DNA from: a virus
Reading direction: 5' to 3' (one strand)
DNA length: 64,000 nucleotides
IMG/VR virus record: IMGVR_UViG_3300023179_008905
Span: 1 to 64,000 of that record
Shown: in pieces, positions 1 to 64,000 of the stretch
How positions within the stretch are numbered: the first letter of the stretch is position 1
Layout of the letters: the number at the start of each line of letters is the position of its first letter
Notes under the pieces: generated by a model
Database searches by the model: none
What the model saw: the letters and a program-made list of their open reading frames with translations, nothing else
Told to the model about the DNA's origin: nothing
Program-made: the position numbers and the translations under genes

Positions 1-366
1 CCTGGAGTTAAATTTATTAAAGAGTGGATGCCGATATTTGTAGAGCTACCTGATGAAATAACTGTTGAAAAGGGTGATCTTTATGATTCGCCTGAATTAA
101 GAAATGAAGTTATTGAAGCGATAACCCGTGCGTTTGATGCTAACATGGCAAAAGATAAAGAGCTTGTAAATGATTTTATAGACTCATTAAAATATAAAAA
201 CAGCTATTCGCACTCGAGTGAGAAAAAAGAAGGTGAAGGTACAGGTGAAGAGCCTAACATTGAAGAATATCCTGAAGACGATGATGTAACAGGGGAGCTA
301 AGATCTATGGGTGCAATTGGCGGCCGTCGTGGTTATGACGCGGGTGGTTTTAGTTACGGGGACTAA
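1..366 (+). CDS. C-terminal part of an unidentified phage protein (truncated by window start)
   Basis: The reading frame is open from base 1 to a TAA at 364-366, so the ATG at 28 is probably internal and the gene begins outside the window. The visible part has a mixed helix-forming region, then a strongly acidic low-complexity stretch (about residues 65-90 counted from the Met at 28), and ends in a Gly/Arg/Tyr-rich tail. Its 3' end overlaps queC by 17 bp in convergent orientation. I do not recognise the family. An acidic tail occurs in ssDNA-binding proteins and many virion proteins, but nothing here decides the function. Confidence 0.6.
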   Translation, partial: PGVKFIKEWMPIFVELPDEITVEKGDLYDSPELRNEVIEAITRAFDANMAKDKELVNDFIDSLKYKNSYSHSSEKKEGEGTGEEPNIEEYPEDDDVTGELRSMGAIGGRRGYDAGGFSYGD

Positions 367-1099
367 TCTCTTTACACTTAAACTTTTCCCAAGGTATTGA
401 AATTTTATACTTTAAAGGGTCTATAACCCTCGAATCTATAAAGCCTTTTATTCTCAAAGAGCACGCAGTACATTCACCGCATGCTTGCTCTTCTCCCTCA
501 TAACAAGTCCAGGTTTGACTAAAATTAACCCCGAGCTTTATACCGAGTTTTACAATCTCTTCTTTAGATTTATCAATTAAAGGGGCTTGAACTACAATTC
601 TATTTCTTCTGTTAAGAGCGGATACTTTATTGATTTGTTCGAGAAATTCTTCACTACCATCCCAAAACCCAGCAACGCTATCGGCTTGGGCAGCTCCATG
701 AAAAACTGTGCTAGCACCGTAGTTTTCTGCTATAGCAAGTGAGATACTGAGTAACATTAAGTTTCTATACGGAACATAGTTAACTGTCTGCGGATCCCCC
801 ATTACATCCTTTGCCTTAGCAACTGCAATTTTGTTATTTAGAAGTGAAGAGACCTGACATATATCTCTAAAAAACGGTAATTTTATGTGTAAACTATCGA
901 CCGGCATATCAAGCGTTTCAATCTGAAATGAAGCGCAGTTTACTTCTTTATCACGGTGCTTTTGACCGTAGTCGTAGTTAACCGTAATTATTTTATCATA
1001 CCTACTAGCGGCTAAATGTAGTAGGACGGTACTGTCCATTCCCCCAGAAATGGGGACTACAGCTTTACTCGTGAGGCTCTTCTTCGCCTTGCACTTCAT
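350..1099 (-). CDS. queC: 7-cyano-7-deazaguanine (preQ0) synthase QueC
   Basis: QueC converts 7-carboxy-7-deazaguanine to preQ0 using ATP and ammonia. The N-terminus carries the PP-loop ATP pyrophosphatase motif SGGMDST (about residues 18-24). The C-terminal third has the zinc-binding cysteines in CYEGEEQACGECTAC. The length of 249 aa is near the family norm of about 220-240. The gene overlaps the end of uvsX by 35 bp, so it is probably co-transcribed and perhaps translationally coupled with it. The other pathway genes (folE, queD, queE, queF) and a DpdA-type transglycosylase are elsewhere in the window, which points to DNA modification rather than tRNA queuosine. Family assignment is firm; the DNA role is inferred. 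Confidence 0.95.
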   Translation of the reverse strand: MKCKAKKSLTSKAVVPISGGMDSTVLLHLAASRYDKIITVNYDYGQKHRDKEVNCASFQIETLDMPVDSLHIKLPFFRDICQVSSLLNNKIAVAKAKDVMGDPQTVNYVPYRNLMLLSISLAIAENYGASTVFHGAAQADSVAGFWDGSEEFLEQINKVSALNRRNRIVVQAPLIDKSKEEIVKLGIKLGVNFSQTWTCYEGEEQACGECTACSLRIKGFIDSRVIDPLKYKISIPWEKFKCKEISPRN

Positions 1100-2183
1100 T
1101 TGCGTTGTATTTGTATTCCTCTGCTAAGCGCTTGTCGAGTTCCGGAATAATAAACTCCTCGTAGAAAGCGGGGTCTTTAGCAAAAGTCTTTGCATAGCCC
1201 AGTTTATCGCCCTGTTTATACTTTCCACTAGTAACACCAACTGTATATGTTGCGCCGTTTTGTTCAACGATACCTCTCACTGCAGCCATACCAAGCAATC
1301 CACTATACTTGTTAAGCCCGGTCTTAAAAGAAAGATACATTTCTGTCTCTAGAAACGGTGGAAGAAAGCGATTTTTTACAGTTAATGCGCGAAGTGTTGT
1401 GCCGCTATACTTATTAGCTTCTGCAAGCTTCTTATCTTCTGCATCCATAGAATCACCCTCGCCTTCCTTTTCATGCCGCTTAGCAAGCTGTACTAAAATA
1501 CTCGCCATATATACAGGGCCTGAGCCTCCAGCTTGATTCTTAACTAAGCTGGGAAACATTGCAGCCGGGTCATCATAAGTATGGTTTGTAAACAATATTG
1601 TAACACCAGCCTTAGCTGCTTTAAAAGTTAGAGTACGGAACATACTCTTTAAAGACTTTGCACGAAGTCCCATATCAGATGCAGACTTGTCCTTAGCTAC
1701 ATCGTCTAACTCTTTCTGTGAAGCAAGATTACCTAAACTGTCAATACTAATAATAAACTTACCCTTAGCATTATTCTCAATAATACTATCAAGTAACGCG
1801 CTGATTTGATTACGACACTGATCAATCGTATCAACAGGAACATATTTAACATTTTCAGGATCCAAGCCTACACCCTTTGTACTGTTTTCGTCAATAGCAA
1901 TTTCTGTATCAAATATAACTGGAGTAATGCCTTTCTTTTGTGCAGTAGCAAGAATCTTATTAACAATAAACGTCTTACCGGTTTGACTAGGGCCAGAAAA
2001 GCCTGTTATTCTCCCCTTAGGAACGCCACCACCGCGGCAACTCCCGCCGAGTATAGCGTTAAGAGCATAACATCCTGTATCAAACCACTCATCAACTTTA
2101 CTAAGTGCATTTTCGTTTAAAAAAGAAGCTTCACTGTTTAATTTGTCTAACGACGCGAATATTTTATTAAGGTCTTTACTCAT
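1065..2183 (-). CDS. uvsX: UvsX, RecA-like recombinase
   Basis: UvsX is the T4 RecA homologue that forms filaments on ssDNA and drives strand exchange and recombination-dependent replication. A Walker A motif GPSQTGKT lies near residue 66, and a Walker B-like segment (FIISIDSLGNL) lies near residue 146. The length of 372 aa fits T4 UvsX (about 390 aa). The ATG at 2183 is preceded by an AGAGGT ribosome-binding site and a sigma70-like promoter (TTGTTT, 16 bp, TATACT). It leads a transcription unit with queC downstream. UvsY and UvsW, its usual partners, lie at the other end of this minus-strand block. Confidence 0.95.
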   Translation of the reverse strand: MSKDLNKIFASLDKLNSEASFLNENALSKVDEWFDTGCYALNAILGGSCRGGGVPKGRITGFSGPSQTGKTFIVNKILATAQKKGITPVIFDTEIAIDENSTKGVGLDPENVKYVPVDTIDQCRNQISALLDSIIENNAKGKFIISIDSLGNLASQKELDDVAKDKSASDMGLRAKSLKSMFRTLTFKAAKAGVTILFTNHTYDDPAAMFPSLVKNQAGGSGPVYMASILVQLAKRHEKEGEGDSMDAEDKKLAEANKYSGTTLRALTVKNRFLPPFLETEMYLSFKTGLNKYSGLLGMAAVRGIVEQNGATYTVGVTSGKYKQGDKLGYAKTFAKDPAFYEEFIIPELDKRLAEEYKYNANEVQGEEEPHE

Positions 2184-2189
2184 ACCTCT

Positions 2190-2217
2190 AGTATAAAGGA
2201 TATAAAAATAAAAACAA
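2190..2217 (-). promoter_or_regulatory. sigma70-like promoter of uvsX
   Basis: On the minus strand TTGTTT (2217-2212) is separated by 16 bp from TATACT (2195-2190), followed by AGAGGT just before the uvsX ATG. The same 16-bp spacing appears upstream of folE, queD, queE, dpdA and the 42380 gene, which supports a common early/middle promoter class. Transcription starts have not been shown. Confidence 0.5.
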
Positions 2218-2225
2218 GTAAAAAA

Positions 2226-2585
2226 TTACTCGTCAAACAACTTAATTACTTTTTCGCCCTGAGGAGGTGTAATAATGCCTGAGGGAGCAGAAAATAGCTT
2301 CTTATATTGATCAACTAGTCTAGAATCATTATCAATATCAATACCTAGTACGACATTGGCAAGATTAAACTTCCATACTGTTCCTTCATTCTTACTCTTA
2401 TCCCCGACAAATTCACGGAAATAAAGTGGAATAGTCTGTACATTAAGTTGACCCTGTTGTGTAGGCTGTACATGAATAATAGCAGGGTTCTTAACAGTGA
2501 GTGTTGTCTTATCCTGGCTAACTTGCTCGGCTAAAATTGTTCTACCAATATGGTCTATAAAAGTTACTAATGTTTGTTCGCTCAT
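2226..2585 (-). CDS. conserved-looking hypothetical protein, possibly beta-rich
   Basis: A 119-aa protein between gene 43 and uvsX. The first 60 residues alternate hydrophobic and polar residues (TLVTFIDHIGRTILAEQ, then TTLTVKNPAIIHVQ), which suggests a small beta-barrel such as an Sm-like fold. No catalytic motif is seen. The minus-strand position inside the replication block suggests a role in DNA metabolism or gene control, but this is only inference. TTGATT and TATAAT upstream are spaced only 14 bp apart, so a promoter there is uncertain. Confidence 0.75.
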   Translation of the reverse strand: MSEQTLVTFIDHIGRTILAEQVSQDKTTLTVKNPAIIHVQPTQQGQLNVQTIPLYFREFVGDKSKNEGTVWKFNLANVVLGIDIDNDSRLVDQYKKLFSAPSGIITPPQGEKVIKLFDE

Positions 2586-2615
2586 GTAGTTATATTATAA
2601 TATCTTACTATTAAA

Positions 2616-5270
2616 TCAACTGTCTTTTAATAAATCGAACAAATCTGTTTGTACTTGACTACCAGGTGATTGCAGCTTCCAATTTACTGCCTGATAGAAC
2701 CTTTCTATTACTGAAAAAATAATCTTTTCAAACATCAATTCGTAATCAACTTCAAAAAATTCTGCAAATTCTTTAGGAAAATTATATTTGTATCCTATTG
2801 TCGAAATACCAAAGCGGTTGGGCTGTTTAGTATAAAAATATCTTACTTTGTCACCAGAAGATATTTTTTCATACTTTTTACCGGTGTTAAACCGATCAAG
2901 TAATATATTATAAAAATAAGCTGCTTTAACATGAATTGGCATATGCTTAGCAGTTTTAAAGTTATCACACATTGCAGCATATTTTTCGTACCCCTTAATA
3001 CCCATTACAAAGGCTACATCCTCAATAGGCAATTTCTTAAAAATATCATATGTTTCATTAAAAATCTTATTAGTTTGCGAAAAGTCTTTAGTAAGCAGCA
3101 TTGTCTCAATTATCTTCTTAACATAAGGTTTAATTGGAGTAGGCATTGTTGTTCTTACAACTTCAACTCCTGTGTATTTAAACTTATTGCAAGGAATACC
3201 CTCTTCGTCTAGTACATGTAATACGTATCTTTTCTTCTGCAAGAACAGTCCAACATCTGCTATAGCTTCTCTCTTAAAATTTAATCTACAATCTTGTGAC
3301 CCTAGAGCTTGTTGCCCCCATTTAATAATATTTTTATTAAGATAATCTTCTATATCTTGTACCTGTTTGTAGTATTCAGGAGTAATCTTACCTCTCTCTG
3401 TAAGCATTTTTAATCCTGTTTTTCTAACAATATGCTTAATGGAAACATAAGAGCTATCTGTATCGTTATAGATAATAGGAGTATCGTTAGATATCTCTTC
3501 ATCTGTAAGGTTAGCCTTAGATTTAATATATTCTTCTAATAAGCGGTTTGATTCCTTAATAACAGCTTGGCCGGTGAGTGTGATCGATTCTGCAAGTTCA
3601 TCATCGCCTAGAGGACTGTGTTTATTTCCAAAATAACCATAGATTGTATTAATTAAAATCTTAATTGTATGTTGTAGGATGTTAAGATTTTCGCTTTGTA
3701 ACTTAAGGTTTTTATATTCTTCTGTTTTCTTATCTACGTCAACTAATTTCTTTTTCAAAAGTTTTAATTGTCTTTTTATTTCTACTCTCTTCTTGTAATA
3801 GTGATCTACTGTGAGCGGTATAATGCCTTTTTCTTTCTGTGTAAAAAGCACTTTTGCCTTAGAAATAGCTATTTTTTCTTTTTTAACAAATTCTACAAAG
3901 TGCGCAGGAGATAATTTAAATGTTTGTCCGTTGACGTGATTGATTGTAATTTCTTTATCTGTTTTTTCTGTAATTACGCCAACTTTAGTTTCAGGCGATA
4001 AATTGAGAGTTATCATAACGTTTGGATACAGGCTGTTAGCATCAAACGAAACAACGTTTTCTTGAAAACCTTGACGAGGCTCACCTACATAAGCACCGGC
4101 ATTTTGTTCGTTATTAAATACTTCTTTATTAAAAGTCGGTATTCGTTGATTACGCATACGCGCACGAATAGCGCATAATCCTGTTATAACAGATAGCGAT
4201 CCTAATGCCCCTTCAAACGTTGTTAATCCCGCATATGCAATCATTCTTAAAAGCTTTAAGTATTGAAGCTTTTCTTCCAATCTTACAAGTAAATTAACGT
4301 CTTGAATGTTATAGTCGACAAACAATTCCCAATTTTCATCAGCAAGACTTGTTAAATTAGTATCGCCATAATCAATTTTATTCTCACCCAATTCTATTTC
4401 ACCGATAGCATCTAGTTTGTAGGATTCACGTAATACTGGGCAAAATCTTTTATAAATGTCAAGATAATCGACGCATGAAACACCTTCAATATGCCAATGA
4501 ACTTGATCTCTGCCGAACTTCCCTTTAAAAGAAATAGGTCTAATATAACCAACGGGTGAAAGCTTTTTAGTTTCATCTTCACCTAGAATACGAGTCATTC
4601 TATTGATAATATACGGTACGTCAAAGAACTCGCTATTCCACCCCGAAAGTATATCTGGGTAGTCAGAAATAAAATAATGCAAGAATTTCGATAGTAAGTC
4701 CTTTTCTGTTTTACAATAGATATAGGTAGTATTGTCTTTCTTTTTATCATATGATTTTAACCCCCAAGTTATAAATTTACCTCTTAATGTATCGTAAACT
4801 GTAATAATATTAATAGGGTGGTTAGGGTTATCTGGAACTGGAAATTCATCAGGACTATATGTCTCGATATCAATAAACAATACTCTAATAGGAAGAGATG
4901 AGAATTCATCTTTCTCATTATCTTGCCAAAAACTATCAATTAAAAATTGTTGTTGTATGTTTAAATTCTCAAATACTCTAGTTATTTTATTTTCTCTTAA
5001 ATAATGGGCTCTCTCAGCTTGATTGCGAAATTTCTTTTTCTTTAAGCGAGTATTAAATATACTAGTTGTATCTGGATGGTTATTTGTCTCTAAGAAGATA
5101 TAAGGCTCAAAAGTTGTATCTAAAGCGACGCGCTTGCCGTCTTTATCCCAGGTAAAGAGGCGCATTAATTGGCTTTTCGGTAAATAGGCTACATTTCTAT
5201 ACACAATATTATTATAAATGCTTAAACCGAAAGTACAATTAGAAATGTAAAACGATCTTAAACAAAACAA
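2616..5270 (-). CDS. 43: family B DNA polymerase (T4 gp43-like)
   Basis: The replicative DNA polymerase with proofreading exonuclease. Exo I (FIDIETYS, near residue 134) and Exo II (SGWNSEFFDVPY, near 210) are present. So are polymerase motif A (FDANSLYPN, near 408), motif B (INTIYGYFGN, near 545) and motif C (YNDTDSS, near 600). Motif C has Asn where many family B enzymes have Gly. The 884-aa length matches T4 gp43 (898). The only plausible start is the TTG at 5270: the frame closes a few codons upstream, and the FYIS near residue 7 matches the T4 N-terminus. This start lies inside the small membrane-protein gene 5239-5418, so translation may be coupled. Confidence 0.96.
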   Translation of the reverse strand: MFCLRSFYISNCTFGLSIYNNIVYRNVAYLPKSQLMRLFTWDKDGKRVALDTTFEPYIFLETNNHPDTTSIFNTRLKKKKFRNQAERAHYLRENKITRVFENLNIQQQFLIDSFWQDNEKDEFSSLPIRVLFIDIETYSPDEFPVPDNPNHPINIITVYDTLRGKFITWGLKSYDKKKDNTTYIYCKTEKDLLSKFLHYFISDYPDILSGWNSEFFDVPYIINRMTRILGEDETKKLSPVGYIRPISFKGKFGRDQVHWHIEGVSCVDYLDIYKRFCPVLRESYKLDAIGEIELGENKIDYGDTNLTSLADENWELFVDYNIQDVNLLVRLEEKLQYLKLLRMIAYAGLTTFEGALGSLSVITGLCAIRARMRNQRIPTFNKEVFNNEQNAGAYVGEPRQGFQENVVSFDANSLYPNVMITLNLSPETKVGVITEKTDKEITINHVNGQTFKLSPAHFVEFVKKEKIAISKAKVLFTQKEKGIIPLTVDHYYKKRVEIKRQLKLLKKKLVDVDKKTEEYKNLKLQSENLNILQHTIKILINTIYGYFGNKHSPLGDDELAESITLTGQAVIKESNRLLEEYIKSKANLTDEEISNDTPIIYNDTDSSYVSIKHIVRKTGLKMLTERGKITPEYYKQVQDIEDYLNKNIIKWGQQALGSQDCRLNFKREAIADVGLFLQKKRYVLHVLDEEGIPCNKFKYTGVEVVRTTMPTPIKPYVKKIIETMLLTKDFSQTNKIFNETYDIFKKLPIEDVAFVMGIKGYEKYAAMCDNFKTAKHMPIHVKAAYFYNILLDRFNTGKKYEKISSGDKVRYFYTKQPNRFGISTIGYKYNFPKEFAEFFEVDYELMFEKIIFSVIERFYQAVNWKLQSPGSQVQTDLFDLLKDS

Positions 5271-5418
5271 TAGCAGAGCTTATAGCTGCTATAAGACTAG
5301 TAAACGTTCTTAGTAGCTCTAATTTATGATTGTGCTTATCTACCCAGATCTCAACATGATCGCGAAGGCGTCCTTCTTTCTCTAATTTTTTTATTTCTTT
5401 TTTAGAGAGCTTTCTCAT
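5239..5418 (-). CDS. small single-pass membrane protein
   Basis: A 59-aa reading frame that begins with ATGA overlapping the stop of the upstream glycosyltransferase gene and ends inside the 5' end of gene 43. The first half is highly charged (KKEIKKLEKEGRLRDHVE). The second half is a hydrophobic segment (TSLIAAISSAIVLFKIVL) suited to one membrane helix. Tight packing between two real genes and the ATGA junction support it as a gene. Function is unknown. Its translation could help ribosomes reach the TTG start of the polymerase. Confidence 0.6.
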   Translation of the reverse strand: MRKLSKKEIKKLEKEGRLRDHVEIWVDKHNHKLELLRTFTSLIAAISSAIVLFKIVLHF

Positions 5419-6638
5419 GCAATAATTCCGTTTAAGGCATTCAAGAGCTTCCTATCCTTGTGTGCATATGGTAGCGTATAGAGTTCTTGATACGCGCCAA
5501 TATTAGAGTCATTTTCTAACCATCTGCTTTCCGCTACTTTTCTAAACTTTGCACACATATTCATATATTTACCCTTCTTGTCTAATGTCTCTTCTATACA
5601 CGCTAACATTTCTTCACCTGTTTTAAATTTAATTGGTGCATTAGAATAGGTAACTAAATCTTGACAAGCGATTGGCAGACCAAAGCAACATGCTTCTATA
5701 TATTTTAAGTCGCTTTTAGCTTTGTTAAAAGTATTATCTTGTAACGGGGCAACCATCATATTAATCTGTAAGTTAGAAATCTTTTCTGGGTAAGAATAAA
5801 GATGCTGCCAAGGATGAAACTCTAGATCACCGTTTTGTACATAGGGATGTAATGGTAGAGGAAACGCTCCTAAAAATACCCAGCGATACTTTTGACGAGT
5901 CTTAACGATAGCCTCAATTACGTGCTCGAAATCATCTTTCTGACCAACACGGTTTTCAACATCAAAATGCGCACCAGATCCTGCATAAAGAATGCGCGGT
6001 CTTGCTCTATGCGTATCATAATTTTCTGAAATACGTCTCTCGTTATAAAAATTACCAATCCACCACTTTGGAGGAAAATTAGGGATAACTGTTATATTTT
6101 TATTCTTAATCTTGCTAGAATAGTAATCCTTCATAAAGTCACAGGTAACTGTGATTTCATCGCAAGTCTCCATAATTTTTTGTGCGGTGTTTCTAATTTC
6201 TGGATCAGCAAAAGCAGGCTTAAATTTATTATACTCAGGAATATCTTCTATAAAAACCAAATCATCAACTTCATAAATTAGTTTAAACCCGATCTTTTGG
6301 CTTAGTTCCTTTAAAAATTCTATAAATTTTAATTGATGTGGTGTTGCTTGGCGCTGTACGCGTACTGTCTTCACCCCGCGAAAATAGTTAGGATCAAAAC
6401 ACATTACAGTACTGCCGTGAATAACTAGCTTTTGATGGGCATTAAGAAAATGTTCAGGCCAAATCATTCTCCAGAATCCACAGCCACTATAATCTGCATA
6501 ATAATTTAAGCATCTCTGTAAGTCTAATTCAGGTGGTCGGGGAGAAGTATTTGCTGCGGGAAGTTGAGCTGTAGGAAAAGGCGATGCAAAAGGAGAGACA
6601 AAAGGTGAAGGCGATACAAAGGGAGAAGGGGTAAACAT
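5415..6638 (-). CDS. GT-B type glycosyltransferase with proline-rich N-terminus
   Basis: A 407-aa protein with features of group 1 (GT-B) glycosyltransferases. It has a donor-domain segment RPRILYAGSG near residue 215 and a C-terminal nucleotide-sugar region (LKYIEACCFGLPIACQDLVTY). The first 35 residues are a repetitive Ser/Pro/Phe tract (SPFVSPSPFVSPF), probably disordered. It lies between genes 43 and 46, the broad genomic neighbourhood of the alpha-glucosyltransferase gene in T4, so DNA glycosylation is possible. It could equally modify a protein or a surface sugar. The family call is good; the substrate is unknown. Confidence 0.75.
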   Translation of the reverse strand: MFTPSPFVSPSPFVSPFASPFPTAQLPAANTSPRPPELDLQRCLNYYADYSGCGFWRMIWPEHFLNAHQKLVIHGSTVMCFDPNYFRGVKTVRVQRQATPHQLKFIEFLKELSQKIGFKLIYEVDDLVFIEDIPEYNKFKPAFADPEIRNTAQKIMETCDEITVTCDFMKDYYSSKIKNKNITVIPNFPPKWWIGNFYNERRISENYDTHRARPRILYAGSGAHFDVENRVGQKDDFEHVIEAIVKTRQKYRWVFLGAFPLPLHPYVQNGDLEFHPWQHLYSYPEKISNLQINMMVAPLQDNTFNKAKSDLKYIEACCFGLPIACQDLVTYSNAPIKFKTGEEMLACIEETLDKKGKYMNMCAKFRKVAESRWLENDSNIGAYQELYTLPYAHKDRKLLNALNGIIA

Positions 6639-6646
6639 AATATATA

Positions 6647-8458
6647 TTAACTACTATATTCTTTATAATCAACTCTACGAGTTATACCGTTTGTCTTCTC
6701 TAAGAATATAATATCGCCGGTGGCAGCTTTAATACTTTCCTTTCTATGACTAATAACCATTATACTTTCATTATATTTTTCTACTCGTTCCTTAAGAATA
6801 TTAATAACTAAGTCTACTCCTTTTTCATCTAAGCTTGAATCAAAAAGCTCATCATAGATGCTAAAATTAAAGGATACATCACCCTGAAGTCTTCGAATAT
6901 CCATAAATGTAAATAAACAAGCTAAATCTATATTTTTACGCTCTGCTCCGCTAAAATTAAAGTAAGAGCATTGTTTGCCTTTATTATCAAATATTTCTTC
7001 TTCAAAGTATTCATTAAAAGTACATGTACAATTTGCATCCATTTTTTTAAGATAATATGATAGCTTACTGTTGAACAGCTGTAGTATCTTTTTGACAATA
7101 TAAGATTTTACACCTTCTTCAGACACCACAAACTTAACTATATCTAAAACATTCAATGATTCTTTAATAGTTTCTATTTGATCTCTTGTTTCTATTAATC
7201 TCTTATTTTGTTCCTCTATAAGAGTATCAAATGTATTCGAATCCGTTTCTATATCTATTAAATCCTGCTCTAATTCTTTTTGCCATAACTGTAGCTGAGA
7301 TAAGCGATCTTCAAGATTTTTCTTTTGTGTAACTTTTGTTTTGTAGGAAGATATTTCGTCTCGTAGTTTTTGTATTTTAAGATCTAGTTTGTTTTGCGCA
7401 CCTACAAACTGTTTTTCTTCTTCTTTTAATTTAACAATTTTTTCTTCGTGGTCTTCAATTTCTTGATTAAGCTTTTTTTTCTCACTTTTAATATGATTGC
7501 GATCAACATCCTGTATTGATCTTAAGCATGTAGGGCAAACTTCTTTATCTGTACCCACTGATTGAATTTTTTTATTGATTTGAGAAATAAGAGTAGTGCT
7601 CTCTGAGATAGAATGTCTAATATCCTGTATTTTTTTATCAGCTTTATTGTAATTTGACTCCTGTGCTTGTATTTCATCTCTTATTTTTTGAATATCCGGT
7701 AAAGCAAAGCTTTCAAGCTGTTTATTGATATCTGCTATCTCTTTTTCATTATTAACTTGGCGTGTTTCATACTTCTCTTTTTTCTTCTTCCTCTCTAAAG
7801 CAGAATTCTCTTTTTGCTTATTGTATGTTAAAATTGTTTTTTGTATTTCATCGTGCTTTGCAACTTCTATATCAAATGTCTTCTTTTTATCATTAACATC
7901 TGTTTTAAGAATATTAAGCATATCGCCAAAAATACCAAGATTAAAAATGTCTTCAATAAACTTTCTTTTTTCTTGTTTTTTCTTTGCCATAAACGGTATT
8001 GTATTGTTTATGGTCATAATTACACAGTTTTGAAATATCTCTGGTGTGCAGTTAAACTTTGACATTATAAATTCACTAGTATTAGAAATGCTGTCTCGGG
8101 TCTTATCTTCACCGTTCACAAAAACAAAACACTTAGACGGCTCTATTGTTCTTATAATTTGTATGTTTTCTGTTTGATCTAAATTCTTAATAGTTACATC
8201 TAAGCTAACTTCACAATTCTTTCTATTTACATTATTAATAATGTTTTCTTTTTTAAGATCTCTTAATGTTTCACCAAATACAGCAAAATAAACTGCATCT
8301 GCGATAGTAGATTTACCAACACCGTTTCTTCTATCTTCTTTATCTTTATTAATGCCTGTAATAATATGAAGACCACGATTAAATTCTACAGCTACAGGTG
8401 TATTACCAACTGACAAGAAATTTTTAATACTAATTTTATTAAAAATAATATTTCTCAT
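6647..8458 (-). CDS. 46: gp46, Rad50/SbcC-like recombination nuclease subunit
   Basis: The ATPase subunit of the gp46/gp47 end-processing complex, which is needed for recombination-dependent replication and host DNA breakdown. The N-terminal Walker A is NGVGKST (near residue 47). Two long coiled-coil arms flank a zinc hook CPTC (near 309). The ABC signature FSGAERK (near 503) and Walker B SIYDELFDSSLDEKG (near 540) follow. The length of 603 aa is close to T4 gp46 (560). Its start overlaps the end of gene 47 by 4 bp, as expected for a two-subunit operon. Confidence 0.95.
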   Translation of the reverse strand: MRNIIFNKISIKNFLSVGNTPVAVEFNRGLHIITGINKDKEDRRNGVGKSTIADAVYFAVFGETLRDLKKENIINNVNRKNCEVSLDVTIKNLDQTENIQIIRTIEPSKCFVFVNGEDKTRDSISNTSEFIMSKFNCTPEIFQNCVIMTINNTIPFMAKKKQEKRKFIEDIFNLGIFGDMLNILKTDVNDKKKTFDIEVAKHDEIQKTILTYNKQKENSALERKKKKEKYETRQVNNEKEIADINKQLESFALPDIQKIRDEIQAQESNYNKADKKIQDIRHSISESTTLISQINKKIQSVGTDKEVCPTCLRSIQDVDRNHIKSEKKKLNQEIEDHEEKIVKLKEEEKQFVGAQNKLDLKIQKLRDEISSYKTKVTQKKNLEDRLSQLQLWQKELEQDLIDIETDSNTFDTLIEEQNKRLIETRDQIETIKESLNVLDIVKFVVSEEGVKSYIVKKILQLFNSKLSYYLKKMDANCTCTFNEYFEEEIFDNKGKQCSYFNFSGAERKNIDLACLFTFMDIRRLQGDVSFNFSIYDELFDSSLDEKGVDLVINILKERVEKYNESIMVISHRKESIKAATGDIIFLEKTNGITRRVDYKEYSS

Positions 8459-9528
8459 GTACTATGCGCCCTTTTGTAAAGATCTAAGCAATAGTGTGAT
8501 ACTTCACTCTTTTTATCCACATCTAGTAAAGAAACAAACTCTTCAATAGCTTTGCCCATATCAACACCTGAGAGATCATATGGTTGCTCCTCATTTACTG
8601 TTATGCTGTCGCTATAGAGAGAATAATCCACAGACAGATTAAAGGGCTTATAAGCAGATATCTTTTGAATTAATATATCGATGTTATCACTTGTCACTTT
8701 CTTATCTATAACTAGCTTAATAATATTATTAGAAACTGTATCCTTTACTTCTGTAGCACTTAAAGATTTAAGAGTAGCAATATCTGTGATAGAAAGCTTT
8801 TTATGCTTAGGCGACAAGCTATTTTCAAAAAACGAATACGATAAATCTGTAAAATCTAAAATGTAGTAGCCTTTAGTTGAGCCGGTGTCACCAAAATCCA
8901 TTTCAAAAGGATTACCTACATATAGGATTGTTTTATTGTCATATTTTCTTTCATCACGCAAATGAAAATGACCGGTCATAATTAAGTTTGCTTTAGAGAG
9001 AAGATCTTTTGATTTAATACCATGATCACAAGACTTGTGACTATTCATTTTAAAAGTTTCAATTTCTAAATGACCAAAAATAACATCACTTTGCGGTATG
9101 TTTTCTAGAGTAGCTCCCCATGGTAAAAACGAACACTCCTTACCAAGAATAGTAAAGGTACTGGGCTCGCTGATAATGTGTATATTTTTCCAACCATTTA
9201 GAATAGAAAGAGAATTAATATCGGCCCTATCTTTGTAAAATGCGTCATGATTACCGACTAAAATAACAATATTAAACTCTTCCCATATGTTTAAGATTTG
9301 ATTAACAACATGTATAGTGTTAACTGCAATTTCATCGCGATAGTGATAAAGATCTCCTAATATAAAAATATCCCTTATACTTTTTTGTTGTAATTCTTTT
9401 TTAAGCCATTCAGCCCATTTAAGAGCTGTTTCATGCCAAAAAATACTATTTTGATGAACGCCAATATGAAGATCGGCGATACAGCAAACTTTATTGGATC
9501 TAATTGTGAGTTCTTTTATATGTTTCAC
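8455..9528 (-). CDS. 47: gp47, Mre11/SbcD-like nuclease subunit
   Basis: The nuclease partner of gp46. Calcineurin-type metallophosphoesterase motifs appear in order: IADLHIGVHQ (near residue 18), LGDLYHYRDE (near 58), VGNHDAF (near 92) and TGHFHLRD (near 182). The 357-aa length fits T4 gp47 (339). It overlaps gene 46 and gene 55 by 4 bp on either side, so all three are one transcription unit. Confidence 0.95.
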   Translation of the reverse strand: MKHIKELTIRSNKVCCIADLHIGVHQNSIFWHETALKWAEWLKKELQQKSIRDIFILGDLYHYRDEIAVNTIHVVNQILNIWEEFNIVILVGNHDAFYKDRADINSLSILNGWKNIHIISEPSTFTILGKECSFLPWGATLENIPQSDVIFGHLEIETFKMNSHKSCDHGIKSKDLLSKANLIMTGHFHLRDERKYDNKTILYVGNPFEMDFGDTGSTKGYYILDFTDLSYSFFENSLSPKHKKLSITDIATLKSLSATEVKDTVSNNIIKLVIDKKVTSDNIDILIQKISAYKPFNLSVDYSLYSDSITVNEEQPYDLSGVDMGKAIEEFVSLLDVDKKSEVSHYCLDLYKRAHST

Positions 9529-10139
9529 TCTGTTCTATTATAATTGTCGTCAGTCGGCTCAACGTAAATATGAGCACTCCCACCTTCATCGGAACTAAGC
9601 ATCAAATCAGTATAAACCTTATCGCGGTATTCATTTAAAACAGCATGATGTTTATTTTCCTTTTTAATTCTGTTAATAAATGCATGAAATGCAATGGTCG
9701 TAAAATAAGAAAACGGACTAAATCCTGTGTTTAATTTAAACTTCTTATTTCTTAAAGCAGAGAACATCTTTACTATAGCATCGCCTATCATATCATCTTT
9801 GTAGGAGTAATTGATAAAATTAGGTGCATAAGATAGTCCATGTGCAATTTTTGTTAAACTTTCTCCAAGCTTTTCTGTAATATTACCAGATTTATAATAC
9901 TTTCTAATCTCATCTTCAAATTCTTTACTATTTACATAATGAACCTTATCTTTTGGCTTTACTTTTTTTCCGTCTGGGGTAACTTCAGGTGTTGCTATAT
10001 TTGTGGTAAGTATCTTCTTAAGCTCCGGGTCGCTTTGAATACTCTCCGTATCTTCAGATAATTCTTCTACTTTCTGATTTTTCTTTTTTTCAGATTTCGG
10101 CAATTTTTTTGATGGTATATTTGATTTTTTCTTTCTCAT
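9525..10139 (-). CDS. 55: gp55, late-transcription sigma factor
   Basis: In T4, gp55 is the sigma-family protein that recognises the late promoter TATAAATA. Residues about 95-165 resemble sigma70 region 2: a helical stretch (YKDDMIGDAIVKMFSALRNKKF) then NTGFSPFSYFTTIAFHAFINRIKKE. The first 45 residues are a lysine-rich, probably disordered extension. The 204-aa length is near T4 gp55 (185). Many TAAATA boxes in this window fit the presence of this factor. The gene overlaps uvsW by 50 bp at its 5' end, so a later start is possible. Confidence 0.88.
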   Translation of the reverse strand: MRKKKSNIPSKKLPKSEKKKNQKVEELSEDTESIQSDPELKKILTTNIATPEVTPDGKKVKPKDKVHYVNSKEFEDEIRKYYKSGNITEKLGESLTKIAHGLSYAPNFINYSYKDDMIGDAIVKMFSALRNKKFKLNTGFSPFSYFTTIAFHAFINRIKKENKHHAVLNEYRDKVYTDLMLSSDEGGSAHIYVEPTDDNYNRTE

Positions 10140-11547
10140 AAAGGTTTATTCGTTTTTCCATGTGTGCAGTACTATATTTAAAATCATCGGCTATGTCGAA
10201 TATTATAAGCTTATCCTTATCCTTATGCAAGCGAAGGCCTCTACCAATTGATTGAACTATTTTTATTTTTGCTTTTCCACCGCACGCAAAAACAATATAA
10301 TGTAAATTCTTAATATTGATTCCTGTAGAAAATATTTTTGATATTGCGACCACTACTACATCTGATCTATTTTCCATTAATGATCTTATTTTTTCTCTCT
10401 CTGCAACCTCTACTTCACCGCGAATAAAATATATCTGCTTCTTAGAGCAAAGTTCTTTTAAAGCTCTGTAAAGCGCCTCTCCATGCTCAATAAAGTCTAC
10501 TAAAATGAGAGCATTATTAGTTAACTTGCAAGCTAGCTTACCAATAACATTATTTCTAAATTTATTTCTAATTAAAAATCTCTGCTCTTCTCTATAAAGA
10601 TTTGCGGACGATATAACAACATCTTTGAAGGGGTCTTCATTGTAGCTTATTTTAAGAATCTGCACTAAAACATTGCTTACATAGTTTTCAAGTCTAAGTT
10701 CATGACTATGTTTTTCATATATAACAGGTCCTATTTTACCTATAATATTCCATTGATCAATTAACCCCTCAGGCATTGTACCCGTAAAACCAAAGCGAAC
10801 TGGTGTTTTTATCTTTTTTATAATTTTGTTTATTTCATTTCCTTTACGTATTTTGTGAACCTCGTCTACAATTAAACAATCTATATCTTCAATCCAGGTA
10901 AGATCTGTATTTTTACTTTGTAAAATGCCGAGATTTGCAACTGTAACATTTGCATTACCTTCTAATGGGGTACTACCTGTCCATTTACGAACAGTAAATG
11001 GTACATTATATGTTTTAAAATCTTCAGATGTCTGTTCAACTAAGCCTAGATCAGGTACAATGTAAAGACATTTGAAATTTGAGCCATGTAGTAAGAACAT
11101 CTTTGTTAACAAAGATGCAGCTGTCAACGTCTTGCCACCAGCGGTAGCTAATACTATTGTACCGCGGCCTATTGAATAAGCCTTTTTGACAATCTCTTCT
11201 TGATAATCGCGCAACGGTAAAGCAAGTGGTATTATATTATCACTGTAAAGAGGGTTCGACTTCCATCTGGTAGATGGAACAATTTGTTCGTGAAATAAAG
11301 GATCAGTTTTTACTTCACCTACATAGTTTTTTGTAGTTAAAAATTTTCTTATTTCAAAATAAAGCCCGGGTTCAAATCTACCTGTGGGTGTTATTGCATA
11401 AGTTCTTTGAGGTAAAAATCTTCCGTATCTTCTGCGTACAAAAAAAGCAGCATCATTTTTAACAGAAAAATTCTCTCTAATTTCTTCAAATTGTTCGCCA
11501 GATAGAATACCGGTACCCTTCTTAGGGTCGTAAGAAAAATTAATCAT
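10090..11547 (-). CDS. uvsW: UvsW, superfamily 2 DNA helicase
   Basis: UvsW is a branch-migration helicase that resolves recombination intermediates and origin R-loops in T4. Motifs visible are Walker A TAGGKT (near residue 133), DEVH box VDEVHK (near 227), motif III GFTGT (near 253) and motif VI QSIGRGLRLH (near 437). The length of 485 aa fits T4 UvsW (503). It overlaps uvsY by 4 bp (ATGA) and precedes gene 55. Confidence 0.93.
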   Translation of the reverse strand: MINFSYDPKKGTGILSGEQFEEIRENFSVKNDAAFFVRRRYGRFLPQRTYAITPTGRFEPGLYFEIRKFLTTKNYVGEVKTDPLFHEQIVPSTRWKSNPLYSDNIIPLALPLRDYQEEIVKKAYSIGRGTIVLATAGGKTLTAASLLTKMFLLHGSNFKCLYIVPDLGLVEQTSEDFKTYNVPFTVRKWTGSTPLEGNANVTVANLGILQSKNTDLTWIEDIDCLIVDEVHKIRKGNEINKIIKKIKTPVRFGFTGTMPEGLIDQWNIIGKIGPVIYEKHSHELRLENYVSNVLVQILKISYNEDPFKDVVISSANLYREEQRFLIRNKFRNNVIGKLACKLTNNALILVDFIEHGEALYRALKELCSKKQIYFIRGEVEVAEREKIRSLMENRSDVVVVAISKIFSTGINIKNLHYIVFACGGKAKIKIVQSIGRGLRLHKDKDKLIIFDIADDFKYSTAHMEKRINLYEKEKIKYTIKKIAEI

Positions 11548-11936
11548 GTAGTTTCTAGCTTAATAATGTCTACTAAATTTTTTATATCGTACGAAGTTGA
11601 GCTTAATGTTTTTTCTGACTTTTCGAGTAGTTCAACAACAAGTTCTAATTCTTTTATCTTGCTATCTATTTCCGCCACTTCACTATGTTTTTCTGCTGTT
11701 CTTTCTATAACTGGAAGTGCTAATTTTACCGGGCTTTGCTCTTGTATTTTATCTACTAATTCTTTTTTTAGTAATTCTCGTTTTTTACGCAACTCATTGA
11801 TATCCATCTTATGACGTATTAATCTACCTGCCCATTTGTGTTTAATGCCTGGCAGTTTGAGTTGATATTCTTTTAATACCAATTCATCAATTTTAAGATC
11901 ATTTTCTAGCTCTTTTATATAATTTTCTAGCAGCAT
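11544..11936 (-). CDS. uvsY: UvsY-like recombination mediator
   Basis: A 130-aa helical, charged protein immediately upstream of uvsW, the T4 position of uvsY, which loads UvsX on gp32-coated ssDNA. The segment IKHKWAGRLIRHKMDINELRK resembles the conserved basic UvsY region. I chose the ATG at 11936 (MLLENYIKEL) because residues further upstream would be an unrelated hydrophobic extension reaching into the divergent gene at 11963. A candidate promoter lies just upstream. Assignment rests on synteny plus weak similarity. Confidence 0.75.
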   Translation of the reverse strand: MLLENYIKELENDLKIDELVLKEYQLKLPGIKHKWAGRLIRHKMDINELRKKRELLKKELVDKIQEQSPVKLALPVIERTAEKHSEVAEIDSKIKELELVVELLEKSEKTLSSTSYDIKNLVDIIKLETT

Positions 11937-11944
11937 TAACTTAA

Positions 11945-11972
11945 ATAATAGTATAGAGTTATATGAAATCAA
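11945..11972 (-). promoter_or_regulatory. candidate sigma70-like promoter for uvsY-uvsW-55-47-46
   Basis: Minus-strand TTGATT (11972-11967), 16 bp, then TATTAT (11950-11945), nine bases before the uvsY ATG. The -10 is imperfect, but the spacing matches the other promoters of this class. It overlaps the start of the divergent 11963 gene. Confidence 0.4.
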
Positions 11973-12229
11973 ATAATTTATTTGAAGAAGCTTTTTTAAA
12001 GGCTCTAAATGAAATGAATATGGCAGGAGGCTTGGGTAGTGTTTTTGGAGGAGGATTTGTTGATGTAGGCGCAACCGGAGGTAAGGTACCTGGAGCTCCT
12101 AATGACGTCTATGCTCCTAATGATACAAGAGTTCCAAAAGTTCTAGGAATGGGTAAAAAAAAGAAAAAAGAAAAAATTGTTATTCAAAGACGCCCACTTC
12201 CGGGCTTAGGCAAAGAAGTTGTAAATTAA
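11963..12229 (+). CDS. small protein with a capsid-protein-like motif
   Basis: An 88-aa protein. Residues 7-17 (FEEAFLKALNE) match a short amphipathic segment that recurs at the N-termini of several neighbours. Residues 35-61 align with residues 82-108 of the major capsid protein gp23, 20 of 27 positions identical, including PND.YAPNDTR.PK. A lysine run (KKKKKEK) follows. Codon use in the shared stretch differs from gp23, so it is not a fresh copy. It may be a capsid-associated or packaged protein; the function is unknown. Confidence 0.7.
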   Translation: MKSNNLFEEAFLKALNEMNMAGGLGSVFGGGFVDVGATGGKVPGAPNDVYAPNDTRVPKVLGMGKKKKKEKIVIQRRPLPGLGKEVVN

Positions 12230-12670
12230 TTGTTTACACCTAATTACCTTATGGATTTAGGCCACTGGGTATTGACTGAAGGTGTTTCATTAGACGAAAA
12301 TACTTTTGGATTTATTTATGAAATTACCAATACTTTAAATAATAAAAAATATATTGGCAAAAAACAATGTAAATCTAAATTAAAAAGAAAGCCTTTAAAA
12401 GGCAAAAAAAATAAAAGAATAGAAATTAAAGAATCGGATTGGAAAGAATATACAAGCTCCTCAACAGAATTAAATGAAGATATTAAAAAATATGGAAAAG
12501 ATAAATTTACTTTTAGAATTATACGGGCTTGTAGTTCTAAATGGGAATTAGCATACTTTGAAATTTCTGAACAAATTGCTAAAAACGTTTTAATGAGAGA
12601 TGATTATTATAACGGCATTATTAATGTTCGTATCGGTCGCCCTCCTAAAAACTTCTTGAATAGTTTGTAA
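12230..12670 (+). CDS. GIY-YIG-like nuclease protein
   Basis: A 146-aa protein with a GIY-YIG-type opening (FIYEITNTLNNKKYIGKKQ, about residues 27-46), followed by a basic stretch and a conserved-looking YGKDKFTFRIIR segment typical of these small nucleases. The start is a TTG directly after the stop of the previous gene. Residues 1-18 resemble the short N-terminal segments of its neighbours and end in LTE-G, like a prohead-protease site. It could be a free-standing homing-type endonuclease or a packaged nuclease. Confidence 0.7.
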   Translation: MFTPNYLMDLGHWVLTEGVSLDENTFGFIYEITNTLNNKKYIGKKQCKSKLKRKPLKGKKNKRIEIKESDWKEYTSSSTELNEDIKKYGKDKFTFRIIRACSSKWELAYFEISEQIAKNVLMRDDYYNGIINVRIGRPPKNFLNSL

Positions 12671-12688
12671 TTTCATACATACTTAAGT

Positions 12689-13249
12689 ATGCTCAAAAAA
12701 CTTGAGTTTAAGCAATATAATTTTAGACTCGTTAACTTTAACCATATTTTGCGTAAAGTAGAGGTCGATATTATTAATGATCTGCACAAATACCATTTAT
12801 TAAAAGATAGAATAACAACCAGCGCTAAACAATTTTTCTATCATCATATTATATTTGGCATTTGTGAATATCTTCTAAATGATAAAACAAATGAAAAAAC
12901 AGTTGTCTATTTTAACAATACCCAACTAGAACAGTTATTGTTAGTAAAATACTTTAAAGAAGAAGATATACTGAAACTACTCGATCAAATACTTAGTAAA
13001 GTAAAAAAATTGCTTCCAATTAAAGTATTTCTAACAAATATTTCATTTGAATTCTTACACCATTTACTCTCAAAAAATGAAGGTAGAGGGTTAGAATTAA
13101 TTAGTAATATACGTTCTTACATTGATAGTGTTAATATTGAACGATATACCTTTGCAAAAGTAAAAACATTTACAAAGAAAAATAACCTTATTTTTTTAAA
13201 TAAAGAATACTTCAATCAGCTTAAGACTAAACAACTTCTGATCGTTTAA
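12689..13249 (+). CDS. hypothetical protein
   Basis: A 186-aa, Lys/Leu/Ile-rich protein predicted to be mostly helical, with no motif I recognise. It lies in the same direction as the genes around it, 18 bp after the nuclease-like gene and 16 bp before a fibre-like gene. No signal peptide or membrane segment is evident. Confidence 0.7.
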   Translation: MLKKLEFKQYNFRLVNFNHILRKVEVDIINDLHKYHLLKDRITTSAKQFFYHHIIFGICEYLLNDKTNEKTVVYFNNTQLEQLLLVKYFKEEDILKLLDQILSKVKKLLPIKVFLTNISFEFLHHLLSKNEGRGLELISNIRSYIDSVNIERYTFAKVKTFTKKNNLIFLNKEYFNQLKTKQLLIV

Positions 13250-13252
13250 ATT

Positions 13253-13260
13253 AATAAATA
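13253..13260 (+). promoter_or_regulatory. late promoter box AATAAATA
   Basis: T4-type late -10 box whose last A is 6 nt before the ATG at 13266. With T4 late geometry (box at about -13 to -6) transcription would start on the A of the ATG, giving a leaderless mRNA. No Shine-Dalgarno sequence fits between box and start. Confidence 0.6.
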
Positions 13261-13265
13261 TTTAA

Positions 13266-14177
13266 ATGGCCGATATAACAGTTTCCCAGCTTACTAGAGG
13301 ACTGCCTCCGGTAAATGCTTTTATCCCTTTTTCTAATGGAACGACTACGCTTGCTGTTGCTCCTTCTGGGTTATTGGTTAATGCGGGTAAAGTTGGTATT
13401 AATACAGCAACACCAACGTCAGAATTAACACTTTCAAGATCTGTACAGCTTTCGGCTGATTCTATAGAGCTTAATGTTAGAAGCGGTATTACTGAAGGTA
13501 ATTTTGATGGAATAAAATTTACGCAAACCGCAGGTACTTATAATGAGCTCGCAGCTATAAGATGCAAGTATTTTAATAACGGGCAAACGGCATTAGAACT
13601 TTCAACAAGAGAAAATAATGGTGTAAACCTTAAGGTTGAGTCAATGCTTACTCTGGACCGTAATAACGGTAATGTCTTAAATCATGGTTTAATATTAAGT
13701 GGTAGCAGTTTATATAATCAAGGAAATAGTGCTTTTCCTGATAGTGGTGTTACAAGTCTAAATGTTGCTAGAGGGTGGACATATGGCTACAACGATGTTA
13801 CTGGAAACCTATCTTTTTACACTCATATACTATTACCTCCTGATTTTAATCAAAACAACTATCAAATGTTTTTATTAGAAATAAAAGGATATAATTTTAG
13901 AAGCGCTACAGCTCAACTTATAAATTTAATTGTAGGTGGTTACGTAACCCCAGTATCAAACGGTGGACCAATAAGAAATGTTTCCGCCTGGCAGGCATTA
14001 GGTGATTTTAATCCAACAGCATATTATAGCAGTACATATAATAGAGGGGTTGTGAGGTTTTACTTATCAAATGCTTACTATGCTTCTTTTGTAGTTAATT
14101 CCATATGTGTAGGTAATGGTAGAATTATTAAGCCTGGGGAACTACAAATCATTTATAGTTCCAGTGCAACATTATAA
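13266..14177 (+). CDS. tail fibre-like structural protein (paralogue A)
   Basis: A 303-aa protein whose first 40 residues (MADITVSQLTRGLPPVNAFI) are shared in pattern with the proteins at 20776 and 21659. This points to a common virion-attachment head. After it comes a fibre-type motif GKVGINTATPTSELTL, common in phage tail fibres, then a long beta-rich region without a recognised enzyme motif. A late promoter box lies directly upstream. It is probably a virion component with its own distal domain; its place in the particle is unknown. Confidence 0.7.
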   Translation: MADITVSQLTRGLPPVNAFIPFSNGTTTLAVAPSGLLVNAGKVGINTATPTSELTLSRSVQLSADSIELNVRSGITEGNFDGIKFTQTAGTYNELAAIRCKYFNNGQTALELSTRENNGVNLKVESMLTLDRNNGNVLNHGLILSGSSLYNQGNSAFPDSGVTSLNVARGWTYGYNDVTGNLSFYTHILLPPDFNQNNYQMFLLEIKGYNFRSATAQLINLIVGGYVTPVSNGGPIRNVSAWQALGDFNPTAYYSSTYNRGVVRFYLSNAYYASFVVNSICVGNGRIIKPGELQIIYSSSATL

Positions 14178-14183
14178 TAAATA
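14176..14183 (+). promoter_or_regulatory. late promoter box AATAAATA
   Basis: The last A lies 6 nt before the ATG at 14189, again predicting a transcript that starts at the start codon. Confidence 0.6.
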
Positions 14184-14188
14184 ACTAT

Positions 14189-14638
14189 ATGAGCTTTAAC
14201 TCTAAGTTGTCCGAATATTTAAAATTGTTTACTGAGCAAGGTGAAGAACAGCAGGTTGATGCTACAGCTCCTGCACCTCAGCAAGCACCACCTCCTACAC
14301 CACCCACAGCTCAAAAAGAAGAGCCCTCTGCATTACCACCAGAAGGTTATGTTGATATGGTTAGAATGTTAGCGAAAGCTTTAGTCATGAATATACCTGC
14401 AGGTACTATTGATGCTTTGTTTACAAAACCTATTAATCAAGAATCTGCAGTTGAAGCAAGAGAAGCATTGCAACAGTCTATAGCTTCTAACGAAAATTAT
14501 GAAGATAACCCTCAGCGTATAACTAACCCCCATGTTAAAAAGTTTGTTGATTCTATAAATGAAAATAACTTTATGGCAAAATACAAAGAGATTCTTAATA
14601 TAATGAAGCGTTATAGCAACGATCCCAATCTCAAATGA
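14189..14638 (+). CDS. hypothetical late protein with Pro/Gln-rich linker
   Basis: A 149-aa protein. Residues 1-16 (MSFNSKLSEYLKLFTE) form an amphipathic segment like those of several neighbours. Residues 24-52 are a Pro/Ala/Gln-rich linker, and the rest is a helical domain. It is followed after one base by the next gene. No family is recognised. The late promoter and N-terminal segment make a virion or internal-head role plausible but unproven. Confidence 0.7.
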   Translation: MSFNSKLSEYLKLFTEQGEEQQVDATAPAPQQAPPPTPPTAQKEEPSALPPEGYVDMVRMLAKALVMNIPAGTIDALFTKPINQESAVEAREALQQSIASNENYEDNPQRITNPHVKKFVDSINENNFMAKYKEILNIMKRYSNDPNLK

Positions 14639-14639
14639 T

Positions 14640-15869
14640 ATGCATAAGAAAAAGCTTAAAAAGCCTTACAAGTCTCTTGATGAGATTTATCTAAAAGAAT
14701 CTTTTGCTAAGCCTGTACCAGCTCTACCTAGACAAACAATTTTTAACGAAGCTCCAGAAGATAAAACAATAGATGTTTATGCACAAGTAGATGACGGCGG
14801 TAGGCCAAAGCTATTAGGTGCAGTTGATAGAAAAGGTCTTACAAAAATTACTAATATAGTAAGTTCTGATAAAAGCGGAACCGTATTTAAGGACCTTATG
14901 AGTGTATGTAATTTACAAGGATTAGAAAATTTTATATATCCTATTTTTGAAAAATATAATATTAATTACGATGAAGTAAAAAGATTATTAGTTGATGGTA
15001 AAAATTCTAAAGCTATGCAATTTCCTATCTCTAATAAAATTGTTGGAAAATCGGGTAGCTTTGAGCTTTGGAATACTTTAAAACCGGTTATAAAAGCTGT
15101 TTTAGTAGAACAAGAAGAAAATGATGCTGTAAATTTATTTTCTGAATTATTTAATTTTGAACCCCCTAAGGGTACAGTAGCTACCGGTAAAGGCGAATTA
15201 GTTATAATTCTTTTTAGTGACGGTAAAAAAGTGAAGTATGAAAAAGATGATGTATCAAAAGGTGATATTGTTTTATCAGATGGTCGACGACTTGAACTAA
15301 AGGTAGGTCAAGGAAGATTAGCTTCTGCAAGAAGTAGAGGATTTGAAAAATTGCGACAATCTGTAGAACAGCTAGTACACAAACGAATGACAGGAGAAAA
15401 TTTAACGTTTGATGAGCTAAAAAATGTTAATTTAGCTTTATCTAAAGAAGAAGATATTAATTTTTCATTACAATTTATTAATAAAAATACTGATCCAAAT
15501 GTTTTAGAAAGTTTAATTTGGGCTCCGAGTTTATTAGGTTATGGTGGAAAGGGGTTTGAATATCTTTTAATTATGAGTAATAAGGATAGAGCAGCGGGTA
15601 AATTTATTCTTAGTTATTATGATATAAAAGATAAGAATATTATTATTGATGCATTGCTAAATAAAAATCTTAGTGTTTATGCAGACAATGAAGGTTTAAC
15701 AATAACTTCTGGCTTAAGACCTACTGGTAAAAGTGCCTATAAGCAGTATAGACCTGCTCCAGTTAAAAAATCTGCTAAAGCAGTAAACCCTTCTTTTACC
15801 CCACCGGTAAGACCACCCGCAATACCAGCTCAACCGACAACACAGGAACAACCTAATGCTAACGTTTAA
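14640..15869 (+). CDS. hypothetical protein with possible PD-(D/E)XK nuclease signature
   Basis: A 409-aa protein. The middle region (about residues 180-225) reads TGKGELVIILFSDGKKV, then KGDIVLSDGRRLELKVGQ. Its acidic residues and ELK triad resemble the core of PD-(D/E)XK nucleases. The N-terminus is basic with a LKE-S site near residue 20, and the C-terminal 35 residues are Pro/Ala-rich. It overlaps the following gene by 14 bp. The nuclease call is a pattern match only. Confidence 0.6.
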   Translation: MHKKKLKKPYKSLDEIYLKESFAKPVPALPRQTIFNEAPEDKTIDVYAQVDDGGRPKLLGAVDRKGLTKITNIVSSDKSGTVFKDLMSVCNLQGLENFIYPIFEKYNINYDEVKRLLVDGKNSKAMQFPISNKIVGKSGSFELWNTLKPVIKAVLVEQEENDAVNLFSELFNFEPPKGTVATGKGELVIILFSDGKKVKYEKDDVSKGDIVLSDGRRLELKVGQGRLASARSRGFEKLRQSVEQLVHKRMTGENLTFDELKNVNLALSKEEDINFSLQFINKNTDPNVLESLIWAPSLLGYGGKGFEYLLIMSNKDRAAGKFILSYYDIKDKNIIIDALLNKNLSVYADNEGLTITSGLRPTGKSAYKQYRPAPVKKSAKAVNPSFTPPVRPPAIPAQPTTQEQPNANV

Positions 15870-17043
15870 GCAATTTCTTCTTGAAGGTGGAGTAGCTGGT
15901 CATATGGCTCATCCTTTCGATTTACCTAATGTAAATACGGGTAAAGATCTTATTAATATTTTTAATAAAATAGTTAATAGTTTAAAAAAGAAGCCTTCTA
16001 CAGTAAAGATAGACGGTGTTAACGCTTCTATAAAGTTAATAACAAATGCCGAGGGTAATAAAGAGTTTGCTATGGATAGAGGCTCTAGCAAGCCTGAAGA
16101 CGTGGAAGGTGTTACAATATCAAGACTAACTGCAAGGTTTCCAGCAGGTCATGGTATGATAGAAACAGGAAAGACTGTTCTTAATATTTTTAATACAGCT
16201 ATTCCTAGCATAGAACCTGAACTAAAAAAACTTAAAATGTGGAATAATCCTAAAATTCTTTTTAATATGGAATTCGTAAAAGGTGCAACCAATGTTATTG
16301 GATATGCTAATAACTTCTTAGCAATACATGGTTTAAATGAAATTATAGAAGTAAAAAGCCCTGTTCGTGGAAGCGTAAGAAGAGCTTCACGTGAAATATC
16401 TTATGACAAAAAAGCATTACTTTCTTTAATTCAAAAAGTAGACCCTATTGCTAAGAAGTCCGGTTTTGATGTTGAGCATGAATTTACTGTAGAATTAAAA
16501 GATGTAAATTTTAATGATGTTTTAAATCAAAAATTTACCGTTAGCTATGATTCTAAAACTTTTGATACTAGGCCTTTAAAAGATTGGCTTTTAAAAGCTA
16601 AGAATCCTAGGGCTGAAAAAATTAAAACAGCTTCTGGCAAAACAATAAGTGCAATGAGCTTAGAAAACTATAAGAATGTAATTTCTGGTATTCCTATGAT
16701 ACAGTATATAGGTAATAATAAAAAGGTAATAGAAAAAGCTATCAACGGTGCTTTATTTTATCATGCAACATTACTAATGGGTGATAAGATTAAGCAAGCT
16801 TCGACATCAAAGCTTGGCTCTCTTCAAACACAAGAAGGCATTGTTGTAAGAGATTCTACAGTATCTTCTAACCCAGTTAAAATAACAGGAAGCTTTATCA
16901 CAGGAAAAGAGGCTGGTAAATTTGCCAAACGCGGTGAAAATGAAGAAAATCAAAGACAAATGTCTAATCAAAATTATATGGTAAATCCTGAATTTGGAAA
17001 AGAAGGTGCACGATTAACGCAAACACCAGGAATGTCTATATGA
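15856..17043 (+). CDS. ligase-like nucleotidyltransferase with possible capsid-targeting N-terminus
   Basis: A 395-aa protein with the motif order of covalent nucleotidyltransferases (DNA/RNA ligases). KIDGVNAS is motif I with the candidate nucleotidyl-lysine near residue 51. NMEFV is a motif III-like segment near 136. EGIVVR is motif IV near 329, and PVKITG is motif V-like near 340. The first ten residues (MLTFKQFLLE) followed by GG resemble the T4 internal-protein capsid-targeting sequence with its LxE cleavage site. It overlaps the following NMN adenylyltransferase-like gene by 4 bp, so a joint function is likely. The substrate is unknown. Confidence 0.7.
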   Translation: MLTFKQFLLEGGVAGHMAHPFDLPNVNTGKDLINIFNKIVNSLKKKPSTVKIDGVNASIKLITNAEGNKEFAMDRGSSKPEDVEGVTISRLTARFPAGHGMIETGKTVLNIFNTAIPSIEPELKKLKMWNNPKILFNMEFVKGATNVIGYANNFLAIHGLNEIIEVKSPVRGSVRRASREISYDKKALLSLIQKVDPIAKKSGFDVEHEFTVELKDVNFNDVLNQKFTVSYDSKTFDTRPLKDWLLKAKNPRAEKIKTASGKTISAMSLENYKNVISGIPMIQYIGNNKKVIEKAINGALFYHATLLMGDKIKQASTSKLGSLQTQEGIVVRDSTVSSNPVKITGSFITGKEAGKFAKRGENEENQRQMSNQNYMVNPEFGKEGARLTQTPGMSI

Positions 17044-17690
17044 AATTCGATAAATTAGTAAATGAAATTTTAATGCCACAAAAAAATAATTTAATCGTTA
17101 TATTTCCTGGGCGCTTTCAACCTTTTCATGTAGGTCATAAACATTTATTTGATATGGCTAAAAAACAGTTTCCGGGGGCTGATTTTTTTATAGCTACAGC
17201 AGATGAAATAGCTAAAAAAGAAGACCCATCTCGCTATCCTTTTAATTTTAAAGAAAAAAAAGAAATTATTAAAGCAACGGGTATTCCTGAAAAAGAAATA
17301 GCCCAGGTTAAAATGCCTTATAAGCCTTTAGAAATTTTAAAAAATTATGATCCTAATGTTGCAAAAGTAGTTTATCTTGTAGGTAAAAAAGATATGGAAT
17401 CAGATCCTCGTTTTGCATTTGGAATAACTAAGAAAGGAACGCCTACTTATTTTCAACCGTTTGCTGATTTACAATCTATGCAACCATTTAAAGAGCAAGG
17501 TGGTCACGGTTATATCTATGCTCCGGCTACAATTGAATTTAACCTAGGTAAAAAGAAGATAACAAGTGCAACCGAACTTAGAAATATGTATAAAGCATCT
17601 AATGAAGCTGTAAGAAAACAAATCGTGCAAGCTGTTATTGGAAAATTTGACCCTAAAATTTATAACCTATTTAATTCTAAATTAAGTTAA
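17040..17690 (+). CDS. NMN adenylyltransferase-like nucleotidyltransferase
   Basis: A 216-aa protein of the HxGH nucleotidyltransferase superfamily. GRFQPFHVGH lies near residues 20-31, and a second motif similar to the ISSTxxR type appears as ITSATELRNMY near residue 180. NadM-type enzymes join NMN and ATP to make NAD. The N-terminus (MKFDKLVNEIL) resembles those of its neighbours. Coupling by a 4-bp overlap to a ligase-like protein suggests a two-enzyme module around NAD or adenylylated nucleic acid ends. The exact substrate cannot be read from sequence. Confidence 0.75.
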   Translation: MKFDKLVNEILMPQKNNLIVIFPGRFQPFHVGHKHLFDMAKKQFPGADFFIATADEIAKKEDPSRYPFNFKEKKEIIKATGIPEKEIAQVKMPYKPLEILKNYDPNVAKVVYLVGKKDMESDPRFAFGITKKGTPTYFQPFADLQSMQPFKEQGGHGYIYAPATIEFNLGKKKITSATELRNMYKASNEAVRKQIVQAVIGKFDPKIYNLFNSKLS

Positions 17691-18335
17691 ATTCTTTTTC
17701 TTTTCAAGTATTAGAATAGTTTCTAGCAATACCTTTTCTAAGTTTTCGGCAGATTCGCGTCTTAAAACATCACTTAGTTTATTCAAAAGAACATCTCCAC
17801 CTTTTGTGATAGCACTATAAAGCTCCTCTTCATTACTCTCTTCAAAGTTGTTGTCGCCACACATTCCATGTTGTGGGTTTAGAGCTTTTTCATAATCTTC
17901 ATAACCAAACACTGATTCAATTTGATCGTGTGCATTAGTTAGCTTGCTTAAAACCCAAGCTTCAACATTATCTTTACCGTTCATTAAATCATGTAACATA
18001 GCGGATAATTTGAAAATTCTAAACAAAAGCTGTCTACACATCTTACCATTACTGTCATAAGTTTCAGGATTATAGCCTTCACAATCTTCGCTTTTATCTT
18101 TATGTTGATTAGCTTTACATTCTACACACCCATTACACTTACATCCTTTAGCAGCATAAACGCAATGCTCTTCAGATTCTTCACAACCGCAATGTCTTTT
18201 TGGAATAGTAATTTTAGCTAGCTTTGTAGGGGTAGGGCCTACATCGGAAATAGCTTGGGGACCCATTCCTACGTCTTCTTTTACAATCTTTTGATTGTAA
18301 ATTTCGTTTAATAAATGAAAGTCTTTGTGAAACAT
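17682..18335 (-). CDS. cysteine-rich hypothetical protein
   Basis: A 217-aa protein on the opposite strand, overlapping the end of the previous gene by 9 bp. A cysteine/histidine cluster at about residues 49-85 (HCGCEESEEHC, then GCKCNGCVEC) probably binds metal. The C-terminal half is helical. The N-terminus (FHLLNEIYNQKIVKE) is another variant of the amphipathic segment found in the region. A late box lies 10 nt upstream on the minus strand. Function unknown. Confidence 0.7.
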   Translation of the reverse strand: MFHKDFHLLNEIYNQKIVKEDVGMGPQAISDVGPTPTKLAKITIPKRHCGCEESEEHCVYAAKGCKCNGCVECKANQHKDKSEDCEGYNPETYDSNGKMCRQLLFRIFKLSAMLHDLMNGKDNVEAWVLSKLTNAHDQIESVFGYEDYEKALNPQHGMCGDNNFEESNEEELYSAITKGGDVLLNKLSDVLRRESAENLEKVLLETILILEKKKNLT

Positions 18336-18344
18336 ACCGATAAA

Positions 18345-18352
18345 TATTTATT
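18345..18352 (-). promoter_or_regulatory. late promoter box AATAAATA (minus strand)
   Basis: The last A at 18345 lies 10 nt from the ATG at 18335. It is part of the palindrome ATAAATATTTAT (18340-18351), which gives a late box on both strands. Confidence 0.5.
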
Positions 18353-18358
18353 CAAATA

Positions 18359-18366
18359 TATAAATA
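18359..18366 (+). promoter_or_regulatory. late promoter box TATAAATA
   Basis: A perfect match to the T4 late box, 6 nt before the ATG at 18372. This decides that start over the in-frame ATG at 18315, which would place the box inside the gene. Confidence 0.65.
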
Positions 18367-18371
18367 ATTTT

Positions 18372-18659
18372 ATGTTATTCGAAAAAGCATTTATCAATGC
18401 ATTGCAACAAGATATATTAGAAGAAGGAAAAGGTTCTCGTTGTACAAAAGTAACAGGACAACAGTCTTCTACCCGTTCTGATAAAAAATATATGAGATGT
18501 GTTAGAAAAGACGGTAAGTTAAAGAGAATACACTATGGAGATCCAAATTTAAGAATAAAAAAGTCTAATCCTTCAAGACGTAAATCATTTAGAGCTCGTC
18601 ATAAATGTTCATCAGCAAAGCCCGGGACTCCAAAATATTACAGCTGTAAGAACTGGTAA
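18372..18659 (+). CDS. small basic late protein, candidate internal head protein
   Basis: A 95-aa protein. The start at 18372 is set by the late promoter. Residues 1-18 (MLFEKAFINALQQDILEE) followed by GKG resemble a capsid-targeting segment with a prohead-protease site. The remainder is strongly basic with several cysteines (YMRCVRKDGKLKRIHYGDP and a C-terminal SCKNW), suggesting nucleic acid binding and perhaps metal. Similar short basic domains occur in other T4-like phages of aquatic bacteria. It may be packaged with DNA. Confidence 0.65.
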   Translation: MLFEKAFINALQQDILEEGKGSRCTKVTGQQSSTRSDKKYMRCVRKDGKLKRIHYGDPNLRIKKSNPSRRKSFRARHKCSSAKPGTPKYYSCKNW

Positions 18660-19045
18660 CCGCTTCCTGTAGAATAATAAACCTTTTTAAATTTTAGTTG
18701 ATCTAATAACGAACTACATCCTTGACAGGGTTTAGATAAATCTAAGGCGTTATTTCTATTAATTCTTGTATTAATAATTGTATAATCAGAGCAGTCTTCT
18801 TCTCCAAGCTTTAATACGGCAGATAACTCAGAATGTACACCAATAGTATCAGAAATATCTTCCCCCTTTCTATTGTAAAACCCTATTTTTTTGTTCTTTG
18901 GATGTGTTTTGTTTGGATTGTTGAAACCTATAGAAACTAACCTATTTTTGTAGAAAATAAAAGAGAAATGCTTACAGCGATAATTACCATGCTTTTTTAG
19001 TAAAGCATAAGAAATTTCAGTACACCTCTTAAATAAATTATCCAT
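18638..19045 (-). CDS. cytidine deaminase-like protein
   Basis: A 135-aa protein with the zinc signature of the cytidine/deoxycytidylate deaminase fold: HSELSAV (HxE, near residue 78) and PCQGC (PCxxC, near residue 112). It is shorter than typical dCMP deaminases. It overlaps the end of the preceding gene by 22 bp in convergent orientation. Possible roles are nucleotide metabolism or base editing; the substrate cannot be read from sequence. Confidence 0.7.
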   Translation of the reverse strand: MDNLFKRCTEISYALLKKHGNYRCKHFSFIFYKNRLVSIGFNNPNKTHPKNKKIGFYNRKGEDISDTIGVHSELSAVLKLGEEDCSDYTIINTRINRNNALDLSKPCQGCSSLLDQLKFKKVYYSTGSGYQFLQL

Positions 19046-19078
19046 ATAGTAATGTTATATGAAACAAGCTTACAAATC

Positions 19079-19086
19079 AATAAATA
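19079..19086 (+). promoter_or_regulatory. late promoter box AATAAATA
   Basis: The last A lies 7 nt before the ATG at 19093. Confidence 0.5.
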
Positions 19087-19092
19087 TTTAAA

Positions 19093-19752
19093 ATGGAAAC
19101 ATTTAAAGAATTTTATGATAAACCGGTCTTTGGAGTTACTGAGTTTGTTGACATCGATGGTGTGGGTCGTGTTAAAGCCAAAATTGATAGTGGTAACGAG
19201 GCCTTTAACGTCCTTCATGGGGTGGATGTCTCTGAAGATAGTGAAAGTGTATCTTTCACTACCGTAGATGGTAAACAAATCAAAGCACCTAAAGCAGGTG
19301 ACATTAAAATTCATATTGGAAGCGGAGTAAAAGAAGATAGACCTATAGTAAAATTGAATATAAAAATAAATGGAAAAGAATACAAAGATGTTCCTTTCAG
19401 TATTGCTGATCGTTCAGAAAATGAAGATCCTATTTTAGTTGGTGAGCCCTTTCTTAAGAAACTAAATGCGGTTATTGATGTTAACAAAGAATTACATGAA
19501 TCAACGCGTTACAATGTTATTGCTATTAATAAAAAAGATCCGTTGTCAAGAGAATGGATGAGACCGAGTTTTAGCGAAAAGGCCATTCGCCATATAGCTA
19601 ACAAACAGAAAACTTTAATTGTAAATCAACACGGAGGTCCTAAGTTTAAGGGAAAAGATATTCTAAAAATTTACAACCCACAAACAAAAAAACCTTTTAT
19701 AGTTTTTAAGAAAAAATTAAAATCTAAACCCTCTGAATCCGATACTCTGTAA
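19093..19752 (+). CDS. retropepsin-like aspartic protease-fold protein
   Basis: A 219-aa protein resembling the RimK-associated zinc/aspartic protease family. The catalytic-type DSG triad is in VKAKIDSGNEAFNVLHG (near residue 33), and a second conserved block is FSIADRSENEDPILVGEPFL (near 110-130). The N-terminus METFKEFYDKP resembles the T4 capsid-targeting sequence pattern. A late box lies 7 nt upstream. A role in virion maturation or after injection is possible; the protease activity is inferred from the fold. Confidence 0.6.
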   Translation: METFKEFYDKPVFGVTEFVDIDGVGRVKAKIDSGNEAFNVLHGVDVSEDSESVSFTTVDGKQIKAPKAGDIKIHIGSGVKEDRPIVKLNIKINGKEYKDVPFSIADRSENEDPILVGEPFLKKLNAVIDVNKELHESTRYNVIAINKKDPLSREWMRPSFSEKAIRHIANKQKTLIVNQHGGPKFKGKDILKIYNPQTKKPFIVFKKKLKSKPSESDTL

Positions 19753-20046
19753 AATAGATTCAACATTGTTTTGATCAATTACCTCTGCAACGTAAACTGT
19801 GGGATGGTAATTAAAATCTTTATCAATTCTCATACCTTCTTCTTCACCGAATACAGTTAATTCATCTACAAAATCCATGGCACCAAATGCTTTTAAAAAA
19901 CGATAATAAAAATCCTTTTCAGCAATACATTCTATAATTACATCAAAATTTAAATACTCATGAGCTATAAAAGTCACATCCCTCACACACGAAATAGACG
20001 ATGGAGGGTTTATTAAATCGCCATTTATTAATAGCGACTGACTCAC
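19717..20046 (-). CDS. hypothetical late protein
   Basis: A 109-aa protein convergent with and overlapping the previous gene by 36 bp. No motif is recognised; the C-terminal half looks like a small alpha/beta domain. The minus-strand box ACTAAATA ends 6 nt before its ATG, so it should be expressed late and without a leader. Confidence 0.7.
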   Translation of the reverse strand: MSQSLLINGDLINPPSSISCVRDVTFIAHEYLNFDVIIECIAEKDFYYRFLKAFGAMDFVDELTVFGEEEGMRIDKDFNYHPTVYVAEVIDQNNVESILQSIGFRGFRF

Positions 20047-20051
20047 ATAAA

Positions 20052-20059
20052 TATTTAGT
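20052..20059 (-). promoter_or_regulatory. late promoter box ACTAAATA (minus strand)
   Basis: The last A at 20052 is 6 nt from the start codon at 20046, the same geometry as the plus-strand late genes. Confidence 0.5.
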
Positions 20060-20065
20060 CAATAT

Positions 20066-20719
20066 TTAGATCAATTTTCTATTTTGTGCAAATTCAATAA
20101 ACTTATAAAACTCGTTTCTTGAGTTATCCTTATCATCTAAGAAAGCACCAGACATTCTAGCTGTACGCATGGTAGAATCATGTCTAATACCACGATTCGA
20201 ACAACAGGTATGAGCTGCTTCAATCATTACAGCTACACCCTTATTCTTTAAGCATACCTCATCAATATATTTGTGAATTTGCATTGTTAGGTTTTCTTGA
20301 ACTTGAGGGCGACGGGCAAACCAATCAACAATACGATTTAGCTTACTTAAACCAATAACCTTACCGTCTTTAGCAGGAATATAAGCAACATGCGCAAACC
20401 CCATAAAGGGCGCATGATGATGAGAGCAAAGAGATGTTAATTTAATATTTGTTTGTGCGACTATACCGTCATACTTATCTACATTATCGAATGCAGTAAC
20501 TTTAGGAGGAGTGCTATAACAGCCCCATGCAAAATCTTCAACAAAAGCCTTTGCTACCCGGTGTGGTGTATTATCACTATTTGGATCGTTTCTCCAATCA
20601 TAACCTAAAGCATCCATGTACGCTTCGTACGCTTTAGCTGCTCGTTCTATAATTTGTTCTCTTTCTTCTTGAGTATGAGGGTGATTGTGATTTGCAAAAG
20701 CTAATTTCTTTTTAAACAT
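20066..20719 (-). CDS. folE: GTP cyclohydrolase I FolE
   Basis: FolE converts GTP to dihydroneopterin triphosphate, the first step of both folate and 7-deazaguanine synthesis. Conserved segments are NTPHRVAKAF (near residue 50), TSLCSHHHAPF with zinc-binding Cys and His (near 97), GLSKLNRIVDWFARRPQVQE (near 125) and HTCCSNRGI (near 170). The 217-aa length is typical. With queD, queE, queC and queF in the same window, it most likely feeds base modification. It has its own sigma70-like promoter. Confidence 0.96.
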   Translation of the reverse strand: MFKKKLAFANHNHPHTQEEREQIIERAAKAYEAYMDALGYDWRNDPNSDNTPHRVAKAFVEDFAWGCYSTPPKVTAFDNVDKYDGIVAQTNIKLTSLCSHHHAPFMGFAHVAYIPAKDGKVIGLSKLNRIVDWFARRPQVQENLTMQIHKYIDEVCLKNKGVAVMIEAAHTCCSNRGIRHDSTMRTARMSGAFLDDKDNSRNEFYKFIEFAQNRKLI

Positions 20720-20726
20720 ATTGAGT

Positions 20727-20754
20727 ATTATATGATAAGATGTGCCTAGTTCAA
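20727..20754 (-). promoter_or_regulatory. sigma70-like promoter of folE
   Basis: Minus-strand TTGAAC (20754-20749), 16 bp, TATAAT (20732-20727), just before the folE ATG. Confidence 0.6.
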
Positions 20755-20762
20755 CATAAATA
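20755..20762 (+). promoter_or_regulatory. late promoter box CATAAATA
   Basis: Lies 14 nt before the ATG at 20776, so a short leader of about 8 nt is expected. It overlaps the folE -35 by no bases and is back to back with it. Confidence 0.45.
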
Positions 20763-20775
20763 TTATTGTATATCT

Positions 20776-21654
20776 ATGGCTGATACAACCATTAAACAAT
20801 TGACAACAGTAATACCTAAAGGTGTAGGGCTAATACCATTATCACAAGATAATGTTACAGTTAATACTCTTGCTTCTAGTATTACTGCAAGTGCTATGCC
20901 TTCTAGTGTAAGATATAGTGTTGAATATTTAGTGGTGGGAGGAGGCGGTGGAGGGGGGCAAGATTATGCCGGTGGTGGGGGTGCAGGTGGCTATGTTGAA
21001 GGAAATATGTTTTTAAATGTTGGTGAAAGATATCAAGTTATAGTGGGCTTAGGGGGGAGAAAAGATTTACAACATTATTATAATGAAGATGGTACTGATT
21101 CTGTTTTTGGCCCTGTAGTAGCTTTTGGTGGTGGTGCAGGTATGTCATATCAAAACAGACGACAAGCTAATAATGGTGGTTCAGGCGGTGGGTGTGGCTA
21201 TCAGTATGCTTATATCGGTAGAGGCTTTCCGGGTCAAGGTAATAATGGTATAATAGGAGGTAATATAGGTTCAACAGCAGGTGGTGGTGGTGGTGGAGCT
21301 GGTGGAGTTCCTCTAACAATAACACCCTATATTGGCGGGGTAGGTAAGTCTTCATCAATTACGGGAACAAGTACTTTGTATGCAAGTGGTGGTTCACATA
21401 TAGGTGATTTAGGTACTGTTAAAGCGTCTGACCCTACACCAAACACTGGTCACGGGGGTAATAGTGCTTATGGATCGTGGACAGGCGATGGAACAGCGGC
21501 TAACGGAGCAACTGGTATTGTTGTTATAGCTTATGCTGGCGCACAGCGCGGTACTGCTTACAATTATAATAATGTTATAATACCAGCTGATACCTCTTCT
21601 AGAGCAGGCTATACTGTGCATAAATTTACTCAAGGAGGCTATTACATAGCTTAG
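20776..21654 (+). CDS. glycine-rich tail fibre/adhesin-like protein (paralogue B)
   Basis: A 292-aa protein. The ATG at 20776 (MADTTIKQL) is chosen because it aligns with the N-termini of the paralogues at 13266 and 21659 and lies downstream of a late box. From residue 50 on it is dominated by glycine clusters separated by short variable pieces (VVGGGGGGGQDYAGGGGAGG), as in phage Gly-rich receptor-binding tips such as T-even gp38 adhesins. It ends with a conserved-looking VIAYAGAQRG and TVHKFTQGGYYIA. A receptor-binding role is likely but inferred. Confidence 0.75.
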   Translation: MADTTIKQLTTVIPKGVGLIPLSQDNVTVNTLASSITASAMPSSVRYSVEYLVVGGGGGGGQDYAGGGGAGGYVEGNMFLNVGERYQVIVGLGGRKDLQHYYNEDGTDSVFGPVVAFGGGAGMSYQNRRQANNGGSGGGCGYQYAYIGRGFPGQGNNGIIGGNIGSTAGGGGGGAGGVPLTITPYIGGVGKSSSITGTSTLYASGGSHIGDLGTVKASDPTPNTGHGGNSAYGSWTGDGTAANGATGIVVIAYAGAQRGTAYNYNNVIIPADTSSRAGYTVHKFTQGGYYIA

Positions 21655-21658
21655 TTTT

Positions 21659-22498
21659 ATGGCAGACGTAACAATATCTAATTTAACTTATGGGATTCCT
21701 TCTACAGGGTCCTTTATACCTTATACTGATAATGGTGTTACGCTTAAAGTTTCACCCTCTGGTATATATGCTCAAAAAAATAGTTTATTAATGGTAGGTG
21801 CATCGGGGATTGCACCTGATGTATTTCCTGAAAATCAGACTGCTGCAATTGCACCGCTGACAAACTATAATGCAATTTTTCGAGGAGGGTGGTTAGTAAA
21901 CATTACAGATAAAAATACAACTTGGGGTGATTCTGCAGCAAGAATAGGTGTTTTAAAAGTTGGAGCGGGTGATAGCTGGTGGTTTTCACATAATGCAGAC
22001 GGTTCTTGTGGAATACATCAAAGTAGACAAGGTGATAGAATACATATACTTTCTGGTGGTGAAGTGACTAAACCCTACCAGCCATTTTTATATGCAAGTA
22101 GAGCAGGTAAAGGTGATTATACATACTCAAATGCTACTGTTGTAGCAAATACAGCTACAATACCTTTTAATACTATCATAAAGCAAGTTGGAGACAATTA
22201 CAATACGTCAACTGGATTATACACTGCACCTGTGAATGGTGTTTATTTAATAGAAGCGGGTATAAATTTTGGCGGTGGGAAAGTAAATCAAATGTGGCCT
22301 TTAATAGATGGGGTAAGGCAACCTACATTCGGGGGAGGACAGGACTATTCTAGTTTTAATATTTTATTCGGTACAACAATTTTATATTTAAATAAAAATC
22401 AAACTGTGGGTATAAGAGTTTACAGTGGTCAAACAAGTAATATTACTATTTATGAAAATGAATCACATACATTTTTAAAGATAGCTTTATTAGGATAA
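21659..22498 (+). CDS. tail fibre-like protein with C1q-like end (paralogue C)
   Basis: A 279-aa protein. Its first 40 residues (MADVTISNLTYGIPSTGSFI) match the shared head of the 13266 and 20776 proteins. The C-terminal 120 residues resemble the C1q/TNF jelly-roll (YNTSTGLYTAPVNGVYLIEAG and a final TFLKIALLG). That fold is used by virion tips for binding. An AAGGAGG sequence inside the end of the upstream gene may serve as ribosome-binding site at a distance. It is probably co-transcribed with the glycine-rich gene. Confidence 0.75.
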   Translation: MADVTISNLTYGIPSTGSFIPYTDNGVTLKVSPSGIYAQKNSLLMVGASGIAPDVFPENQTAAIAPLTNYNAIFRGGWLVNITDKNTTWGDSAARIGVLKVGAGDSWWFSHNADGSCGIHQSRQGDRIHILSGGEVTKPYQPFLYASRAGKGDYTYSNATVVANTATIPFNTIIKQVGDNYNTSTGLYTAPVNGVYLIEAGINFGGGKVNQMWPLIDGVRQPTFGGGQDYSSFNILFGTTILYLNKNQTVGIRVYSGQTSNITIYENESHTFLKIALLG

Positions 22499-22501
22499 AT
22501 A
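22494..22501 (+). promoter_or_regulatory. late promoter box GATAAATA
   Basis: The last A lies 8 nt before the ATG at 22509. Confidence 0.5.
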
Positions 22502-22508
22502 ATATTGT

Positions 22509-22943
22509 ATGGAATATACCAACGTAATAAAAGAGAGTCTAAAGAAAACAGCTCTTAAGAGAATAAGAGTAAAAGTGGATCCTGCTTTGGTTACTGCTGG
22601 GGTTGATTTTTCTAAAGTAGACGGTTATGAAGGTTATGTATTAGAAGAATGTATGGGTAGGTTAAGAGTATTAGTTCTTTCTCCAGATATGCCTATTTGT
22701 GATTTACCAGAAGAAATGTTAGAAATAGTTGCAGATAGTATCGATAGCGATGTATTTGAAGAATATAAAGCTTTTGTAATGCACAGGCTTATTAAAGATG
22801 GTAAAACTATTAATGACCCTTTATTAGAGCAGATAAGATGTAGTGCTGATATAAATAGTATAGAAGTTTTAATCAATCAGGCCGGTTATACCGGGGATAG
22901 GTTGGCAGAACTTTATAGAGATTTTATAACTAATGAAAACTAA
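22509..22943 (+). CDS. hypothetical late protein
   Basis: A 144-aa acidic protein. The middle (GYEGYVLEECMGRLRVLVLS) looks like a small beta-barrel, while the ends are helical. It overlaps the next gene by 11 bp. I do not recognise the family. Promoter type and neighbours suggest a virion or assembly role. Confidence 0.7.
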   Translation: MEYTNVIKESLKKTALKRIRVKVDPALVTAGVDFSKVDGYEGYVLEECMGRLRVLVLSPDMPICDLPEEMLEIVADSIDSDVFEEYKAFVMHRLIKDGKTINDPLLEQIRCSADINSIEVLINQAGYTGDRLAELYRDFITNEN

Positions 22944-23598
22944 ACAATTTGATGCTTTAGTAGAACAGCTTTTAAAAGAAGCCGATGGTGATGGTGGAGG
23001 CAGTTTTCTCTCCAAGATTGGAAGCGCAGCAAAAACGGTAGGTAGAGGTTTAGCCCAAGCTTATAATGCCCCTGCTACTTTCGCAAGAGGTGCTGCTAAA
23101 TTACGTAGTGCAGTACAAACCGGTGAAATACCTTTAGATGATAAAGAAAAAAAAGCAGGAAAAGGTACAATGGCAGCTTCCGGAGAAATACCAAAACAAG
23201 GTGATTCCGTAAATATACGTTTAAAAGGGTTAGGTACCTCACCTACCGGTATAACTGGAAAATTAGAAAACCCTAAACCCTATCAGGGGGGTCAATTATT
23301 TGATGTAAGAGTTACCGGTAATCCGCAAGTAGATAAACTTAGAATTTTAGACAAACCCAACGAAAAAGGTACTATGGAGAGGCAGATCTATTATTTTAAT
23401 AAAGACAATATGCCTGTAGATCCTGGGTTTCTTAAACAAAAGAAATTAAACTCTATGGGCTTTTTTGGTATGAATCCAAATATAGATAAATCTAAAAACC
23501 CCACCGGTAGAGAATGGATAGTTTCAGATAATGAATATCCTTTTCTTCCTCAAGATCAACAAGAACCAGGAACTCCTGGTAAAATACCTACTAAATAA
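22933..23598 (+). CDS. hypothetical late protein with capsid-targeting-like N-terminus
   Basis: A 221-aa protein. Residues 1-16 (MKTKQFDALVEQLLKE) are followed by ADGDGGG. This is close to the T4 internal-protein pattern of a short amphipathic segment ending LxE before Ala/Gly, the gp21 cleavage type. A Gly/Ala-rich basic stretch follows, then a domain with many Gly and Pro turns (about residues 90-200). No enzyme motif is seen. It could be a packaged internal protein. Confidence 0.65.
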   Translation: MKTKQFDALVEQLLKEADGDGGGSFLSKIGSAAKTVGRGLAQAYNAPATFARGAAKLRSAVQTGEIPLDDKEKKAGKGTMAASGEIPKQGDSVNIRLKGLGTSPTGITGKLENPKPYQGGQLFDVRVTGNPQVDKLRILDKPNEKGTMERQIYYFNKDNMPVDPGFLKQKKLNSMGFFGMNPNIDKSKNPTGREWIVSDNEYPFLPQDQQEPGTPGKIPTK

Positions 23599-23604
23599 TA
23601 AATA
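23597..23604 (+). promoter_or_regulatory. late promoter box AATAAATA
   Basis: The last A lies 6 nt before the ATG at 23610; predicted leaderless. Confidence 0.55.
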
Positions 23605-23609
23605 TTAAT

Positions 23610-23813
23610 ATGCCCGCAAAAACAGAGAAACAAAGAAAATTTTTTGGTGCCGTAATGGGTGCAAAGAAACATCAAAAAGGTGTTAAAGGAGCTGCAAAAA
23701 AAGTAGCAAAAGAAATGCCTAAAAAGGAAATTAAAAAGTTTTTAAAGAAAGAAAGTTTCTCTTCTTTAGTAGAGGATATTCTTACCGAGCTATACAAGCC
23801 TAATGCCTCCTAA
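23610..23813 (+). CDS. small very basic protein (DUF3008-like)
   Basis: A 67-aa protein with KQRKFFGAVMGAKKHQKG at residues 7-24, a pattern common to a family of small basic phage proteins (DUF3008-like). It is lysine-rich throughout. The C-terminus carries FSSLVEDILTEL, a version of the amphipathic segment seen at the N-termini of neighbours. Probably a DNA-associated or packaged protein. It overlaps the following small gene by 11 bp. Confidence 0.7.
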   Translation: MPAKTEKQRKFFGAVMGAKKHQKGVKGAAKKVAKEMPKKEIKKFLKKESFSSLVEDILTELYKPNAS

Positions 23814-23976
23814 GCTAATTAACGGTAAGCTTTTTATTACTAAGTGCGGTTATTTCTTAGTTGACGAACACGGTAAAGAAATTACTAATTCTACCGGCGA
23901 TTTAATTACCTTTACAAGCGCTTTAGACGCAGAAAAATATTTAAAAGAAAATAATATTAAAGGTTCATACAAATAA
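23803..23976 (+). CDS. small hypothetical protein
   Basis: A 57-aa frame from ATG 23803 to TAA 23976, overlapping the end of the previous gene. It reads as a compact beta-hairpin domain (GKLFITKCGYFLVDEHGKE) then a helix (SALDAEKYLKEN). Amino acid composition is protein-like and the overlap suggests translational coupling. Function unknown. Confidence 0.55.
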   Translation: MPPKLINGKLFITKCGYFLVDEHGKEITNSTGDLITFTSALDAEKYLKENNIKGSYK

Positions 23977-23980
23977 ACAG

Positions 23981-24008
23981 TTGATTTTTTAAAAAATTCG
24001 CTTATAAT
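23981..24008 (+). promoter_or_regulatory. sigma70-like promoter of queD
   Basis: TTGATT (23981-23986), 16 bp, TATAAT (24003-24008), 29 nt before the queD ATG. An AAGGATA sequence lies between them. Confidence 0.6.
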
Positions 24009-24036
24009 ATTAAGGATATAGAAAAGTAGAGTTCTG

Positions 24037-24750
24037 ATGAGATATAAAAGTACTAAGATCTTAGAATTAGGTAGTTGTGCATTTAGACAATGGAGAGCTG
24101 TACATAGTCATTGTAAGTTTATTCATGGCTATAGATTAGTTGCTAAGTTTTGGTTTAGTTGTGATTCTTTAGATGATAAGAATTGGGTAGTAGATTTTGG
24201 AGGGTTAGATGAACTTAAGAAAATTTTACAAAAACAATTTGATCATACATTATGTGTTTCAGAAGATGATCCTTTGTTAGAAGGATTTAAATCATTACAT
24301 ACTGCTGGTGGTTGTGATTTAAGAATTATGCCTAAGGGAGTAGGTATTGAAAGGACAGCTGAATGGTGTTTAAATGTTTCTGATGCGCATGTAAGACAGT
24401 TAACAAATAATCGTTGTTGGGTTGAAAAAGTTGAAGTATGGGAACATGAAAAAAATTCAGCTATAGCAATTGCAGAAAATATTAATCATAATCATGTTAA
24501 TTTGAGCAATGCATTTAATGTTACAAATAATGTTACAACTGGTAATTCTGAAACTGTTGCAACAACATTGCAACCACCTATTAATCAGGTAAGAACGTTT
24601 TTAGACGACGTACAGCAAGAAACCGGTGTTAATGTTGCTAATGTTTTAAAACAAGTTCCTCAGCAGCAAGTACCGAGACCAGCTAATGTAGGTAATAAGA
24701 CGTCTTCAGGTTTTTCGAATTTATTTGGCGGTACAAGCTGGGGAATGTAA
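24037..24750 (+). CDS. queD: 6-carboxytetrahydropterin synthase QueD, long C-terminal tail
   Basis: QueD turns dihydroneopterin triphosphate into 6-carboxytetrahydropterin. The N-terminal 135 residues show HSHCKFIHGYR (residues 23-33, with the catalytic-type Cys), NWVVDFGGL (near 49), FDHTLCV (near 68) and a GIERTAEWC segment (near 107). The usual HGH zinc motif reads HGY; a second His in HSH may compensate. Residues 150-237 are an extra Asn/Thr/Gln-rich tail ending in a Gly/Ser/Phe-rich piece, absent from ordinary QueD (about 120-140 aa). It lies near queE and has its own promoter. Confidence 0.88.
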   Translation: MRYKSTKILELGSCAFRQWRAVHSHCKFIHGYRLVAKFWFSCDSLDDKNWVVDFGGLDELKKILQKQFDHTLCVSEDDPLLEGFKSLHTAGGCDLRIMPKGVGIERTAEWCLNVSDAHVRQLTNNRCWVEKVEVWEHEKNSAIAIAENINHNHVNLSNAFNVTNNVTTGNSETVATTLQPPINQVRTFLDDVQQETGVNVANVLKQVPQQQVPRPANVGNKTSSGFSNLFGGTSWGM

Positions 24751-25488
24751 TTAGATTTTTGGCTTAATTGTTGCTATTACTTTTACTATAAATTTAAGTA
24801 ATTTACTTCTAGTAATATCATCTTCTGTAAAATGAAAAACATGTATTCCGTGATCCTTACTATCTTGTGAATCGAAACCACCCATAATATTTTTAAATCC
24901 GGATTTTTGAATATCTGATTGCAAAGAATCTCCTATAACAAACAATTTACAATTTTTTCCAAACCTAGTTAAAATCGTAACTAATTCACTATGCTCTAAG
25001 TTTTGTGCTTCATCAACTATTACAACACTGTTTGCAAAAGTTGCACCTCTCAAGAAATTAACAGGCGTACATTTTAAGTATTCATTTTCAAATAACATAT
25101 TTGTTATTTGTTTACCTACTAATTCATCACATTTTTCTATTAATGGAATACTCCATGGCTTAAACTTATCGTCTACCTCACCAGGTAAGCTTCCTAGTTT
25201 ACGTGTAGCAGATTCTACTATACTCCTTATATAGATTATCTCATCTATCTTTTTTTCCTTTAACATAGACAAAGCAACATATGTTGCACAGTATGTTTTC
25301 GAAGAACCAGCAGGCCCGTCACAGAATATAATATGGGTATCGTCTTGAAAAGCCTTGTCTACAAAAGCTTTATGATGTTCATTAAAATGAAATTTCTGCT
25401 CTACTTTAAAATTCAGAAAAATATCTGATTTTATAAGCTTATTATCTTCGCGAGCAGCTTTTTTTAGCTGTCTGTCCTTCTTAGACAT
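24751..25488 (-). CDS. phoH: PhoH-like P-loop ATPase
   Basis: A 245-aa protein of the PhoH family. Walker A is GPAGSSKT (near residue 59), IYIRSIVES follows, and Walker B is VVIVDEAQN (near 158), with FVIGDSLQSDI after it. PhoH-like genes are frequent in marine phages; the role may be RNA metabolism. The minus-strand late box AATAAATA ends 8 nt before its ATG, so it seems to be late-expressed. It ends exactly where queD ends, in convergent orientation. Confidence 0.92.
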   Translation of the reverse strand: MSKKDRQLKKAAREDNKLIKSDIFLNFKVEQKFHFNEHHKAFVDKAFQDDTHIIFCDGPAGSSKTYCATYVALSMLKEKKIDEIIYIRSIVESATRKLGSLPGEVDDKFKPWSIPLIEKCDELVGKQITNMLFENEYLKCTPVNFLRGATFANSVVIVDEAQNLEHSELVTILTRFGKNCKLFVIGDSLQSDIQKSGFKNIMGGFDSQDSKDHGIHVFHFTEDDITRSKLLKFIVKVIATIKPKI

Positions 25489-25495
25489 CTGTAAT

Positions 25496-25503
25496 TATTT
25501 ATT
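25496..25503 (-). promoter_or_regulatory. late promoter box AATAAATA (minus strand) for phoH
   Basis: The last A at 25496 is 8 nt before the phoH start at 25488. Confidence 0.5.
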
Positions 25504-25504
25504 C

Positions 25505-25532
25505 TTGAATAGTAGCAGATATGTAATATAAT
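25505..25532 (+). promoter_or_regulatory. sigma70-like promoter of queE
   Basis: TTGAAT (25505-25510), 16 bp, TATAAT (25527-25532), 11 nt before the queE ATG. Confidence 0.6.
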
Positions 25533-25542
25533 ATAAAAATTA

Positions 25543-26286
25543 ATGAGTGATTCGTATATTTTTTTAAGTGACGATAAGTTATTTTATACTCTAGAAGGTG
25601 AAGGTGAGTATGTAGGATATCCTTCTGTTTTTATGCGTTTATCAATGTGTAATTTAACGTGTAAAGGATTTGCTTCATCTGATTCACCTCACGGTTGCGA
25701 TAGTTTTGTCAGCTGGTCAGTAAAAAACAGAATGACGTTTGATGAGGTGTTTGAATATATGGCACAAAATAGTTATAACTGCCATTTAAAAGATGGTGCT
25801 ATATGGAAAATTACTGGTGGCGAACCACTTATTCAACAAAAAACATTATTAGAGCTTGTTGATCAATTTATTTTCCGCTTTGGGTTTGTACCGAGAATAG
25901 ACTTTGAAACAAATGCTACAATTATACCTGACCATCAGTGGGTAGATTGGAAAGCAACATTTACAACTTCACCTAAGCTTTCAAACAACGGAGATCCGAT
26001 TGAAAAGAGATATAAGCCTGAAGTATTAAAATGGCATGTAAAACATAATTCGGGCTTTAAATTTGTTATTAATAATGAAAACGATTTTAATGAAGTTTTA
26101 GAAAAATATATACTTGAGCCGAATATTAAAGTTCCCCGGGAAAGAGTATGGTTAATGCCTTGTTGTGGTAGTAGAGAAGAGCATATTGAAAAGGCGTCTG
26201 TTATTGCCGAGTTATGTAAAAAACATAAGCTTAAATTTAGTCCAAGATTACAACTTGTTATTTGGAATAAAGCTCTTAAAGTATAA
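25543..26286 (+). CDS. queE: 7-carboxy-7-deazaguanine synthase QueE (radical SAM), variant cluster motif
   Basis: QueE is the radical SAM enzyme that makes the 7-deazaguanine ring. TLEGEGEYVGYPSVFMRL (residues 16-33) is typical of the family, as are ITGGEPLIQQ (near 89) and FETNAT (near 123). The cysteines near residues 36-52 read C-NLT-C, then 11 residues, then C. That is CX3CX11C rather than the classic CX3CX2C. The start is the ATG behind a good promoter. The gene is followed after one base by a P-loop kinase. Identity is firm; the cluster geometry is unusual. Confidence 0.92.
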   Translation: MSDSYIFLSDDKLFYTLEGEGEYVGYPSVFMRLSMCNLTCKGFASSDSPHGCDSFVSWSVKNRMTFDEVFEYMAQNSYNCHLKDGAIWKITGGEPLIQQKTLLELVDQFIFRFGFVPRIDFETNATIIPDHQWVDWKATFTTSPKLSNNGDPIEKRYKPEVLKWHVKHNSGFKFVINNENDFNEVLEKYILEPNIKVPRERVWLMPCCGSREEHIEKASVIAELCKKHKLKFSPRLQLVIWNKALKV

Positions 26287-26287
26287 T

Positions 26288-27025
26288 ATGAGAATAGCTA
26301 TTTCCGGTAGCGCATGTCAGGGTAAATCTACATTAGTTAAAGATTTTTTAAAAAATTGGCCCCAGTATAAAAGATCTGAAGAATCATATAGAAAGCTAAT
26401 AAAGAAAGAAAAAATTAATATTAATAAAAAAGTTGATCAAGATGGCCAATGGAAAATTTTAAATTGTCTTATAGATGATATACAAAAAACGGAAAAGGGT
26501 GACAAGGTAATTTTTGATAGATGTCCGCTAGATAATATTATCTATTCTTTATGGGCAGAAGAAAAAGGTACTTCTGATATTGATAGAGATTTTATTAAAA
26601 AATGTATACCTTTAGTACAGGAGAGTATGAAATCTATTGATATTATTTTCTTTTTACCTATTACAAAAGTTGCACCGGTACCTATAGAAGATAGACCTGA
26701 TCGCGAAATTGATAAAGTTTTTATTGAAGAAGTAGATCATATCTTTAAAGCTGTTTCTCATGCTTTGGCACAAAAAGGCATATGCCCTTTTATGGCTTCA
26801 GATGACAGGCCTCCAATTATTGAAGTATTTGGAACACCAGAGGAGCGTATTGAGATTATAAAACTTTATTTGGATGAAAAAGGTGATGTAATAACTGATT
26901 CTACTAGTGTATTAGATCCTGAAAATATTAATAATATGGAAACCATACTAAGAGCACAAGAGAAAGCACTTAGTGATGAAAAATACGAGCAAAAAATAAA
27001 AAAGAATATAATACTCGGACAATAA
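26288..27025 (+). CDS. P-loop nucleotide kinase-like protein (AAA_28 type)
   Basis: A 245-aa protein with Walker A GSACQGKST at residues 6-14, FDRCPLDNIIY (kinase-type DR motif, near 79) and IIFFLPIT (near 121), like NadR or thymidylate-kinase-type enzymes. The ATG at 26288 is chosen because the frame further upstream lies inside queE. It is one base from queE and so co-transcribed. A paralogue at 55716 sits next to queF, so both may act on nucleotides of the deazaguanine pathway. Substrate unknown. Confidence 0.75.
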   Translation: MRIAISGSACQGKSTLVKDFLKNWPQYKRSEESYRKLIKKEKININKKVDQDGQWKILNCLIDDIQKTEKGDKVIFDRCPLDNIIYSLWAEEKGTSDIDRDFIKKCIPLVQESMKSIDIIFFLPITKVAPVPIEDRPDREIDKVFIEEVDHIFKAVSHALAQKGICPFMASDDRPPIIEVFGTPEERIEIIKLYLDEKGDVITDSTSVLDPENINNMETILRAQEKALSDEKYEQKIKKNIILGQ

Positions 27026-27028
27026 ATA
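27021..27028 (+). promoter_or_regulatory. late promoter box AATAAATA
   Basis: The last A lies 6 nt before the ATG at 27034; predicted leaderless. Confidence 0.55.
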
Positions 27029-27033
27029 ATTAC

Positions 27034-27246
27034 ATGTCCAAGTTTAATGATAAGTTTGAAGAATTACTAGAAAGTTTTAATTTTATTAAAACAGTTAAAA
27101 GAGAGTTTTATCCAAAAAACTTTAAGCTATCAGAAGATTTTATTAAATCATTTAAAAATGAATATGTAAGGTTAGTAAAAGAAGGAAATCACCCACGGAA
27201 GGTTTTAGCGCGTATTAATAAAGCGCTTTTATTCCATACAAAATAA
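27034..27246 (+). CDS. small late protein with amphipathic N-terminus
   Basis: A 70-aa basic helical protein. Its N-terminus (MSKFNDKFEELLESFNFIK) resembles the amphipathic segments of genes 11963-23813. No motif for function is seen. It is convergent with the fibre-like gene at 27247. Confidence 0.65.
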   Translation: MSKFNDKFEELLESFNFIKTVKREFYPKNFKLSEDFIKSFKNEYVRLVKEGNHPRKVLARINKALLFHTK

Positions 27247-28005
27247 TTAACTATTACCGCCAGTTAGAGCAGTTACATTTACCCATAGAGTAGAATTATA
27301 CAAGTACAGGAATCTCCAATAAGCCCTTACTGGGGCACCGCCAATCGGTATTACATATCCAAGATCTACATTAAAGTTTAAATTGTTACCGCTTTTTATA
27401 ATACTATCGTAAGGAATATAAGGTACGTAAAGAGATGATGTACCGAGCGTTATAGTAAATAAATCTGGTCTCTTAACAGCATTAATTGTAATATCAGAAA
27501 AATTATAAAAAAAGTTTGCAATAGTTATGAGACTACTCTTGTTAGTCGGTTGAATGTCTGTATAACCCCAAAATTCTACTACACGCTTGTAGAGCTGATT
27601 TTGATAAGCAGTTAAATTAGGAATTAAAGTTTGTGAAATATAAACGTAATCAGGAGATGCATTTTCTACATAATTAGCACTTGTAATTAAACCGCCGCTA
27701 AAGGTGAATCTATTATAATAATCATCTTGACCGGTAAATCCTAGCTCACTTTCTGTAACGTAAAGAGGTGAAGAAATGACCGAACTTGCAGAAACGGTAT
27801 CAAACCTTACATATTCACCTGTAAGGCTTCCGGGTAAAACTGTTTCACCATTAGGATTAGTTTTAACGACATTTAAATTTTCAAACGTTATAGTCTGGGT
27901 ACCATTTTCTGTTTGAAGAATAAAAAGATCGCTACCTAAAACTTCTTGAGATTTAGGTAAACTATTAATATTAACAAAATTACTATTGGATGTATTAATT
28001 GCCAT
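27247..28005 (-). CDS. fibre- or baseplate-like structural protein
   Basis: A 252-aa, Asn/Thr/Ser-rich, beta-type protein. The N-terminal 45 residues (NINSLPKSQEVLGSDLFILQ) look like the attachment head of phage fibre and neck proteins. No catalytic motif is present. The late box TATAAATA ends 7 nt before the ATG. Probably a virion component; exact location unknown. Confidence 0.65.
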   Translation of the reverse strand: MAINTSNSNFVNINSLPKSQEVLGSDLFILQTENGTQTITFENLNVVKTNPNGETVLPGSLTGEYVRFDTVSASSVISSPLYVTESELGFTGQDDYYNRFTFSGGLITSANYVENASPDYVYISQTLIPNLTAYQNQLYKRVVEFWGYTDIQPTNKSSLITIANFFYNFSDITINAVKRPDLFTITLGTSSLYVPYIPYDSIIKSGNNLNFNVDLGYVIPIGGAPVRAYWRFLYLYNSTLWVNVTALTGGNS

Positions 28006-28011
28006 CGTTAT

Positions 28012-28019
28012 TATTTATA
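28012..28019 (-). promoter_or_regulatory. late promoter box TATAAATA (minus strand)
   Basis: A perfect T4 late box whose last A at 28012 is 7 nt before the start at 28005. The opposite strand also reads TTGCCA (27999-28004), 16 bp, TAAAAT (28021-28026), a weak candidate promoter for the sugar cassette. Confidence 0.55.
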
Positions 28020-28037
28020 TTAAAATACAATTAATAT

Positions 28038-28853
28038 ATGGAGAAAATAGGTGTTGGTATTATAACATGTAATCGACCACGGTTTTTTGTAAAATGCTTT
28101 AGATCTATACCTCTAGTAGATAATATTATCGTTGTTAATGATGGTGCGGATTTTGAGGATGTAAGTAAGCTGCAACAGGAAAAGTCTTTTTATTATGTTC
28201 ATAATAAAACAAATATTGGTGTTGGTAGATCAAAAAATATTGCTTTAAAATATTTATTAGAACAAGGCTGCACACATTTATTTCTTATAGAAGATGATAT
28301 AGTAGTAAAAAATAAAGACGTATTTAATGTTTATATTAATGCTAGAAAAATAACCGGTTTACAGCATTTTAATTTTGGTTATCATGGTCCAGCTAATAGA
28401 AACAATATTTCTAAAGGTCAGCCGGTTCCCAGATTTATTATTGATTACGGTGATACAAAAATTGCTATAAATGCAAATAGCGTTGGCGCATTTTGTTATT
28501 ACACCAAAGAGGCTCTCGAAGAAACGGGGTTATTAGATGAAAGTTATTTAAATGCTTTTGAACATGTAGATCATGACTACAGGCTTTTTAAAGCAGGATA
28601 TTATACGCCATATTGGAATTTTGCTGACATAGCTAATAGTTTAGAATATTTAGATGAATTAGAATGCTCTGAAAATAGTAGCTCTATTAGACCGAGATCA
28701 GATTGGCGTCAGAATATTGAGCGCGGATTACAAATTTTTAAAAATAAGCATGGTTATACACCAGCATGGGAAAATAGAGTACCCGATTCTACAGAAGAAG
28801 AGGTAAAAAAAGTTTTAAAGACGATTTATAAAAAATATTCATTGAAAAAATAA
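28038..28853 (+). CDS. family 2-type glycosyltransferase
   Basis: A 271-aa GT-A fold protein. It opens with IGVGIITCNRPRFF, followed by VDNIIVVNDGADF, NIGVGRSKNIAL (near residue 60) and an acidic metal-binding segment LIEDDIVVKN (near 88). It is the first gene of the sugar cassette. Acceptor and donor are unknown. Confidence 0.85.
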   Translation: MEKIGVGIITCNRPRFFVKCFRSIPLVDNIIVVNDGADFEDVSKLQQEKSFYYVHNKTNIGVGRSKNIALKYLLEQGCTHLFLIEDDIVVKNKDVFNVYINARKITGLQHFNFGYHGPANRNNISKGQPVPRFIIDYGDTKIAINANSVGAFCYYTKEALEETGLLDESYLNAFEHVDHDYRLFKAGYYTPYWNFADIANSLEYLDELECSENSSSIRPRSDWRQNIERGLQIFKNKHGYTPAWENRVPDSTEEEVKKVLKTIYKKYSLKK

Positions 28854-28869
28854 TGATGTAATATAAAAT
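28842..28869 (+). promoter_or_regulatory. candidate promoter inside the sugar cassette
   Basis: TTGAAA (28842-28847), 16 bp, TAAAAT (28864-28869), ahead of the GTG start at 28876. The AT-rich background lowers confidence. Confidence 0.35.
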
Positions 28870-28875
28870 AATCTT

Positions 28876-29313
28876 GTGCAAAGAAAGTACTTACCTACCT
28901 TTTCAGAATTAGTTGATAGACTTACAATAGTTTTACTTAAAAGTATTTTTATCCCTCAAAACAAATCTCAGTATAATCAGGAAATAAAAGATATTAAGCA
29001 CGATATAGATCAAATAATTAATGATAAAAATATTAAGCTAAATTCTGATATTATTAAATCAATTTGTATTATTATGCTTGCAAACCGATATATTTGGGAG
29101 AATGAAAGTAAATGTCGGTCTGGTGAATCACAGGACTTATCTCTTCTTAAACTTACCCATTCAATTAACGGGGTAAGAAATACTGCAAAAAACATTTTAG
29201 CAAAAGAATTTAATGAAAGACAAGATCTTAAAATTGATTGCCTTGCTGCTGAACTTTTATCAGATTTTCAAAATTGGGATATTTTTAAAGATTATGAAGA
29301 AAAAACAAAATAA
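28876..29313 (+). CDS. hypothetical helical protein of the sugar cassette
   Basis: A 145-aa helical protein starting with GTG (MQRKYLPTFSELVDRLTIV). The charged middle (EIKDIKHDIDQII) and conserved-looking WENESKCRSGESQDLSLLKL suggest a globular helical bundle. It overlaps the following gene by 20 bp. I do not recognise the function; its place points to polysaccharide-related work. Confidence 0.7.
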   Translation: MQRKYLPTFSELVDRLTIVLLKSIFIPQNKSQYNQEIKDIKHDIDQIINDKNIKLNSDIIKSICIIMLANRYIWENESKCRSGESQDLSLLKLTHSINGVRNTAKNILAKEFNERQDLKIDCLAAELLSDFQNWDIFKDYEEKTK

Positions 29314-29641
29314 ACAAACACCTCCAAACATTCCTTTTAATGAATATTATAAAGGATATCTAAAGAAACATACAAACCTAATTAATCGTAGATTACATGT
29401 ATTAGGTCAATTAACAACAATTGCTTATTTCCTTACTGTAACTTATTTGACAGTGAAAGTAAGCCTGGCGTTTGCTTTGTTATACCCTTTTACTTTATTT
29501 GTTGTTTACCCGTTTGCATGGTCGGGGCATTTTTTCTTTGAAAAAAATAAACCCGCTGCTTTTAAAAATCCTTGGAAAGCTAAAGCAGCAGACTGGGTAA
29601 TGTTAAAAGATATTCTTCTTGGAAGAATTAAATTATGGTGA
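29294..29641 (+). CDS. Mpo1-like (DUF962) membrane protein
   Basis: A 115-aa protein with the DUF962 pattern: FNEYYKGYLKKHTNLINRRLHVLG (residues 16-39), two hydrophobic segments (about 43-75), then FAWSGHFFFEKNKPAAF (near 79) and DWVMLKDILLG (near 102). The yeast relative Mpo1 is an Fe-dependent 2-hydroxy fatty acid dioxygenase of alpha-oxidation. The ATG at 29294 is chosen because the family pattern begins just after it. The His residues of the family are present. A phage role in lipid or surface change is inferred. Confidence 0.8.
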   Translation: MKKKQNKQTPPNIPFNEYYKGYLKKHTNLINRRLHVLGQLTTIAYFLTVTYLTVKVSLAFALLYPFTLFVVYPFAWSGHFFFEKNKPAAFKNPWKAKAADWVMLKDILLGRIKLW

Positions 29642-30174
29642 GAACAAAAACAGACTATGTAAGTAATACGATTAAAGATTTATTGGTATTAAAGCCAGGA
29701 ATCTTTCGTGATTATAGAGGAGAAAACGTTGAAACGTTTGATAAAGAATATAATCGTATTTCTTTAGCACACATTGATGAGTTTAGAAAAGAGAAATTAG
29801 AGTTTGTCGTAGATTCACTTTCCTTTTCTAGAAAAAATGTTCTTAGAGGATTCCATGGTGATACAAAAGCTTGGAAATTAGTTCAATGCATTCAAGGCAG
29901 CATTTACTTAGTAGTTATTGATACAAGAAAAGATTCTCCTACTTTTAAAAATATTGAAACATTTACTTTAGATGATAAAGATAGGCATCAAGTTCTCATT
30001 CCACGTGGTTGCGTTAATGCGCATTTATGCTTAACAGATACATGCACTTTTTTCTATAAATTAACACATGGCTATGTTAATCCTGAAGATCAAATTACTG
30101 TAAAATGGAATGATCCAAGTTATAATGTAAAATGGCCTATAGTTAACCCCATTTTATCATTAAGAGATTCATGA
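29635..30174 (+). CDS. dTDP-4-dehydrorhamnose 3,5-epimerase-like (RmlC) protein
   Basis: A 179-aa cupin with RmlC-like segments: GIFRDYRGENVETF (near residue 24), NVLRGFHGDTKAWKLVQCIQGSI (near 65), IPRGCVNAHLCLTDTCTFFYK (near 122) and a C-terminal DQITVKWNDPS. RmlC-type enzymes epimerise nucleotide 4-keto-6-deoxysugars. Start and stop overlap the neighbours by 7 and 4 bp. The exact sugar is unknown. Confidence 0.82.
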   Translation: MVRTKTDYVSNTIKDLLVLKPGIFRDYRGENVETFDKEYNRISLAHIDEFRKEKLEFVVDSLSFSRKNVLRGFHGDTKAWKLVQCIQGSIYLVVIDTRKDSPTFKNIETFTLDDKDRHQVLIPRGCVNAHLCLTDTCTFFYKLTHGYVNPEDQITVKWNDPSYNVKWPIVNPILSLRDS

Positions 30175-31112
30175 AAATATTAATTACCGGTGGTGCAGGG
30201 TATATTGGGTGTAAGCTTACGCAAGCTTTAGCCGATCATTATAAGACTGAAAAAGTAATTGTTTACGATAATTTAATGTACAAGCAAGATGGACTTTTTT
30301 CACTTCTTAGTCACCCTAAGATTGAATTTGTCTACGGTGATGTAAGGGAAGAACAAAAACTATCTAAATTAGTTAAAGAAGCTGATATCGTTATTCCTCT
30401 TGCTGCTATAGTAGGGTTCCCTGCCTGTGCAAAAGATCCTGATACTGCTAACAAAGTAAATAATTTACAAATACAAAATATTATTAAATGGGCTAACAAT
30501 GATACAAAAATAATTTACCCAAATACTAATAGTGGCTACGGTGTTGGCGTAGAAGGTGAATTCTGTACAGAAGAAACACCTCTTAATCCTATCTCGGTTT
30601 ACGGGGTAACAAAATGCGCGGCAGAAAAATCAGTTCTCGATTTTGGGGGGATATCTTTTAGGCTTGCTACAGTATTTGGTGTCTCACCTCGCTTTCGAAA
30701 AGATCTATTAGTAAATAGTTTTGTCTTAAAAGCACTAACAGACAAATATATTGTTTTGTTTGAGAGTCATTTTAAACGTAATTTTATACATGTAAACGAT
30801 GTTGTAAAAGCATTTATAGCAATGATACACAACTATAATAATTACAAGGGTCAAGCTTTTAATGTTGGCTTATCTACTGCAAACCTTTCAAAGCTTGAAT
30901 TGTGTGAAAAAATAAAACAATATATACCTGATTTTGTTATAACAACTAACGAATTTAATACAGATCAAGATAAACGAAATTATATTGTAAGTAATGAAAA
31001 ATTAGAGGCCATCGGTTGGAAGCCCGATTGTAGTCTAGATTATGGTATACAGGAGCTAATTAAAGCATATCCAGTTATTATAAATACGGATACTAAACAT
31101 ACTAACTTGTAA
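30171..31112 (+). CDS. NAD-dependent nucleotide-sugar epimerase/dehydratase (extended SDR)
   Basis: A 313-aa extended short-chain dehydrogenase. The NAD-binding GGAGYIG is at residues 7-13, the substrate loop is near NTNSGYGVG (118), and the catalytic YGVTK is near residue 144. Such enzymes epimerise, dehydrate or reduce nucleotide sugars. It is joined to the RmlC-like gene by a 4-bp overlap. Confidence 0.88.
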   Translation: MKILITGGAGYIGCKLTQALADHYKTEKVIVYDNLMYKQDGLFSLLSHPKIEFVYGDVREEQKLSKLVKEADIVIPLAAIVGFPACAKDPDTANKVNNLQIQNIIKWANNDTKIIYPNTNSGYGVGVEGEFCTEETPLNPISVYGVTKCAAEKSVLDFGGISFRLATVFGVSPRFRKDLLVNSFVLKALTDKYIVLFESHFKRNFIHVNDVVKAFIAMIHNYNNYKGQAFNVGLSTANLSKLELCEKIKQYIPDFVITTNEFNTDQDKRNYIVSNEKLEAIGWKPDCSLDYGIQELIKAYPVIINTDTKHTNL

Positions 31113-31138
31113 AAATTATAGCTTCACATATATAATAT

Positions 31139-32635
31139 ATGAGTTTAGATTTACTTGTTATTCACCCCAACGCTGCTAAAAAAATTTATCAAGGGCTAAG
31201 TAAAAGTTTTTCTGCCAAAGAGCCACCCATATGGGCAGGGCTTATAGCTAATTACATACGTAAGCATGGTCATTCTGTACAAATTTTAGATTGTGAAGCA
31301 TTAGAATATACTTTAGATGAAACACTTAGTGAAATAAGAAAACTTGATCCTAAGCTCGTGTGTACTGTAGCTTACGGTCAGCAGCCTTCAGCATCCACAC
31401 AAAATATGACTGGTGCTTTAAGCTTAATGCAGAAAATTGGCGCCGAAACAAACATTCCTAGAGTTTTCTCTGGTCCTCACCCTTCATCTCTTCCTGAGCT
31501 TACTCTTAAGCAAGACCCGGGTTGCTATGTCTGTGAAGGGGAAGGCCCTAAAACAGTTTTACATCTGTTAGAAGCTATTAAAAATAATGAAAAAGATTTA
31601 TCTAAAGTCCCGGGATTATGGTATAGTAGTGAAGCAGGTCCTATACGCAATGCACCAGCAACATTATTTAAAGATTTAGATAATGAACTACCTGGAGTTG
31701 CTTGGGATTTATTACCATTAGAAAAATATAGAACGGCTAATTGGCACAGTTGGACAAATAATAATAACACTCAGCCGTTTGCATCTATTTATACGAGCCT
31801 AGGCTGTCCTTTTCAATGCACGTTTTGTATGATTAATGCTCCGTTTAACGACGGTGATATTAAGAATAATGCGTTCAGACACTGGTCTCCGGAATTTATA
31901 ATTAAGCAGTTCGATTTTTTTGCAGAAAAAGGTATTAAGAATGTAAAGATAGCTGATGAAATGTTTGTTTATAAGCCTGCACATTTTATGAAGTTGTGTG
32001 AACTTATAATTGAACGTGGTTATAATTTTAATATGTGGGCTTATGCACGTGTAGACACAATTAGAGAAAAATATCTCGAAACACTTAAAAAGGCCGGTGT
32101 AAATTGGCTGGGTATTGGTATTGAATCTGCTAATAAGCTTGTTCGTCAGGAAGTTACTAAGGGCAAGTTTCAGGAAGTTAATATTCGCGACATAGTAAAA
32201 AAGGTATCGGATTCCGGTATTTGTGTAGGTGGTAATTATATTTTCGGTCTGCCAGGTGATACACACGAAACTATGCAAGAAACGTTAGATCTCGCTTTAG
32301 ACCTTAAAACAGAATATGCTAATTTTTACTGTGCTATGGCTTACCCCGGATCACAGCTTCATAGAGAAGCTGTAAAAAACCGTCCTCACGTATTACCTGA
32401 AAATAATGGAATTGGTTGGGTCGGTTATTCACAACATGCTTTTGAAACATTTAATTTACCCACCGATAAATTAACTAATAAAGAAATTTTACAATTTAGA
32501 GATAAAGCTTTTGAAACATATTTTACTAATCCGGACTATATAGCTAAAATGAAAGCAAAGTTTGGAGTTGCATTTGAAGAAGAATTAACTAGAATGTTAA
32601 GTATAAAGCTTGAAAGGAAGCTATTAACTGAATAA
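31139..32635 (+). CDS. B12-binding-domain radical SAM enzyme
   Basis: A 498-aa protein. The N-terminal 180 residues resemble a cobalamin-binding domain (LLVIHPNAA at the start, IRKHGHSVQILDCEA near 50, SGPHPSSLPELTL near 110, CEGEGPKTV near 136). The radical SAM domain follows with CPFQCTFC near residue 222 (CX3CX2C) and IGIESAN near 326. Members methylate or rearrange unreactive carbons or alter lipids and sugars. A weak promoter (TTGTAA, 31107-31112; TATA box near 31131) lies upstream. Substrate unknown. Confidence 0.85.
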   Translation: MSLDLLVIHPNAAKKIYQGLSKSFSAKEPPIWAGLIANYIRKHGHSVQILDCEALEYTLDETLSEIRKLDPKLVCTVAYGQQPSASTQNMTGALSLMQKIGAETNIPRVFSGPHPSSLPELTLKQDPGCYVCEGEGPKTVLHLLEAIKNNEKDLSKVPGLWYSSEAGPIRNAPATLFKDLDNELPGVAWDLLPLEKYRTANWHSWTNNNNTQPFASIYTSLGCPFQCTFCMINAPFNDGDIKNNAFRHWSPEFIIKQFDFFAEKGIKNVKIADEMFVYKPAHFMKLCELIIERGYNFNMWAYARVDTIREKYLETLKKAGVNWLGIGIESANKLVRQEVTKGKFQEVNIRDIVKKVSDSGICVGGNYIFGLPGDTHETMQETLDLALDLKTEYANFYCAMAYPGSQLHREAVKNRPHVLPENNGIGWVGYSQHAFETFNLPTDKLTNKEILQFRDKAFETYFTNPDYIAKMKAKFGVAFEEELTRMLSIKLERKLLTE

Positions 32636-32638
32636 TTT

Positions 32639-33172
32639 ATGAAAAAAGCACTAATATTAACCTGGGACGGATACCAAGATCAAGAAGTAATTTACCCTTT
32701 TTATAGGCTAAAAGAGGAAAATTTTGATATTACTCTTTGCGCAGAAAAAGAAGGTCTATTTTATGGAATTCTTGGTACTAAAATGACTGCTAATGGTACT
32801 TGCAGTAGTATTAATACTAATAATGTACTAAACTATGATTTTCTATTGCTCCCTGGCGGTGTTAAAGCGCTAGAAAAAATCAGACAGCAAAAAAATATTT
32901 TAGACTCTATTACACACTACGTAAATTCAGGTCGAATTGTTGCTAGTACATGCCACGGTGCACAGCTATTAGTTTCTGCTAAGGTTGTTAAGGGTAGAAA
33001 GATTGCAGCATACTATAGTATTGAAGATGATATTAATAATTCTGGTGCTATATATACACGTGAGCCAGTAGTTATTGCAGATAATATTGTCTCATCTCCA
33101 CACTATGATCACATGGGCATTTGGATGAAGACTGCAATTGAACAATACTATAAGTGGGCTGATCGTAGTTGA
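32639..33172 (+). CDS. DJ-1/PfpI-family protein
   Basis: A 177-aa protein with the DJ-1/PfpI fold pattern: ALILTWDGYQDQEVIYPFYRL at the start, LLLPGG near residue 66, and the nucleophile elbow STCHGAQLL near residue 103 with Cys then His. It lies 3 bases after the radical SAM gene. Family members are deglycase, chaperone or amidase-like; its task in the cassette is unclear. Confidence 0.85.
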   Translation: MKKALILTWDGYQDQEVIYPFYRLKEENFDITLCAEKEGLFYGILGTKMTANGTCSSINTNNVLNYDFLLLPGGVKALEKIRQQKNILDSITHYVNSGRIVASTCHGAQLLVSAKVVKGRKIAAYYSIEDDINNSGAIYTREPVVIADNIVSSPHYDHMGIWMKTAIEQYYKWADRS

Positions 33173-33187
33173 TAGCTAAAATGGTAT

Positions 33188-33838
33188 ATGCATGATGCTA
33201 CCGATTTTAGGAATTACGTTATTCCTAAACCATGGGGTCATGAGTATATTATTTTTGAAAATAATTTCTTAAGTATTTGGTATTTGTTTATAAAAAGCGG
33301 TGCAAGCACCTCTCTTCATTGTCATCCTAAGAAAAAAACCGGGCTCGTTGTACTAGAGGGTACTGCTCGCTTTCATCTTATTGAAAGAGATTTTGAACTT
33401 CAAAGCAATCAAAAAGTTATGATAAGACCGGGCTCATTTCATAAGACAGAAAACAGAACAAATCAAAACTTGCATATTATAGAGGTTGAAACACCAAAAG
33501 ATAAAGAAAACTTAGTACGAATATCTGATCTTTATGGAAGGCAGAATAAAGCGTATGAGTCTGAAACATTAAAAAGAACTAATGAGTTTTTTATTCCTAA
33601 TGATAGCTTTTTAAAATTAGAATTTTTAAATAATAGTTTTGAAATTGTTTCTAATTTAATAACCCTTAACCCTAATGATTCGGATTTATTAGTTGTGTTA
33701 AGCCCTACCCTTTTTAAGCACCATGATCATGATTTATGTCCCGTAGGTGAAATTTTATCAGGTAAAACTTTTAAAAAATTGGCAATCGATTATACTATTG
33801 CTAAAAATGCACAAATACTTAAAATCTGTCACTTATGA
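33188..33838 (+). CDS. cupin protein, mannose-6-phosphate isomerase-like
   Basis: A 216-aa protein. KPWGHEYIIFE (near residue 14) and the cupin metal motif SLHCHPKKKTGLVVLEG (near 41), then PGSFHKTENR (near 82), resemble type II phosphomannose isomerase and related cupins. The second half may be another, degenerate cupin barrel. It overlaps the following HAD gene by 4 bp. It may isomerise a sugar phosphate or act on a nucleotide sugar. Confidence 0.78.
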   Translation: MHDATDFRNYVIPKPWGHEYIIFENNFLSIWYLFIKSGASTSLHCHPKKKTGLVVLEGTARFHLIERDFELQSNQKVMIRPGSFHKTENRTNQNLHIIEVETPKDKENLVRISDLYGRQNKAYESETLKRTNEFFIPNDSFLKLEFLNNSFEIVSNLITLNPNDSDLLVVLSPTLFKHHDHDLCPVGEILSGKTFKKLAIDYTIAKNAQILKICHL

Positions 33839-34323
33839 TACTTGACTATGATACTATTATTTTAGATTTAGATGATACTGTATGGCACGGTAGTGAAAAA
33901 AATATTTGGGCTAAGACATTAAGAGGTCAAATAACATTACAAAATGTAAATGATCAGAAAAGAGTATATGATGAAACGGGAAGATACCTATATCTTGACA
34001 AGGATATAGTTGTTTTTTTAAATAAATTAAAAAACGACTTTAAGCGAATTGAATTTATATCGCGCGGTATGCTGCCTTGTATTTCTTTTGATAAACAACC
34101 ATCGATAATTGCTCTTAAATATTTTGACATTTTTCATTTGTTTGATAAGCGTACTTTATTGTATAAGAACGAAAATAAAGGCCATCACATTATTTCTACC
34201 GGCAAAACAATTTTTATTGACGATAATGATATAGATGTCAATCGAGTGCAAAAATTACATAAAAATATTACTTGCATTAACAGAAATATATTTGATAATT
34301 GGATGCATCTTTATGAACGATAA
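33835..34323 (+). CDS. HAD-superfamily phosphatase-like protein
   Basis: A 162-aa protein. HAD motif I is ILDLDDTVWHG (near residue 9), a lysine-containing loop is at about 115, and FIDDNDIDV (near 125) provides the terminal acidic motif. It resembles small Mg-dependent phosphatases. The next gene starts within its last codons. Together with the kinase at 39847 it could supply or trim sugar phosphates. Confidence 0.8.
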   Translation: MILDYDTIILDLDDTVWHGSEKNIWAKTLRGQITLQNVNDQKRVYDETGRYLYLDKDIVVFLNKLKNDFKRIEFISRGMLPCISFDKQPSIIALKYFDIFHLFDKRTLLYKNENKGHHIISTGKTIFIDDNDIDVNRVQKLHKNITCINRNIFDNWMHLYER

Positions 34324-35164
34324 CGAAAGATTACAAATTTTTTCTGAAGCATGTAAATGCAGAGCGTTTGAAGAAATAGTATATAAGTATATAGAAAATA
34401 AAACATTTAAGTATCCTCTTTATCTTTCAGCTGGAGAAGAGTATATTGCATGCTCAGTTGCACATTTTACTAAGAAATATTCTCCATATATATTTGCACA
34501 ACACCGTGCACATAGCACGTATCTGGCGTTTGGTGGTGTAATACAAGAATTAATTGATGAGCTTTTAGGTAGGCCAACAGGTTGTTGTAAGGGTATGGGT
34601 GGATCAGCTTCTATACAATCAAAACATATAAAAATGTTTGGTCATGATGGTCTTATGGGCAGTCAAGTACCTATTGCTGTTGGTGCATGTCATGCTAATA
34701 GACACTTTACTGTTGCTATTATGGGCGATGCTGCAGCAGAAGAAGATTACGTAATGTCTGCTATAGCTTGGGCAGGCACTAAAAAGCTTCCTATTCTTTT
34801 TGTAATAGAAGATAATAATTTATCTATTTTAACAAAGAAGAATGTTAGACGTAACTGGAGTATGGTAGATTTTGCAAAGTCTGTTAATGTTAATGCAGCT
34901 GAAATTAGCGATGAGCCTACAAGCTTTGAGTCATGGTTAAGCGAAGAAAAGTTATTTAACAATTTACCGCTACTACTTAATGTAAATACAGATAGATTAT
35001 ATTGGCATGCAAATGCTGGCATCGATGTATACGAAAAAGTAGATAGATTTACAGAAGAGAAATTTGCACTAGAGAAGATTTTTGGAGATAAACCACTTTT
35101 AATGTTTAATGAAACAAAACATGAACTGGAGAAAATATGGCAAAAAACCTTAGAGATACAATAA
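34313..35164 (+). CDS. thiamine-diphosphate dehydrogenase E1 alpha-like subunit
   Basis: A 283-aa protein like the alpha subunit of pyruvate/acetoin dehydrogenase E1. FAQHRAHSTYLAFGG (near residue 62), GCCKGMGGSASIQS (near 90) and the ThDP motif GDAAAEEDYV with NN at the end (about 138-167) are visible. The ATG at 34313 is chosen because similarity begins there; the frame extends further upstream inside the HAD gene. It overlaps the beta subunit gene by 28 bp. No E2 or E3 gene is near, so it is unlikely to be a classical dehydrogenase complex. Confidence 0.85.
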   Translation: MNDNERLQIFSEACKCRAFEEIVYKYIENKTFKYPLYLSAGEEYIACSVAHFTKKYSPYIFAQHRAHSTYLAFGGVIQELIDELLGRPTGCCKGMGGSASIQSKHIKMFGHDGLMGSQVPIAVGACHANRHFTVAIMGDAAAEEDYVMSAIAWAGTKKLPILFVIEDNNLSILTKKNVRRNWSMVDFAKSVNVNAAEISDEPTSFESWLSEEKLFNNLPLLLNVNTDRLYWHANAGIDVYEKVDRFTEEKFALEKIFGDKPLLMFNETKHELEKIWQKTLEIQ

Positions 35165-36039
35165 AAGAAATTTCTGCTTATCATCTGAGTAAAGGTAACA
35201 AACTTTACGGTCAATGTCTTACTGCTGTTGGCTGGGTTAACGGTACAGTACCAGAATTAACAGAAGAACAGGGTATAGTTGAGCTATCTATGGCTGATGT
35301 TATGGCAGGTGGGATTGTTACGGGCGCAGCACTAGCTGGTCAGCGACCTATTTACGTAGTACGCTATCAAGGATTTCAATGGTTTAATGCACCTATTATA
35401 GCTAATTATGCTGGTAAGAGTAAGGACATTTGGGGGATATCTTGTCCAGTGTTTATTAGATCTATTGCTATGGAAGGCGGTATAGGACCGGTTGCCGGTT
35501 CATCACACCATGGAATTTATTATCGTATGCCGGGTGTAAAGATAGCTTCACCTATGACACCTTTTGAGTATGAAGAAGTGTACAATTCGTTTATGCTAGA
35601 CGATATGCCTTACTATGTAAGTGAGCATAGAAAAAGTTATGAGTGCGATTATCGTTTAGAAGATATTGAATATGAAAATCCGGATATTTGTTTATTCCCG
35701 TTTTCTATTACTAGATTTGAATCAGTTAAAGCATCACAATCGCTAGCTAAACAAGGCATAAAAGTCAATGTATACCACCAGCTTTGGATTAACCCCTTAT
35801 TAATATCTGAGAACCAAAAAGATCAATTAAAGAAATCAAAATACGGCGGTATTGTTTTAGATGACGATTATCCGAATGGTATAGCCAAACAAGTTGCTTA
35901 TGAGTTGATGCTTGAGACAAACAAGCCAGTTAGAACTTTATGTATTAAAGAAAAGACAGCCGGCTTTCAGCCTGAGGACGACAACATGCCACCTACATCT
36001 ATTGAAATTGAAGAATATATACTTAAATTACTAAAATAA
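35137..36039 (+). CDS. thiamine-diphosphate dehydrogenase E1 beta-like subunit
   Basis: A 300-aa protein like E1 beta. It has TEEQGIVELSMADVMAGGIVTGAALAG (near residue 45), FIRSIAMEGGIGPVAGSSHH (near 106) and a transketolase C-domain-like region (about 170-290). Together with the alpha gene it should form a two-subunit ThDP enzyme that transfers or decarboxylates a 2-oxo acid. Directly followed by the DegT-family gene. Confidence 0.87.
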   Translation: MAKNLRDTIKEISAYHLSKGNKLYGQCLTAVGWVNGTVPELTEEQGIVELSMADVMAGGIVTGAALAGQRPIYVVRYQGFQWFNAPIIANYAGKSKDIWGISCPVFIRSIAMEGGIGPVAGSSHHGIYYRMPGVKIASPMTPFEYEEVYNSFMLDDMPYYVSEHRKSYECDYRLEDIEYENPDICLFPFSITRFESVKASQSLAKQGIKVNVYHQLWINPLLISENQKDQLKKSKYGGIVLDDDYPNGIAKQVAYELMLETNKPVRTLCIKEKTAGFQPEDDNMPPTSIEIEEYILKLLK

Positions 36040-37259
36040 TGAGCGCTGAAAAGTATTTGTTGATGGATGATAATATAACTCGTAATGATATTAACGAAGT
36101 TATAAAATTCCTACAACAAGACCCTTTGCCGCAGCTAACAAACGGACCAAAGGTACGAGAGTTTGAGCAAGCTTGGTCTAAGTGGTTAGGGGTAAAATAT
36201 AGCGTTTTTGTCAATTCAGGTACTATTGCAAATCAGCTAACTATGCTATTAGTACGCTATCTAAATAATAATAAAAACTTTTCACCACGAGTTATTGTTC
36301 CCCCGCTTACATGGGTTTCCGATATTGCATCAACATTGCAAAATGGTATCGAGCCTGTATTTTGTGATATAAATTTCTCTAACCTTAGCTTTGATAATAA
36401 AAAGCTTTTGCAAAAAATAGAAAAAATAAAACAAGATACTGGTGAATACCCAGCAGCAATTTTTCTTACACATATTTTAGGGCTTAATGGACTTACTGAT
36501 TATATTATTAACCTTTGTAAAGATAATAATATTTTGCTTATTGAAGATGTCTGTGAATCGCATGGAACGACTTTTAAAGGCCATAAAGTCGGTACTTTTG
36601 GAGATGTAAGTAATTTTAGTTTTTATTTTGCACATCACATGTCAACCATAGAAGGCGGTATTATTTGTACAAACAATGAACATTATTACAATTTGTTAAG
36701 AGCATTTAGATCTCATGGTATGGTGCGTGAATGTGATAGTTTAGAATTTAAAAATGATATTATTAAACAAAATCCTCAATTAAATTCTGATTTTATTTTT
36801 CTTGCGCCAGCTTTTAATGCTCGTAGTACAGAAATTAATGCTGTGCTAGGATTATCACAACTCAAAAAACTAGATAATAATAATGAGATTAGAAGACAAA
36901 ATTTTGATTATTTTATTTCTAATTTGGATGGTGAAAAATATATTAAAACATTTGACATTACAGGACAATGTAATTACGCATTTATTGTAATTCTTAAAAA
37001 CGGCAATATTGAAAAGCGTAATAAAGTAGAAGCTGTTTTAAAACAGAACAATATTGAATTTCGTAGAGGTCTTTCCGGGGGCGGCAGTCAAATTCAACAA
37101 CCATATTTAAGAAATTTTTATAAAAATTATTCTCAAATAAATTTATATGAATTCGACGTTATGAATTATATTCATGATCATTCCTGGTATATTGGTAATT
37201 ATCCTACACTTAAGAAAGAAAAAATAGATAGTCTTCTAAGCATCTTAAACGGTGTTTAA
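36039..37259 (+). CDS. DegT/DnrJ-family PLP enzyme with His in place of the PLP lysine (dehydratase type)
   Basis: A 406-aa sugar aminotransferase-fold protein. Visible blocks are FVNSGTIANQL (near residue 57), LLIEDVCESHGT (near 168) and SFYFAHHMSTIEGG (near 190-203). In aminotransferases the last block carries the lysine that binds PLP; here a His takes that place. That change is known in the ColD and RfbH/E1 3-dehydratases, which remove the C3 hydroxyl of 4-keto-6-deoxyhexoses. Its start shares one base with the E1 beta stop. Prediction: formation of a 3,6-dideoxy sugar. Confidence 0.85.
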   Translation: MSAEKYLLMDDNITRNDINEVIKFLQQDPLPQLTNGPKVREFEQAWSKWLGVKYSVFVNSGTIANQLTMLLVRYLNNNKNFSPRVIVPPLTWVSDIASTLQNGIEPVFCDINFSNLSFDNKKLLQKIEKIKQDTGEYPAAIFLTHILGLNGLTDYIINLCKDNNILLIEDVCESHGTTFKGHKVGTFGDVSNFSFYFAHHMSTIEGGIICTNNEHYYNLLRAFRSHGMVRECDSLEFKNDIIKQNPQLNSDFIFLAPAFNARSTEINAVLGLSQLKKLDNNNEIRRQNFDYFISNLDGEKYIKTFDITGQCNYAFIVILKNGNIEKRNKVEAVLKQNNIEFRRGLSGGGSQIQQPYLRNFYKNYSQINLYEFDVMNYIHDHSWYIGNYPTLKKEKIDSLLSILNGV

Positions 37260-37264
37260 TCATT

Positions 37265-38188
37265 ATGAAATACCTAGTGGTATTTAATACATGCGAACTT
37301 AAGGGACCGAATTTTAAGTGGTATGAATCCTGTTTAGATAATCTCCTCAAAGTAAAATCAGATCAATATGAATACGATATTGCGGTTTCTGGTTGCATGA
37401 TAACACCCGATACACAAGAAAAACTGTTAAAAAAATATAAAAATAAAATAATCTTTAATTTTATAGAATGTAAGCTTACGGTAAATGTGACTTTTAATCA
37501 TACAATTAATAAAATAGTTGAGCAACGCGGCAGATATGATGGGTATGTATATTTTGATTCTGGTGTTAATATTAATGACAATTTACATTATCTTGACGAA
37601 ATACATTCTCGCTTTGCTACTAAAAAATATGGTATGGTAACGCTACAGACCGATACCGATACAGGTTTTTATTTTCTTGGATTGTATGGTTATTTTTACG
37701 ACCACGATTACATTGTACCAGTTGGCAAGGCATGTAATCTACATGTAACTTGTTTTAGCGATAAGCTTCTTCAATACTATAACAAACTTATACCTGATAT
37801 ATTTTTAGCTTATTGTACAGAATCGGTTTTTAGCTTTTTAAATGCGGCATTAAATTTGCGTTGGATTATTGTAAAAGATCTTATTTTGGAGCACAAAAAA
37901 TCTATTGATGGCGCTTCTGCTGGATTTGATCATGTAGGAAAAAAGGAGCACTGGAATAATCTTTACGGTGGTCTAGATATGCTTGATATTATTAAAGACC
38001 CAGAAGCAAGAAGATTAGGTCTAGGATATGAAGAGATTAATCACATCATGATGCATGATGTTGAAGCATTTACACACTACGGACATGCTAAAAATAATGG
38101 GTTAAAAGACTATATAAAAGAAAAACTTTTTCTAAAAGATAGAATGCTTAACTATAATCATATTCCTTTTAAATTTTATAATATTTAG
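37265..38188 (+). CDS. glycosyltransferase-like protein, tandem copy 1
   Basis: A 307-aa protein about half identical to the next one (307 and 308 aa). Shared blocks are YLVVFNTCEL, RYDGYVYFDSGVN (with an acidic motif), TLQTDTDTGF, HVTCFSDKLLQYY and PDIFLAYCTESVFSFLNAAL. The pattern is like GT-A folds with a DxD-type site, but the family is not firmly recognised. It is 6 bases after the DegT gene. Confidence 0.7.
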   Translation: MKYLVVFNTCELKGPNFKWYESCLDNLLKVKSDQYEYDIAVSGCMITPDTQEKLLKKYKNKIIFNFIECKLTVNVTFNHTINKIVEQRGRYDGYVYFDSGVNINDNLHYLDEIHSRFATKKYGMVTLQTDTDTGFYFLGLYGYFYDHDYIVPVGKACNLHVTCFSDKLLQYYNKLIPDIFLAYCTESVFSFLNAALNLRWIIVKDLILEHKKSIDGASAGFDHVGKKEHWNNLYGGLDMLDIIKDPEARRLGLGYEEINHIMMHDVEAFTHYGHAKNNGLKDYIKEKLFLKDRMLNYNHIPFKFYNI

Positions 38189-38200
38189 TATTTCTTTTTT

Positions 38201-38208
38201 GATAAATA
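38201..38208 (+). promoter_or_regulatory. late promoter box GATAAATA
   Basis: The last A lies 9 nt before the ATG at 38217. It is the only late box seen inside the sugar cassette, and it lies between the two tandem copies. Confidence 0.4.
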
Positions 38209-38216
38209 TATTAAGT

Positions 38217-39143
38217 ATGAAATACTTAGGAGTATATAACATTTGTGAACGTAAGCATAAAAATTATGAGTGGTATGAGTCATGCATAGATAATCTTTTA
38301 AGAGTAAAATCTGATCAATATGATTACGATATTGCGGTCTCCGGGTGCATGGTTTCAGCCGAAACGCAAGAAAAATTGTTAGCTCGCTACAAAGATAAAG
38401 TTTTTTTATACTTTACAGATGAAAATTTTACAGTTAATGTTACCTTTAATCATGCTGTAAATAAAATTGTCGAAGAAAAGGGAAGATATGATGGTTACAT
38501 TTATTTTGATTCAGGAATTAACATTCACGATAATATAAACTATCTAGATGAAATACATTCAAGATTTGTAACTGGTGAATTTGGTATGGTCACCGTACAG
38601 ACCGACACAGATACAGGGTTTCATTTTGTAGGGAGATCTAACAGCCATTTTCGTGATGAGGATTATATAATACCTGTTGGTAAAGCTGTAAATTTACATG
38701 TAACTTGCTTTAATGATAAATTGCTGCAATATTACGGAAAAGTAATACCCGATATATTTTTAGCATATTGCACAGAATCGGTTTTTAGCTTTCTTAATGC
38801 TGCATTACATTTAAAATGGGTCATTGTAAAAGATCTTATTGTCGCTCACAAGGCTGTTGATGGCGGTTCTTCCGGGTTTTGTCATTACGGTAAAAAGTCT
38901 TGTCCGTGGAACAACGTCTTCGGCGATTTAGATATGAACGATATTATTAATGATCCGGAAGCAAAAAGATTGGGACTGGGGTATGAAGAAATCGGCAATG
39001 TAATGATCCATGATGAAAATGCTTTTACTTCTGAAGGTTTTGCCAAGTATGATGAGCTTAAAGTTTACATAAAAGAAAAACTCTATTTATCAAAACAAAT
39101 GCTGGACTATGATAAAATTGAGTTTAAATTTTATAGTAAATGA
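38217..39143 (+). CDS. glycosyltransferase-like protein, tandem copy 2
   Basis: A 308-aa protein, the second copy of a duplicated gene. The ATG at 38217 is chosen because MKYLGVYNIC aligns with MKYLVVFNTC of copy 1; an earlier ATG at 38199 would add six unrelated residues and include the late box. Acidic and TDTDTGF blocks are retained, so both copies look functional. The two could glycosylate different acceptors or positions. Confidence 0.7.
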   Translation: MKYLGVYNICERKHKNYEWYESCIDNLLRVKSDQYDYDIAVSGCMVSAETQEKLLARYKDKVFLYFTDENFTVNVTFNHAVNKIVEEKGRYDGYIYFDSGINIHDNINYLDEIHSRFVTGEFGMVTVQTDTDTGFHFVGRSNSHFRDEDYIIPVGKAVNLHVTCFNDKLLQYYGKVIPDIFLAYCTESVFSFLNAALHLKWVIVKDLIVAHKAVDGGSSGFCHYGKKSCPWNNVFGDLDMNDIINDPEAKRLGLGYEEIGNVMIHDENAFTSEGFAKYDELKVYIKEKLYLSKQMLDYDKIEFKFYSK

Positions 39144-39844
39144 AGTTTAGTATTCTTGTCCCTACTAGAAAAAGAGTTAAGAATATAAAAAATTTAGTTC
39201 AGTCGGTATATTCTACAACTAAAAATCTTAACAATATAGAATTATTGTTTTATGTTGACAAAGATGACATTGAAACTCAAAATTTTTTTGATCAAGAGAA
39301 AGTAAAGCCTAGGTTTACACATCTTATATCTACAAAAGTTATTGTACAAGAAAGACAGCCTACATTTGGTGAAACAAATAATGTTCTCTATAGAGCTAGT
39401 ACAGGTGATATTATAATGATGGCTGCTGATGATGTATGCTTTAGGACACAAAATTGGGATGAAATTGTTGCTAGTGAATTTGAGAAATATCCCGATAATA
39501 TTGCTCTTGTTTTTGGTTATGATGGTATTCAGCCTCCTGGTACTTTAGCCACACACAGCTTTGTATCTAGAAAAGCTATAGATATATTAGGTTATGTTAC
39601 GCCAAGCGATTTTGGCTATAACTATGCTGATAATTGGATTACAGAAATCTATAGACAAGTCAATAGATTAATTTATATACCGGTATACTTTGAACATTGT
39701 CATTGGGGAATTGGGAAAGCTCCTTTTGATGAGACATATGAACGCGGCTCTCATGCACCGCATGATAACAGTATAAAAATTTGGGAAGATAAAGCTCGTT
39801 TAAATAGAGATATTGAACGTTTAAAATTACACATAAATAAATAA
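39140..39844 (+). CDS. family 2-type glycosyltransferase
   Basis: A 234-aa GT-A protein: FSILVPTRKRVKNIKNLVQSV at the start, FYVDKDDIETQ near residue 36, and MMAADDVCF (near 94) as the metal-binding acidic motif. It overlaps copy 2 by 4 bp. Donor and acceptor unknown. Confidence 0.82.
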   Translation: MKFSILVPTRKRVKNIKNLVQSVYSTTKNLNNIELLFYVDKDDIETQNFFDQEKVKPRFTHLISTKVIVQERQPTFGETNNVLYRASTGDIIMMAADDVCFRTQNWDEIVASEFEKYPDNIALVFGYDGIQPPGTLATHSFVSRKAIDILGYVTPSDFGYNYADNWITEIYRQVNRLIYIPVYFEHCHWGIGKAPFDETYERGSHAPHDNSIKIWEDKARLNRDIERLKLHINK

Positions 39845-39846
39845 TA

Positions 39847-40599
39847 ATGCTTACTAAGCCTGTTCTTATTATAGGTGATTCCTGTAAAGATGCCTTTATA
39901 TATTGTAAGTGCGATAGATTATGTCCAGAAGCACCTGTACCTGTGCTCGATATTATAGAAAAAAGACATAACGGAGGGATGGCTATGAACGTATTTAAAA
40001 ATTTTAAAAAGCTCTATAAAAATGTAGAAATAGTTACTAATAAAAATTGGAGCAGGATTACAAAAACCAGATATATGGATATTAAAACAAACCATATGTT
40101 TATAAGAATAGATCATTGTGAAAATAATAACTTTACCTTTAAAAATATTAAAAATAAAATTAATTTTAAAAACTATTCAGCAGTAATAATAAGCGATTAT
40201 GACAAAGGATTTTTATCTACTGAAGATATTCAATATATTTCAAAAAATCATGAATTAACTTTTTTAGATACCAAAAAGATTCTCGGCGAATGGGCTAAAA
40301 ATATTACTTTTATTAAAATTAACAGAAACGAATTTGATATTTCTTTTGATTCAATAAAACATTTACCTAATATTTTAAATAAAATTATAAAAACTCTAGG
40401 TAAAGACGGTGCAGAATATAAAAATAAAGTCTACCCTGTAAAAGAGGTTGAAATAAAAGACTTATCTGGAGCTGGAGATACATTTATTGCCAGTCTCGTA
40501 TACGGCTATTTAACAACAAGAGATATAGAAAAATCTATTGAACTTGCAAATAACCACGCCACAATAGTAGTACAAAAAAGAGGCGTCACTACCATATAG
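39847..40599 (+). CDS. PfkB/RfaE-type sugar kinase
   Basis: A 250-aa ribokinase-fold protein. PVLIIGDSCKDAFIYCKCDRLCPEAPVPVL at the start (in the style of HldE/RfaE kinases) and the catalytic LSGAGDTFIASLVYG near residue 206 are present. It is shorter than the RfaE kinase domain (about 310 aa) through loss of part of the lid region. It probably phosphorylates a sugar or heptose phosphate for nucleotide-sugar synthesis. Confidence 0.8.
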   Translation: MLTKPVLIIGDSCKDAFIYCKCDRLCPEAPVPVLDIIEKRHNGGMAMNVFKNFKKLYKNVEIVTNKNWSRITKTRYMDIKTNHMFIRIDHCENNNFTFKNIKNKINFKNYSAVIISDYDKGFLSTEDIQYISKNHELTFLDTKKILGEWAKNITFIKINRNEFDISFDSIKHLPNILNKIIKTLGKDGAEYKNKVYPVKEVEIKDLSGAGDTFIASLVYGYLTTRDIEKSIELANNHATIVVQKRGVTTI

Positions 40600-40623
40600 T
40601 AACGCTCTCTAGGCATTTAAAAA

Positions 40624-41550
40624 ATGATAAAGATATACGTATATCCAAATGCTCGTAAACCATTTGAACATGATACCTTAGACTTTAATTATAATACTAC
40701 TGTTTTTTCTGAAAAAGGAATTAAGGATCATTGTACATTAGTATCTCCGGAAGAGGCGGAGCTATTTTATATGGGTCAAATATCCTGCGGTACATATACT
40801 GAATTTAGCGAATCTGATTTTAAATACTTAAAAAATAATTACACCAAGCACGTTGTAGAAATAGAAGGAGATTGGTATCAAAAGCGTATACCCTCCTGGC
40901 TCTTAGATTGTAACTGCGTTGGAAATGGCAATAGAACTTATTATTATCCGAGATTATTTTTTACAAGGCCTTGTTTAAGTAGATTGTTAGTTTATTTAGC
41001 AAAAAATAATATTGAATATGATATTGATTTACCGGAGCAAATTTCTTTTGGATTTATCGGTCAACATGATCCATATCATACTAGAATTAAAACTTATAAT
41101 ATTTTAAAATCTAATAACATTAATCATGAAATTTATTTTAATGAAAAATGGAGCGCTCAAGTAGATCTTAAGAAAGATAATCAAATTATACAAAATTTTG
41201 CAGGTGTTCTTAAAAGAAATATTTTATCTTTATGTCCTCGTGGAGTTGGTGAAGATAGCTCAAGGTTTTACGAAACATGTTTTTTTGGTAGAGTACCGGT
41301 CATTATAGGCCATTGTAAAATAATGGATGAAGATAAATTAGAAGATAAATTTTTTTACAGAATTAATCCTGATTTACCCGACGATAAGCTTTTAGAAGAG
41401 CTTAACAAAATTTACAGCACACCTTTAGAAGAATTAAAGAAAAAATGTTATCAAGCTAAAGAGTATTTTAATAACAATGTAAAAAAATATTTTGAAGACC
41501 CCACAAAATATTATTTAACTTTTTTAAATTTTAATGAAAAAAATAGCTAA
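40624..41550 (+). CDS. exostosin-like glycosyltransferase
   Basis: A 308-aa protein whose C-terminal half has the exostosin (GT47-like) pattern LSLCPRGVGEDSSRFYETCFFGRVPVII (near residues 200-227). Upstream is an IGQHDPYHTR segment similar to FGKRxxxR in that family. An imperfect hairpin lies before the gene. Overlaps the next gene by 17 bp. Confidence 0.75.
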   Translation: MIKIYVYPNARKPFEHDTLDFNYNTTVFSEKGIKDHCTLVSPEEAELFYMGQISCGTYTEFSESDFKYLKNNYTKHVVEIEGDWYQKRIPSWLLDCNCVGNGNRTYYYPRLFFTRPCLSRLLVYLAKNNIEYDIDLPEQISFGFIGQHDPYHTRIKTYNILKSNNINHEIYFNEKWSAQVDLKKDNQIIQNFAGVLKRNILSLCPRGVGEDSSRFYETCFFGRVPVIIGHCKIMDEDKLEDKFFYRINPDLPDDKLLEELNKIYSTPLEELKKKCYQAKEYFNNNVKKYFEDPTKYYLTFLNFNEKNS

Positions 41551-42349
41551 TTTTACTCAAACATATCAAGGCGATCCTATCTGGAGCCCGGGGTGTGATA
41601 ATAAAGATAGAGAGTTTTTAATTGATGCTTTAAGATTAAACCCTGGTAAATATGACGCTATTAATTTATTAGACTATCAGACTTTTAATTTTCATAATTT
41701 AACTGAAGAAAAAAGTAAGCAATTAGCTAAAAAAATAAAAAAAGTAATACCTAACTGTCAATTTTATGTCTATCAAAATATGACATTTGGAAGTACAATA
41801 TTAAAGCATTTACAGATGTTAAGATCAAACAATATTACAGACTTTTTATGGGTACAAGATGATGAATTTTTTATACATACAAATTTTGAAGATTTTAAAA
41901 ATCTTTTAAATTATTATAGAGAAAATAAAGATTTAATGCACATTAATTTACTCTATTCTTTTCATAATAACACTCTTACTAGCCGCTATGCTACGCTAAA
42001 AAATGTTGACCCCTGTGAAGAGATCTCTATCACTAGCAATTTAAAGCTCTACAACACGCATACAGATCATTTAAAGAATGCCTCTAATTATAGAATGGAT
42101 TTTTCTGCATTTTTATGCAATATAGATTATTTTTTAAAATACATGTTTAGTGCTGCTTTTATTAATATTTTTGATGCATATAAATTAGAGAGCGCAATTA
42201 ATGAATTTAGTACTAAGAATAATATTCAGAGATATTTTACAAATATTAATTTTTTTGAATCTTTTAATATTGTCGGTATGCCGCCGTCTTTAAATAAGAG
42301 CGACGAAGCACTTACAAGGCTAAAAAATATTTGCTCACAAAATTCTTGA
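41534..42349 (+). CDS. putative glycosyltransferase, last gene of the sugar cassette
   Basis: A 271-aa Asn/Phe-rich protein. The segment FLWVQDDEFFIHTNFEDF near residue 103 resembles an acidic GT-A metal site. The rest is not diagnostic. Overlap with the exostosin-like gene and position support a glycosyltransferase role, with low certainty. Confidence 0.55.
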   Translation: MKKIANFTQTYQGDPIWSPGCDNKDREFLIDALRLNPGKYDAINLLDYQTFNFHNLTEEKSKQLAKKIKKVIPNCQFYVYQNMTFGSTILKHLQMLRSNNITDFLWVQDDEFFIHTNFEDFKNLLNYYRENKDLMHINLLYSFHNNTLTSRYATLKNVDPCEEISITSNLKLYNTHTDHLKNASNYRMDFSAFLCNIDYFLKYMFSAAFINIFDAYKLESAINEFSTKNNIQRYFTNINFFESFNIVGMPPSLNKSDEALTRLKNICSQNS

Positions 42350-42373
42350 TATTTAAAAATTACTTTATATAAT
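42346..42373 (+). promoter_or_regulatory. sigma70-like promoter upstream of the 42380 gene cluster
   Basis: TTGATA (42346-42351), 16 bp, TATAAT (42368-42373), 7 nt before the ATG at 42380. It would restart transcription after the sugar cassette. Confidence 0.6.
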
Positions 42374-42379
42374 AGATTT

Positions 42380-42967
42380 ATGATTATTACGGATATTAAA
42401 TGTTATGATGGCAAGCTTTTGCATTCAAGATTTGCATATAAATTTTTTAGAGAAAAAACTCTTCCTATAGGTAATATAATTGCTTTTCGCGCTCCTATGA
42501 AGGTAGAGACGGAGGGAATGATTGATAGCGAGGATGTACTTAACAATGATTTTATTTATAGTGATGATGCGATAAACTTTTTGTGGGAAATTCCTAACCT
42601 TGATGCATTCGGAGCTGTTGCATACCAGCGCTTATTAAACACTCAGATTGCAAATATACTAAGTACAAAATATTTAAATGCGCCAATTGAGGTTGACGGT
42701 GATGATCTAATTGTTCACAAAGAACACACCCAAGGTGGTGTTACGCAGACAAAAGGTAAGTGCTCAGTAAGCATTACATATACAAAGAATAACGTAGCTC
42801 TGGGTCATACAGGAATTAATGTTACCGCAGGTAAAAAAGCCCCTGCATTTGCTTATTCTACTAATTTAACAGAAGAGCAAGCAAACTTATTTATGAGAGA
42901 AATAATAGAGTTATTTTATACTATAAATGATGATATTTTTATTGCTACATCAAAAGTTATTAGTTAA
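42380..42967 (+). CDS. DUF366-like protein
   Basis: A 195-aa protein. Its opening (IKCYDGKLLHSRFAYKFF, then GNIIAFRAPMKVETEGMID) resembles DUF366, a small uncharacterised family of archaea and bacteria with a biotin/lipoyl-ligase-like look. It is the first gene after a strong promoter, ahead of the clamp-loader-like gene, with which it shares one base. Function unknown. Confidence 0.65.
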   Translation: MIITDIKCYDGKLLHSRFAYKFFREKTLPIGNIIAFRAPMKVETEGMIDSEDVLNNDFIYSDDAINFLWEIPNLDAFGAVAYQRLLNTQIANILSTKYLNAPIEVDGDDLIVHKEHTQGGVTQTKGKCSVSITYTKNNVALGHTGINVTAGKKAPAFAYSTNLTEEQANLFMREIIELFYTINDDIFIATSKVIS

Positions 42968-43347
42968 TGACTATATTTGACTTTATATCAAATATTCTTT
43001 TTACTAAAAAACAAAAATTTTTAGACAATATTGATAGTGCGTCTGAATTTTCGCCTTTTATTTTAAATAGGTGGATAAGTATGTATTCACCAGAAATAGT
43101 ACCGCTATGTAATGCTATTAATCGATATTTAGGAGTTTTTGAAAATAAGACAGAATTGTATTCTTTGTTTTTTTCAGTTTTTAATAAGCAACCTTCTAAA
43201 AAAATTAATTATTTTAAAAAAAATAAAGAACAAAAACAAGAGAACAATGATCTAGATCTTTATAAAAAAATAGCTAATTCAAAAGAACTCTCCTTTAGAG
43301 AAATAAAAGAATACGTTGAATTATATAAAGATATAGCTAAATCTTAA
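42967..43347 (+). CDS. 62: clamp loader small subunit-like protein (gp62-like)
   Basis: A 126-aa protein resembling the short gp62 of cyanophages. It opens with FDFISNILFTKKQKFLDN, then PFILNRWISMYSPEIVPLCNAIN, then a Lys-rich stretch, in the same order as the T4 gp62 segments. gp62 works with gp44 to load the gp45 clamp. Neither 44 nor 45 is in the window. Assignment is by pattern memory only. Confidence 0.5.
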   Translation: MTIFDFISNILFTKKQKFLDNIDSASEFSPFILNRWISMYSPEIVPLCNAINRYLGVFENKTELYSLFFSVFNKQPSKKINYFKKNKEQKQENNDLDLYKKIANSKELSFREIKEYVELYKDIAKS

Positions 43348-43348
43348 T

Positions 43349-43804
43349 ATGCCTGCAGATATTGATTTGTTGCCTGTTCATAAAAGTTTAATAGATCTAT
43401 CAGAATTACCAAAAAATTCCTTTAATTCAGTTTTTTATGGTTATAATCTTAAAACTGTATTAGATGATGTATTACTTGTAAAGTATGTCGATGAAACGGA
43501 AGATGGTTCCTCTATAGTGAGAAAAGGAATAGTTATACCTATAAATGCAGATACTAAAGCTTGGCGAATTGGTGAAGTTATTTTGGCTGGGCCTAATACA
43601 AAATATGTTAAGAAAGGAGATCATGTTTGCTTTCCTAACAATTTAGGAGTACCAGTAGCAAATTTAGATATTGATGGTTATGGTAATTTAAAGAAGGGAT
43701 TATTTCTTAATGAACAGCGCATTTTTGGTATTTGCTCCATAAGAAAAGACGATGAAAGTGTCGCTACCCACATTAAAAAATCTTCTTCTAAGCAACGTAG
43801 CTGA
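43349..43804 (+). CDS. 31: GroES-like co-chaperonin (gp31-like)
   Basis: A 151-aa protein with a GroES beta-barrel pattern: LDDVLLVKYV (near residue 35), a mobile-loop-like region GSSIVRKGIVIPIN (near 53-66), GEVILAGPNTKYVKKGDHVCFPN (near 75-97) and a late FGICSI. In T4, gp31 replaces GroES so that GroEL can fold gp23. It lies in the run-up to the head gene module. Confidence 0.75.
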   Translation: MPADIDLLPVHKSLIDLSELPKNSFNSVFYGYNLKTVLDDVLLVKYVDETEDGSSIVRKGIVIPINADTKAWRIGEVILAGPNTKYVKKGDHVCFPNNLGVPVANLDIDGYGNLKKGLFLNEQRIFGICSIRKDDESVATHIKKSSSKQRS

Positions 43805-44129
43805 AATTAAATTCTTGAGAAGACGTCCTAAAGCCGGCGCGCCTTCAACAAGAAGAATGCTATGTACGAACTCACTTCAACTTTTAAGCAGCCCGGAAGG
43901 AAGAATTGCTTTAAACTACCGTAGAGCAATTAACATGCCCAGGTATAACCCGGAAGCTAAAACACTTTTAATTACATGGGATATCTTTATGCAAGACTAT
44001 CGCTGTGTAAATATGTCCGCATGTGATTTAATTAATATTATTCCTGCAAATAAATCTTTTTGGTCTTTTTTTAATCAGCGCTTAGCACTAATGTCAACAG
44101 ATCAAAAAGTAAGGTTTATGAACTCATGA
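43752..44129 (+). CDS. conserved-looking phage protein, DUF2693-like
   Basis: A 125-aa protein overlapping the gp31-like gene by 53 bp. The sequence NVAEIKFLRRRPKAGAPSTR, then RMLCTN, and the later WDIFMQDYRCVNM look conserved in T4-like phages of aquatic hosts. A small basic SH3-like nucleic-acid-binding or regulatory role is possible. The start within gp31 is uncertain. Confidence 0.6.
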   Translation: MKVSLPTLKNLLLSNVAEIKFLRRRPKAGAPSTRRMLCTNSLQLLSSPEGRIALNYRRAINMPRYNPEAKTLLITWDIFMQDYRCVNMSACDLINIIPANKSFWSFFNQRLALMSTDQKVRFMNS

Positions 44130-44473
44130 CATCTATAGAGGAAATAGAAAAAATATTCTCAACATTTTTGCAAAAAACATTAATGTTTCAACTTGAACAC
44201 AAAACTCTTAAAAAAGGTAGATTATTGCTTTTTTGCGTAAAGGATTTCTTTTGTACTTTTACTTTGCTTTGCGAAGAAAAAAATAATAAAAAAATTATTT
44301 ACGAAATACCCTATCCTTTTGGTATTATAGCATCTGAAAATAAATTAATTTTTGACTATACCTTAAAGCGATTTAGTAGAAATAATTCAGAGTTAGAATC
44401 TTGTGTTAAGCAAATAATGCCAGATAAACCATCAAAGATTTTTAATAAAAAAATAACAATTACAGCACTTTAA
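44126..44473 (+). CDS. hypothetical protein
   Basis: A 115-aa protein that overlaps the previous gene by 4 bp. Alternating hydrophobic strands (LLLFCVKDFFCTFTLLCEE) suggest a small alpha/beta domain. No motif recognised. It precedes the helicase gene. Confidence 0.65.
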   Translation: MTSIEEIEKIFSTFLQKTLMFQLEHKTLKKGRLLLFCVKDFFCTFTLLCEEKNNKKIIYEIPYPFGIIASENKLIFDYTLKRFSRNNSELESCVKQIMPDKPSKIFNKKITITAL

Positions 44474-44501
44474 TTTGCAAATTTTTAGTATATAATAAAG
44501 T

Positions 44502-46133
44502 GTGTTTAGTAGATATATTCAGCATTTTCCTAAAGAGTATAATCCAAGCACTAGTCAGGTAAAACTAATACGCGGCGTTGAAAAAGCATTTAATAGTGGA
44601 AAAAAATTTGTTATTTGTTGTGCTCCAACAGGAACAGGTAAAAGCTTTTTAGCAAAAACGCTATCCGGATTAAGTTCGTCACCTACTAGTAAATTTGTTA
44701 ATAATATTGAAACCTACTCTGCTTTTAAACAAGATTTTTCCGGTAATTACATAAATGAAATAGATTGTATATCTCAACCACCTTTTGGTACTTTTGCGCT
44801 AACGATTACCAAGTCTTTACAAGATCAATATTTAAACCTTTTTCCTGATACCGATATATTAAAAGGCAAATCGAACTATCTTTGCGATATAGACCAAAAT
44901 TTTGATGTTGAAACCGCTCCATGTGTTCTTGTTCCAAAAATAAAAGAAGATTGCTGGGAGAAAAATCGCTGCCCTTATTTTAATGCTAGAAATTCTGCAA
45001 TACTTTCAAAGTTTGCAGTTTTAAATTATAAGATGTTTTTATCCTTACCGAATCATGTAAAGAGAAAAAACTTTATTATTTGTGATGAGGCATCTGAATT
45101 AGAGGATGAATTAGTAAAGCAATTTTCTGCTGAAGTAAATTATGATAGACTTCGTGCTTACGGTATAGACATATCTACCCTTTTAACAGAAAATAGAGAT
45201 AAAACGCGTTCATGGCTTTATGAATTAATATTTTTAATAAGTGAAAAGATAAATCAAACTATTAATAAAGTCAATAAAAAGCAAAGAACATTCTCACAGC
45301 CGGAAAAAATAAAAATACAATACCTTAAAAATGTTCATAGCGCTCTTACTACTGTAGATACATTATGGCGTGACTGCGAATTTGTTATTGATAGAGATGT
45401 AAAAAAGGTTTTATTTACTCCTCTTAAAGTAAGCAAACTTACAAAATATATTTTTGATTTTGCAGATAATATTCTCTTAATGTCGGCAACTATTATTGAT
45501 CATAAAAATTTTGCAAAAACGCTAGGTATAACAGACTATGAATATGTAGAGGTGGAAAGCGGGTTTGATCCCGAAAAATCTCCCATCTATGTATCATCAA
45601 AAAATAAATTAAACTATAAAAACTTAACGCACGTTTTACCAGCTATATGTGATCAAATTAATACTATTATCGAACATCACAAGACAGAAAAAGGTATTAT
45701 ACATACACATTCCCGAGATATTACAAATTTTATAAAACTTAGGTTGGGAAGTAATAAAAGATTTTTATTTCGTGATGAACAGGCTAATAATGAAAACATC
45801 TTAAAAGAACATTTTAGTACAGACGAGCCAACTATCCTAGTATCACCTTCCCTTGCATTTGGGGTTGATCTAAAAGATCATTTAGCGCGCTTTCAAATTG
45901 TAATTAAACTTCCGTTTCCACCTCTTTCTTCAAAATATATTAAAAAGCTTTTTGAGGTAGATAAAAATTGGTATGAAAATAAAATGCTTAACGCACTAGT
46001 ACAGGCGTGTGGAAGAGCAACACGAAGTAAAGATGACTTCTCTACGACATATATTTTGGATGGAAACGCTTCTAATACATTAAAGCGTGTAAAATCTAAG
46101 CTTCCAAAATACTTTATTGACCGTATATGTTAA
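44502..46133 (+). CDS. DinG/XPD-like iron-sulphur DNA helicase
   Basis: A 543-aa superfamily 2 helicase starting with GTG. Walker A is APTGTGKSF (near residue 42). Four cysteines in the XPD/DinG style appear between about residues 127 and 161 (C-DIDQ, PC-V, DC-WEKNRC-PYF) and probably bind a 4Fe-4S cluster. The DEAH-like box is FIICDEASELEDE (near 188), and motif VI is QACGRATRS (near 504). T4 has no DinG-type enzyme in its core set. Likely roles are removal of R-loops or blocked forks. Confidence 0.85.
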   Translation: MFSRYIQHFPKEYNPSTSQVKLIRGVEKAFNSGKKFVICCAPTGTGKSFLAKTLSGLSSSPTSKFVNNIETYSAFKQDFSGNYINEIDCISQPPFGTFALTITKSLQDQYLNLFPDTDILKGKSNYLCDIDQNFDVETAPCVLVPKIKEDCWEKNRCPYFNARNSAILSKFAVLNYKMFLSLPNHVKRKNFIICDEASELEDELVKQFSAEVNYDRLRAYGIDISTLLTENRDKTRSWLYELIFLISEKINQTINKVNKKQRTFSQPEKIKIQYLKNVHSALTTVDTLWRDCEFVIDRDVKKVLFTPLKVSKLTKYIFDFADNILLMSATIIDHKNFAKTLGITDYEYVEVESGFDPEKSPIYVSSKNKLNYKNLTHVLPAICDQINTIIEHHKTEKGIIHTHSRDITNFIKLRLGSNKRFLFRDEQANNENILKEHFSTDEPTILVSPSLAFGVDLKDHLARFQIVIKLPFPPLSSKYIKKLFEVDKNWYENKMLNALVQACGRATRSKDDFSTTYILDGNASNTLKRVKSKLPKYFIDRIC

Positions 46134-46139
46134 TAAATA
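46132..46139 (+). promoter_or_regulatory. late promoter box AATAAATA
   Basis: The last A lies 6 nt before the GTG at 46145, so even a GTG start keeps the leaderless geometry. Confidence 0.55.
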
Positions 46140-46144
46140 ATTAA

Positions 46145-46954
46145 GTGAAGAATGAGACGTTTCACTTTGAGATAAAAGATCTGCTTACACAATTTGTAGC
46201 AGCTTTTGATGATATTATTATTAAAAGATTTGATAATAATAGGAGTGCACAACAAAAGGTACAAGTAAGATATGTTTATGCTCCAAAGCAAAGAGTAATA
46301 TATGATTTAGTTAATAAAGCTCAAAATTTAACTGTACCTGTAATAGCTATTAATATTAATAGCGTAAGTCGCGATGAAACTAGAGTTTTTAATAAACTTG
46401 CAGGTTTTTATGTCTCTCGAGGTCTAAGTGAAACAGACACCAAGCTAATATCACAATTTTATAGAACCCCGGTGCCTGTTAATATTCAAATTAACATGTC
46501 AATATTAACAAAATTTCAAACTGATATGGATCAAATTATATCTAATTTTGTACCTTACAGTAATCCTTACATCATACTGTCGTGGAAAGTACCGAAAGAT
46601 ATTCTAGGCAATTCAGTACCTCAAGAAATTAGAAGTGAAGTTCTATGGGATGGTGGTATAACTCTTTCCTATCCTACGGATATAAATGCTAATGAAAAAT
46701 ATAGAATAGTCGGTGATACAGCATTTACTATTAAGGGTTGGTTATTTCCGTATGCATCTAACCCTGCAGGCAACATTTATACTATAAATGCTAATTTCTA
46801 CAATTCTAGAATAGTAACTGATTACGAATCTTTATCCGGAGATACATACATGTACCCTGTAAGTACTAATTTAATAAATGAAAAAGAATCTATACTTTTA
46901 AAAGGTAATCCTGAACTAACAGGTATAGAATACATTAATATAGAATACATATAA
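46145..46954 (+). CDS. 15: gp15-like proximal tail sheath stabiliser
   Basis: A 269-aa protein starting with GTG. It aligns by eye with T4 gp15: VRYVYAPKQRVIYDLVN (near residue 40), PVNIQINMSILTKFQTDMDQIISNFVPYSNPY (near 116-147) and FTIKGWLFP (near 199). gp15 caps the tail and joins it to the neck. It opens the neck-head module. Confidence 0.82.
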   Translation: MKNETFHFEIKDLLTQFVAAFDDIIIKRFDNNRSAQQKVQVRYVYAPKQRVIYDLVNKAQNLTVPVIAININSVSRDETRVFNKLAGFYVSRGLSETDTKLISQFYRTPVPVNIQINMSILTKFQTDMDQIISNFVPYSNPYIILSWKVPKDILGNSVPQEIRSEVLWDGGITLSYPTDINANEKYRIVGDTAFTIKGWLFPYASNPAGNIYTINANFYNSRIVTDYESLSGDTYMYPVSTNLINEKESILLKGNPELTGIEYINIEYI

Positions 46955-46980
46955 TATTAGTTTAAGTTTGCTTAATGTAT

Positions 46981-46988
46981 TATAAATA
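46981..46988 (+). promoter_or_regulatory. late promoter box TATAAATA
   Basis: A perfect T4 late box 10 nt from the portal gene ATG at 46998. Confidence 0.6.
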
Positions 46989-46997
46989 ATATATCAT

Positions 46998-48794
46998 ATG
47001 GCTGATCCAAATAGGGAAAGTACGTTCGGTAGAGATTTAATGAAGTTTATTTCGTCTAAGCTTCCCTACCAGTCTGTTAGTGTTCAAGATAAAATTAAAG
47101 CTTTAAATCCAAAGTATGAGGAATTCTATGATAAAGGTACAAAACGAGATGAGGCATTATCACGTCAATCAATTTCATCATCTTTAACATTTACAGATGA
47201 TTTATACGCGAATGTTGTACAGAACAAAGACTATCATAATTTCATGTATGCCAATATACAGCCGGATAAAGGTCGTAGGTTAGTTGATTACAGAGTGATG
47301 GCTGCTTTTTCTGAAGTAGCAGACGCGCTAGATGAAATATGTGATGAGTTTATAAATGTAGATGATAACGGTAATATTGTAAAATTAAAATTTAAGTCCT
47401 CTGGTCTATCGGATGAACAGGAAGAAAAAATAAGAAAAGAATTTCAAAAATATATAGGTTTTTTTGATCTAGAAAATAAAGGGTGGGAATACTTGAGACA
47501 GCTTCTAGTTGATGCAGAAGTATATTTTGAACATATAGTTCATAAAAAGTATCCTCAAGAAGGTATTTTAGGTGTTGTATTAGTACCTTCAGATATTATT
47601 GATCCGGTTTTTGAAAATGTACAAAATCAAATTGTCCGTGGATATTTACTAAGAAAAAATATTTATGACCCTAAAAACCCTGGTAAAGTAGCTAAAGTCG
47701 AGCTAGTTCCTCTCGACATTAATCAAGTATCCTATATCAATTCAGGCATATGGAATGAGACTAAAACAATTCGGCTTCCGTTCATTGAAAATGCACGACG
47801 TGCATACAGACAACTTTCTCTTATAGAAGATTCTATCGTAATTTATCGCTTAGTACGTGCACCAGAGCGTTTAGTATTTAACGTTGATGTGGGTAATATG
47901 CCGCCACCAAAAGCAGAAGCTTATCTAAAGAAGCTTATGCAAAATTATTGGTCTCGTAGAACATATGATGCCGATCAAGGCGCAACAGTACAAAAATTTA
48001 ATCCTCAATCTATGTTGGATAGTTTTTGGTTTGCTAAAAGAACAGGTAGTACAGGAACAGAAGTACAACAATTACCTGGCGGTCAAAATTTAGGTGAGCT
48101 TACCGACTTAATGTATTTTGTACAAAAACTATATAAGTCGCTAAAAGTACCTGTTACGCGCTTAAATGTCGAAGACGTCTTTAAGGACGGAACTGACATT
48201 CTTCGCGAAGAATTAAAATTTGCAAGGTTTATTATTCGCTTACAACAAAGATTTGCTGCAGGTTTAAAGCCAGGTTTTATTACACATCTCAAACTTAAAA
48301 AATTCTGGGATGAATTAAAATTAAAAGAAACAGATTTTGAGCTTGTATTTAATGTACCTACTAACTTCTATGAGTTAAGAGAAAATCAAAAGTTCCAGCT
48401 TAAAGCAGAAAACTTTAATAGCATTACTCAAAGTGATCTAGTTTCTAAGACATTTGCACAAAAGAAATATCTTGGATGGTCGGAAACAGATATGATGGCT
48501 AATAGAGAGTTTCTACGTAAGGATAGAGAATTACTTTGGGAATTAGACCAAATTACTAATGGTGGTCCAAACTGGAGAGAGCTTGGAGCAGTTGCGCCTG
48601 GTCAAGGCGGTGGAGCGGGTGAAGCTGGTGGTGGTGGCGGAGGTGGTGGAGGTGGTTCTGCACTACCTCCTCAATTTGGCCCTGCTCCTGGGCCGGCAGG
48701 CGGAGCTACCGGTGCTGAAGGCGGAGGGCCCGCTGGCGCCGAGGGTGGTGCTGCAGGCGGTGCAGCAGCTGCTCCTGGCGCGCCAACAGCTTAA
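46998..48794 (+). CDS. 20: portal protein gp20
   Basis: A 598-aa T4-type portal protein forming the ring for DNA entry and exit. Characteristic segments are DYRVMAAFSEVADALDEICDE (near residue 95), VPSDIIDPVFE (near 197), RAPERLVFNVDVGNMPPPKAEAY (near 290) and KVPVTRLNVE (near 385). The last 70 residues are an unusual Gly/Ala/Pro-rich tail (with runs of Gly) not found in T4 gp20 (524 aa). Confidence 0.95.
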   Translation: MADPNRESTFGRDLMKFISSKLPYQSVSVQDKIKALNPKYEEFYDKGTKRDEALSRQSISSSLTFTDDLYANVVQNKDYHNFMYANIQPDKGRRLVDYRVMAAFSEVADALDEICDEFINVDDNGNIVKLKFKSSGLSDEQEEKIRKEFQKYIGFFDLENKGWEYLRQLLVDAEVYFEHIVHKKYPQEGILGVVLVPSDIIDPVFENVQNQIVRGYLLRKNIYDPKNPGKVAKVELVPLDINQVSYINSGIWNETKTIRLPFIENARRAYRQLSLIEDSIVIYRLVRAPERLVFNVDVGNMPPPKAEAYLKKLMQNYWSRRTYDADQGATVQKFNPQSMLDSFWFAKRTGSTGTEVQQLPGGQNLGELTDLMYFVQKLYKSLKVPVTRLNVEDVFKDGTDILREELKFARFIIRLQQRFAAGLKPGFITHLKLKKFWDELKLKETDFELVFNVPTNFYELRENQKFQLKAENFNSITQSDLVSKTFAQKKYLGWSETDMMANREFLRKDRELLWELDQITNGGPNWRELGAVAPGQGGGAGEAGGGGGGGGGGSALPPQFGPAPGPAGGATGAEGGGPAGAEGGAAGGAAAAPGAPTA

Positions 48795-48810
48795 TAATAT
48801 ATTCTATTGA

Positions 48811-48818
48811 TATAAATA
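48811..48818 (+). promoter_or_regulatory. late promoter box TATAAATA
   Basis: A perfect late box; the last A lies 7 nt before the ATG at 48825. Confidence 0.6.
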
Positions 48819-48824
48819 ATAGAT

Positions 48825-49901
48825 ATGGACTGTTTAGAAGTAACACCAATAACAGCGTTTCAGAGTACTAATCTAGCTAGTAAGATAGATACATTTACTA
48901 GACTTGGAGATAGAATAGTACGCGCTATGGGCGCACCTTTAATTAATTTAGAAATACATCATGATCAATTGTTTGAAAATATTTCTATTGCATGTGAGAT
49001 GTTTTCAAAATTTGCCGGCTATACAGAAGAAATTTTAGTTTTTGATTCAAATCTTTACATAGATAATGTAGGTGTTAGATTAGATCAGCTCTATACAGTA
49101 ACTCCTTATTTTAATAAAACTATAACTACAGCTTCAACAGTCTATGTTGCAAATAATTCATTACCTGCAAGTACATTCTCAACATCGCCTCTTCTATCTT
49201 CCGAATATAAAGATGGTATTTTTAAGAATCAAATATTAACTGAAACAAAATATCTAAGTGTTATTAATTTTGATGGTACATTAGCTATTAATTTTGCCCC
49301 TTCTAATTCTCAAGAACAGAAATTTGTTAACAGTTTTGATTATGATATTATGGATTATAGAAAAGTTATTGATGTAATAGATTTTGAAGAGGGTACTAGT
49401 ACTGGTGTTAATACTCTATTTACCATTGAGCAAACGCTTGCTCAACAAACATATTTTAGCTATGCAATGGGTAATTATGGGTTTGATTTAATAAGCTGGT
49501 ACGTTTTAAAAAATTGGTTAAAAGATAGGGAAAAACTTTTAGCAATTAGACGATATATTCAATTTGATGATAGAACACAATATTTAACTATGTACCCACC
49601 TCCTAGAACACCGGGATCAGGATCAAGGTTTTATGGGGTAGTAAATTGCTATGTTGAAAGGCGTTTAAGAGATATTATAAAAGAGCCTTGGGTATATCAA
49701 TATGCCCTTGCATTATCTAAGATTGCCATAGGTAATGTAAGAGGCAAGTACACCGGTACCACAATGTTTGGTGGTGGTCAAATTAATTATAATGATTTAC
49801 TAACTCAAGGATTAAGAGAAAAAGAAGAGCTAGAAAAAAAGCTATTCGAAGGTGCACCCGGGTTTGGTGATGCTTCACCACCTTCTTTCTTTGTTGGATA
49901 A
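48825..49901 (+). CDS. 13: gp13-like neck protein
   Basis: A 358-aa protein that aligns with T4 gp13 at both ends: IVRAMGAPLINLEIHHDQLFE (near residue 31) and WVYQYALALSKIAIGNVRGKY followed by GGGQINYNDLLTQGLREKEELEKKLFE (about 286-345), ending PSFFVG. gp13 links head and tail. Its stop overlaps the start of the gp4-like gene by one base. Confidence 0.82.
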   Translation: MDCLEVTPITAFQSTNLASKIDTFTRLGDRIVRAMGAPLINLEIHHDQLFENISIACEMFSKFAGYTEEILVFDSNLYIDNVGVRLDQLYTVTPYFNKTITTASTVYVANNSLPASTFSTSPLLSSEYKDGIFKNQILTETKYLSVINFDGTLAINFAPSNSQEQKFVNSFDYDIMDYRKVIDVIDFEEGTSTGVNTLFTIEQTLAQQTYFSYAMGNYGFDLISWYVLKNWLKDREKLLAIRRYIQFDDRTQYLTMYPPPRTPGSGSRFYGVVNCYVERRLRDIIKEPWVYQYALALSKIAIGNVRGKYTGTTMFGGGQINYNDLLTQGLREKEELEKKLFEGAPGFGDASPPSFFVG

Positions 49902-50359
49902 TGATACCTCTAAATAGTTCTGATAAATTTAGACAAGGTATTTTTAGACCAAAAAATCTAAAAAAATATATTGGTAAGTCATTACCCGTCTATAGGTCAG
50001 GATGGGAGCTTAGATTTTTTAGATGGTGCGATGAGAATACAAATGTATTAGAATGGGCATCTGAAGCAATAGTTATACCTTACATAAACCCCGTAGACGG
50101 TAAAGCACATAGATATTTTACTGATGGTGTTATTGCTTTAAAAGAAGGAGAAAAAATTAAAAAATATATTGTTGAAATCAAGCCCAGCTCTCAAACAGTA
50201 AAGCCTGTACCCGGAAAAAAACGTCAATCTACTATATTATATGAAACGGCTAGATATATTCAAAACCAAGCTAAATGGACAGCAGCAAAAAAATGGTGCG
50301 ATGCTAGAAGTTACTCCTTTTTAATATTGACTGAGAAAGAGCTGGGATTAAGTAGATAG
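49901..50359 (+). CDS. 4: gp4-like head completion protein (TnsA-like nuclease fold)
   Basis: A 152-aa protein like T4 gp4 (gp50): YRSGWELRFFRWCDEN (near residue 31), WASEAIVIPYINPVDGKAHRYFTDG (near 52-76), VEIKPSSQT (near 91) and SFLILTEKEL (near 139). The E-D-EIK arrangement suits a nuclease fold. It completes filled heads. Confidence 0.85.
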   Translation: MIPLNSSDKFRQGIFRPKNLKKYIGKSLPVYRSGWELRFFRWCDENTNVLEWASEAIVIPYINPVDGKAHRYFTDGVIALKEGEKIKKYIVEIKPSSQTVKPVPGKKRQSTILYETARYIQNQAKWTAAKKWCDARSYSFLILTEKELGLSR

Positions 50360-50917
50360 GTGAAGCTAAATATCGAAGAGCTTAATAATTTAGATCTCTC
50401 TAACTCTTTAAAATATGCAAACGGATCTAGCGATATAGATTACCTTGCTCCTGCAGGAAGAGCTCATTATAGATTATTAACTCATATTTCAAATACATTT
50501 AATAATAAAAAAATAATTGATATAGGCACACACTACGGCTGGAGTGCTTTAAGCTTAAGCTCTAATAAAACAAATAAAGTTTTAACTTATGATTTAGAAA
50601 ATTTTTTAAAAAATATTTCTCCTTCTATTTTAGAAATTAAAAATATTACTTTTAGACAAAAAAATATTTTAGAAGATAAAGAAGAATTAAAAAACACAGA
50701 CATTATATTTCTCGACGTTGATCCACATGATGGTATACAGGAAAAAATAATATATAATTTTTTGATTGAAAACAACTTTAATGGTATACTAATATTAGAT
50801 GATATAAAGCTAAATACACGTATGATTGAATTCTGGGATTCAATTACACATGATAAAGAAGATATTACAGAATACGGACATTATTCAGGTACAGGGTTAG
50901 TTTATTTTAATAGGTAA
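50360..50917 (+). CDS. SAM-dependent methyltransferase-like protein
   Basis: A 185-aa class I methyltransferase pattern: IIDIGTHYGWSALSLSS (motif I, near residue 52), VLTYDLE (near 75), DIIFLDVDPHDG (near 112) and ILILDDIK (near 137). GTG start directly after the gp4-like stop. An extra gene between 4 and 21 compared with T4. It may methylate a sugar, a protein or a small molecule. Confidence 0.72.
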   Translation: MKLNIEELNNLDLSNSLKYANGSSDIDYLAPAGRAHYRLLTHISNTFNNKKIIDIGTHYGWSALSLSSNKTNKVLTYDLENFLKNISPSILEIKNITFRQKNILEDKEELKNTDIIFLDVDPHDGIQEKIIYNFLIENNFNGILILDDIKLNTRMIEFWDSITHDKEDITEYGHYSGTGLVYFNR

Positions 50918-50935
50918 AAAATAATGGTTAAATTA

Positions 50936-50943
50936 AATAAATA
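50936..50943 (+). promoter_or_regulatory. late promoter box AATAAATA
   Basis: The last A lies 6 nt before the gene 21 ATG at 50949. Confidence 0.55.
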
Positions 50944-50948
50944 ATTAT

Positions 50949-51620
50949 ATGTCCTTTCGTCTACTCGTAGAAACACCTGCTCCAGAAGAGCAGTTTGAAT
51001 ATATTCTAGAGGAAAAAAATCCGAAAGAACCAGCTAAGCTTCATATTCAAGGTCCTTACATGATGTGTAACGAGGTTAATCGCAATCAACGCGTTTATGA
51101 AAAGACTGATATGGAGCGTGAAGTTAGCCGATATATTAAAGAAATGGTTAATACAAAGCGCGCTATGGGCGAATTAAATCACCCTGCTTCTGCAGAAGTA
51201 AATCTTGAAAGAGCTTGTCATATGGTTACAAATTTAAAAATGGAAGGTAATATTGTATATGGTAAATCGCAAGTGCTCTCTACTCCTATGGGACAGCTTG
51301 TTCGCTCTTTAATTAATGACGGGGTTAAAGTAGGAATGTCTAGTCGCGCACTAGGTAAGTTAAACGAAGAAACTGGTGGCGTTAACCGCGTAACTGATAT
51401 GAGGTTAGTAGCTATTGATTGCGTCGCTGATCCGTCGTGCCCTACTGCCTTTGTAAACGGTATTTTAGAGAGCAAACAATTTTTAGTTGCATCTAATGGT
51501 AAGCTTGAAGAAGTTTTTGATAGGTTAGAAAACTCAATATCTAATCTACCTCGTAAAGACGTACAAGGTTTTTTAAAAGAACAGATTTTGACGTTTTTTA
51601 AGTTTTTAAAGACGTCATAA
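50949..51620 (+). CDS. 21: gp21 prohead protease
   Basis: A 223-aa protein of the T4-type prohead protease family. The catalytic His is in MGELNHP (near residue 77) and the Ser in GMSSRALGKL (near 136). The N-terminal QGPYMMCNEVNRNQRVYE is typical. T4 gp21 cleaves after (L/I)xE, and such sites occur in many small proteins of this window (see findings). Confidence 0.93.
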   Translation: MSFRLLVETPAPEEQFEYILEEKNPKEPAKLHIQGPYMMCNEVNRNQRVYEKTDMEREVSRYIKEMVNTKRAMGELNHPASAEVNLERACHMVTNLKMEGNIVYGKSQVLSTPMGQLVRSLINDGVKVGMSSRALGKLNEETGGVNRVTDMRLVAIDCVADPSCPTAFVNGILESKQFLVASNGKLEEVFDRLENSISNLPRKDVQGFLKEQILTFFKFLKTS

Positions 51621-51646
51621 AAAAATGGAAAATATACTTGTTTAAT

Positions 51647-51654
51647 AATAAATA
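51647..51654 (+). promoter_or_regulatory. late promoter box AATAAATA
   Basis: The last A lies 6 nt before the ATG at 51660. Confidence 0.55.
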
Positions 51655-51659
51655 ATAAT

Positions 51660-51845
51660 ATGGCCAAAAAAGACTTAAAGAAAAAAGCTAACAAAAAACA
51701 AGTTAATGAGAATCATGAATTAATTAACTTTATTAAGTCTATTTCTCAAAAAAATTATTCTGAGGCTAATAAATATTTACAGAACATTGTCGATTATAAG
51801 TTAAAAGCTAAAATCGGTGATGCTCTAAAAGAAAAACTTTTTTAA
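51660..51845 (+). CDS. small prohead core-like protein
   Basis: A 61-aa lysine-rich helical protein (a KK-rich start, then HELINFIKSISQKNYSEANKYL) between the protease and scaffold genes. T4 encodes small prohead core proteins (67, 68) close by, so a core role is likely by position. Similarity to those is not evident. Confidence 0.65.
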   Translation: MAKKDLKKKANKKQVNENHELINFIKSISQKNYSEANKYLQNIVDYKLKAKIGDALKEKLF

Positions 51846-51848
51846 TTT

Positions 51849-52733
51849 ATGGAAAACAACATCACAAAGATACTGAGAGAAGCTACAAAGGATATCCTTA
51901 CTGAGGATGTTCTTAAGGAAATTGAAGCTGCTTTTGATAGCACAGTAAATGAAAGAGTACAGATTCACGTAGAAAAAGCTCTTTCTGAACAAGATGCTGA
52001 TTATTCCAAGAAGCTAGAAACATTAGTAGAAGCTATCGATACTGATCACACCAATAAGCTTAAAAAAGTTGTTGAAGCTATTGATGCAGACCGTGCTGCT
52101 AAATTAAAAACAGTTGTTGAAAAGTATCAAAAAGCTCTTAATGAAGAGGCTAAAAATTTCAAAGAGAATATTGTAGATCAAGTTAGCAAATATCTTGATT
52201 TATATCTCGAAGAAAAACTTCCTTTAGCTGATATAAAGGAAGCTGTGAAGAACAAGAAAGCAGTTGCTCTTCTTGAAAGTCTTCGCTCTTCTCTAGCCGT
52301 AGATATGGCATTGTCGAAAGATACTATTCGTGATGCAGTTATCGAAGGCAAGAAGAAAATAGATGAAGCTGCTAGTCAGCTTGAAGCCGCAACCTCTACT
52401 GTTGCAAAACTTACTGAAGAGAATAAGAAAATGGCTGCCTCTCTTTTACTCGAAACAAAGATAACCGATCTAAGTGAAGATAAAAAGACATACATGAAGA
52501 AGATGCTTGGAAGTAAGTCCGTAGAATTTATCAAAGAGAATTTTGATTATACATTAAAGCTTTTTGAAAAAACAGAAGAGGAGAGGCTTGCAAATCTAAA
52601 GTCTGAAGCTGTAGCTGAAACAGTTACAGCTCATGTTGATCGTCCTGTAATTGAGGAATCAGTTACAACTTCTGAATCTGTTGAAGACGATCGTTCTTTT
52701 GGCGCTTATCTTAGCGAGCTTAAGAAATATTAA
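51849..52733 (+). CDS. 22: gp22 prohead scaffold protein
   Basis: A 294-aa, Glu/Lys-rich, coiled-coil protein directly upstream of the capsid gene. It has repeated VEAIDxDxxxKLKxVVEAID segments near residues 58-90 and an acidic C-terminus (SVEDDRSFGAYLSELKKY) typical of T4-like scaffolds. Several (L/I)xE sites fit degradation by gp21. Size matches T4 gp22 (269). Confidence 0.9.
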   Translation: MENNITKILREATKDILTEDVLKEIEAAFDSTVNERVQIHVEKALSEQDADYSKKLETLVEAIDTDHTNKLKKVVEAIDADRAAKLKTVVEKYQKALNEEAKNFKENIVDQVSKYLDLYLEEKLPLADIKEAVKNKKAVALLESLRSSLAVDMALSKDTIRDAVIEGKKKIDEAASQLEAATSTVAKLTEENKKMAASLLLETKITDLSEDKKTYMKKMLGSKSVEFIKENFDYTLKLFEKTEEERLANLKSEAVAETVTAHVDRPVIEESVTTSESVEDDRSFGAYLSELKKY

Positions 52734-52750
52734 TTTTTTAGATTTTGTTA

Positions 52751-52765
52751 AGAGTCTAGTACTCT
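52751..52765 (+). other. small hairpin in the 22-23 intergenic region
   Basis: AGAGT CTAGT ACTCT forms a 5-bp stem with a 5-nt loop, 48 nt before the gp23 start. No T-run follows, so it is not a terminator. It could mark an mRNA 5' end or stabilise the gp23 message. No clear TAAATA box is seen here; TTATAAAAT (52771-52779) is the nearest. Confidence 0.3.
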
Positions 52766-52812
52766 GAATAGTTATAAAATTGGTCGACATATTATTTGTT
52801 AAGGATTTATAA

Positions 52813-54303
52813 ATGGCTAAACAAATTCGTCCTACACAGGCTTACATCGATGAATCTCGCGCTAAGGTATTGCTCGAGAAGTGGGGTCCAGTATTGGATT
52901 ACACTTCGGACAATGTCCGCGCAATCGAAGATGATCATACTCGTTTAAATACCGCCATCCTCTTGGAAAACCAGGAGAAGTGGTGTTTCGAAGCTAGTAA
53001 TATCGCCGGTGGTTCCAGCTCTGTCTTTAATCAGGCAGGCGCTGGGCTACCTAATGTTGGTGGTACAGGTGGAGTATTCCCCGGTTCCCCTAACGATACT
53101 TACGCTCCTAACGACACTCGTCTTCCTAAGATTCTAATTCCGATGATTCGCCGTACGTTCCCTGAGTTGATCACCAACGAAATCGTTGGCGTTCAGCCCA
53201 TGAGCGGTCCAGTAGGTCTCGCTTTTGCCCTCCGTTATAAGTACGAAGCTGATGCTTTAGGTTCTCAAGTTAACAGCGGTGATGCTGCTCCAAACGTCTC
53301 TGGTCCTACCAGTGGCTGGACAAACAAAGCCGATGGTGCAGAACTTGGCTATCAGTACCTCGACACAAGATACACAGGTCAGTCCGCCTCGGCCCTTTCG
53401 GGTCTAGGTACCGGAAGTGACTTTGAAATTCTTGGTCAGGACCAGGGTGTTGCTCAGTTACTAGCTAACTTTGAGTTAACATCAAAGATTCCTCAGATTG
53501 TCGTTTCTTTCGAAAAGACAGCTGTTGAAGCTGGTACTCGTAGGTTATCCGCTCGTTGGTCAGTAGAATTAGAGCAGGATCTTAAGAATATGAATGGCAT
53601 CGATATCGATACCGAACTCACAAACGCAATGTCTTATGAGTTGCAGGCCGAAATCGATCGTGAAATGATTATTCGCATGATCCAGACAGCTCTAAACGCC
53701 GGATACGGCACAGGTTACTCCGTATGGAGCCCTGTCTCCGCAGACGGCCGCTGGCTCGTTGAGCGTAATCGTGACTTCTATCAGAGACTAATCGTTGAGG
53801 CTAATCGTATTGCTGTTCGTAATCGTCGTGGTGCTGCCAACTTCGTTGTTGCTACACCTCGCGTTTGCGCAATCTTGGAAATGCTCCCTGAGTTTCAGTG
53901 GGCACCAGTCCAGGGCAATGTCAATACACAGCCCGTCGGTGTTGCAAAAGTAGGCTCGCTGGGTGGCAGGTTTAACGTTTATCGCGATACACGTACTGAA
54001 GCTCAAGCTGAAGCATCCACAGGTAATTTCCCTGCTGGTGCTACACGCTCGATTCGCTTAGAGTACGCCCTCCTTGGTTACAAGGGACCTGAATTCTACG
54101 ACACTGGTATCATCTATTGTCCGTATATTCCGGTAATGGTTCAGAGAACTATTGGTCCTAACGATTTCTCCCCTCGTGTTGGTCTATTAACCCGTTATGG
54201 CGTTGTAGATAACATCTTCGGAGCTAATCTTTACTACCACGTAATTATTCTGAAGAATCTCGGTACTGCGTTTACCCCGGGAACTCAGTCGGTTTACTTC
54301 TAA
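52813..54303 (+). CDS. 23: gp23 major capsid protein
   Basis: A 496-aa T4-type capsid protein. GVQPMSGPVGLAFALRYKYE (near residue 137) matches T4 GVQPMNSPTGQVFALR, and LSARWSVELEQDL (near 245), GYKGPEFYDTGIIYCPYIPV (near 421) and FSPRVGLLTRYG (near 454) are conserved. An AAGGA ribosome-binding site is 9 nt before the ATG. The gene is visibly richer in G/C and C-ending codons than its neighbours, as expected for very high expression. A strong terminator follows. Confidence 0.97.
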   Translation: MAKQIRPTQAYIDESRAKVLLEKWGPVLDYTSDNVRAIEDDHTRLNTAILLENQEKWCFEASNIAGGSSSVFNQAGAGLPNVGGTGGVFPGSPNDTYAPNDTRLPKILIPMIRRTFPELITNEIVGVQPMSGPVGLAFALRYKYEADALGSQVNSGDAAPNVSGPTSGWTNKADGAELGYQYLDTRYTGQSASALSGLGTGSDFEILGQDQGVAQLLANFELTSKIPQIVVSFEKTAVEAGTRRLSARWSVELEQDLKNMNGIDIDTELTNAMSYELQAEIDREMIIRMIQTALNAGYGTGYSVWSPVSADGRWLVERNRDFYQRLIVEANRIAVRNRRGAANFVVATPRVCAILEMLPEFQWAPVQGNVNTQPVGVAKVGSLGGRFNVYRDTRTEAQAEASTGNFPAGATRSIRLEYALLGYKGPEFYDTGIIYCPYIPVMVQRTIGPNDFSPRVGLLTRYGVVDNIFGANLYYHVIILKNLGTAFTPGTQSVYF

Positions 54304-54364
54304 TTGAAGTACATCGGTTAAGAAAAAAGAAAACATTTTCACCTAGTAAGTCCTAGGAAATTTA

Positions 54365-54396
54365 AAAAAGGGCCTCTTGCGGGGCCCTTTTTTTTT
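54365..54396 (+). terminator. Rho-independent terminator after gp23
   Basis: AAAAAGGGCC (54365-54374) pairs with GGCCCTTTTT (54383-54392) around an 8-nt loop, and the T-run continues to 54396. It is the clearest terminator in the window. The A-rich 5' arm also pairs in the opposite direction, so it could act on minus-strand transcripts too. Confidence 0.9.
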
Positions 54397-54426
54397 GAGC
54401 AGATATAAAAAAACTCACATGCGAAG

Positions 54427-54434
54427 AATAAATA
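54427..54434 (+). promoter_or_regulatory. late promoter box AATAAATA
   Basis: The last A lies 6 nt before the ATG at 54440 and so selects that start instead of the earlier in-frame codon at 54377, which lies inside the terminator region. Confidence 0.6.
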
Positions 54435-54439
54435 TTTGT

Positions 54440-54820
54440 ATGGCATCATTAGTATTTTTAAACACAGTAGTCGACCCAACAGCTACATTTCCAGTATCTT
54501 TAAATCTTTCGCTTACATCTAACGGAGTAGATATTTGGACGCTAGGAAGTAACGCAGTCGGATTACTTTTTAATGCTGTATCTCCTTTAGCAGGAACAAC
54601 AACTCTTTACTCTGTAACTGCTAATAATATTAAAACAGTATTTAGAGCAGACGATGCTTATGATGGAACTGTATTTGCTTTACAGTTAAAAGACGGTACT
54701 TCTTCAACATTTACACTAGCTCTAGCTACACCGAATGCCCAAACTTTAACTTCTAACGGCTTTGATTCTGTTGGGCCAGAAAAACTTCGTAAGTGGGGTC
54801 AGGAAAACGGCGGACTATAA
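54440..54820 (+). CDS. small late protein, possible capsid or tail decoration
   Basis: A 126-aa, Thr/Ser/Ala-rich, beta-type protein (MASLVFLNTVVDP at the start) with its own late promoter behind the gp23 terminator. No family recognised. Position and composition would suit a decoration or minor virion protein. Confidence 0.65.
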   Translation: MASLVFLNTVVDPTATFPVSLNLSLTSNGVDIWTLGSNAVGLLFNAVSPLAGTTTLYSVTANNIKTVFRADDAYDGTVFALQLKDGTSSTFTLALATPNAQTLTSNGFDSVGPEKLRKWGQENGGL

Positions 54821-55735
54821 TTACTGTCTTACCGTCTTAGTAAAATACTTAAACTCGTCTATTAAAGCCGTATCTAATAAGCTATAGTTACTAGCTCTTG
54901 TTGGATTAATATCGATACCACCACGTCTTACATATAGACAACTTACTACAAGCTCTTCTGGTTTAAACAATCTAAACAACCGCATATAAATTGTCTCACA
55001 AATCTCTTCATGAAAATGACATTCATCTCTAAATGAGACAATATACTGTAAAAGAGATGTCTGATTAATCTCATACTTTCCTTTATAATGAATATAAACA
55101 TCGCCCCAATCAGGTTGTGAAGTTACCCTACAATTACTTTTTAATAAAGCAGAATGAAATCTTTGTACTCTAGATTCAGGGATCTTTATTGCAGATAAAA
55201 TAGAAGGATCCTCAGTATATGATTTAGATTGTATCATTGTAACATCAATATTATTTTCTAATGTAGGGTAGTCTTTATTCGAAAACACCGGGGGATAATA
55301 CAAATCATCCGATACTGCTGCAGCAGATCTTACATAGACCTTCACATCTGTTTCCAAAAGATTAGATAGATCTCTTGCAATTGTATTTTGCAATTCATTT
55401 AAAACTTGAATCATATTACCTTTAAATACTTGCATGTTAAAAGAATTCATATATAGCTTAATAGATTTTGATTCAACTATATAATGGTTTTTACAAGGAT
55501 AAACAATTTTAGCTATAGCGGCTATAGGCATTCCTTCTGCAGTCAGGCACGATACTTCATATGCATTCCAAATATCATAACCACCAAACGGGGCGTTTTC
55601 ATCAGTTATATCTAAATGCTTTCTATTATTAATTCTTGGTTCACGGACTAACAGAGAAGGGTCGTAAGTCGACTTATAACCAGTTACCTTACCTAAATGC
55701 TTTGAAATGTTACTATTATCTAATACCTTGTTCAT
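54821..55735 (-). CDS. queF: NADPH-dependent preQ0 reductase QueF
   Basis: QueF reduces preQ0 to preQ1. It is the long (E. coli-like) form. ESKSIKLYMNSFN lies in the N-terminal half (near residue 86), the catalytic Cys is in LKSNCRVTSQPDWGD (near 202), and FHEEICETIY and YVRRGGIDINPTR follow (near 240-285). I chose the ATG at 55735, which overlaps the kinase stop by 20 bp; an ATG at 55771 is also in frame. QueF implies that preQ1, not only preQ0, is made. It is the last gene of the dpdA operon. Confidence 0.93.
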   Translation of the reverse strand: MNKVLDNSNISKHLGKVTGYKSTYDPSLLVREPRINNRKHLDITDENAPFGGYDIWNAYEVSCLTAEGMPIAAIAKIVYPCKNHYIVESKSIKLYMNSFNMQVFKGNMIQVLNELQNTIARDLSNLLETDVKVYVRSAAAVSDDLYYPPVFSNKDYPTLENNIDVTMIQSKSYTEDPSILSAIKIPESRVQRFHSALLKSNCRVTSQPDWGDVYIHYKGKYEINQTSLLQYIVSFRDECHFHEEICETIYMRLFRLFKPEELVVSCLYVRRGGIDINPTRASNYSLLDTALIDEFKYFTKTVRQ

Positions 55736-56300
55736 GTAGTTTAATTTTAATCTGTTCCATTCGTTCTTCAACTGTTCCTTTTAAAAACACTACTCTTTCT
55801 CTCCATGGGTGTTGATTAAGATAATAATTTTCATACTTATCGATAATTGCATCTCTAAACTCTATATCAATACTCCTCTCACCATCGCTAACTAAATTAA
55901 TCTCATGAGGATTCGGATAAAATATAATATCATACTTAGTAAAAAAATTATGCCAATAATTTTTCGCTTGATCGTATGATAATCTTGAAACCCGTCCCTT
56001 TTCAAAAAAGTATTCTGTATACACTAACCCATCTAGTAAACATCTATCATGTACAGTACCCTTACACCATCCACCCATACTACCGCATGTAAACAAATTC
56101 TTTAGTTCCTCGTTTATTATTAAAAGCTGTGTTACATCACTTGCACCCTCTTCATTAATCGGTACGTTACATTCATCTCTTATTTTCCTAGTAACTTCGT
56201 TAATATAAAAGAATTTATCAAATATACCTCCACTGCTTCTCATTGTCTTAAGCAATGTCGTTTTACCAGAGCACTGAGGACCTGTAAACGTAATATTCAT
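55716..56300 (-). CDS. P-loop nucleotide kinase-like protein (AAA_28 type)
   Basis: A 194-aa protein with Walker A GPQCSGKTT at residues 6-14 and a kinase-type VHDRCLLDGLVYTEYFF (near 88). It resembles NadR- or thymidylate-kinase-like enzymes and the 26288 protein next to queE. ATGA links it to the small upstream gene. It may phosphorylate a nucleoside related to the base modification; substrate unknown. Confidence 0.75.
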   Translation of the reverse strand: MNITFTGPQCSGKTTLLKTMRSSGGIFDKFFYINEVTRKIRDECNVPINEEGASDVTQLLIINEELKNLFTCGSMGGWCKGTVHDRCLLDGLVYTEYFFEKGRVSRLSYDQAKNYWHNFFTKYDIIFYPNPHEINLVSDGERSIDIEFRDAIIDKYENYYLNQHPWRERVVFLKGTVEERMEQIKIKLHEQGIR

Positions 56301-56449
56301 TTCTTATTCCAATCAACACCAAATAAAAGATTTTTTAATATCTTTATTTCTTCTAAAAATACTTTATTTTCTTGCTCAAGCTCAGCCAAAAGAATCTTCA
56401 ATCTCTTGACTTCATCATTCTTTTTTCGAAAAATATCTAATAAAGACAT
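56297..56449 (-). CDS. 50-aa coiled-coil protein
   Basis: A small frame from ATG 56449 to TGA 56297, the stop overlapping the kinase ATG (ATGA). The sequence is a single heptad-like helix (VKRLKILLAELEQENKVF), ending GVDWNKK. Coupled position inside the dpdA operon supports it. It may help assemble a complex; function unknown. Confidence 0.5.
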   Translation of the reverse strand: MSLLDIFRKKNDEVKRLKILLAELEQENKVFLEEIKILKNLLFGVDWNKK

Positions 56450-56484
56450 ACTATAGTATAAATGACTTTTTATTATTAATCAAG

Positions 56485-56832
56485 CTATTTACACCACTTT
56501 TTTCTTTTCACAATTTCAGCAATTATACAGTATACCGATGTATCACTAAATGCATCAAAGATAGGCTCATTAGCAGATTCAAACGTCTTCTTACGCAATA
56601 CTAAATTAATTAAACGCTGAATTTTATCGTTAAGTCGAACTACGATTGCAGAAATAGAGGCAATAATATCTTCTTTCTTGTGTAAATCAGATCCCAGGCT
56701 TATGTTGTGCGGCCCGTAATCAAATTGCTTCTTACAGAATGTTTCGTATTGCTCTTTTTGAATCTTTTTAAATTCCTCGCAAGTCTCAGGATACGTAGAC
56801 TCTACACTTTTAATATAATCTTCCGGGTTCAA
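56485..56832 (-). CDS. DUF1599-like (nucleotide modification associated) protein
   Basis: A 115-aa helical protein with the pattern FCKKQFDYGPHNISLG (near residue 32), then VVRLNDKIQRLINLV (near 64) and FDAFSDTSVYCIIAEIV near the end. It matches DUF1599, a family noted near nucleotide-modification genes. Its stop is 35 bases before the next gene, and its start overlaps the GMP reductase end by 4 bp. Confidence 0.72.
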   Translation of the reverse strand: MNPEDYIKSVESTYPETCEEFKKIQKEQYETFCKKQFDYGPHNISLGSDLHKKEDIIASISAIVVRLNDKIQRLINLVLRKKTFESANEPIFDAFSDTSVYCIIAEIVKRKKWCK

Positions 56833-57800
56833 ATTCTTACTCCGTAACCAATCTTATTTAAATTAAGAGCATTTAAATTGCAACCCCCAGCATAGCTGAT
56901 TGCGCTCTGAAGATCTTGAGTTATTTCTAATAGCTTTTCATCGTAAGTAAATGAATCGGTTTCCATAAGCTTCATTGTACCTTCTATGTTCTTTTTATCA
57001 ATCTTATTATGTATACTAGCAGAACCGTAATACTGTTTATACCGTCTCCCGTTAGTATCTTTTACAACCGGTGCAGGGCTATCCGTACAAGCAGCAAATA
57101 TAGATCCGCACATAACCATACTAGCCCCAGCGACTAGCGCTTTAGCTATATCACCGTTGCAGCGAACTCCACCGTCTGCAATAATAGGTACATCAATATC
57201 TGAATTATAATTATTTGCACACTCCATAACGCAGCTAAACATAGGATATGTAAACCCGGTTTTGTCTTTAGTAGTACATGCATGACCACCACCGATACCA
57301 ACTTTAACTGCATCAGCACCTGCAAGGGCAAGATATTCAACACCTTTACGTGTAGCTACATTACCAGCTATTATCTTTGTTTCAGGTAGTTTATTTTTAA
57401 TAAACTTTACTTGGTCAGCAACTTTAGCATGATGCCCATGAGCCACATCAATTGTAATAAAATTTACTCTTAATTTATGTCGAGATATATTGTCAATTAA
57501 CGCTTTATCTTTTTCCTGTATCCCTACACTTATAGATACATAATTGAAAAAAGCTTCATTTGCATCTCTTACAAACGCAAAAATATCGTGATCAAACCGA
57601 TGCATAACATAAAAGTAATATTTCGAATCTAACGCTTGACAAATATCAAAATCTATGCAGCATTTCATATTTGCTGGGATAACTGGAAGACGAAAATTTT
57701 TATCTAAAAACTTTACCTCTGTACTAATTTCTGCCCTCGTCTTAACCGAATTAAAATTAGGCTTAAGAAAAACGTTTTCGTAATGCAGAGAAATGTCCAT
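56829..57800 (-). CDS. guaC: GMP reductase (GuaC-like)
   Basis: A 323-aa TIM-barrel protein without CBS domains. VKVGIGGGHACTTKDKTGFTYP (near residue 165) holds the active-site Cys. IIADGGVRCNGDIAKALVAGA (near 208) and YYGSASIHNKIDKKNIEG (near 255), then a final DLQSAISYAGG, match Bacillus-type GuaC better than IMP dehydrogenase. The enzyme turns GMP into IMP. In this operon it might recycle guanine displaced by DpdA into adenine nucleotides; that is my inference. Confidence 0.85.
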   Translation of the reverse strand: MDISLHYENVFLKPNFNSVKTRAEISTEVKFLDKNFRLPVIPANMKCCIDFDICQALDSKYYFYVMHRFDHDIFAFVRDANEAFFNYVSISVGIQEKDKALIDNISRHKLRVNFITIDVAHGHHAKVADQVKFIKNKLPETKIIAGNVATRKGVEYLALAGADAVKVGIGGGHACTTKDKTGFTYPMFSCVMECANNYNSDIDVPIIADGGVRCNGDIAKALVAGASMVMCGSIFAACTDSPAPVVKDTNGRRYKQYYGSASIHNKIDKKNIEGTMKLMETDSFTYDEKLLEITQDLQSAISYAGGCNLNALNLNKIGYGVRI

Positions 57801-57801
57801 A

Positions 57802-58371
57802 CTAGCGATTTAAAATATTATATGCTTTAAAAAAGCTTTTCCACAAATCAAATGCAACGTCATGTAAAATATTATAGACTTCATTTAATGTTTTACTCTC
57901 TATCGATACCCCTTGACTCATCATAATTTCACCCTCATCAACTTCAGGCACTACTTTATGAATAACGCAACCAGCTAATTTATAGCCATTTACAAACGCT
58001 CTCTCCTGAGGATTAAACCCTTTTAGAGACGGGTACTTGTCAATAAGCCCGGGGTGTAGATTATATATTTCATATTTTTCACATATTTCTTTTGGAACAA
58101 TACGTAAATAGCCGTGTAAAGTTATAACTGGATTTTTAAATTTAGATAATACTTCTGTATAATCTTCTAAAGAAGGTTTTAGAGGTAACATATACCATAT
58201 AGTTTGATTGAGTTTATGCTCTCTAAAAGTAGTTGTACGAAGCAAATCTTTATTTACATTATCCGTTGTAATTTTATTAGTAACGATAGCATCAGGATAA
58301 ACTTCTAAGGCTTTACAGAGATTATTAATTTCTGTACCGGTCTGTGAAAAAAACGCTACCCAAGGTCTCAT
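57802..58371 (-). CDS. formyltransferase-fold protein, candidate 7-deazaguanine formyltransferase
   Basis: A 189-aa protein of the PurN/Fmt formyltransferase fold. VITLHGYLRIVPKEICEKYEIYNLHPGLIDKYPS (near residues 82-115) contains the Asn-x-His-Pro active-site motif NLHPG, and AGCVIHKVVPEVDEGEIM (near 133) is also conserved. It overlaps dpdA by 4 bp. A formyltransferase (called DpdN, as I recall) has been linked to 7-(formylamino)methyl-7-deazaguanine in phage DNA. Its position next to dpdA and queF makes that role likely here. Confidence 0.82.
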   Translation of the reverse strand: MRPWVAFFSQTGTEINNLCKALEVYPDAIVTNKITTDNVNKDLLRTTTFREHKLNQTIWYMLPLKPSLEDYTEVLSKFKNPVITLHGYLRIVPKEICEKYEIYNLHPGLIDKYPSLKGFNPQERAFVNGYKLAGCVIHKVVPEVDEGEIMMSQGVSIESKTLNEVYNILHDVAFDLWKSFFKAYNILNR

Positions 58372-59180
58372 CTATATAAAATGCGCTTAAACATTTTAAC
58401 ATTATAATTTAAAATTTCCAATTGATCTGGTGTAAATTGATGCTCTATTAAATCTGCTAATTTTGTCTTAGGTTTAGTCTGTAGACCGTATTCTGCATCA
58501 TAACGCATATTATGAATAGCTGCGACTACAGGGTTACTCGTATCACAACTTACAATATTATATACATTTTTATCAACATAAAATCTAAACTCTTTTGCAA
58601 GAGAGCAGCCTAATAAATGATGAGGCTTATTCCATTCCCATAACCCTGATTCAATTAAATCTGTAATAAATCTCTGTCGTCCTGAACAAAACCTTTCTAG
58701 CTCAGTATTACCCTCACCTATTGTTTGATAATAACTAAAATCAAAACTTATAGCTACCATGTCAGCATCAAATGACATAAAACGATAACAGTTTTTTAAT
58801 TCTTGCCATGTCTTACCCTGTACTGCTCCAATAGCTTTAGTCTGAAATGATGATTTTAAATCCTTAGCTTTATCTCTAAAGCTTAAAAAACTCACCATCG
58901 TTTCTTGCGAATTTTCCAAAACATCTGGAACAATAAACATACTAGGCTCAAGATCTTTTGCGGCTTGATAAAACATTTGCGGATCAAAAGCTTTTCCAAG
59001 CTCAAATATTGAATTATCGAGCAATACTTCTCTGTTATATGTATTTTTGGAGGCTTTAAAAAAATTATAATATTCTGGATATTTTTGAAAAAGATGAACT
59101 AATGCATAGTCAAAATCATTATATTTTCTTGATTGTTCTAATAATGAAATAGGAGATTCATGAGATACTTTCAATAGCAT
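58368..59180 (-). CDS. dpdA: DpdA-like DNA guanine transglycosylase
   Basis: A 270-aa protein of the tRNA-guanine transglycosylase superfamily in its DNA-acting DpdA form. It has VLLDNSIFELGKAF (near residue 51, the substrate-pocket Asp), GAVQGKTWQEL (near 118), HLLGCSLAKEFRFY (near 187) and VSCDTSNPVVAAIHN (near 205, the candidate nucleophile Asp). DpdA exchanges guanine in DNA for preQ0-type bases. It leads the modification operon behind a strong promoter. Whether it accepts preQ0, preQ1 or both is not visible. Confidence 0.85.
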   Translation of the reverse strand: MLLKVSHESPISLLEQSRKYNDFDYALVHLFQKYPEYYNFFKASKNTYNREVLLDNSIFELGKAFDPQMFYQAAKDLEPSMFIVPDVLENSQETMVSFLSFRDKAKDLKSSFQTKAIGAVQGKTWQELKNCYRFMSFDADMVAISFDFSYYQTIGEGNTELERFCSGRQRFITDLIESGLWEWNKPHHLLGCSLAKEFRFYVDKNVYNIVSCDTSNPVVAAIHNMRYDAEYGLQTKPKTKLADLIEHQFTPDQLEILNYNVKMFKRILYR

Positions 59181-59186
59181 AATTAT

Positions 59187-59214
59187 ATTATAAATGTAAA
59201 TAATACTATATCAA
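59187..59214 (-). promoter_or_regulatory. sigma70-like promoter of the dpdA operon
   Basis: Minus-strand TTGATA (59214-59209), 16 bp, TATAAT (59192-59187), six bases before the dpdA start. It is back to back with the gp5 late box on the other strand. Confidence 0.6.
59195..59202 (+). promoter_or_regulatory. late promoter box TGTAAATA
   Basis: A weaker box, 14 nt before the gp5-like ATG at 59216, leaving a short leader. Confidence 0.4.
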
Positions 59215-59215
59215 C

Positions 59216-62065
59216 ATGAAGTATCCAAAATACTATGGTCATTATCTAGGTATTGTAGTTCAAAATAATGATCCTGATAAAAGGGGCAGAGTTAAGGTGT
59301 TTGTACCACATATCTCTCCAACTGTTTATAAGAAATGGAATGAAGCTGTAAAAGACAAGAAATTTAAATTTATAGGTAAAAACGTAGGTAGCGATATAAC
59401 AGATGTAACGGATGATTTAAAGAAAATTCTACCATGGGCAGAAATTGCAGCACCGCTGGCAGGTGAAAGTAGTAGCGGTAGATTTAATGCTTATAAAAAT
59501 ATTGGAACAATTAGTGATTCGAGTAGCTTAAGCGGTTCTATTTCTAATACACAAAACAGCGAGATAGATGTTTCAAAATTAGATTATTTTTCTCCAAATC
59601 TTGACAACATAGGTGAAAAGCCAGGTAATATATTTGATATATCCTACTACAAGCTGAAAGATGCGTTCAGCGTTCCAGCAGAAACAAATGTTAATAATGC
59701 TAATAAATTTAGCTATAATTATACACCAGAATGCTATAGTAACTGCGCGCGTGGTTCTTTTCCTCTTTTAAACGTAGGTTCTCACGTGTGGGTATTTTTT
59801 CATAATGGTGATGCTCTTAAGCCTATTGTTTTTGCTGCAGCATTTGGTACCGAAGATTGGAAAAGTATTTCAAATATTCCTACTACTAATGCAATAGAAC
59901 TATCTGCAGCAAAAAGCCCGGGTGTAGATTACCCCGGTGCTTATGAAAATAGAAGCTCTGTTTCTAGTCAAGAATACGATATTAATGTTGAAACTTATAG
60001 GAATAAATATGTAATTAATCAAAAAGGCGGTACTATATCATTTGTAAATACTGATAATAGAGAAGCTTTAAAACTAACACATTATTCTGGTTCATTTAAA
60101 GAGTTTAATAATTTTACTAATACAGAATTAGCTACTAATAATGATCAAAAATTAGTTTTAAATGATCAATTTTTAACTGTAAGAGGTTCCAGAAACGAGT
60201 ATACACAACTGGATTACGATAACGTTACTAAAGGAGATGTGTATAGAAAAATAGGAGATTTAAATAGAAATTTACATTTACAATGGAAATCTATAGTTCA
60301 AGAAATAGCTGATGTAAAACAATTATTTGATATTCAAAGAGCAGAAAAAGCGGTTTCTGAAAATGGCATGCTCTTAACGTCACCGCTTCAAACACAAGCT
60401 TCTGGTGGGTTTGATAACTGCCCTGTGTGTAATAAAAATATAAACTCTTATTTTTCAGTTAATAATTCATATAGTAATAATTTTAATTTAAAGCTTTTTC
60501 CAAGTCTAGCTGATAGCGGTGGTAATTATATATTTGGTAATACGCTAACACCAGATGGTATAATGGGTAGCTTAGACTTTGTCGGCTCACTAGGCGCACC
60601 TCAATTTGGTCCCCCTACACAGGTTTTAGGTAATTCAGGTGATGGTTCTTCTGATCCTAATAAACCAGGAACTATATTTGGGGTTACTTGCCCTGCATGC
60701 GGTGGAACAGGAAAAAGCCCTAGTTCACTTGGTGGTAATTGGCCACCCGATCCTAAAAAACAAAATTTAAATAATTTAATTAAAAGTAAAATACAAGATC
60801 TTGCTAAAATAGAAAAAGATATGGGTCTAGGGGGTAGTGAGATTATAGAAATTACAAAACATAAAATAGAAACGATCGGCACAGTAATGAACGATTTTGG
60901 TAGCATAAGAGTAGATATGAAAGGTAAAATGTATATCTCAGATGTACAGGTGGGTAAATACGGAACATTTTATAATAGAAAACCTTCACCCCTCGTAGAG
61001 CTAGTACATGTAGATGATCTGCCTGGTGGTAATTATACTCTAAACGTTTGTAATAGATATAATGTAATGGTTGGAGCTGGAGGCTTAAATCTTAAATCTT
61101 ACGGACCAGTTAACATTAGTGGATCTCTTACTAACATTGCAGGCAAGCAAGTAAATATAGGTAGTGAACTAGAAACCAATATTGATGGTGGTCGTCGATT
61201 ATCTCTAGTTGCAGATATCATAAGCTTGAGGCAAAGAAACAAAGAGCAAGTAGTTGTAGAGGGGTCATTAGGAATTACAAATAATTTAATAGTAGCGGGC
61301 GGTCTGCACGTAGAAGGTGAGTTTACTGCTAACCACATTACTATGCCTACTGAAGTACAGGCTACGGAGGAGACAAATGTATTTGCTGCAGCTACAACAG
61401 ATGAGAGTAATATGAATGGTAAAATAATTGGATTTGCTGTTCCTCTATCAAATTATGCTACTGTTAAAAATGCTAAGGATAAATCATTTAAAGAAAACAC
61501 TAAAAAAGATACCGGAGCACCTTACTTAGGCTATACTGATGCATCAGTAGTCGCTGGTCGGCTTAAAAAAGATGAAAATATAGGTTATTTAAAATCTGGG
61601 CAAATTATAGGCTATATAAAGCAAACAGACATTGCATCTATAATTGCACCATCAACCGGTGGTGCGTGTTCCTCTACAGTAAACATTCCCATCTATTGCT
61701 CTACAAATATTGCAACAGATACAGATGTATCGGTAAAAGCATCTAGTACAGGTAGCTCTACCAACTCTAAGGACACGCCAGTATATGGATCAGGACCGGG
61801 TGGTAATGCAGATCTTGCAGGCGGTACAGTTAGAGGCAGTATTAAGGGTGCAGATACAGGCGCTGGTGGTAAAGATCCCATGCAAATGCCTATAGTCGTG
61901 TATGGTTCCGGTCGTGATAGAGATAGTATTTACGTAGAAAAACACTCGCACATGTTTAAAGGATTACCTTCTACTCTTACAAATACTAATGCACAGACTA
62001 GAGAAAAAATATCTGGCAAGCTAGCCCCACTAAATTCAGAAGTAGTTGCAAATTACAAGAAATAA
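59216..62065 (+). CDS. 5: gp5-like baseplate hub/spike protein with zinc-binding-like insert
   Basis: A 949-aa protein. The N-terminal OB-fold region (YYGHYLGIVVQNNDPDKRGRVKVFVPHISP, residues 5-34) and GSHVWVFFHNGDALKPIVFAAAFG (near 187-210) match gp5/gp27-type hub OB domains. Two cysteine pairs, NCPVCNKN (near 400) and TCPACGGTGK (near 490), flank a Gly-rich stretch. The C-terminal half is beta-helix-like (NVMVGAGGLNLKSYGPVNISG). No lysozyme domain is evident. Late promoter upstream; longer than T4 gp5 (575). Confidence 0.85.
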   Translation: MKYPKYYGHYLGIVVQNNDPDKRGRVKVFVPHISPTVYKKWNEAVKDKKFKFIGKNVGSDITDVTDDLKKILPWAEIAAPLAGESSSGRFNAYKNIGTISDSSSLSGSISNTQNSEIDVSKLDYFSPNLDNIGEKPGNIFDISYYKLKDAFSVPAETNVNNANKFSYNYTPECYSNCARGSFPLLNVGSHVWVFFHNGDALKPIVFAAAFGTEDWKSISNIPTTNAIELSAAKSPGVDYPGAYENRSSVSSQEYDINVETYRNKYVINQKGGTISFVNTDNREALKLTHYSGSFKEFNNFTNTELATNNDQKLVLNDQFLTVRGSRNEYTQLDYDNVTKGDVYRKIGDLNRNLHLQWKSIVQEIADVKQLFDIQRAEKAVSENGMLLTSPLQTQASGGFDNCPVCNKNINSYFSVNNSYSNNFNLKLFPSLADSGGNYIFGNTLTPDGIMGSLDFVGSLGAPQFGPPTQVLGNSGDGSSDPNKPGTIFGVTCPACGGTGKSPSSLGGNWPPDPKKQNLNNLIKSKIQDLAKIEKDMGLGGSEIIEITKHKIETIGTVMNDFGSIRVDMKGKMYISDVQVGKYGTFYNRKPSPLVELVHVDDLPGGNYTLNVCNRYNVMVGAGGLNLKSYGPVNISGSLTNIAGKQVNIGSELETNIDGGRRLSLVADIISLRQRNKEQVVVEGSLGITNNLIVAGGLHVEGEFTANHITMPTEVQATEETNVFAAATTDESNMNGKIIGFAVPLSNYATVKNAKDKSFKENTKKDTGAPYLGYTDASVVAGRLKKDENIGYLKSGQIIGYIKQTDIASIIAPSTGGACSSTVNIPIYCSTNIATDTDVSVKASSTGSSTNSKDTPVYGSGPGGNADLAGGTVRGSIKGADTGAGGKDPMQMPIVVYGSGRDRDSIYVEKHSHMFKGLPSTLTNTNAQTREKISGKLAPLNSEVVANYKK

Positions 62066-62257
62066 TTATTTTTTGTTAAGCCAATCAGTTCTATGATGTG
62101 TAACCCAATCCATTAAGGCTCTCTCAAACCCCACATCATGTCCAGACCGCTCAGACATATACCATTTATTTCTTAAAATCTCTTCTCTTTCTTGAAGAAA
62201 TCTTTTATAAAGATCGGTATTTTTTAATTCTAAACTTGTAGATGACAGTGAATCCAT
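62066..62257 (-). CDS. small DUF4032-like protein
   Basis: A 63-aa helical protein with the end pattern ILRNKWYMSERSGHDVGFERALMDWV followed by HHRTDW, as in a family of small bacterial and phage proteins (DUF4032-like). It begins right after the gp5 stop in convergent orientation. Late box 9 nt upstream on the minus strand. Function unknown. Confidence 0.7.
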   Translation of the reverse strand: MDSLSSTSLELKNTDLYKRFLQEREEILRNKWYMSERSGHDVGFERALMDWVTHHRTDWLNKK

Positions 62258-62265
62258 TACTACAA

Positions 62266-62273
62266 TATTTATT
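62266..62273 (-). promoter_or_regulatory. late promoter box AATAAATA (minus strand)
   Basis: The last A at 62266 is 9 nt from the ATG at 62257. Confidence 0.45.
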
Positions 62274-62284
62274 CTTACACTAGT

Positions 62285-62307
62285 AACCTTGCAATAAATT
62301 CAAGGTT
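62285..62307. other. hairpin between the two small minus-strand genes
   Basis: AACCTTG (62285-62291) and CAAGGTT (62301-62307) form a 7-bp stem with a 9-nt loop. No T-run follows on either strand, so a simple terminator is unlikely. It borders the G-rich element at 62308-62323. Confidence 0.5.
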
Positions 62308-62323
62308 CCCACCAACCCACCCC
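62308..62323 (-). other. G-rich tract able to form a two-layer G-quadruplex
   Basis: On the minus strand the tract reads GGGG T GGG TT GG T GGG, four G-runs with 1-2 nt loops. In such an AT-rich genome this is striking. It lies downstream of the nrd genes and would be in their transcript. Confidence 0.5.
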
Positions 62324-62326
62324 TAG

Positions 62327-62339
62327 TGTACGTCGTACA
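62327..62339. repeat. 13-bp inverted repeat TGTACG-T-CGTACA
   Basis: A perfect 6-bp palindrome around one base, suitable as a protein-binding site (operator-like). It is 3' of the 62361 gene on the minus strand and adjacent to the hairpin and G-rich tract. Confidence 0.45.
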
Positions 62340-62360
62340 GTTGCTCCTTCTAAAATTTAT

Positions 62361-62588
62361 TTATTGTTGAGCGAGCTTATTTTTTAAATTATCAAATATA
62401 ATTTTTTTATCGTCTAATGCTTGAGCTTTAAGTACATCTATCATTCTTAAAACAACATCTAATCTAAGCATTTTTAAATAATCATATTTTATTTCTAAAC
62501 CGATACATGCAAGAAACCTTTCACAAATAAAAAATAAAACAGATAATTCTTCTTCAGTTAATTCTTTTAATGTATGGCTATAAATCAT
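62361..62588 (-). CDS. hypothetical small helical protein
   Basis: A 75-aa helical protein (LKELTEEELSVLFFICERFLA at the start) that overlaps nrdB by 4 bp. No motif recognised. Its position suggests co-expression with ribonucleotide reductase. Confidence 0.7.
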   Translation of the reverse strand: MIYSHTLKELTEEELSVLFFICERFLACIGLEIKYDYLKMLRLDVVLRMIDVLKAQALDDKKIIFDNLKNKLAQQ

Positions 62589-63649
62589 AGTTCAATATCT
62601 TCAAAAACACTTTCAGATATATTTGTATCTCTTGCACCTATCTTGTAAGTAGAGATTTCTGTCTCTTGTGGAGCAACCTGTACTTTGCTTGAATCAAGAT
62701 AACTATCTAACCATCCTGAAATTGGATTTTCTTTTTGATTAAATATCTTTTTATATCCTAAAGAACGCAACCGATTATCACACAACCATTTAGAATACCC
62801 TCCTAGAACTTCAGCGTTTAATCCTAGTAATGACCCTTTACTAAAAAGATATTGCGCCCATTCAATTTCATTTTTTGCGGCTTGCTCGTAGAATGCATAA
62901 ATTTTATCTTCACTTTTTTTAACAATAGATGCAAACCCTTCCTTATCTTCATCGCGTAAAATTTTTATTAAATTTTGTGTAATTGCAAAATGCTGAGCTT
63001 CATCACGTTGAATAAATTTTATAATCTTTGCATTACCTTCCATTTTACCGCGATATCCAAAATAAAAACTACAGGCAAAGCTTACATAAAATACTAACCC
63101 TTCCATAACATTTACGGATAAGATACAATCAAATATTTTTTGTTTTAAATCTTTCTTTGTATCGTCTCCTAAGATTTTATCAAAATTATTTCTAATTAAC
63201 TCTGCTCTACTTACAATATCTTTATCTTCCATTATACTATCAAAAAAATTAGATGCGTCCGGGTGTACATTATTTAAGAGGTAAGAATAACTATAACTAT
63301 GTATACCTTCAAACCGCTGCCATGTATTCATGCAAATCTCTAGTTCTGGGTTGCTCACATAATCTTTTAAAGAATGAATACTTCTAGATAGCATTGAATC
63401 TCCTAAAGTTTGAAATTTTAAGTTTGTATCAAATACAAACCGCTCTTCTCCTTTAAGCTCTCTATAATCTCCTCTATCTTTTTGAAGAGATATTTCATGA
63501 GGCCACCAAAAAAATTCTTCCTGTTTTTTAAACAATTCAAAGAACGTAGGGTATTTAAATTTATCGTATCTCTGTAAATTTAAATCTTCACCAAAAAAAA
63601 GAGGCTGTTTGGTGTGATCAATGTTTTTTATATTTAAAACAGACTTCAT
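62585..63649 (-). CDS. nrdB: ribonucleotide reductase small subunit NrdB (class Ia)
   Basis: A 354-aa class I RNR beta subunit that holds the di-iron/tyrosyl radical centre. FFWWPHEISLQKDRGDY (near residue 46), WQRFEGIHSYSYSYLLNNV (near 110, with Glu and His ligands and the Tyr region), and RDEAQHFAITQNL (near 215) are seen. It follows nrdA after 12 bases and supplies dNTPs for phage replication. Confidence 0.94.
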   Translation of the reverse strand: MKSVLNIKNIDHTKQPLFFGEDLNLQRYDKFKYPTFFELFKKQEEFFWWPHEISLQKDRGDYRELKGEERFVFDTNLKFQTLGDSMLSRSIHSLKDYVSNPELEICMNTWQRFEGIHSYSYSYLLNNVHPDASNFFDSIMEDKDIVSRAELIRNNFDKILGDDTKKDLKQKIFDCILSVNVMEGLVFYVSFACSFYFGYRGKMEGNAKIIKFIQRDEAQHFAITQNLIKILRDEDKEGFASIVKKSEDKIYAFYEQAAKNEIEWAQYLFSKGSLLGLNAEVLGGYSKWLCDNRLRSLGYKKIFNQKENPISGWLDSYLDSSKVQVAPQETEISTYKIGARDTNISESVFEDIEL

Positions 63650-63661
63650 AAGGAGGTAATA

Positions 63662-64000
63662 TTATAGCTTACAAGCACCGCTAGAGCAATCATTATTCTC
63701 TTTTTGTGTTATAAGTTGTTCTTTATCGCCATCATCTGTATTATTATAGTATAAAGATATTAAACCTAGACTATAAGCATACATTATTTCTTTCATTACC
63801 TTGCTATCTGGTAATACATTATTTTCATAATGACTGTAATTATAATACAAATTCGTTGATATAGCCATGTCAATATATTTTTGTATAACGGCGTTTAAAT
63901 TTATGATTCCCGTATTATCCTTAAAATCAAACGCAAAATTGTAATGATTATCAAACTTACCTATACCCGGTACAAGTACGGGAAGTTTTCCCATCTTTGA
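63662..64000 (-). CDS. nrdA: ribonucleotide reductase large subunit NrdA, C-terminal part
   Basis: The frame stays open to the window edge, so only the C-terminal end (113 codons with the stop excluded) is visible. MYAYSLGLISLYYNN (near the end) and the terminal CSSGACKL, with the redox cysteine pair, are typical of NrdA. It leads the nrdA-nrdB pair. Confidence 0.85.
   Translation of the reverse strand, partial: SKMGKLPVLVPGIGKFDNHYNFAFDFKDNTGIINLNAVIQKYIDMAISTNLYYNYSHYENNVLPDSKVMKEIMYAYSLGLISLYYNNTDDGDKEQLITQKENNDCSSGACKL

Follow-up and report, generated by a model that had tools for sequence, protein, structure and literature searches.

A hypervariable glycan island of a T4-like phage with a predicted branched-heptose pathway

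The 18-gene sugar cassette analysed here was found to be the cargo of a hypervariable glycan island sited between phoH and a DUF366 gene in a lineage of T4-like aquatic myoviruses. The fixed site, the turnover of the cargo and the enzyme families were established by sequence comparison. The best overall explanation, to which we give about even odds (roughly 50%), is that this exchangeable island makes a branched heptose and glycosylates a phage virion protein in the cytoplasm.

Phage record and organization of the cassette

The window (the whole stretch of DNA analysed, 64,000 nucleotides) comes from a T4-like myovirus fragment of 76,130 bp, which carries gp20, gp21, gp23, gp43, gp46/47, UvsX, UvsW and NrdA/B genes and holds about half of the phage genome. 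ORF calls agreed with the original prediction of 18 consecutive co-directional genes (Table 1). Many 4-bp overlaps had also been announced; the tight operon was recovered (9 of 17 junctions overlap, by 1-28 bp, and the widest intergenic gap is 26 bp), but the number of such overlaps had been slightly overstated, only three junctions being of the 4-bp ATGA type.

Table 1. Features of the island and of its borders in the window
Feature	Position	Strand	Remarks
PhoH	24751..25488	-	Marks the left side of the island site
T27247, fast-evolving fibre-like protein, divergent from cassette	27247..28005	-	Putative glycan acceptor
c01, GT2-type glycosyltransferase, conserved left border	28038..28853	+	PF00535 weak; phrog_2456, phrog_1579
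c02, 145-aa protein without assigned function	28876..29313	+	Common only to other phage cassettes
c03, Mpo1-like small membrane protein	29300..29641	+	PF06127, E 2.4e-24
c04, RmlC-type epimerase	29635..30174	+	Nearest: GDP-4-keto-heptose 3-epimerases
c05, SDR, Cj1427-type NDP-heptose C4-dehydrogenase	30171..31112	+	PDB 6vo6
c06, B12-binding radical SAM	31139..32635	+	PF02310, PF04055; CPFQCTFC motif
c07, DJ-1/PfpI	32639..33172	+	E 1.1e-32; 43-47% to SAR11 loci
c08, cupin, type-II mannose-6-P isomerase C-terminal type	33188..33838	+	PF01050, E 9.5e-12
c09, HAD phosphatase, MDP-1-like	33835..34323	+	TIGR01685, E 1.3e-6, below cut-off
c10, ThDP enzyme E1 alpha	34310..35164	+	PF00676, E 6.7e-17; GD-x-NN ThDP motif
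c11, ThDP enzyme E1 beta	35137..36039	+	PF02779/PF02780
c12, DegT fold, ColD/RfbH-type sugar 3-dehydratase	36039..37259	+	E 3e-60
c13, GT-A-fold glycosyltransferase-like	37265..38188	+	Predicted fold; no family match
c14, tandem paralogue of c13	38199..39143	+	69% identity to c13; no family match
c15, GT2 glycosyltransferase	39140..39844	+	PF00535; phrog_14945, E 3.7e-34
c16, PfkB sugar kinase, RfaE domain-I-like	39847..40599	+	GAGD motif
c17, exostosin/GT47/RXYLT1-like glycosyltransferase	40624..41550	+	PF24785, E 9.4e-9
c18, putative glycosyltransferase	41534..42349	+	Proposed by inference; no accepted family
DUF366 protein, conserved right border	42380..42967	+	PF04017, E 6.6e-24

The polysaccharide character of the cassette was borne out by six glycosyltransferase-like proteins (c01, c13-c15, c17 and c18). 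Searches also recovered the expected RmlC-type, SDR, cupin, HAD, PfkB, paired ThDP, B12 radical-SAM, DJ-1 and Mpo1-like domains. The DegT protein had rightly been called a dehydratase and not an aminotransferase: it contains an AHHMSTIEGG motif, histidine replaces the PLP lysine, and the nearest solved structure is ColD (2gms). The AlphaFold model of c13 (pLDDT 79, pTM 0.84) had glycosyltransferases as its top Foldseek matches (E 5e-7, TM 0.4-0.5), and c13 is predicted to be a glycosyltransferase of GT-A fold. The c16 kinase scored 121 bits against TIGR02198, whose cut-off is 345. Within the cassette, TM-like segments were found in c03 only.

Site and turnover of the island

PhoH lies just left of the island in the window and in L020, L031, L041, L042, L048, L005, L003 and L004. 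The left border gene c01 belongs to the core of this phage group: it occupies the same position in nearly all relatives, at 61-70% identity in most. At the right border, DUF366 is 68-89% identical in relatives and 74% in the distant record G003; a literature search on DUF366/DpdL yielded nothing usable. Between c01 and DUF366, 21 related loci hold 2.2-14.0 kb of cargo, with 75 families among 156 proteins, and about 26 kb separates PhoH and DUF366 in the record of the distant phage L004. The final island gene in several relatives is c18, whose homologues (55-56%) directly precede DUF366 in L025, L027, L038, L039 and L056. The c02 protein is 72% identical to its copy in L005 and 49% to that in L096.

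A role as non-functional stuffer DNA that fills the head, which has been suggested as one option for the LPS clusters of cyanophages (PMC3037559), receives next to no credence here. None of the 18 reading frames is disrupted, catalytic motifs are retained, many of the same genes are kept at 43-72% identity in the distant phage L005, and the border genes are conserved.

Predicted sugar pathway

The best PDB match of c05 was 6vo6 (336 bits, E 2.5e-99; next family 83 bits), which provides the Cj1427-type C4-dehydrogenase of a Campylobacter jejuni-type GDP-heptose pathway. For c04 it was 8dak, a GDP-D-glycero-4-keto-D-lyxo-heptose-3-epimerase (E 3.5e-34), followed by 7ani and 8dcl, consistent with an RmlC-type C3/C5 epimerase acting on GDP-4-keto-heptose. 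The ThDP enzyme (c10/c11) adjoins c12, the ketosugar 3-deoxygenation enzyme. In the proposed scheme, c05 would oxidize an NDP-heptose (GDP by homology) at C4, c04 would then epimerize the 4-keto-heptose and the ColD-type c12 would remove the C3 oxygen. In vitro, Cj1427 and a C3-dehydratase yield GDP-D-glycero-3-deoxy-4-keto-heptose (PMC10680097). The ThDP pair would add a two-carbon branch at the C4 ketone, c06 would perform a further modification of the sugar, and c16 and c09 may help to provide heptose phosphate. The ketone was assigned to c10/c11 because no C4-reductase, the last enzyme of the C. jejuni pathway, was found by domain search in the cassette, which has a single SDR. E1 alpha/beta-like Plm8/Plm9 extend deoxysugars by a two-carbon branch that comes from pyruvate (PMC4802897). 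The predicted product is a 3-deoxy heptose, probably branched at C4. Alternatively, c04 and c05 could supply a C4 reductase encoded elsewhere.

The provision of the substrate is less complete. The set GmhA, HddA (GHMP), GmhB and HddC was not found in the cassette, which contains only the PfkB and HAD proteins, and neither a heptose isomerase nor a guanylyltransferase was recognized there. A GHMP kinase is present in L004, L008 and bacterial loci and missing from the cassette of the window. GDP-heptose may therefore have to be supplied by the host. PfkB/RfaE-like heptokinases classically lead to ADP-heptose, whereas the substrate of Cj1427 is GDP-heptose; the kinase type of c16 thus counts against the proposed pathway.

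A different chemistry without a C4 branch, in which the E1 pair and c06 form an acyl or other substituent of the sugar or c06 is a C-methyltransferase or dehydratase, is a serious though less probable possibility. The corresponding slot is occupied in L003, L004 and L005 by PanB and an acetolactate-synthase-type ThDP enzyme, and a simple branching scheme offers no role for PanB; moreover, the nearest solved relatives of c06, AprD4 and OxsB, catalyse different reactions. Yet YerE, the C4-branching enzyme of yersiniose, is itself of acetolactate-synthase type (PMC10338323), so that the exchange in this slot fits carboligation on a ketosugar, and the cassette has no C4-reductase to use the ketone otherwise. 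This alternative concerns the product and is compatible with either acceptor.

Bacterial module and origin of the cassette

Gene linkage was analysed around radical-SAM relatives, in 36 loci where the flank on either side measured 7 kb or more; one of these loci (L096) is a phage contig. A ThDP enzyme was present in 29 of the 36, a c05-type SDR in 27, a GHMP or PfkB kinase in 31 and a His-type DegT protein in 28; ThDP enzyme, SDR, kinase and DegT protein occurred jointly in 22. A module of dehydrogenase, epimerase, ColD-type enzyme, ThDP pair and B12 radical SAM recurs in many bacteria, and SAR11 loci keep the order rSAM-DJ1-cupin-E1a-E1b. Bearers include SAR11, Omnitrophota, betaproteobacteria and others. 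Literature searches on a link between radical SAM, heptose and bradyrhizose returned nothing usable, and a paper on SAR11 O-chain clusters did not mention these enzymes by name. We tentatively suggest that the Cj1427-type dehydrogenase, ColD-type dehydratase, ThDP carboligase and B12 radical-SAM enzyme form a conserved, apparently undescribed module making a new class of branched higher-carbon heptoses, of which T4-like phages would have built their own versions for a strain-specific virion glycan coat.

The cassette had been thought to be acquired as a block, and this did not hold: c01 belongs to the phage-group core, c06 is phage-only, and c07-c08 and c10-c11 are nearest to bacterial loci. 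In the c06 tree, the window, L003, L004, L005 and L096 form a phage-only clade (support 100/100). For DJ-1, cupin, E1 alpha and E1 beta, the closest relatives lie in loci of SAR11, of marine betaproteobacteria and of other bacteria; c10 is 48-54% identical to SAR11 and marine betaproteobacterial loci, and the best matches of c11 (56-58%) are in the same two groups. In the E1 trees the window copy sits on a long branch outside every supported small clade, and these trees point to no exact donor of the ThDP segment. The search for a bacterial donor locus gave nearest relatives that differ gene by gene, with no single donor. Measured in 2-kb windows, the cassette has a G+C content of 27-35%, like the remainder of the window, so that its base composition does not point to a recent arrival. 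Together with the c06 tree and the mixed nearest relatives, this ordinary G+C led us to reject the recent import of a single bacterial block. A Prochlorococcus donor (L096, 60%) was also rejected: L096 is a 130-kb contig identified as phage because it carries gp23-, gp46- and UvsX-like genes.

Acceptor of the glycan

Of the three functions proposed originally, decoration of the virion fits our analysis best and remains a proposal. The six soluble glycosyltransferases would assemble an oligosaccharide in the cytoplasm on a phage protein, the likeliest being a fibre or capsid protein of the virion. If so, each phage strain would display a different glycan coat. Members of PF01943 (Wzx-type flippase), PF02397 (Bac_transf) and PF04138 (GtrA) were absent from 10 phage records, namely this fragmentary record and 9 relatives of up to 162 kb, several of them 140-162 kb; controls were positive. 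Only 3 of 138 island proteins of relatives have even one TM-like segment. Soluble phage-encoded glycosyltransferases are conserved in the group: c01 in most relatives, and another (5415-6638, phrog_7162), encoded between gp43 and gp46, in 8 of 9 records.

The second proposed function, a change of the host surface, is conceivable, but genes for export and assembly are missing. The cassette would alter the O-antigen or another surface glycan and so block adsorption of competing phages or mimic other strains, with host flippase, polymerase and ligase finishing the work. The bacterial relatives of the module lie in polysaccharide-type loci, including those of SAR11, and modification of the host O-chain has been favoured in print for pelagimyophage glycosyltransferases (PMC7029224). 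This reading is nevertheless rather unlikely given the absence of flippase, phospho-glycosyltransferase and GtrA and the nearly complete solubility of the island proteins; for a lytic T4-like phage the benefit would also be short. A Gtr-type seroconversion cluster was rejected, with no PF04138 member in the 10 records and no TM-anchored glycosyltransferase in the cassette.

Glycosylation of DNA, the third function, is disfavoured and seems very unlikely. Glycosyltransferases modify phage DNA in T-even phages and Shewanella phage Thanatos, giving restriction resistance, and phages may encode both sugar-activating and transferase genes for this purpose (PMC12838424). The conserved glycosyltransferase between gp43 and gp46 would suit such a role, and the presence of 7-deazaguanine genes hints at a modification of the DNA. 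However, no PF00303 (thymidylate-synthase/dCMP-hydroxymethylase) member was found in 9 records (this fragment and 8 relatives of up to 162 kb; controls positive), and complete turnover of the cargo between close relatives would not be expected of a DNA-modification system. The lack of flippase, phospho-glycosyltransferase, GtrA and PF00303 members favours a cytoplasmic acceptor, such as a virion protein, over O-antigen or DNA.

The fibre-like protein T27247, encoded next to the cassette, is a candidate acceptor. It is 29-44% identical among relatives, against 70-90% for its neighbours, and its start is preceded, at a distance of 14 nt, by a T4-late-type TATAAATA such as also precedes gp20; no clear T4-late promoter was found before c01. 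In the T27247 model the C-terminal domain alone is confident, and it weakly resembles tail fibres and tailspikes of phages. A fold assignment for the whole protein was discarded, the N-terminal half of the model being too poor.

Comparison with known systems

Sugar clusters are already known in T4-like phages, and this cassette is a further variant: like their LPS/O-chain-type clusters, it is carried by a T4-like myovirus, is hypervariable and combines glycosyltransferases with sugar-nucleotide enzymes. The function and target of such clusters in aquatic T4-like phages were stated as unknown in 2010 (PMC3037559). A defined site with conserved borders, the exchange of cargo between close relatives, and a predicted pathway that suggests a particular sugar and a cytoplasmic acceptor make this question testable. 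The bacterial module with B12 radical SAM and ThDP enzymes, for its part, leads one to expect that SAR11 and other abundant bacteria make an undescribed sugar.

Glycan clusters for the capsid fibrils of Megavirinae (PMC10117803) are likewise virus-encoded, comprise 6-33 genes, vary between clades and make rare bacterial sugars; they belong to eukaryotic giant viruses, and their glycans were measured. In mycobacteriophages, glycosyltransferases are linked to capsid and tail glycans (Freeman 2023, according to the passage of PMC12619734 that cites it); c01 is a distant relative of mycobacteriophage glycosyltransferases (only 25-26% identity), a weak link that does not fix the acceptor.

With the C. 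jejuni GDP-heptose pathways (PMC10680097, PMC10440746) the cassette has in common the C4-dehydrogenase, the RmlC-type epimerase and the ColD-type C3-dehydratase; it differs by its ThDP pair and B12 radical SAM, by the absence of a C4-reductase and by being carried by a virus. E1 alpha/beta or acetolactate-synthase-type ThDP enzymes also occur in the deoxysugar gene sets of YerE (yersiniose), Plm8/Plm9 (paulomycose) and avilamycin eurekanate; here the substrate would be a heptose instead of a hexose or pentose, the reaction being predicted from sequence.

The LPS clusters of the T4-like cyanophages P-SSM2, S-SSM7 and S-SM2 (PMC3037559) are similarly large, and one lies near phoH. These phages are of another lineage (gp20 about 34% identical), and the DegT protein is only about 37% identical to the cyanophage copies. 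No close match of c06 was found in any annotated phage. The hypervariable host-recognition region of pelagimyophages (PMC7029224) also belongs to T4-like aquatic phages and contains glycosyltransferases and an rfaE-type gene, as here, although gp20 is only 30% identical to that of HTVC008M. Unlike the pelagimyophages, the window carries a whole predicted heptose-modifying pathway with ThDP and B12 radical-SAM enzymes at a defined phoH/DUF366 site.

Glycan island and its cargo

The source record (76,130 bp) is a fragment of a T4-like myovirus, and the window covers its bases 1-64000. The 18-gene co-directional cassette of the original prediction was recovered: the interval is filled by plus-strand genes, with a largest gap of 26 bp and overlaps at nine junctions. 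All reading frames and catalytic motifs were intact, and the domains listed earlier were found again by domain searches of the cassette proteins. These searches gave no family match for the 37265/38199 pair; a GT-A glycosyltransferase fold was predicted for the 37265 protein. An Mpo1-like (PF06127) membrane protein is encoded inside the sugar operon.

Viral loci were collected using the neighbouring DinG-like helicase as query (80 loci, 55-85% identity). The first cassette gene, c01 (GT2-type glycosyltransferase), was kept at a fixed place, mostly with 61-70% identity, and the DUF366 gene formed a conserved right border (68-89% identity in relatives). In 21 loci the two borders enclosed 3-16 genes over 2.2-14.0 kb; the 156 proteins of these intervals, mostly of glycosyltransferase size, fell into 75 families. 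Sampled cargo comprised GT2, GT47, GT10, GT11 and nucleotide-sugar enzymes, and differed between close relatives whose structural proteins are 80-90% identical. Such turnover between fixed borders indicates a hypervariable glycan island, of which the cassette is the cargo (probability about 0.95). The window's island is one of the larger, chemically richer versions. In a distant phage (L004, record G003), the PhoH-DUF366 interval reached about 26 kb, for the most part sugar genes.

Positions of the features discussed
Feature	Record	Position	Strand
QueC (preQ0 set)	window	350-1099	-
FolE (preQ0 set)	window	20066-20719	-
QueD (preQ0 set)	window	24037-24750	+
QueE-like (preQ0 set)	window	25543-26286	+
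Glycosyltransferase (phrog_7162)	window	5415-6638	-
MADVTISNLT-type proteins	window	13266-14177, 21659-22498	
MADVTISNLT-type proteins	L002	12028-12993, 13496-14374, 14379-15158, 15195-16043	
T27247	window	27247-28005	-
Cassette (18 genes)	window	28038-42349	+
Mpo1-like	window	29300-29641	+
DUF366	window	42380-42967	+
Formyltransferase-like; candidate for further 7-deazaguanine steps	window	57802-58371	-
phrog_19058, weak DUF6610; candidate for further 7-deazaguanine steps	window	58368-59180	-
XseB-like and split Sua5-like	L018	231-1419	
PanB	L003	10372-11379	
PanB	L004	11496-12503	
PanB	L005	11546-12568	

Probable sugar pathway

For the SDR c05, the best solved structure in the PDB comparison was 6vo6 (336 bits vs 83 for the next), titled only 'putative sugar-nucleotide epimerase/dehydratase', which we take to be Cj1427 of Campylobacter jejuni. 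The first PDB matches of the RmlC-type c04 were GDP-4-keto-heptose epimerases. The DegT protein c12 was assigned as a C3-dehydratase because it matches ColD and has His where the PLP lysine would be. In vitro, Cj1427 and a C3-dehydratase yield GDP-D-glycero-3-deoxy-4-keto-heptose (PMC10680097, whose reference list includes the Cj1427 structure paper). Judged from these matches, the cassette probably encodes an NDP-heptose 3-deoxygenation pathway.

Domain searches of the 18 genes found no C4-reductase; a ThDP E1 alpha/beta pair (c10/c11) is present. Pairs of this type are reported to put a two-carbon unit from pyruvate on deoxysugars (PMC4802897), as YerE, an enzyme of acetolactate-synthase type, does in yersiniose (PMC10338323). 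By analogy, there is an even chance that c10/c11 would add a two-carbon branch at the C4 ketone of the 3-deoxy-4-keto-heptose. In phages L003, L004 and L005, an acetolactate-synthase-type ThDP enzyme occupies the slot after the radical-SAM gene, a swap expected if the slot performs carboligation onto a ketosugar. A PanB (ketopantoate hydroxymethyltransferase) gene adjoins it in all three. The nearest solved relatives of the B12 radical-SAM protein c06 were AprD4 and OxsB.

Species genomes were scanned with a radical-SAM alignment (80 loci), and linkage was counted in the 36 loci flanked on each side by 7 kb or more, one of them (L096) a phage contig. A ThDP enzyme accompanied the radical-SAM relative in 29/36, a Cj1427-type SDR in 27/36, a heptose-type kinase in 31/36 and a His-type DegT in 28/36; all four were present in 22. 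Two SAR11 loci (L146, L153) had the order radical-SAM, DJ-1, cupin, E1 alpha, E1 beta, ..., GHMP kinase, DegT, RmlC, SDR, near that of the phage. This conserved linkage supports a single pathway. No published description of the bacterial radical-SAM/ThDP/SDR/DegT module was found in the literature searched.

Origin

The tree of radical-SAM proteins placed the window copy with L003, L004, L005 and L096 (100/100 support), separate from every bacterial copy. L096 (QCKN01000003.1, 130 kb) is filed under a Prochlorococcus single-cell genome (AG-409-P03), but its gp23-, gp46- and UvsX-like genes show it to be a phage contig. The closest matches of c07, c08, c10 and c11 were in SAR11, marine betaproteobacterial and other bacterial loci. 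In the E1 trees the window copy sits on a long branch and so points to no particular donor. The cassette is a mosaic, and these differing affinities do not support acquisition as a block, as first proposed.

On IMG/VR contig L018, XseB-like and split Sua5-like genes are joined to a cut c18 (putative glycosyltransferase) gene. They were 52-55% identical to SAR11 genomes and 42-60%, over shorter stretches, to others. Either the contig was assembled chimerically or this stretch is host DNA, which weakly hints at a SAR11-like host.

Candidate acceptors

Ten phage records, some of them 140-162 kb long, were searched for a Wzx-type flippase, an initiating phospho-glycosyltransferase and GtrA; none was found (positive controls worked), and only 3/138 island proteins of relatives had at least one TM-like segment. 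Both results point to an acceptor in the cytoplasm. Nine records were searched for PF00303 enzymes and yielded none, which disfavours a hydroxymethylated base as acceptor. Distant relatives of c01 occur in mycobacteriophages, a group with capsid and tail glycans reported in work cited in PMC12619734. We give the virion an even chance of being the acceptor; the main rival is that the cassette instead modifies the host O-antigen, the published view for pelagimyophages (PMC7029224). For a virion acceptor, T27247 is a candidate, no more. Divergent from c01, it evolves fast (29-44% identity among relatives). A T4-late-type motif precedes its start by 14 nt, as for gp20, and its modelled C-terminal domain resembles tail-fibre domains only weakly.

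A further glycosyltransferase gene lies between gp43 and gp46 (52-79% conserved, 8/9 related records); its product may act first in the same glycan system or belong to a separate one.

Other phage genes

Given its preQ0 gene set, the phage may have a 7-deazaguanine base in its DNA; a DpdA was not recognised. DUF366 is conserved above its neighbours (74% identity in a distant phage, L192, with the DinG helicase at 40%), and a tie to 7-deazaguanine is only a guess. Proteins sharing an N-terminus like MADVTISNLTxGxPxGNxxLPYSxGxNTL, with differing C-termini, occur in the window, and the same family in L002; they make up a set of many alternative fibre-like proteins.

Comparison with known systems

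The cassette is a genuine feature, both ordered and conserved. T4-like phages were already known to carry sugar clusters; the pathway proposed here is specific and testable.

Follow-up and report, generated by a model that had tools for sequence, protein, structure and literature searches.

An exchangeable E1-type ThDP pair beside a ColD-like dehydratase in a T4-like phage, with a probable role in deoxysugar branching

Introduction

Why would a phage encode both subunits of an E1-type ThDP enzyme directly 5' of a ColD-type DegT enzyme? This question is raised by a T4-like phage record of 76,130 bases (IMG/VR record IMGVR_UViG_3300023179_008905), whose first 64,000 nucleotides constitute the stretch analyzed here, hereafter the window; the E1 pair occupies positions 34313-36039 of its + strand. 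A first-pass annotation, made from the letters alone, had inferred a phage-encoded synthesis of a branched-chain deoxysugar, in which the ThDP enzyme would act together with a His-type sugar 3-dehydratase. As far as the accessible text of the source goes, the function of sugar genes in marine T4-like phages was left open in 2010, being regarded as either functional or 'stuffer DNA' (PMC3037559), and no earlier link of phages to branched-chain sugars was found in the literature searched.

Results

The genes surrounding the E1 pair are presented in Table 1. The ThDP enzymes of ColD loci correspond to four families, namely the long E1 pair (to which the window pair belongs), the mini E1 pair, a split transketolase (TK) and an acetolactate-synthase-type enzyme (DC).

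Table 1. Cassette genes of the window and the matches on which their assignment rests.
Feature	Coordinates	Strand	Evidence
Glycosyltransferase	28038..28853	+	phrog_2456 1.1e-27
RmlC-like 3,5-epimerase or ketoisomerase	29635..30174	+	PF00908 5e-41; TIGR01221 118.9/155.8 bits
NAD-dependent SDR (SDR6)	30171..31112	+	PF01370 1.1e-32; motif NTNSGYG...YGVTK
B12-binding radical SAM protein, cassette core	31139..32635	+	PF04055, PF02310
DJ-1/PfpI family protein	32639..33172	+	PF01965 1.1e-32
Cupin, mannose-6-phosphate-isomerase-C-terminal type	33188..33838	+	PF01050 9.5e-12
HAD-type phosphatase (MDP-1/HAD-IIIC-like)	33835..34323	+	TIGR01685 28.6 bits and Acid_PPase, both under cut-off
E1-alpha-like ThDP subunit, long family	34313..35164	+	283 aa; cofactor motif GDA...EDNN; Pfam E1_dh 5.3e-17
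E1-beta-like ThDP subunit, long family	35137..36039	+	300 aa; Pfam Transket_pyr 3.2e-08, Transketolase_C 1.9e-06
ColD-like His-type DegT 3-dehydratase	36039..37259	+	406 aa; HHMSTIEGG; Pfam DegT_DnrJ_EryC1 3e-60
Glycosyltransferase	39140..39844	+	phrog_14945 3.7e-34
PfkB-type kinase (HldE domain-I-like)	39847..40599	+	PF00294 4e-19; rfaE_dom_I 121/345 bits

The ATG of E1-alpha lies within the 3' end of the preceding HAD-type gene, the E1-alpha and E1-beta genes overlap by 28 bases, and the E1-beta and DegT genes by 1 base, which bears out the arrangement of overlapping E1 genes before the dehydratase described in the first-pass annotation. Separate E1-alpha and E1-beta folds, one criterion for membership among alpha-KADH2-type branching carboligases, were recovered by Pfam, AlphaFold models and Foldseek: the E1-alpha model (pLDDT 84.5) had human PDH E1-alpha as top PDB match (1ni4_A, TMq 0.79), and the E1-beta model (pLDDT 82.3) matched 1w85_B (TMq 0.82). 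The ThDP motif of E1-alpha is intact in the window (GDA...DNN), and its GD and N were present in 100-101 of 101 non-identical relatives. Neither E2 (PF00198) nor E3 (PF07992) was found in the 76,130-base record, possibly itself a fragment, so the absence of both reported earlier still holds; an NTP transferase (PF00483) and a 4,6-dehydratase bearing the dehydratase motif were likewise not found in this record. An ordinary PDH or acetoin dehydrogenase was discarded, given the lack of E2 and E3 and profile scores far under the cut-offs. Since the NCBIfam equivalog cut-offs were missed (PDH E1-alpha, 103/394 bits; for the DegT enzyme, PseC, 178/423 bits, and RfbH, 178/423), no window protein is a certified family member.

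ThDP enzymes generally use an activating Glu, and its presence in the beta subunit is a second criterion for the alpha-KADH2 type. This one was not met by the window pair: Asp54 of E1-beta aligns with the Glu of PLAE in 1w85_B, the ThDP-activating site. Asp occupies the position in 105 of 108 long-family relatives, the three with Glu being another paralogue, and Glu is retained throughout the mini family (79/79). The activating Glu does not define a sugar-branching carboligase function.

Regarding the DegT enzyme, its nearest solved sequences are ColD and ColD mutants (2gms, 2.3e-46, versus 1e-27 for the CDP-sugar 3-dehydratase), and its phage homologues display 37-66% identity. The first His of its HH aligns with N of 3b8x and K of 2r0t and is thus the lysine-replacing histidine, at what we take to be the His188 position; the alignment to the sequences of ColD structures thereby confirmed that HHMSTIEGG stands where the PLP lysine was expected. 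The window enzyme thus has the His for Lys expected of the ColD type, and its 3-dehydratase activity is only inferred; a role as an aminotransferase was discarded given the lack of the lysine. From 262 DegT family matches, 218 displayed His and 5 Lys, while the motif pattern was unmatched in 39, which were not counted as His-type and include RfbH-like enzymes (L042 exceeds the RfbH cut-off) and one HQLATIEGG enzyme (L162).

The remaining cassette genes recur to different degrees. The B12-binding radical SAM protein was identified in 51/80 long, 61/80 mini, 33/40 DC and 62/65 TK loci. PfpI and the cupin are constant partners of the long pair (PfpI, 77/80 viral and 30/37 bacterial loci; cupin, 75/80 and 32/37), steadier than ColD itself (59/80 viral loci), and PfpI was found in only 2/80 mini-pair loci. 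The slot before E1-alpha is occupied in other loci by different small HAD-like proteins. SDR6 directly follows ColD in related cassettes (ColD-SDR6 order, 67 loci). An Asp-Glu motif characterizes 4,6-dehydratases and has no counterpart in SDR6, whose motif NTNSGYG led us to drop that assignment; from its sequence, SDR6 is read as a putative epimerase or reductase.

Among viral loci fetched by the ColD-like protein alone (80 of 122 relatives), 74/80 encode a ThDP enzyme, and the six exceptions comprise three near-identical records (L014, L015, L065) and three truncated by contig ends. Conversely, a ThDP enzyme was found in 3/80 viral loci of Lys-type DegT aminotransferases (80 of 96 relatives; Fisher 6e-34), all three of which also contain a His-type enzyme, and a more permissive repeat search from the same seeds still gave 3/80. 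The four ThDP families had been delimited on the ColD loci before being applied to this control, which is only partly matched, as the Lys-type phages are of other kinds and from other habitats than the ColD phages. In reverse samples fetched by the ThDP enzyme, a His-type ColD was present in 59/80 long, 64/80 mini, 24/40 DC and 40/65 TK loci; many of those without it are short contigs, and 11 of the 21 long loci lacking a His-type match contain an unclassified DegT. Viral samples fetched by E1-beta comprised 80 of 85 relatives and 80 of at least 578 relatives. In bacteria, ColD was within reach in only 18/37 long-pair loci, and more distant His-type enzymes (e.g., that of cyanophage S-CAM7) had no ThDP neighbour. 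The collections are redundant and several scans reach the same contigs (e.g., L042, L133, L227); in five loci with both mini and DC enzymes, the DC gene lies several kb from ColD, and these were counted via the mini pair. Among 140 viral ColD proteins sampled at 95% identity, 138 had a ThDP enzyme; this set was mostly ThDP-selected and was excluded as linkage evidence. The adjacency exceeds chance, with the same neighbours recurring both in bacterial genomes and in dozens of further phages. The window E1 pair thus also meets a third alpha-KADH2-type criterion, that of being encoded with deoxysugar genes supplying the keto sugar, this supply being inferred.

The ThDP families exchange within one gene order. 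The arrangement rSAM-[X]-(kinase)-ColD-SDR6 is shared by 67 loci, where X is the mini pair in 26, TK in 18, the long pair in 16 and DC in 7. On a FastTree phylogeny of ColD (144 of 159 rows, including the window, after omitting rows without a ThDP type, with two types or shorter than 330 aa), the ThDP type requires at least 46 changes, where 3 would do; 40 of 141 inner branches are weakly supported, and the starred branches alone require at least 20 changes for the long and at least 19 for the mini type. Alpha-beta fusions exist for the long (L117, L121, L122) and the mini pair (cyanophages S-SM2 and P-TIM68), hence each pair works as a unit. The phage DC enzyme has 8rph as top PDB match (E 1.7e-87, versus 1e-73 for acetolactate synthases), which the available portion of its description identifies as JanthE, a YerE-like enzyme joining 2-oxo acids to ketones (PMC12188165). 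PanB, with a score over the equivalog cut-off, is encoded upstream of the phage DC gene, and was found in 21/40 DC loci. These are the same three ThDP superfamilies to which the published sugar-branching enzymes belong (YerE-like, E1-type and transketolases); those of E1 type act in aldgamycin, kosinostatin, paulomycin and kibdelomycin synthesis, one having been tested in vitro, according to the accessible parts of these reports (PMC12247030; PMC4802897).

Relatives were retrieved through E1-beta alignments. With the window E1-alpha alone as query, 8 viral and 21 genome-contig pattern matches were obtained, none confirmed as relatives, and only two acetoin-type records matched it among known phages (50,697 records), where window DNA from 42000 on also had no close relative. 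Plasmid searches yielded mostly catabolic-type E1 pairs, and only low-identity relatives of the window pair. A Streptomyces plasmid pair was rejected as a sugar-branching reference for lying outside any sugar cluster, and consequently no sequence comparison with published branching pairs was made.

Discussion

Building on the genes, families and motifs, and on their linkage and exchange, all of which were directly demonstrated, we consider it probable that the E1 pair is an exchangeable ThDP carboligase that branches the 4-keto-3-deoxysugar of ColD; the individual reactions, the substrates and the place where the sugar ends up are inferred. A free-standing E1-alpha/E1-beta carboligase would decarboxylate a 2-oxo acid to an acyl anion, which would add at the C4 keto group of the nucleotide-bound 4-keto-3-deoxy sugar made by ColD to give a branched-chain deoxysugar of the yersiniose or aldgarose kind. 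The SDR could then reduce or epimerise the branched product, and the cassette glycosyltransferases would transfer it to a glycan, most likely the host O-chain (in the accessible text of the O-chain paper PMC11898729, pyruvate dehydrogenase, transketolase, thiamine, heptose and colitose are unmentioned). Swapping of the ThDP module among the mini pair, the split transketolase and the YerE-like enzyme would presumably vary the branch, and PanB, often found with the latter, would make its 2-oxo-acid donor; presumably, the host, or phage genes beyond the 76-kb record, would supply the nucleotide sugar and catalyse its 4,6-dehydration. The core of the first-pass proposal, a phage-encoded pairing of a ThDP enzyme and a His-type 3-dehydratase for a branched deoxysugar, is supported by the comparison of His- and Lys-type loci and by the exchange in one slot of three superfamilies published as branching (PMC12247030, in the part available), the reaction remaining an inference. 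Nothing here supports the two-carbon branch, pyruvate donor and hexose acceptor for the window pair.

Counterpoints exist: the simple scheme leaves PfpI and the cupin without a role, and heptose-type kinases recur, as does the Glu to Asp change of the long family. This change and the constant PfpI and cupin partners suggest that the donor of the long pair may be unusual. More tentatively, the B12 radical SAM protein, the anomeric kinase, ColD and the SDR might form a constant core that accepts any of the four ThDP carboligases, each giving a different branch and allowing a quick surface change in infected cells; the long E1 would then be a new Asp-using carboligase, with a donor from PfpI, cupin and HAD proteins and an undescribed branch.

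Alternatively, the ThDP enzymes might build the carbon skeleton itself, a ketose phosphate resembling sedoheptulose or, as with DXS, a 1-deoxyketose; an isomerase, an anomeric kinase, a phosphatase and a nucleotidyltransferase would then process it along a heptose-type route. An HldE-like PfkB or HddA-like GHMP kinase is present in 62/80 long and 61/80 mini loci, never both together; bacterial loci encode GmhA and HddC/GmhB homologues, a phosphatase slot precedes E1-alpha, a TK pair would naturally produce ketoses, and in cyanophage S-SM2 genes for a phosphoheptose isomerase and a heptose kinase lie close to the fused enzyme. We nevertheless regard this route as unlikely, for it explains neither the preference of ThDP enzymes for His-type over Lys-type loci nor the YerE-like enzyme with PanB, and a GmhA-type isomerase was found in 0/80 long and 1/80 mini viral loci. 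Even less credible is that the pair acts as a general decarboxylase of 2-oxo acids or in acyl transfer, with its aldehyde or acyl product used elsewhere (e.g., N- or O-acylation), and lies near ColD merely through a shared surface-polysaccharide region: PDH E1 subunits are the closest profiles and E1 enzymes can act without E2, but four ThDP families share one slot with fixed neighbours and are nearly absent from other phage sugar loci. That the genes are functionless passenger DNA, as raised for cyanophage LPS genes in 2010 (PMC3037559, available text) and conceivable for an untested metagenomic record, is very hard to reconcile with cofactor and active-site residues kept at 97-100% in about 100 non-identical relatives of roughly 45-65% identity, with overlapping reading frames, and with a gene order conserved across phages and bacteria.

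On the carboligase reading, the phage setting, the module swapping and the Asp for catalytic Glu in the long family are new. Exchangeable branching coupled to a single dehydratase provides a concrete, testable reaction for phage sugar genes, and many small ThDP carboligases become available, including two-domain mini enzymes and the Asp variant; such enzymes are sought after in the synthesis of tertiary alcohols.

Among known systems, PDH E1 (1w85, 1ni4) shares the fold and cofactor motif with the window pair, which differs in the lack of E2/E3, in the Asp for Glu and in a shorter alpha subunit (283 aa versus 362 residues in 1ni4_A). The GDP-colitose pathway likewise uses a His-type PLP dehydratase, ColD, followed by an SDR; unlike the window cassette, we know of no ThDP step in colitose synthesis. 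The yersiniose A pathway (DdhA-D, YerE, YerF) resembles the proposed route in that, after a 3-dehydratase step, a 4-keto-3,6-dideoxy sugar is branched by a ThDP enzyme, but it uses a CDP-linked sugar and the single-chain, decarboxylase-family YerE, while the window has an E1 pair and a dehydratase nearer ColD; a YerE-like single-chain enzyme is absent from the window and present in related loci. The LPS clusters of cyanophages and pelagimyophages also place nucleotide-sugar and glycosyltransferase genes in T4-like aquatic phages, and the available sections of their accounts do not mention ThDP branching modules or their exchange (PMC3037559, PMC7029224). Also comparable are the alpha-KADH2 branching enzymes of aldgamycin, kosinostatin, paulomycin (Plm8/Plm9), avilamycin (AviB1/AviB2) and kibdelomycin (KbDH), two-subunit E1-like ThDP enzymes encoded beside deoxysugar genes as in the window, which, as described in the portions available, transfer a C2 branch from pyruvate onto a keto sugar (PMC12247030; PMC4802897; PMC4753412). 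From these, the window pair is set apart by its phage-borne location, its ColD-type dehydratase, its Asp for Glu, and its PfpI and cupin partners.

A ThDP E1 pair and a ColD-like enzyme within a phage sugar-gene block

The source IMG/VR virus record comprises 76,130 bases and encodes a T4-like portal, prohead protease, major head protein and DNA polymerase, with T4-like cyanophages (~33-35% identity) as the capsid relatives among the matches listed. The E1 pair and the DegT-fold enzyme are housed in a block of sugar genes together with glycosyltransferases, an RmlC-like epimerase, an SDR, a B12-binding radical SAM protein (rSAM), a PfpI/DJ-1 protein, a cupin and a PfkB-type kinase. Neither a nucleotidyltransferase nor a clear 4,6-dehydratase was found in the 76,130-base record, and their supply by the host is therefore assumed.

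The first-pass annotation had placed an E1 pair beside a His-type sugar 3-dehydratase and suggested a branched-chain deoxysugar as product; the three genes were located as described, on the same strand with overlapping ends, and the His-type assignment was borne out, as the HHMSTIEGG motif carries the histidine of ColD in place of the PLP lysine. ColD and its mutants were the best solved relatives of this enzyme, which bears the 3-dehydratase signature, its activity being inferred from sequence. Some cassette phages encode RfbH as a second dehydratase-type DegT protein (above the NCBIfam cut-off in locus L042, 443 vs 423 bits), and similar matches were also obtained in L043, L044, L045, L030 and L060.

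Coordinates of the features discussed (positions in the window or in fetched loci)
Feature	Sequence	Position	Strand	Remark
Sugar-gene block	window	~28-42 kb	+	
QueE-like radical SAM gene	window	25543-26286		phrog_2076, 1.4e-42; possibly deazaguanine DNA modification
145-aa protein	window	28876-29313		no family match; recurs in 38/80 long-pair and 36/80 ColD viral loci
rSAM	window	31139-32635		nearest models HpnJ and BchE, also AprD4
HAD gene	window	33835-34323		upstream of E1-alpha, overlapping it by 11 bases
E1-alpha	window	34313-35164	+	
E1-beta	window	35137-36039	+	
DegT-fold enzyme	window	36039-37259	+	
Two tandem paralogues	window	37265-38188, 38199-39143		no PHROG match; homologues adjoin ColD in related phages
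301-aa protein	L163	10900-11805		downstream of long pair
301-aa protein	L158	11753-12658		downstream of long pair
RfbH	L042	12731-14041	-	
Fused mini protein	L278 (S-SM2)	9302-10510		
Fused mini protein	L279 (P-TIM68)	9296-10504		

The long E1 family

Both subunits of the window pair contain the expected domains, and their models fit the pyruvate dehydrogenase (PDH) E1 subunits 1ni4_A (alpha, TMq 0.79) and 1w85_B (beta, TMq 0.82). Viral contigs yielded relatives of E1-beta in 85 stretches, of which 80 were kept, at 45-64% identity apart from a partial match at 72%. Bacterial genomes yielded 38 stretches (37 loci) at 48-62% identity, from SAR11, SAR116, betaproteobacteria, 'Thiothrix' and several CPR bacteria; three CPR genomes encode alpha and beta as a single fused protein of 627-631 aa. 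At the position of the PDH Glu that activates ThDP, Asp is present in 105 of 108 non-identical E1-beta sequences, the 3 bearing Glu being a longer, different paralogue. PfpI (77/80) and the cupin (75/80) are constant partners in viral loci, and various HAD-like proteins precede E1-alpha; it is suggested, without proof, that these partners make or process the donor of the long pair. The 301-aa protein found downstream of some long pairs has no Pfam match (L163 copy) and resembles by eye a 2-oxoglutarate/Fe oxygenase, and bacterial loci contain proteins similar to it (cluster c14).

Four exchangeable ThDP families beside ColD

With the ColD-like protein alone as query, 80 viral loci were fetched (80 of 122 relatives kept), and 74 of them carried one or more of four ThDP families. 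The long pair accounted for only 8, and 55 carried a mini pair, with an alpha subunit of ~200 aa (~25% identical to long alpha) and a beta subunit of ~178 aa lacking the Transketolase_C domain, the Glu being retained in 79/79. Among the 18 loci without long or mini pairs, 7 encode a split transketolase pair (TK) and 5 (L034, L009, L055, L061, L062) an acetolactate-synthase-type enzyme (DC) of 617-627 aa, all five with a PanB-like gene, the single one tested exceeding the panB equivalog cut-off. The nearest NCBIfam model of the DC enzyme is acetolactate synthase, below cut-off (378 of 538 bits); against PDB sequences it matched 8rph at 1.7e-87 vs 1e-73 for acetolactate synthases, 8rph being JanthE, a YerE-like enzyme joining 2-oxo acids to ketones (PMC12188165). 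No ThDP module was detected in the remaining six of the 80 loci: L014, L015 and L065 are near-identical, and in L035, L043 and L051 the contig ends at ColD or shortly upstream of it. A fused, 402-aa relative of the mini pair, annotated as 'transketolase central region', occurs in the isolated cyanophages S-SM2 and P-TIM68, which constitute a ready experimental system; it adjoins an alcohol dehydrogenase, near a PfkB kinase.

The control consisted of 80 viral loci (80 of 96 kept) encoding a DegT aminotransferase of the lysine type. Only 3 contained a ThDP module, and these also encode a His-type enzyme; their contigs had already been found via the mini pair, and the control query came from one of them. 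The other 77 showed no module, even at a lenient threshold. Fisher's test (74/80 vs 3/80) gave 6e-34, a value too strong given that contigs are redundant, and habitat was not matched between control and ColD phages. In the reverse test, with loci fetched by the ThDP enzyme, His-type ColD was present in 59/80 long, 64/80 mini, 24/40 DC and 40/65 TK loci, misses falling in loci <15 kb in 8/21, 14/16, 9/16 and 18/25 cases, respectively.

The order rSAM - [ThDP module] - (kinase) - ColD - NAD-dependent SDR (SDR6) is common to 67 viral loci, the module being mini in 26, TK in 18, long in 16 and DC in 7, with a GHMP kinase as the intervening kinase in 66 and PfpI ahead of the long pair in those of the 16 long loci listed. 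The window has the same core genes and departs from the exact order, with rSAM and SDR upstream and PfkB as the kinase. A 144-row ColD tree required at least 46 changes of ThDP type (minimum 3; shuffled-label mean 71), and of the five proteins nearest to the window ColD, four adjoin mini pairs and the fifth adjoins a DC enzyme. The rSAM is a near-constant core gene (62/65 TK, 33/40 DC, 61/80 mini and 51/80 long loci).

Discussion

In the absence of assay data, the simplest reading is that the ColD product is branched by the ThDP module: ColD would yield a 4-keto-3-deoxy sugar, the module would place a branch on its ketone, and branch identity would be set by which module is chosen. Counted against branching, the long pair is accompanied more constantly by PfpI and the cupin than by ColD, ColD lies ≤10 kb away in only 18 of the 37 bacterial long-pair loci, and more distant His-type phage enzymes, such as that of S-CAM7, lack ThDP neighbours. 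The absence of a nucleotidyltransferase and a clear 4,6-dehydratase from the record weighs on the same side. Production of a ketose phosphate by the ThDP enzyme would also fit, as heptose-type kinases recur (PfkB or GHMP, never together in one locus) and GmhA and HddC/GmhB homologues occur in bacterial loci.

Cyanophages and pelagimyophages are already known to carry LPS gene clusters (PMC3037559, PMC7029224), and ThDP-made branched sugars, E1 pairs included, have also been described. No paper on ThDP branching modules in phages was found in the open-access literature searched, mostly at listing level; new here are the cassette itself, the swapping of its ThDP module among four families, the mini pairs and a long family bearing Asp. 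In yersiniose synthesis, the substrate of the ThDP enzyme is a 3-deoxy ketosugar, CDP-3,6-dideoxy-4-keto-D-glucose, and ErwE prefers hydroxylated 2-oxo acids according to a review (PMC12247030); a PanB next to a YerE-like enzyme is consistent with a made-to-order 2-oxo-acid donor. The same review distinguishes three sugar-branching ThDP groups, namely YerE-like decarboxylases, E1-type alpha-KADH2 enzymes and transketolases, and all three occur in these cassettes as alternatives beside one 3-dehydratase.

Follow-up and report, generated by a model that had tools for sequence, protein, structure and literature searches.

In some phages with DpdA transglycosylases, no more than a few percent, or at most ~30%, of the guanine is modified. 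In firehammerviruses, by contrast, dG is completely replaced by a 7-deazaguanine derivative (PMC10273834), a replacement in connection with which CP220 and CPt10 have been named (PMC8306585). We take the transglycosylase of Flavobacterium phage vB_FspM_immuto_2-6A (immuto) to be DpdA3, and the immuto gene at the formyltransferase position described below to be DpdN, names that reportedly come from Cui et al. 2023. Base replacement in Z-phages includes a PF18909 (DUF5664) enzyme that converts dGTP to dGMP and an enzyme, DmtZ, that swaps a base on dAMP (PMC12884076); MazZ of S-2L is a precedent for a diphosphohydrolase acting on the nucleotide pool (PMC8342488). Here we compare these systems with a locus in a 64,000-nucleotide window of viral DNA (positions 1 to 64,000 of IMG/VR record IMGVR_UViG_3300023179_008905). 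The window is a portion of a 76-kb fragment.

Pathway genes and cassette layout

An earlier note on this DNA had listed six genes as a complete route from GTP to preQ1 plus a DpdA-like transglycosylase, with its own operon. All six were found where it had placed them, with family matches far above chance, and the complete route with its transglycosylase is supported by Pfam and PHROG matches, QueF residues and a tRNA-guanine transglycosylase (TGT)-fold model. QueC, the 7-cyano-7-deazaguanine (preQ0) synthase (350–1099, minus strand; Pfam 4.5e-56, TIGR00364 above cut-off), and FolE, GTP cyclohydrolase I (20066–20719, minus strand; Pfam 5.6e-49, PHROG 3.6e-61), are accompanied by a QueD-like 6-carboxytetrahydropterin synthase extended at its C terminus (24037–24750, plus strand; PTPS 9.8e-15, PHROG QueD 5.3e-35) and a QueE-like radical SAM 7-carboxy-7-deazaguanine synthase (25543–26286, plus strand; PHROG QueE 1.4e-42). 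In the QueD-like protein HGY replaces HGH, as it does in immuto and MA9V-3. The operon proved to be real for dpdA and queF, whereas folE, queD, queE and queC lie outside it, scattered over 350–26286 on both strands, and it contains four genes that had been missed.

The cassette, at 54821–59180, consists of six minus-strand genes in the order dpdA, formyltransferase, GMP reductase, DUF1599-like gene, P-loop kinase and queF. The dpdA gene (58368–59180) encodes a 270-aa short DpdA-type (DpdA3-like) guanine transglycosylase; directly 3' of it, and overlapping it by 4 bases, is the gene for a 189-aa PurN-like formyltransferase (57802–58371; Formyl_trans_N 1.6e-16). These are followed by a 323-aa GMP reductase of GuaC type 2 (56829–57800), a 115-aa protein, o115, resembling DUF1599/nucleotide modification associated domain 1 (56485–56832), and a 194-aa P-loop (d)NMP or nucleoside kinase (55716–56300; AAA_28 2e-12). 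The last gene (54821–55735) encodes a 304-aa QueF with QueF_N (2.4e-34) and QueF (2.7e-22) Pfam domains, and its alignment to PDB 3bp1 (1.1e-49) retains the catalytic Cys/Asp and His-Glu. This bimodular architecture and these residues are those of the nitrile reductase that converts preQ0 to preQ1, as opposed to the QueF-L amidinotransferase; the NCBIfam QueF model (TIGR03138) scores it at 266 bits, below the cut-off of 293. A promoter-like site just upstream of dpdA (TTGATA-16-TATAAT, 59187–59214, minus strand; 11/12 consensus matches) constitutes weak evidence, and such sites around dpdA are no more numerous than in shuffles of the region. Scans for tRNAs and Rfam families returned no matches, nor did a near-DNA search of the 54–64 kb region against phage records.

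Dozens of IMG/VR loci carry the cassette. When DpdA lineages were defined as 75% identity clusters (n = 30) and neighbours counted within 5 kb downstream, the kinase was present in 29/30, queF in 28/30 and the formyltransferase in 24/30; the sole lineage lacking a downstream kinase, MA9V-3, has an AAA_18 P-loop gene immediately upstream. Among 71 DpdA clusters at 98% identity, 22 have the exact gene order of the window, and a further 28 differ from it solely by the absence of downstream guaC. In this phage lineage the cassette adjoins ribonucleotide reductase genes.

Transglycosylase, formyltransferase and the predicted base

The DpdA-like protein had no Pfam match above cut-off (best DUF6610, 19 bits versus 27), and a PDB sequence search with its profile gave nothing meaningful. 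Its AlphaFold2 model (mean pLDDT 91.8) nevertheless has the TGT fold: the best Foldseek matches are all tRNA-guanine transglycosylases (E ~1e-8; 2pot 1.0e-8), with query TM scores of 0.63–0.70 among the matches listed. Identity is 41–47% over the alignment to the immuto and Campylobacter CP220 proteins (45–47% to the CP220 group), and D55-N56-S57, D86, Q121-G122, G191 and D213-T-S-N-P are invariant in 23 relatives that include both; active-site and base-recognition residues were equated with those of TGT by motif, not by superposition. By sequence, the protein appears to belong with the short type of the Campylobacter firehammerviruses and immuto, a type linked to complete guanine replacement that had not been recognised when it was first called DpdA-like. 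Its homology to the transglycosylase of a fully dG-replaced phage group, that of CP220, makes it a candidate member of the DpdA3 subfamily. Net charge does not discriminate substrates (–1 to –18 for DpdA3 proteins versus –8 for the DpdA of phage 9g).

The formyltransferase carries the PurN-type N-x-H...D residues, with N104, H106 and D145 invariant across 24 relatives; this motif, together with linkage to dpdA and queF, makes it DpdN-like. It scores 57 bits against a PurN cut-off of 150, and of 50,697 phage records just four, all of immuto, contain a relative at 80% coverage or more (46% identity). Because the nearest phage relative is only 46% identical, homology does not fix its substrate. 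We predict that, like DpdN, it formylates the aminomethyl group of preQ1. As it matches the immuto gene at the same position, we predict 7-(formylamino)methyl-7-deazaguanine (fdPreQ1) as the base and not plain preQ1, and its place directly after dpdA, with the 4-base overlap, likewise makes formyl-preQ1 the predicted end product. The proposal of preQ1-type DNA was thus sound as to the preQ1 route but stopped one step short. Plain dPreQ1 is instead predicted for those relatives that lack the formyltransferase and have DpdA, kinase and QueF.

From the genes, their families, the fold, the catalytic residues and the conserved linkage, we infer a chemical product, a completeness of replacement and a substrate for each partner. 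The DpdA3-type cassette probably puts fdPreQ1 in place of guanine in the DNA of the phage itself, likely at most or all positions. FolE, QueD, QueE and QueC would convert GTP to preQ0, which QueF would reduce to preQ1; the short TGT-fold DpdA would exchange guanine for preQ1, the PurN-like enzyme would add a formyl group from formyl-tetrahydrofolate, and the kinase, DUF1599-like protein and GMP reductase, as dedicated partners, would tune the supply of guanine nucleotides. In favour of this reading, the window genome shows no depletion of G-containing 6-base palindromes (864 observed versus 788 expected), and other DpdA3 carriers have ratios of 1.01–1.06; in the controls, three phages only, ratios were 0.73 and 0.94 for two Bacteroidota phages without DpdA3 and 0.69 for 9g.

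Two other products were considered. Plain dPreQ1 could be the end product if the formyltransferase were a purine-biosynthesis PurN relative unconnected with the DNA base; PurN enzymes are indeed its closest families by sequence, and some cassettes lack it. This is unlikely, given that the gene is fixed between dpdA and the kinase in 61/71 clusters, overlaps dpdA and falls far under the PurN cut-off. QueF and other queuosine enzymes can serve tRNA as well. The pathway might feed queuosine precursors to host tRNA, on which the DpdA-like protein would then act: in bacteria, QueF and preQ1 contribute to tRNA modification, and such a role has been discussed for phages without a recognised DpdA (Hutinet 2019). 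We consider this highly improbable, as the nearest relatives of this DpdA occur in phages with fully replaced dG and, short of a systematic search, neither queA nor queG came to notice.

Nucleotide-metabolism partners and the level of exchange

Of the genes overlooked earlier, three carry the most informative evidence: the GMP reductase gene, the DUF1599-like gene and the kinase gene. The GMP reductase matches its NCBIfam model at 1e-97, slightly under cut-off, and aligns with PDB 1ypf (4e-71) at the catalytic Cys-Thr-Thr and Glu. The alignment of the kinase with Aquifex thymidylate kinase (2pbr, 1.7e-5) runs from end to end, and among the 50,697 phage records relatives of the kinase come exclusively from phages of Campylobacter and from immuto, almost the same set as for DpdA. 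An HMM of the cassette kinase also retrieved a second AAA_28/deoxynucleoside-kinase-like gene 3' of queE (26165–27025, plus strand; AAA_28 1.4e-9, dNK 2.6e-4); these coordinates are those of the longest ORF, and the real start is probably downstream. For o115 itself no Pfam model matched, and as the DUF1599 HMM found no match in the window genome, the assignment rests on relatives: phrog_1485 matches 24/24 of them, and one (L280) exceeds the DUF1599 cut-off (32.2 versus 25 bits). The o115 model is all-helical, with four long helices (pLDDT 82); Foldseek gave no significant PDB match, and a PDB search with the o115 profile nothing meaningful. Across 63 kinase clusters, the position preceding the kinase is occupied by o115 in 40 and by PF18909, a dATP/dGTP diphosphohydrolase, in 6, and no cluster has both. 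By analogy of slot and family, o115 is predicted to be a dNTP pyrophosphohydrolase. As profile comparisons of o115 with PF18909 and with the immuto PRA-PH protein gave no significant match, we do not claim homology among the alternative occupants.

A kinase, usually with a nucleotide-cleaving enzyme, beside DpdA hints that the swap may precede DNA copying, in which case the cassette would by analogy resemble the pool-level base replacement of T4 and Z-phages. The DUF1599-like or PF18909 enzyme would convert dGTP to dGMP, on which DpdA3 would exchange guanine for preQ1; the PurN-like enzyme would formylate the resulting 5'-phosphate, the dedicated kinase and host NDK would yield the di- and triphosphate, and the phage polymerase would incorporate the latter, with salvaged guanine removed as IMP by GMP reductase. 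The kinase's proximity to DpdA in all lineages but MA9V-3, its near-confinement to the DpdA set, the mutually exclusive o115 and PF18909, an immuto gene of the PRA-PH family (MazG clan) two genes 5' of dpdA, the absence of all these partners from the 50 kb searched of the partial-replacement phage 9g and the Z-phage precedents favour this scheme. Against it, many phages that lack DpdA have PF18909 too, and the o115 model and profile lack the matches noted above. We know of no TGT-fold enzyme that acts on a mononucleotide. In infected Campylobacter, dITP was reportedly present and dADG phosphates absent (Crippen 2019), and Cui 2023 is said to have concluded that insertion is post-replicative.

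Alternatively, DpdA3 would exchange guanine in duplex DNA. The formyltransferase would then have DNA-borne dPreQ1 or free preQ1 as its substrate, while general purine supply would be the only role of the kinase, the diphosphohydrolase and the GMP reductase. In favour of this, the fold is that of TGT, which, as other DpdA enzymes do, acts on polymers (PMC6884629; PMC12707154), DpdA being described in review as working on the DNA polymer (PMC12707154), and ribonucleotide reductase genes neighbour the cassette in this lineage. Exchange in duplex DNA leaves unexplained the near-restriction of the kinase to DpdA3 phages, and also why a phage dependent on dGTP for replication would retain a dGTP diphosphohydrolase at this operon position. 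We give exchange in finished DNA an even chance and exchange on dGMP something short of that, and doubt that neither applies. Still more tentatively, we suggest that DpdA3 enzymes as a group are not post-replicative but exchange guanine on dGMP, between a dedicated dGTP diphosphohydrolase and a kinase, giving guanine-free and, here, formylated DNA. The conserved kinase and interchangeable dNTP diphosphohydrolases are named genes with which to decide between pool and finished-DNA replacement; should a TGT-fold enzyme indeed use dGMP, the reaction would be new and would open a way to make dG-analogue triphosphates.

Comparison with known systems

The order dpdA-formyltransferase-kinase-queF is common to the window and immuto (31–48% protein identity), and in immuto queD, queE and folE are nearby, 1–4 kb upstream. 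Immuto differs in that no GMP reductase adjoins the cassette and that, in place of the DUF1599-like gene, a gene of the PRA-PH family lies upstream of dpdA. In the firehammerviruses CP220 and CP21, a kinase of the same family as in the window comes immediately after dpdA; unlike in the window, neither a formyltransferase nor queF adjoins dpdA, which is preceded by an HD-domain plus P-loop gene, and the modified base is dADG rather than the predicted fdPreQ1. Phage 9g, with partially replaced (dG+) DNA, has the FolE, QueD, QueE and QueC pathway in common with the window, and the LDS/LDN and SCDSS/SCDTS motifs of the two DpdA proteins correspond by eye, although profile comparison detected no overall similarity between 9g DpdA and DpdA3, and the 50 kb of 9g searched yielded no relative of the kinase, the formyltransferase, DUF1599 or PF18909. 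The Z-genome pathway of S-2L, Wayne and Ghobes (MazZ/DUF5664, DmtZ, PurZ) replaces adenine, and its DmtZ has the NDT fold, not the TGT fold; it shares the PF18909 dNTP diphosphohydrolase with the cassettes of relatives, and base exchange is a possible step in both. No PurZ was noticed in the window. Together, these comparisons describe the window as a predicted variant of known replacement systems, with a full gene set for swapping guanine in DNA for a formylated 7-deazaguanine.

Genes of the pathway and layout of the dpdA–queF unit

The window covers positions 1 to 64,000 of an IMG/VR virus record of 76 kb and has T4-like gene content (gp46/47-like SbcC/SbcD, UvsY and baseplate genes). All six genes listed in the earlier note are present with strong family matches: folE (20066–20719), queD (24037–24750, plus strand), queE (25543–26286, plus), queC (350–1099), queF (55735–54821, minus) and a DpdA-like gene (59180–58368, minus). 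The idea that the pathway has its own operon held for dpdA and queF, the first and last genes of a minus-strand unit, and not for folE, queD, queE and queC, which lie outside it (350–26286, both strands). The unit runs dpdA, formyltransferase, GMP reductase, o115 (56485–56832; a 115-aa DUF1599-like protein), kinase (55716–56300; AAA_28 P-loop family) and queF, with overlaps of 4 bases (dpdA/formyltransferase), 4 bases (GMP reductase/o115) and 20 bases (kinase/queF) and a gap of 184 bases between o115 and the kinase.

The DpdA-like protein was almost undetected by Pfam; the best structural matches of its AlphaFold2 model (pLDDT 91.8) were tRNA-guanine transglycosylases, including 2nqz, solved with preQ1 bound. 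QueF, of the bimodular bacterial type, aligned to the solved reductase 3bp1 through the catalytic Cys/Asp and His-Glu residues, and the GMP reductase to the solved 1ypf across Cys-Thr-Thr and Glu. The formyltransferase keeps the N-x-H...D residues of PurN.

Outside the unit, QueD has HGY instead of the canonical zinc-ligand motif HGH, as in Flavobacterium phage immuto and Chryseobacterium phage MA9V-3, and is extended at its C terminus by about 90 residues. The QueE iron-sulfur motif is stretched (C-x3-C-x11-C), as is that of immuto. A second AAA_28/dNK-like kinase gene (26165–27025, plus) adjoins queE; several Campylobacter DpdA phages also have two kinase paralogues. A glycosyltransferase-like gene (5415–6638, minus; phrog_7162, 1.3e-20), which might conceivably decorate DNA, adjoins the DNA polymerase gene.

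Conservation of the cassette

Among 560 confirmed DpdA relatives in IMG/VR, the best 80 were kept; clustering DpdA proteins at 75% identity gave 30 lineages whose loci extend 5 kb or more downstream. There we found the kinase in 29/30, queF in 28/30, the formyltransferase in 24/30, o115 in 16/30 and GMP reductase in 5/30, counts that are not independent, as loci were picked by similarity to the window's proteins and close relatives are over-represented. The sole lineage lacking the cassette kinase family, MA9V-3, has a gene resembling an AAA_18 P-loop kinase immediately upstream of dpdA. Four main orders occurred: DpdA-Kin-QueF, DpdA-FT-Kin-QueF, DpdA-FT-o115-Kin-QueF and DpdA-FT-GuaC-o115-Kin-QueF (Kin, kinase; FT, formyltransferase; GuaC, GMP reductase); in several loci GuaC is instead some 3 kb upstream.

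Where o115 is missing, its slot is often filled by PF18909, a dATP/dGTP diphosphohydrolase (8.3e-22); across 63 kinase clusters (90% identity), 40 had o115, 6 had PF18909 and none had both. The family assignment of o115 comes from its relatives: one scored above the DUF1599 cut-off and several others below it. Slot and family name suggest that o115 is a pyrophosphohydrolase, a role that we only infer because its all-helical structure model had no significant match in the PDB.

A short ORF, coiled-coil-like by eye (56317–56451, minus), lies in the o115–kinase gap, and a 60-aa ORF family occupies this position in some relatives. Loci L202, L204, L205 and L207 carry formyltransferase, kinase and QueF in order, with no DpdA relative within the stretch covered. 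In Microcystis phage Mel-JY01, genes resembling o115 and GMP reductase are separated by about 3.5 kb, and the 16 kb covered contained no DpdA relative.

Base exchange in the nucleotide pool or in DNA

The earlier reading, that this phage carries preQ1-type DNA, is supported in part: the steps to preQ1 follow from the enzyme families, after which DpdA would insert the base and the PurN-like enzyme would formylate it. Two models of the level of insertion, DNA and nucleotide pool, are live. Crippen 2019 reportedly saw no phosphates of dADG, the firehammervirus 7-deazaguanine base, which sits with exchange in DNA and speaks against exchange in the pool. The natural PurN substrate, GAR, is a 5'-phosphoribosyl compound with a primary amine, and the monophosphate of the preQ1 deoxynucleoside would likewise be a 5'-phosphate with a primary amine. 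Exchange in DNA is the published view (PMC12707154). Pool-level exchange, which we hold to be a tentative yet credible possibility, is favoured by the gene partners, since a dGTP diphosphohydrolase would be counterproductive in a phage needing dGTP. It has direct precedents in Z-phages, where DUF5664 (PF18909) converts dGTP to dGMP and DmtZ swaps the base of dAMP (PMC12884076); S-2L MazZ also makes dGMP (PMC8342488).

The kinase bears on the same question: limited to the DpdA phage group, it would have no clear role if the substrates were free bases and DNA only. Its family occurs in 21 of 50,697 phage records, all Campylobacter or immuto phages, and DpdA in 18 from those two groups and in MA9V-3. 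One phage, CC_R7, which encodes QueE and GTP cyclohydrolase I (PMC12398825), has the kinase family without a DpdA match. The other kinase records beyond the DpdA set are second segments of vB_CcoM-IBB_35. The cassette's gene partners open the question of mechanism to direct tests.

Comparison with known phages

G-containing 6-base palindromes were not depleted in the window's genome (observed/expected 1.10), immuto (1.01), Campylobacter phage CP21 (1.06) or pooled cassette loci (1.03–1.04), and were depleted in FCL-2 (0.73), 9g (0.69) and, slightly, phi38:1 (0.94), the only three controls; this agrees with a well-protected genome. Palindromes of 4 bases did not cleanly separate cassette carriers from controls.

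The nearest DpdA relatives are Campylobacter firehammervirus proteins (45–47% identity) and that of immuto (43%). Cui et al. in 2023 reportedly gave such enzymes the names DpdA3 and DpdN and called the base fdPreQ1 (formylated dPreQ1), names that we take as leads only for the window's enzymes and base. In firehammervirus DNA, a 7-deazaguanine derivative is reported to take the place of all deoxyguanosine (PMC10273834), and is named dADG for CP220 and CPt10 (PMC8306585); these viruses had been listed as lacking DpdA (Hutinet 2019, PMC6884629).

MA9V-3 has a distant DpdA relative (25%; 7980–8774 of its locus L055) with queD, queE and folE nearby. Phosphoribosyltransferase genes adjoin queE/folE in immuto (3843–4238 of L003) and radical SAM genes in CP21 (17993–18406 of L288), and could salvage released guanine.

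Phage 9g has a different DpdA and partial modification, and in the 50 kb searched the kinase, o115, PF18909 and the formyltransferase had no relatives. Immuto carries a gene of the PRA-PH family two positions upstream of dpdA, has queD, queE and folE upstream, and keeps dpdA, formyltransferase, kinase and queF in the same order as the window.
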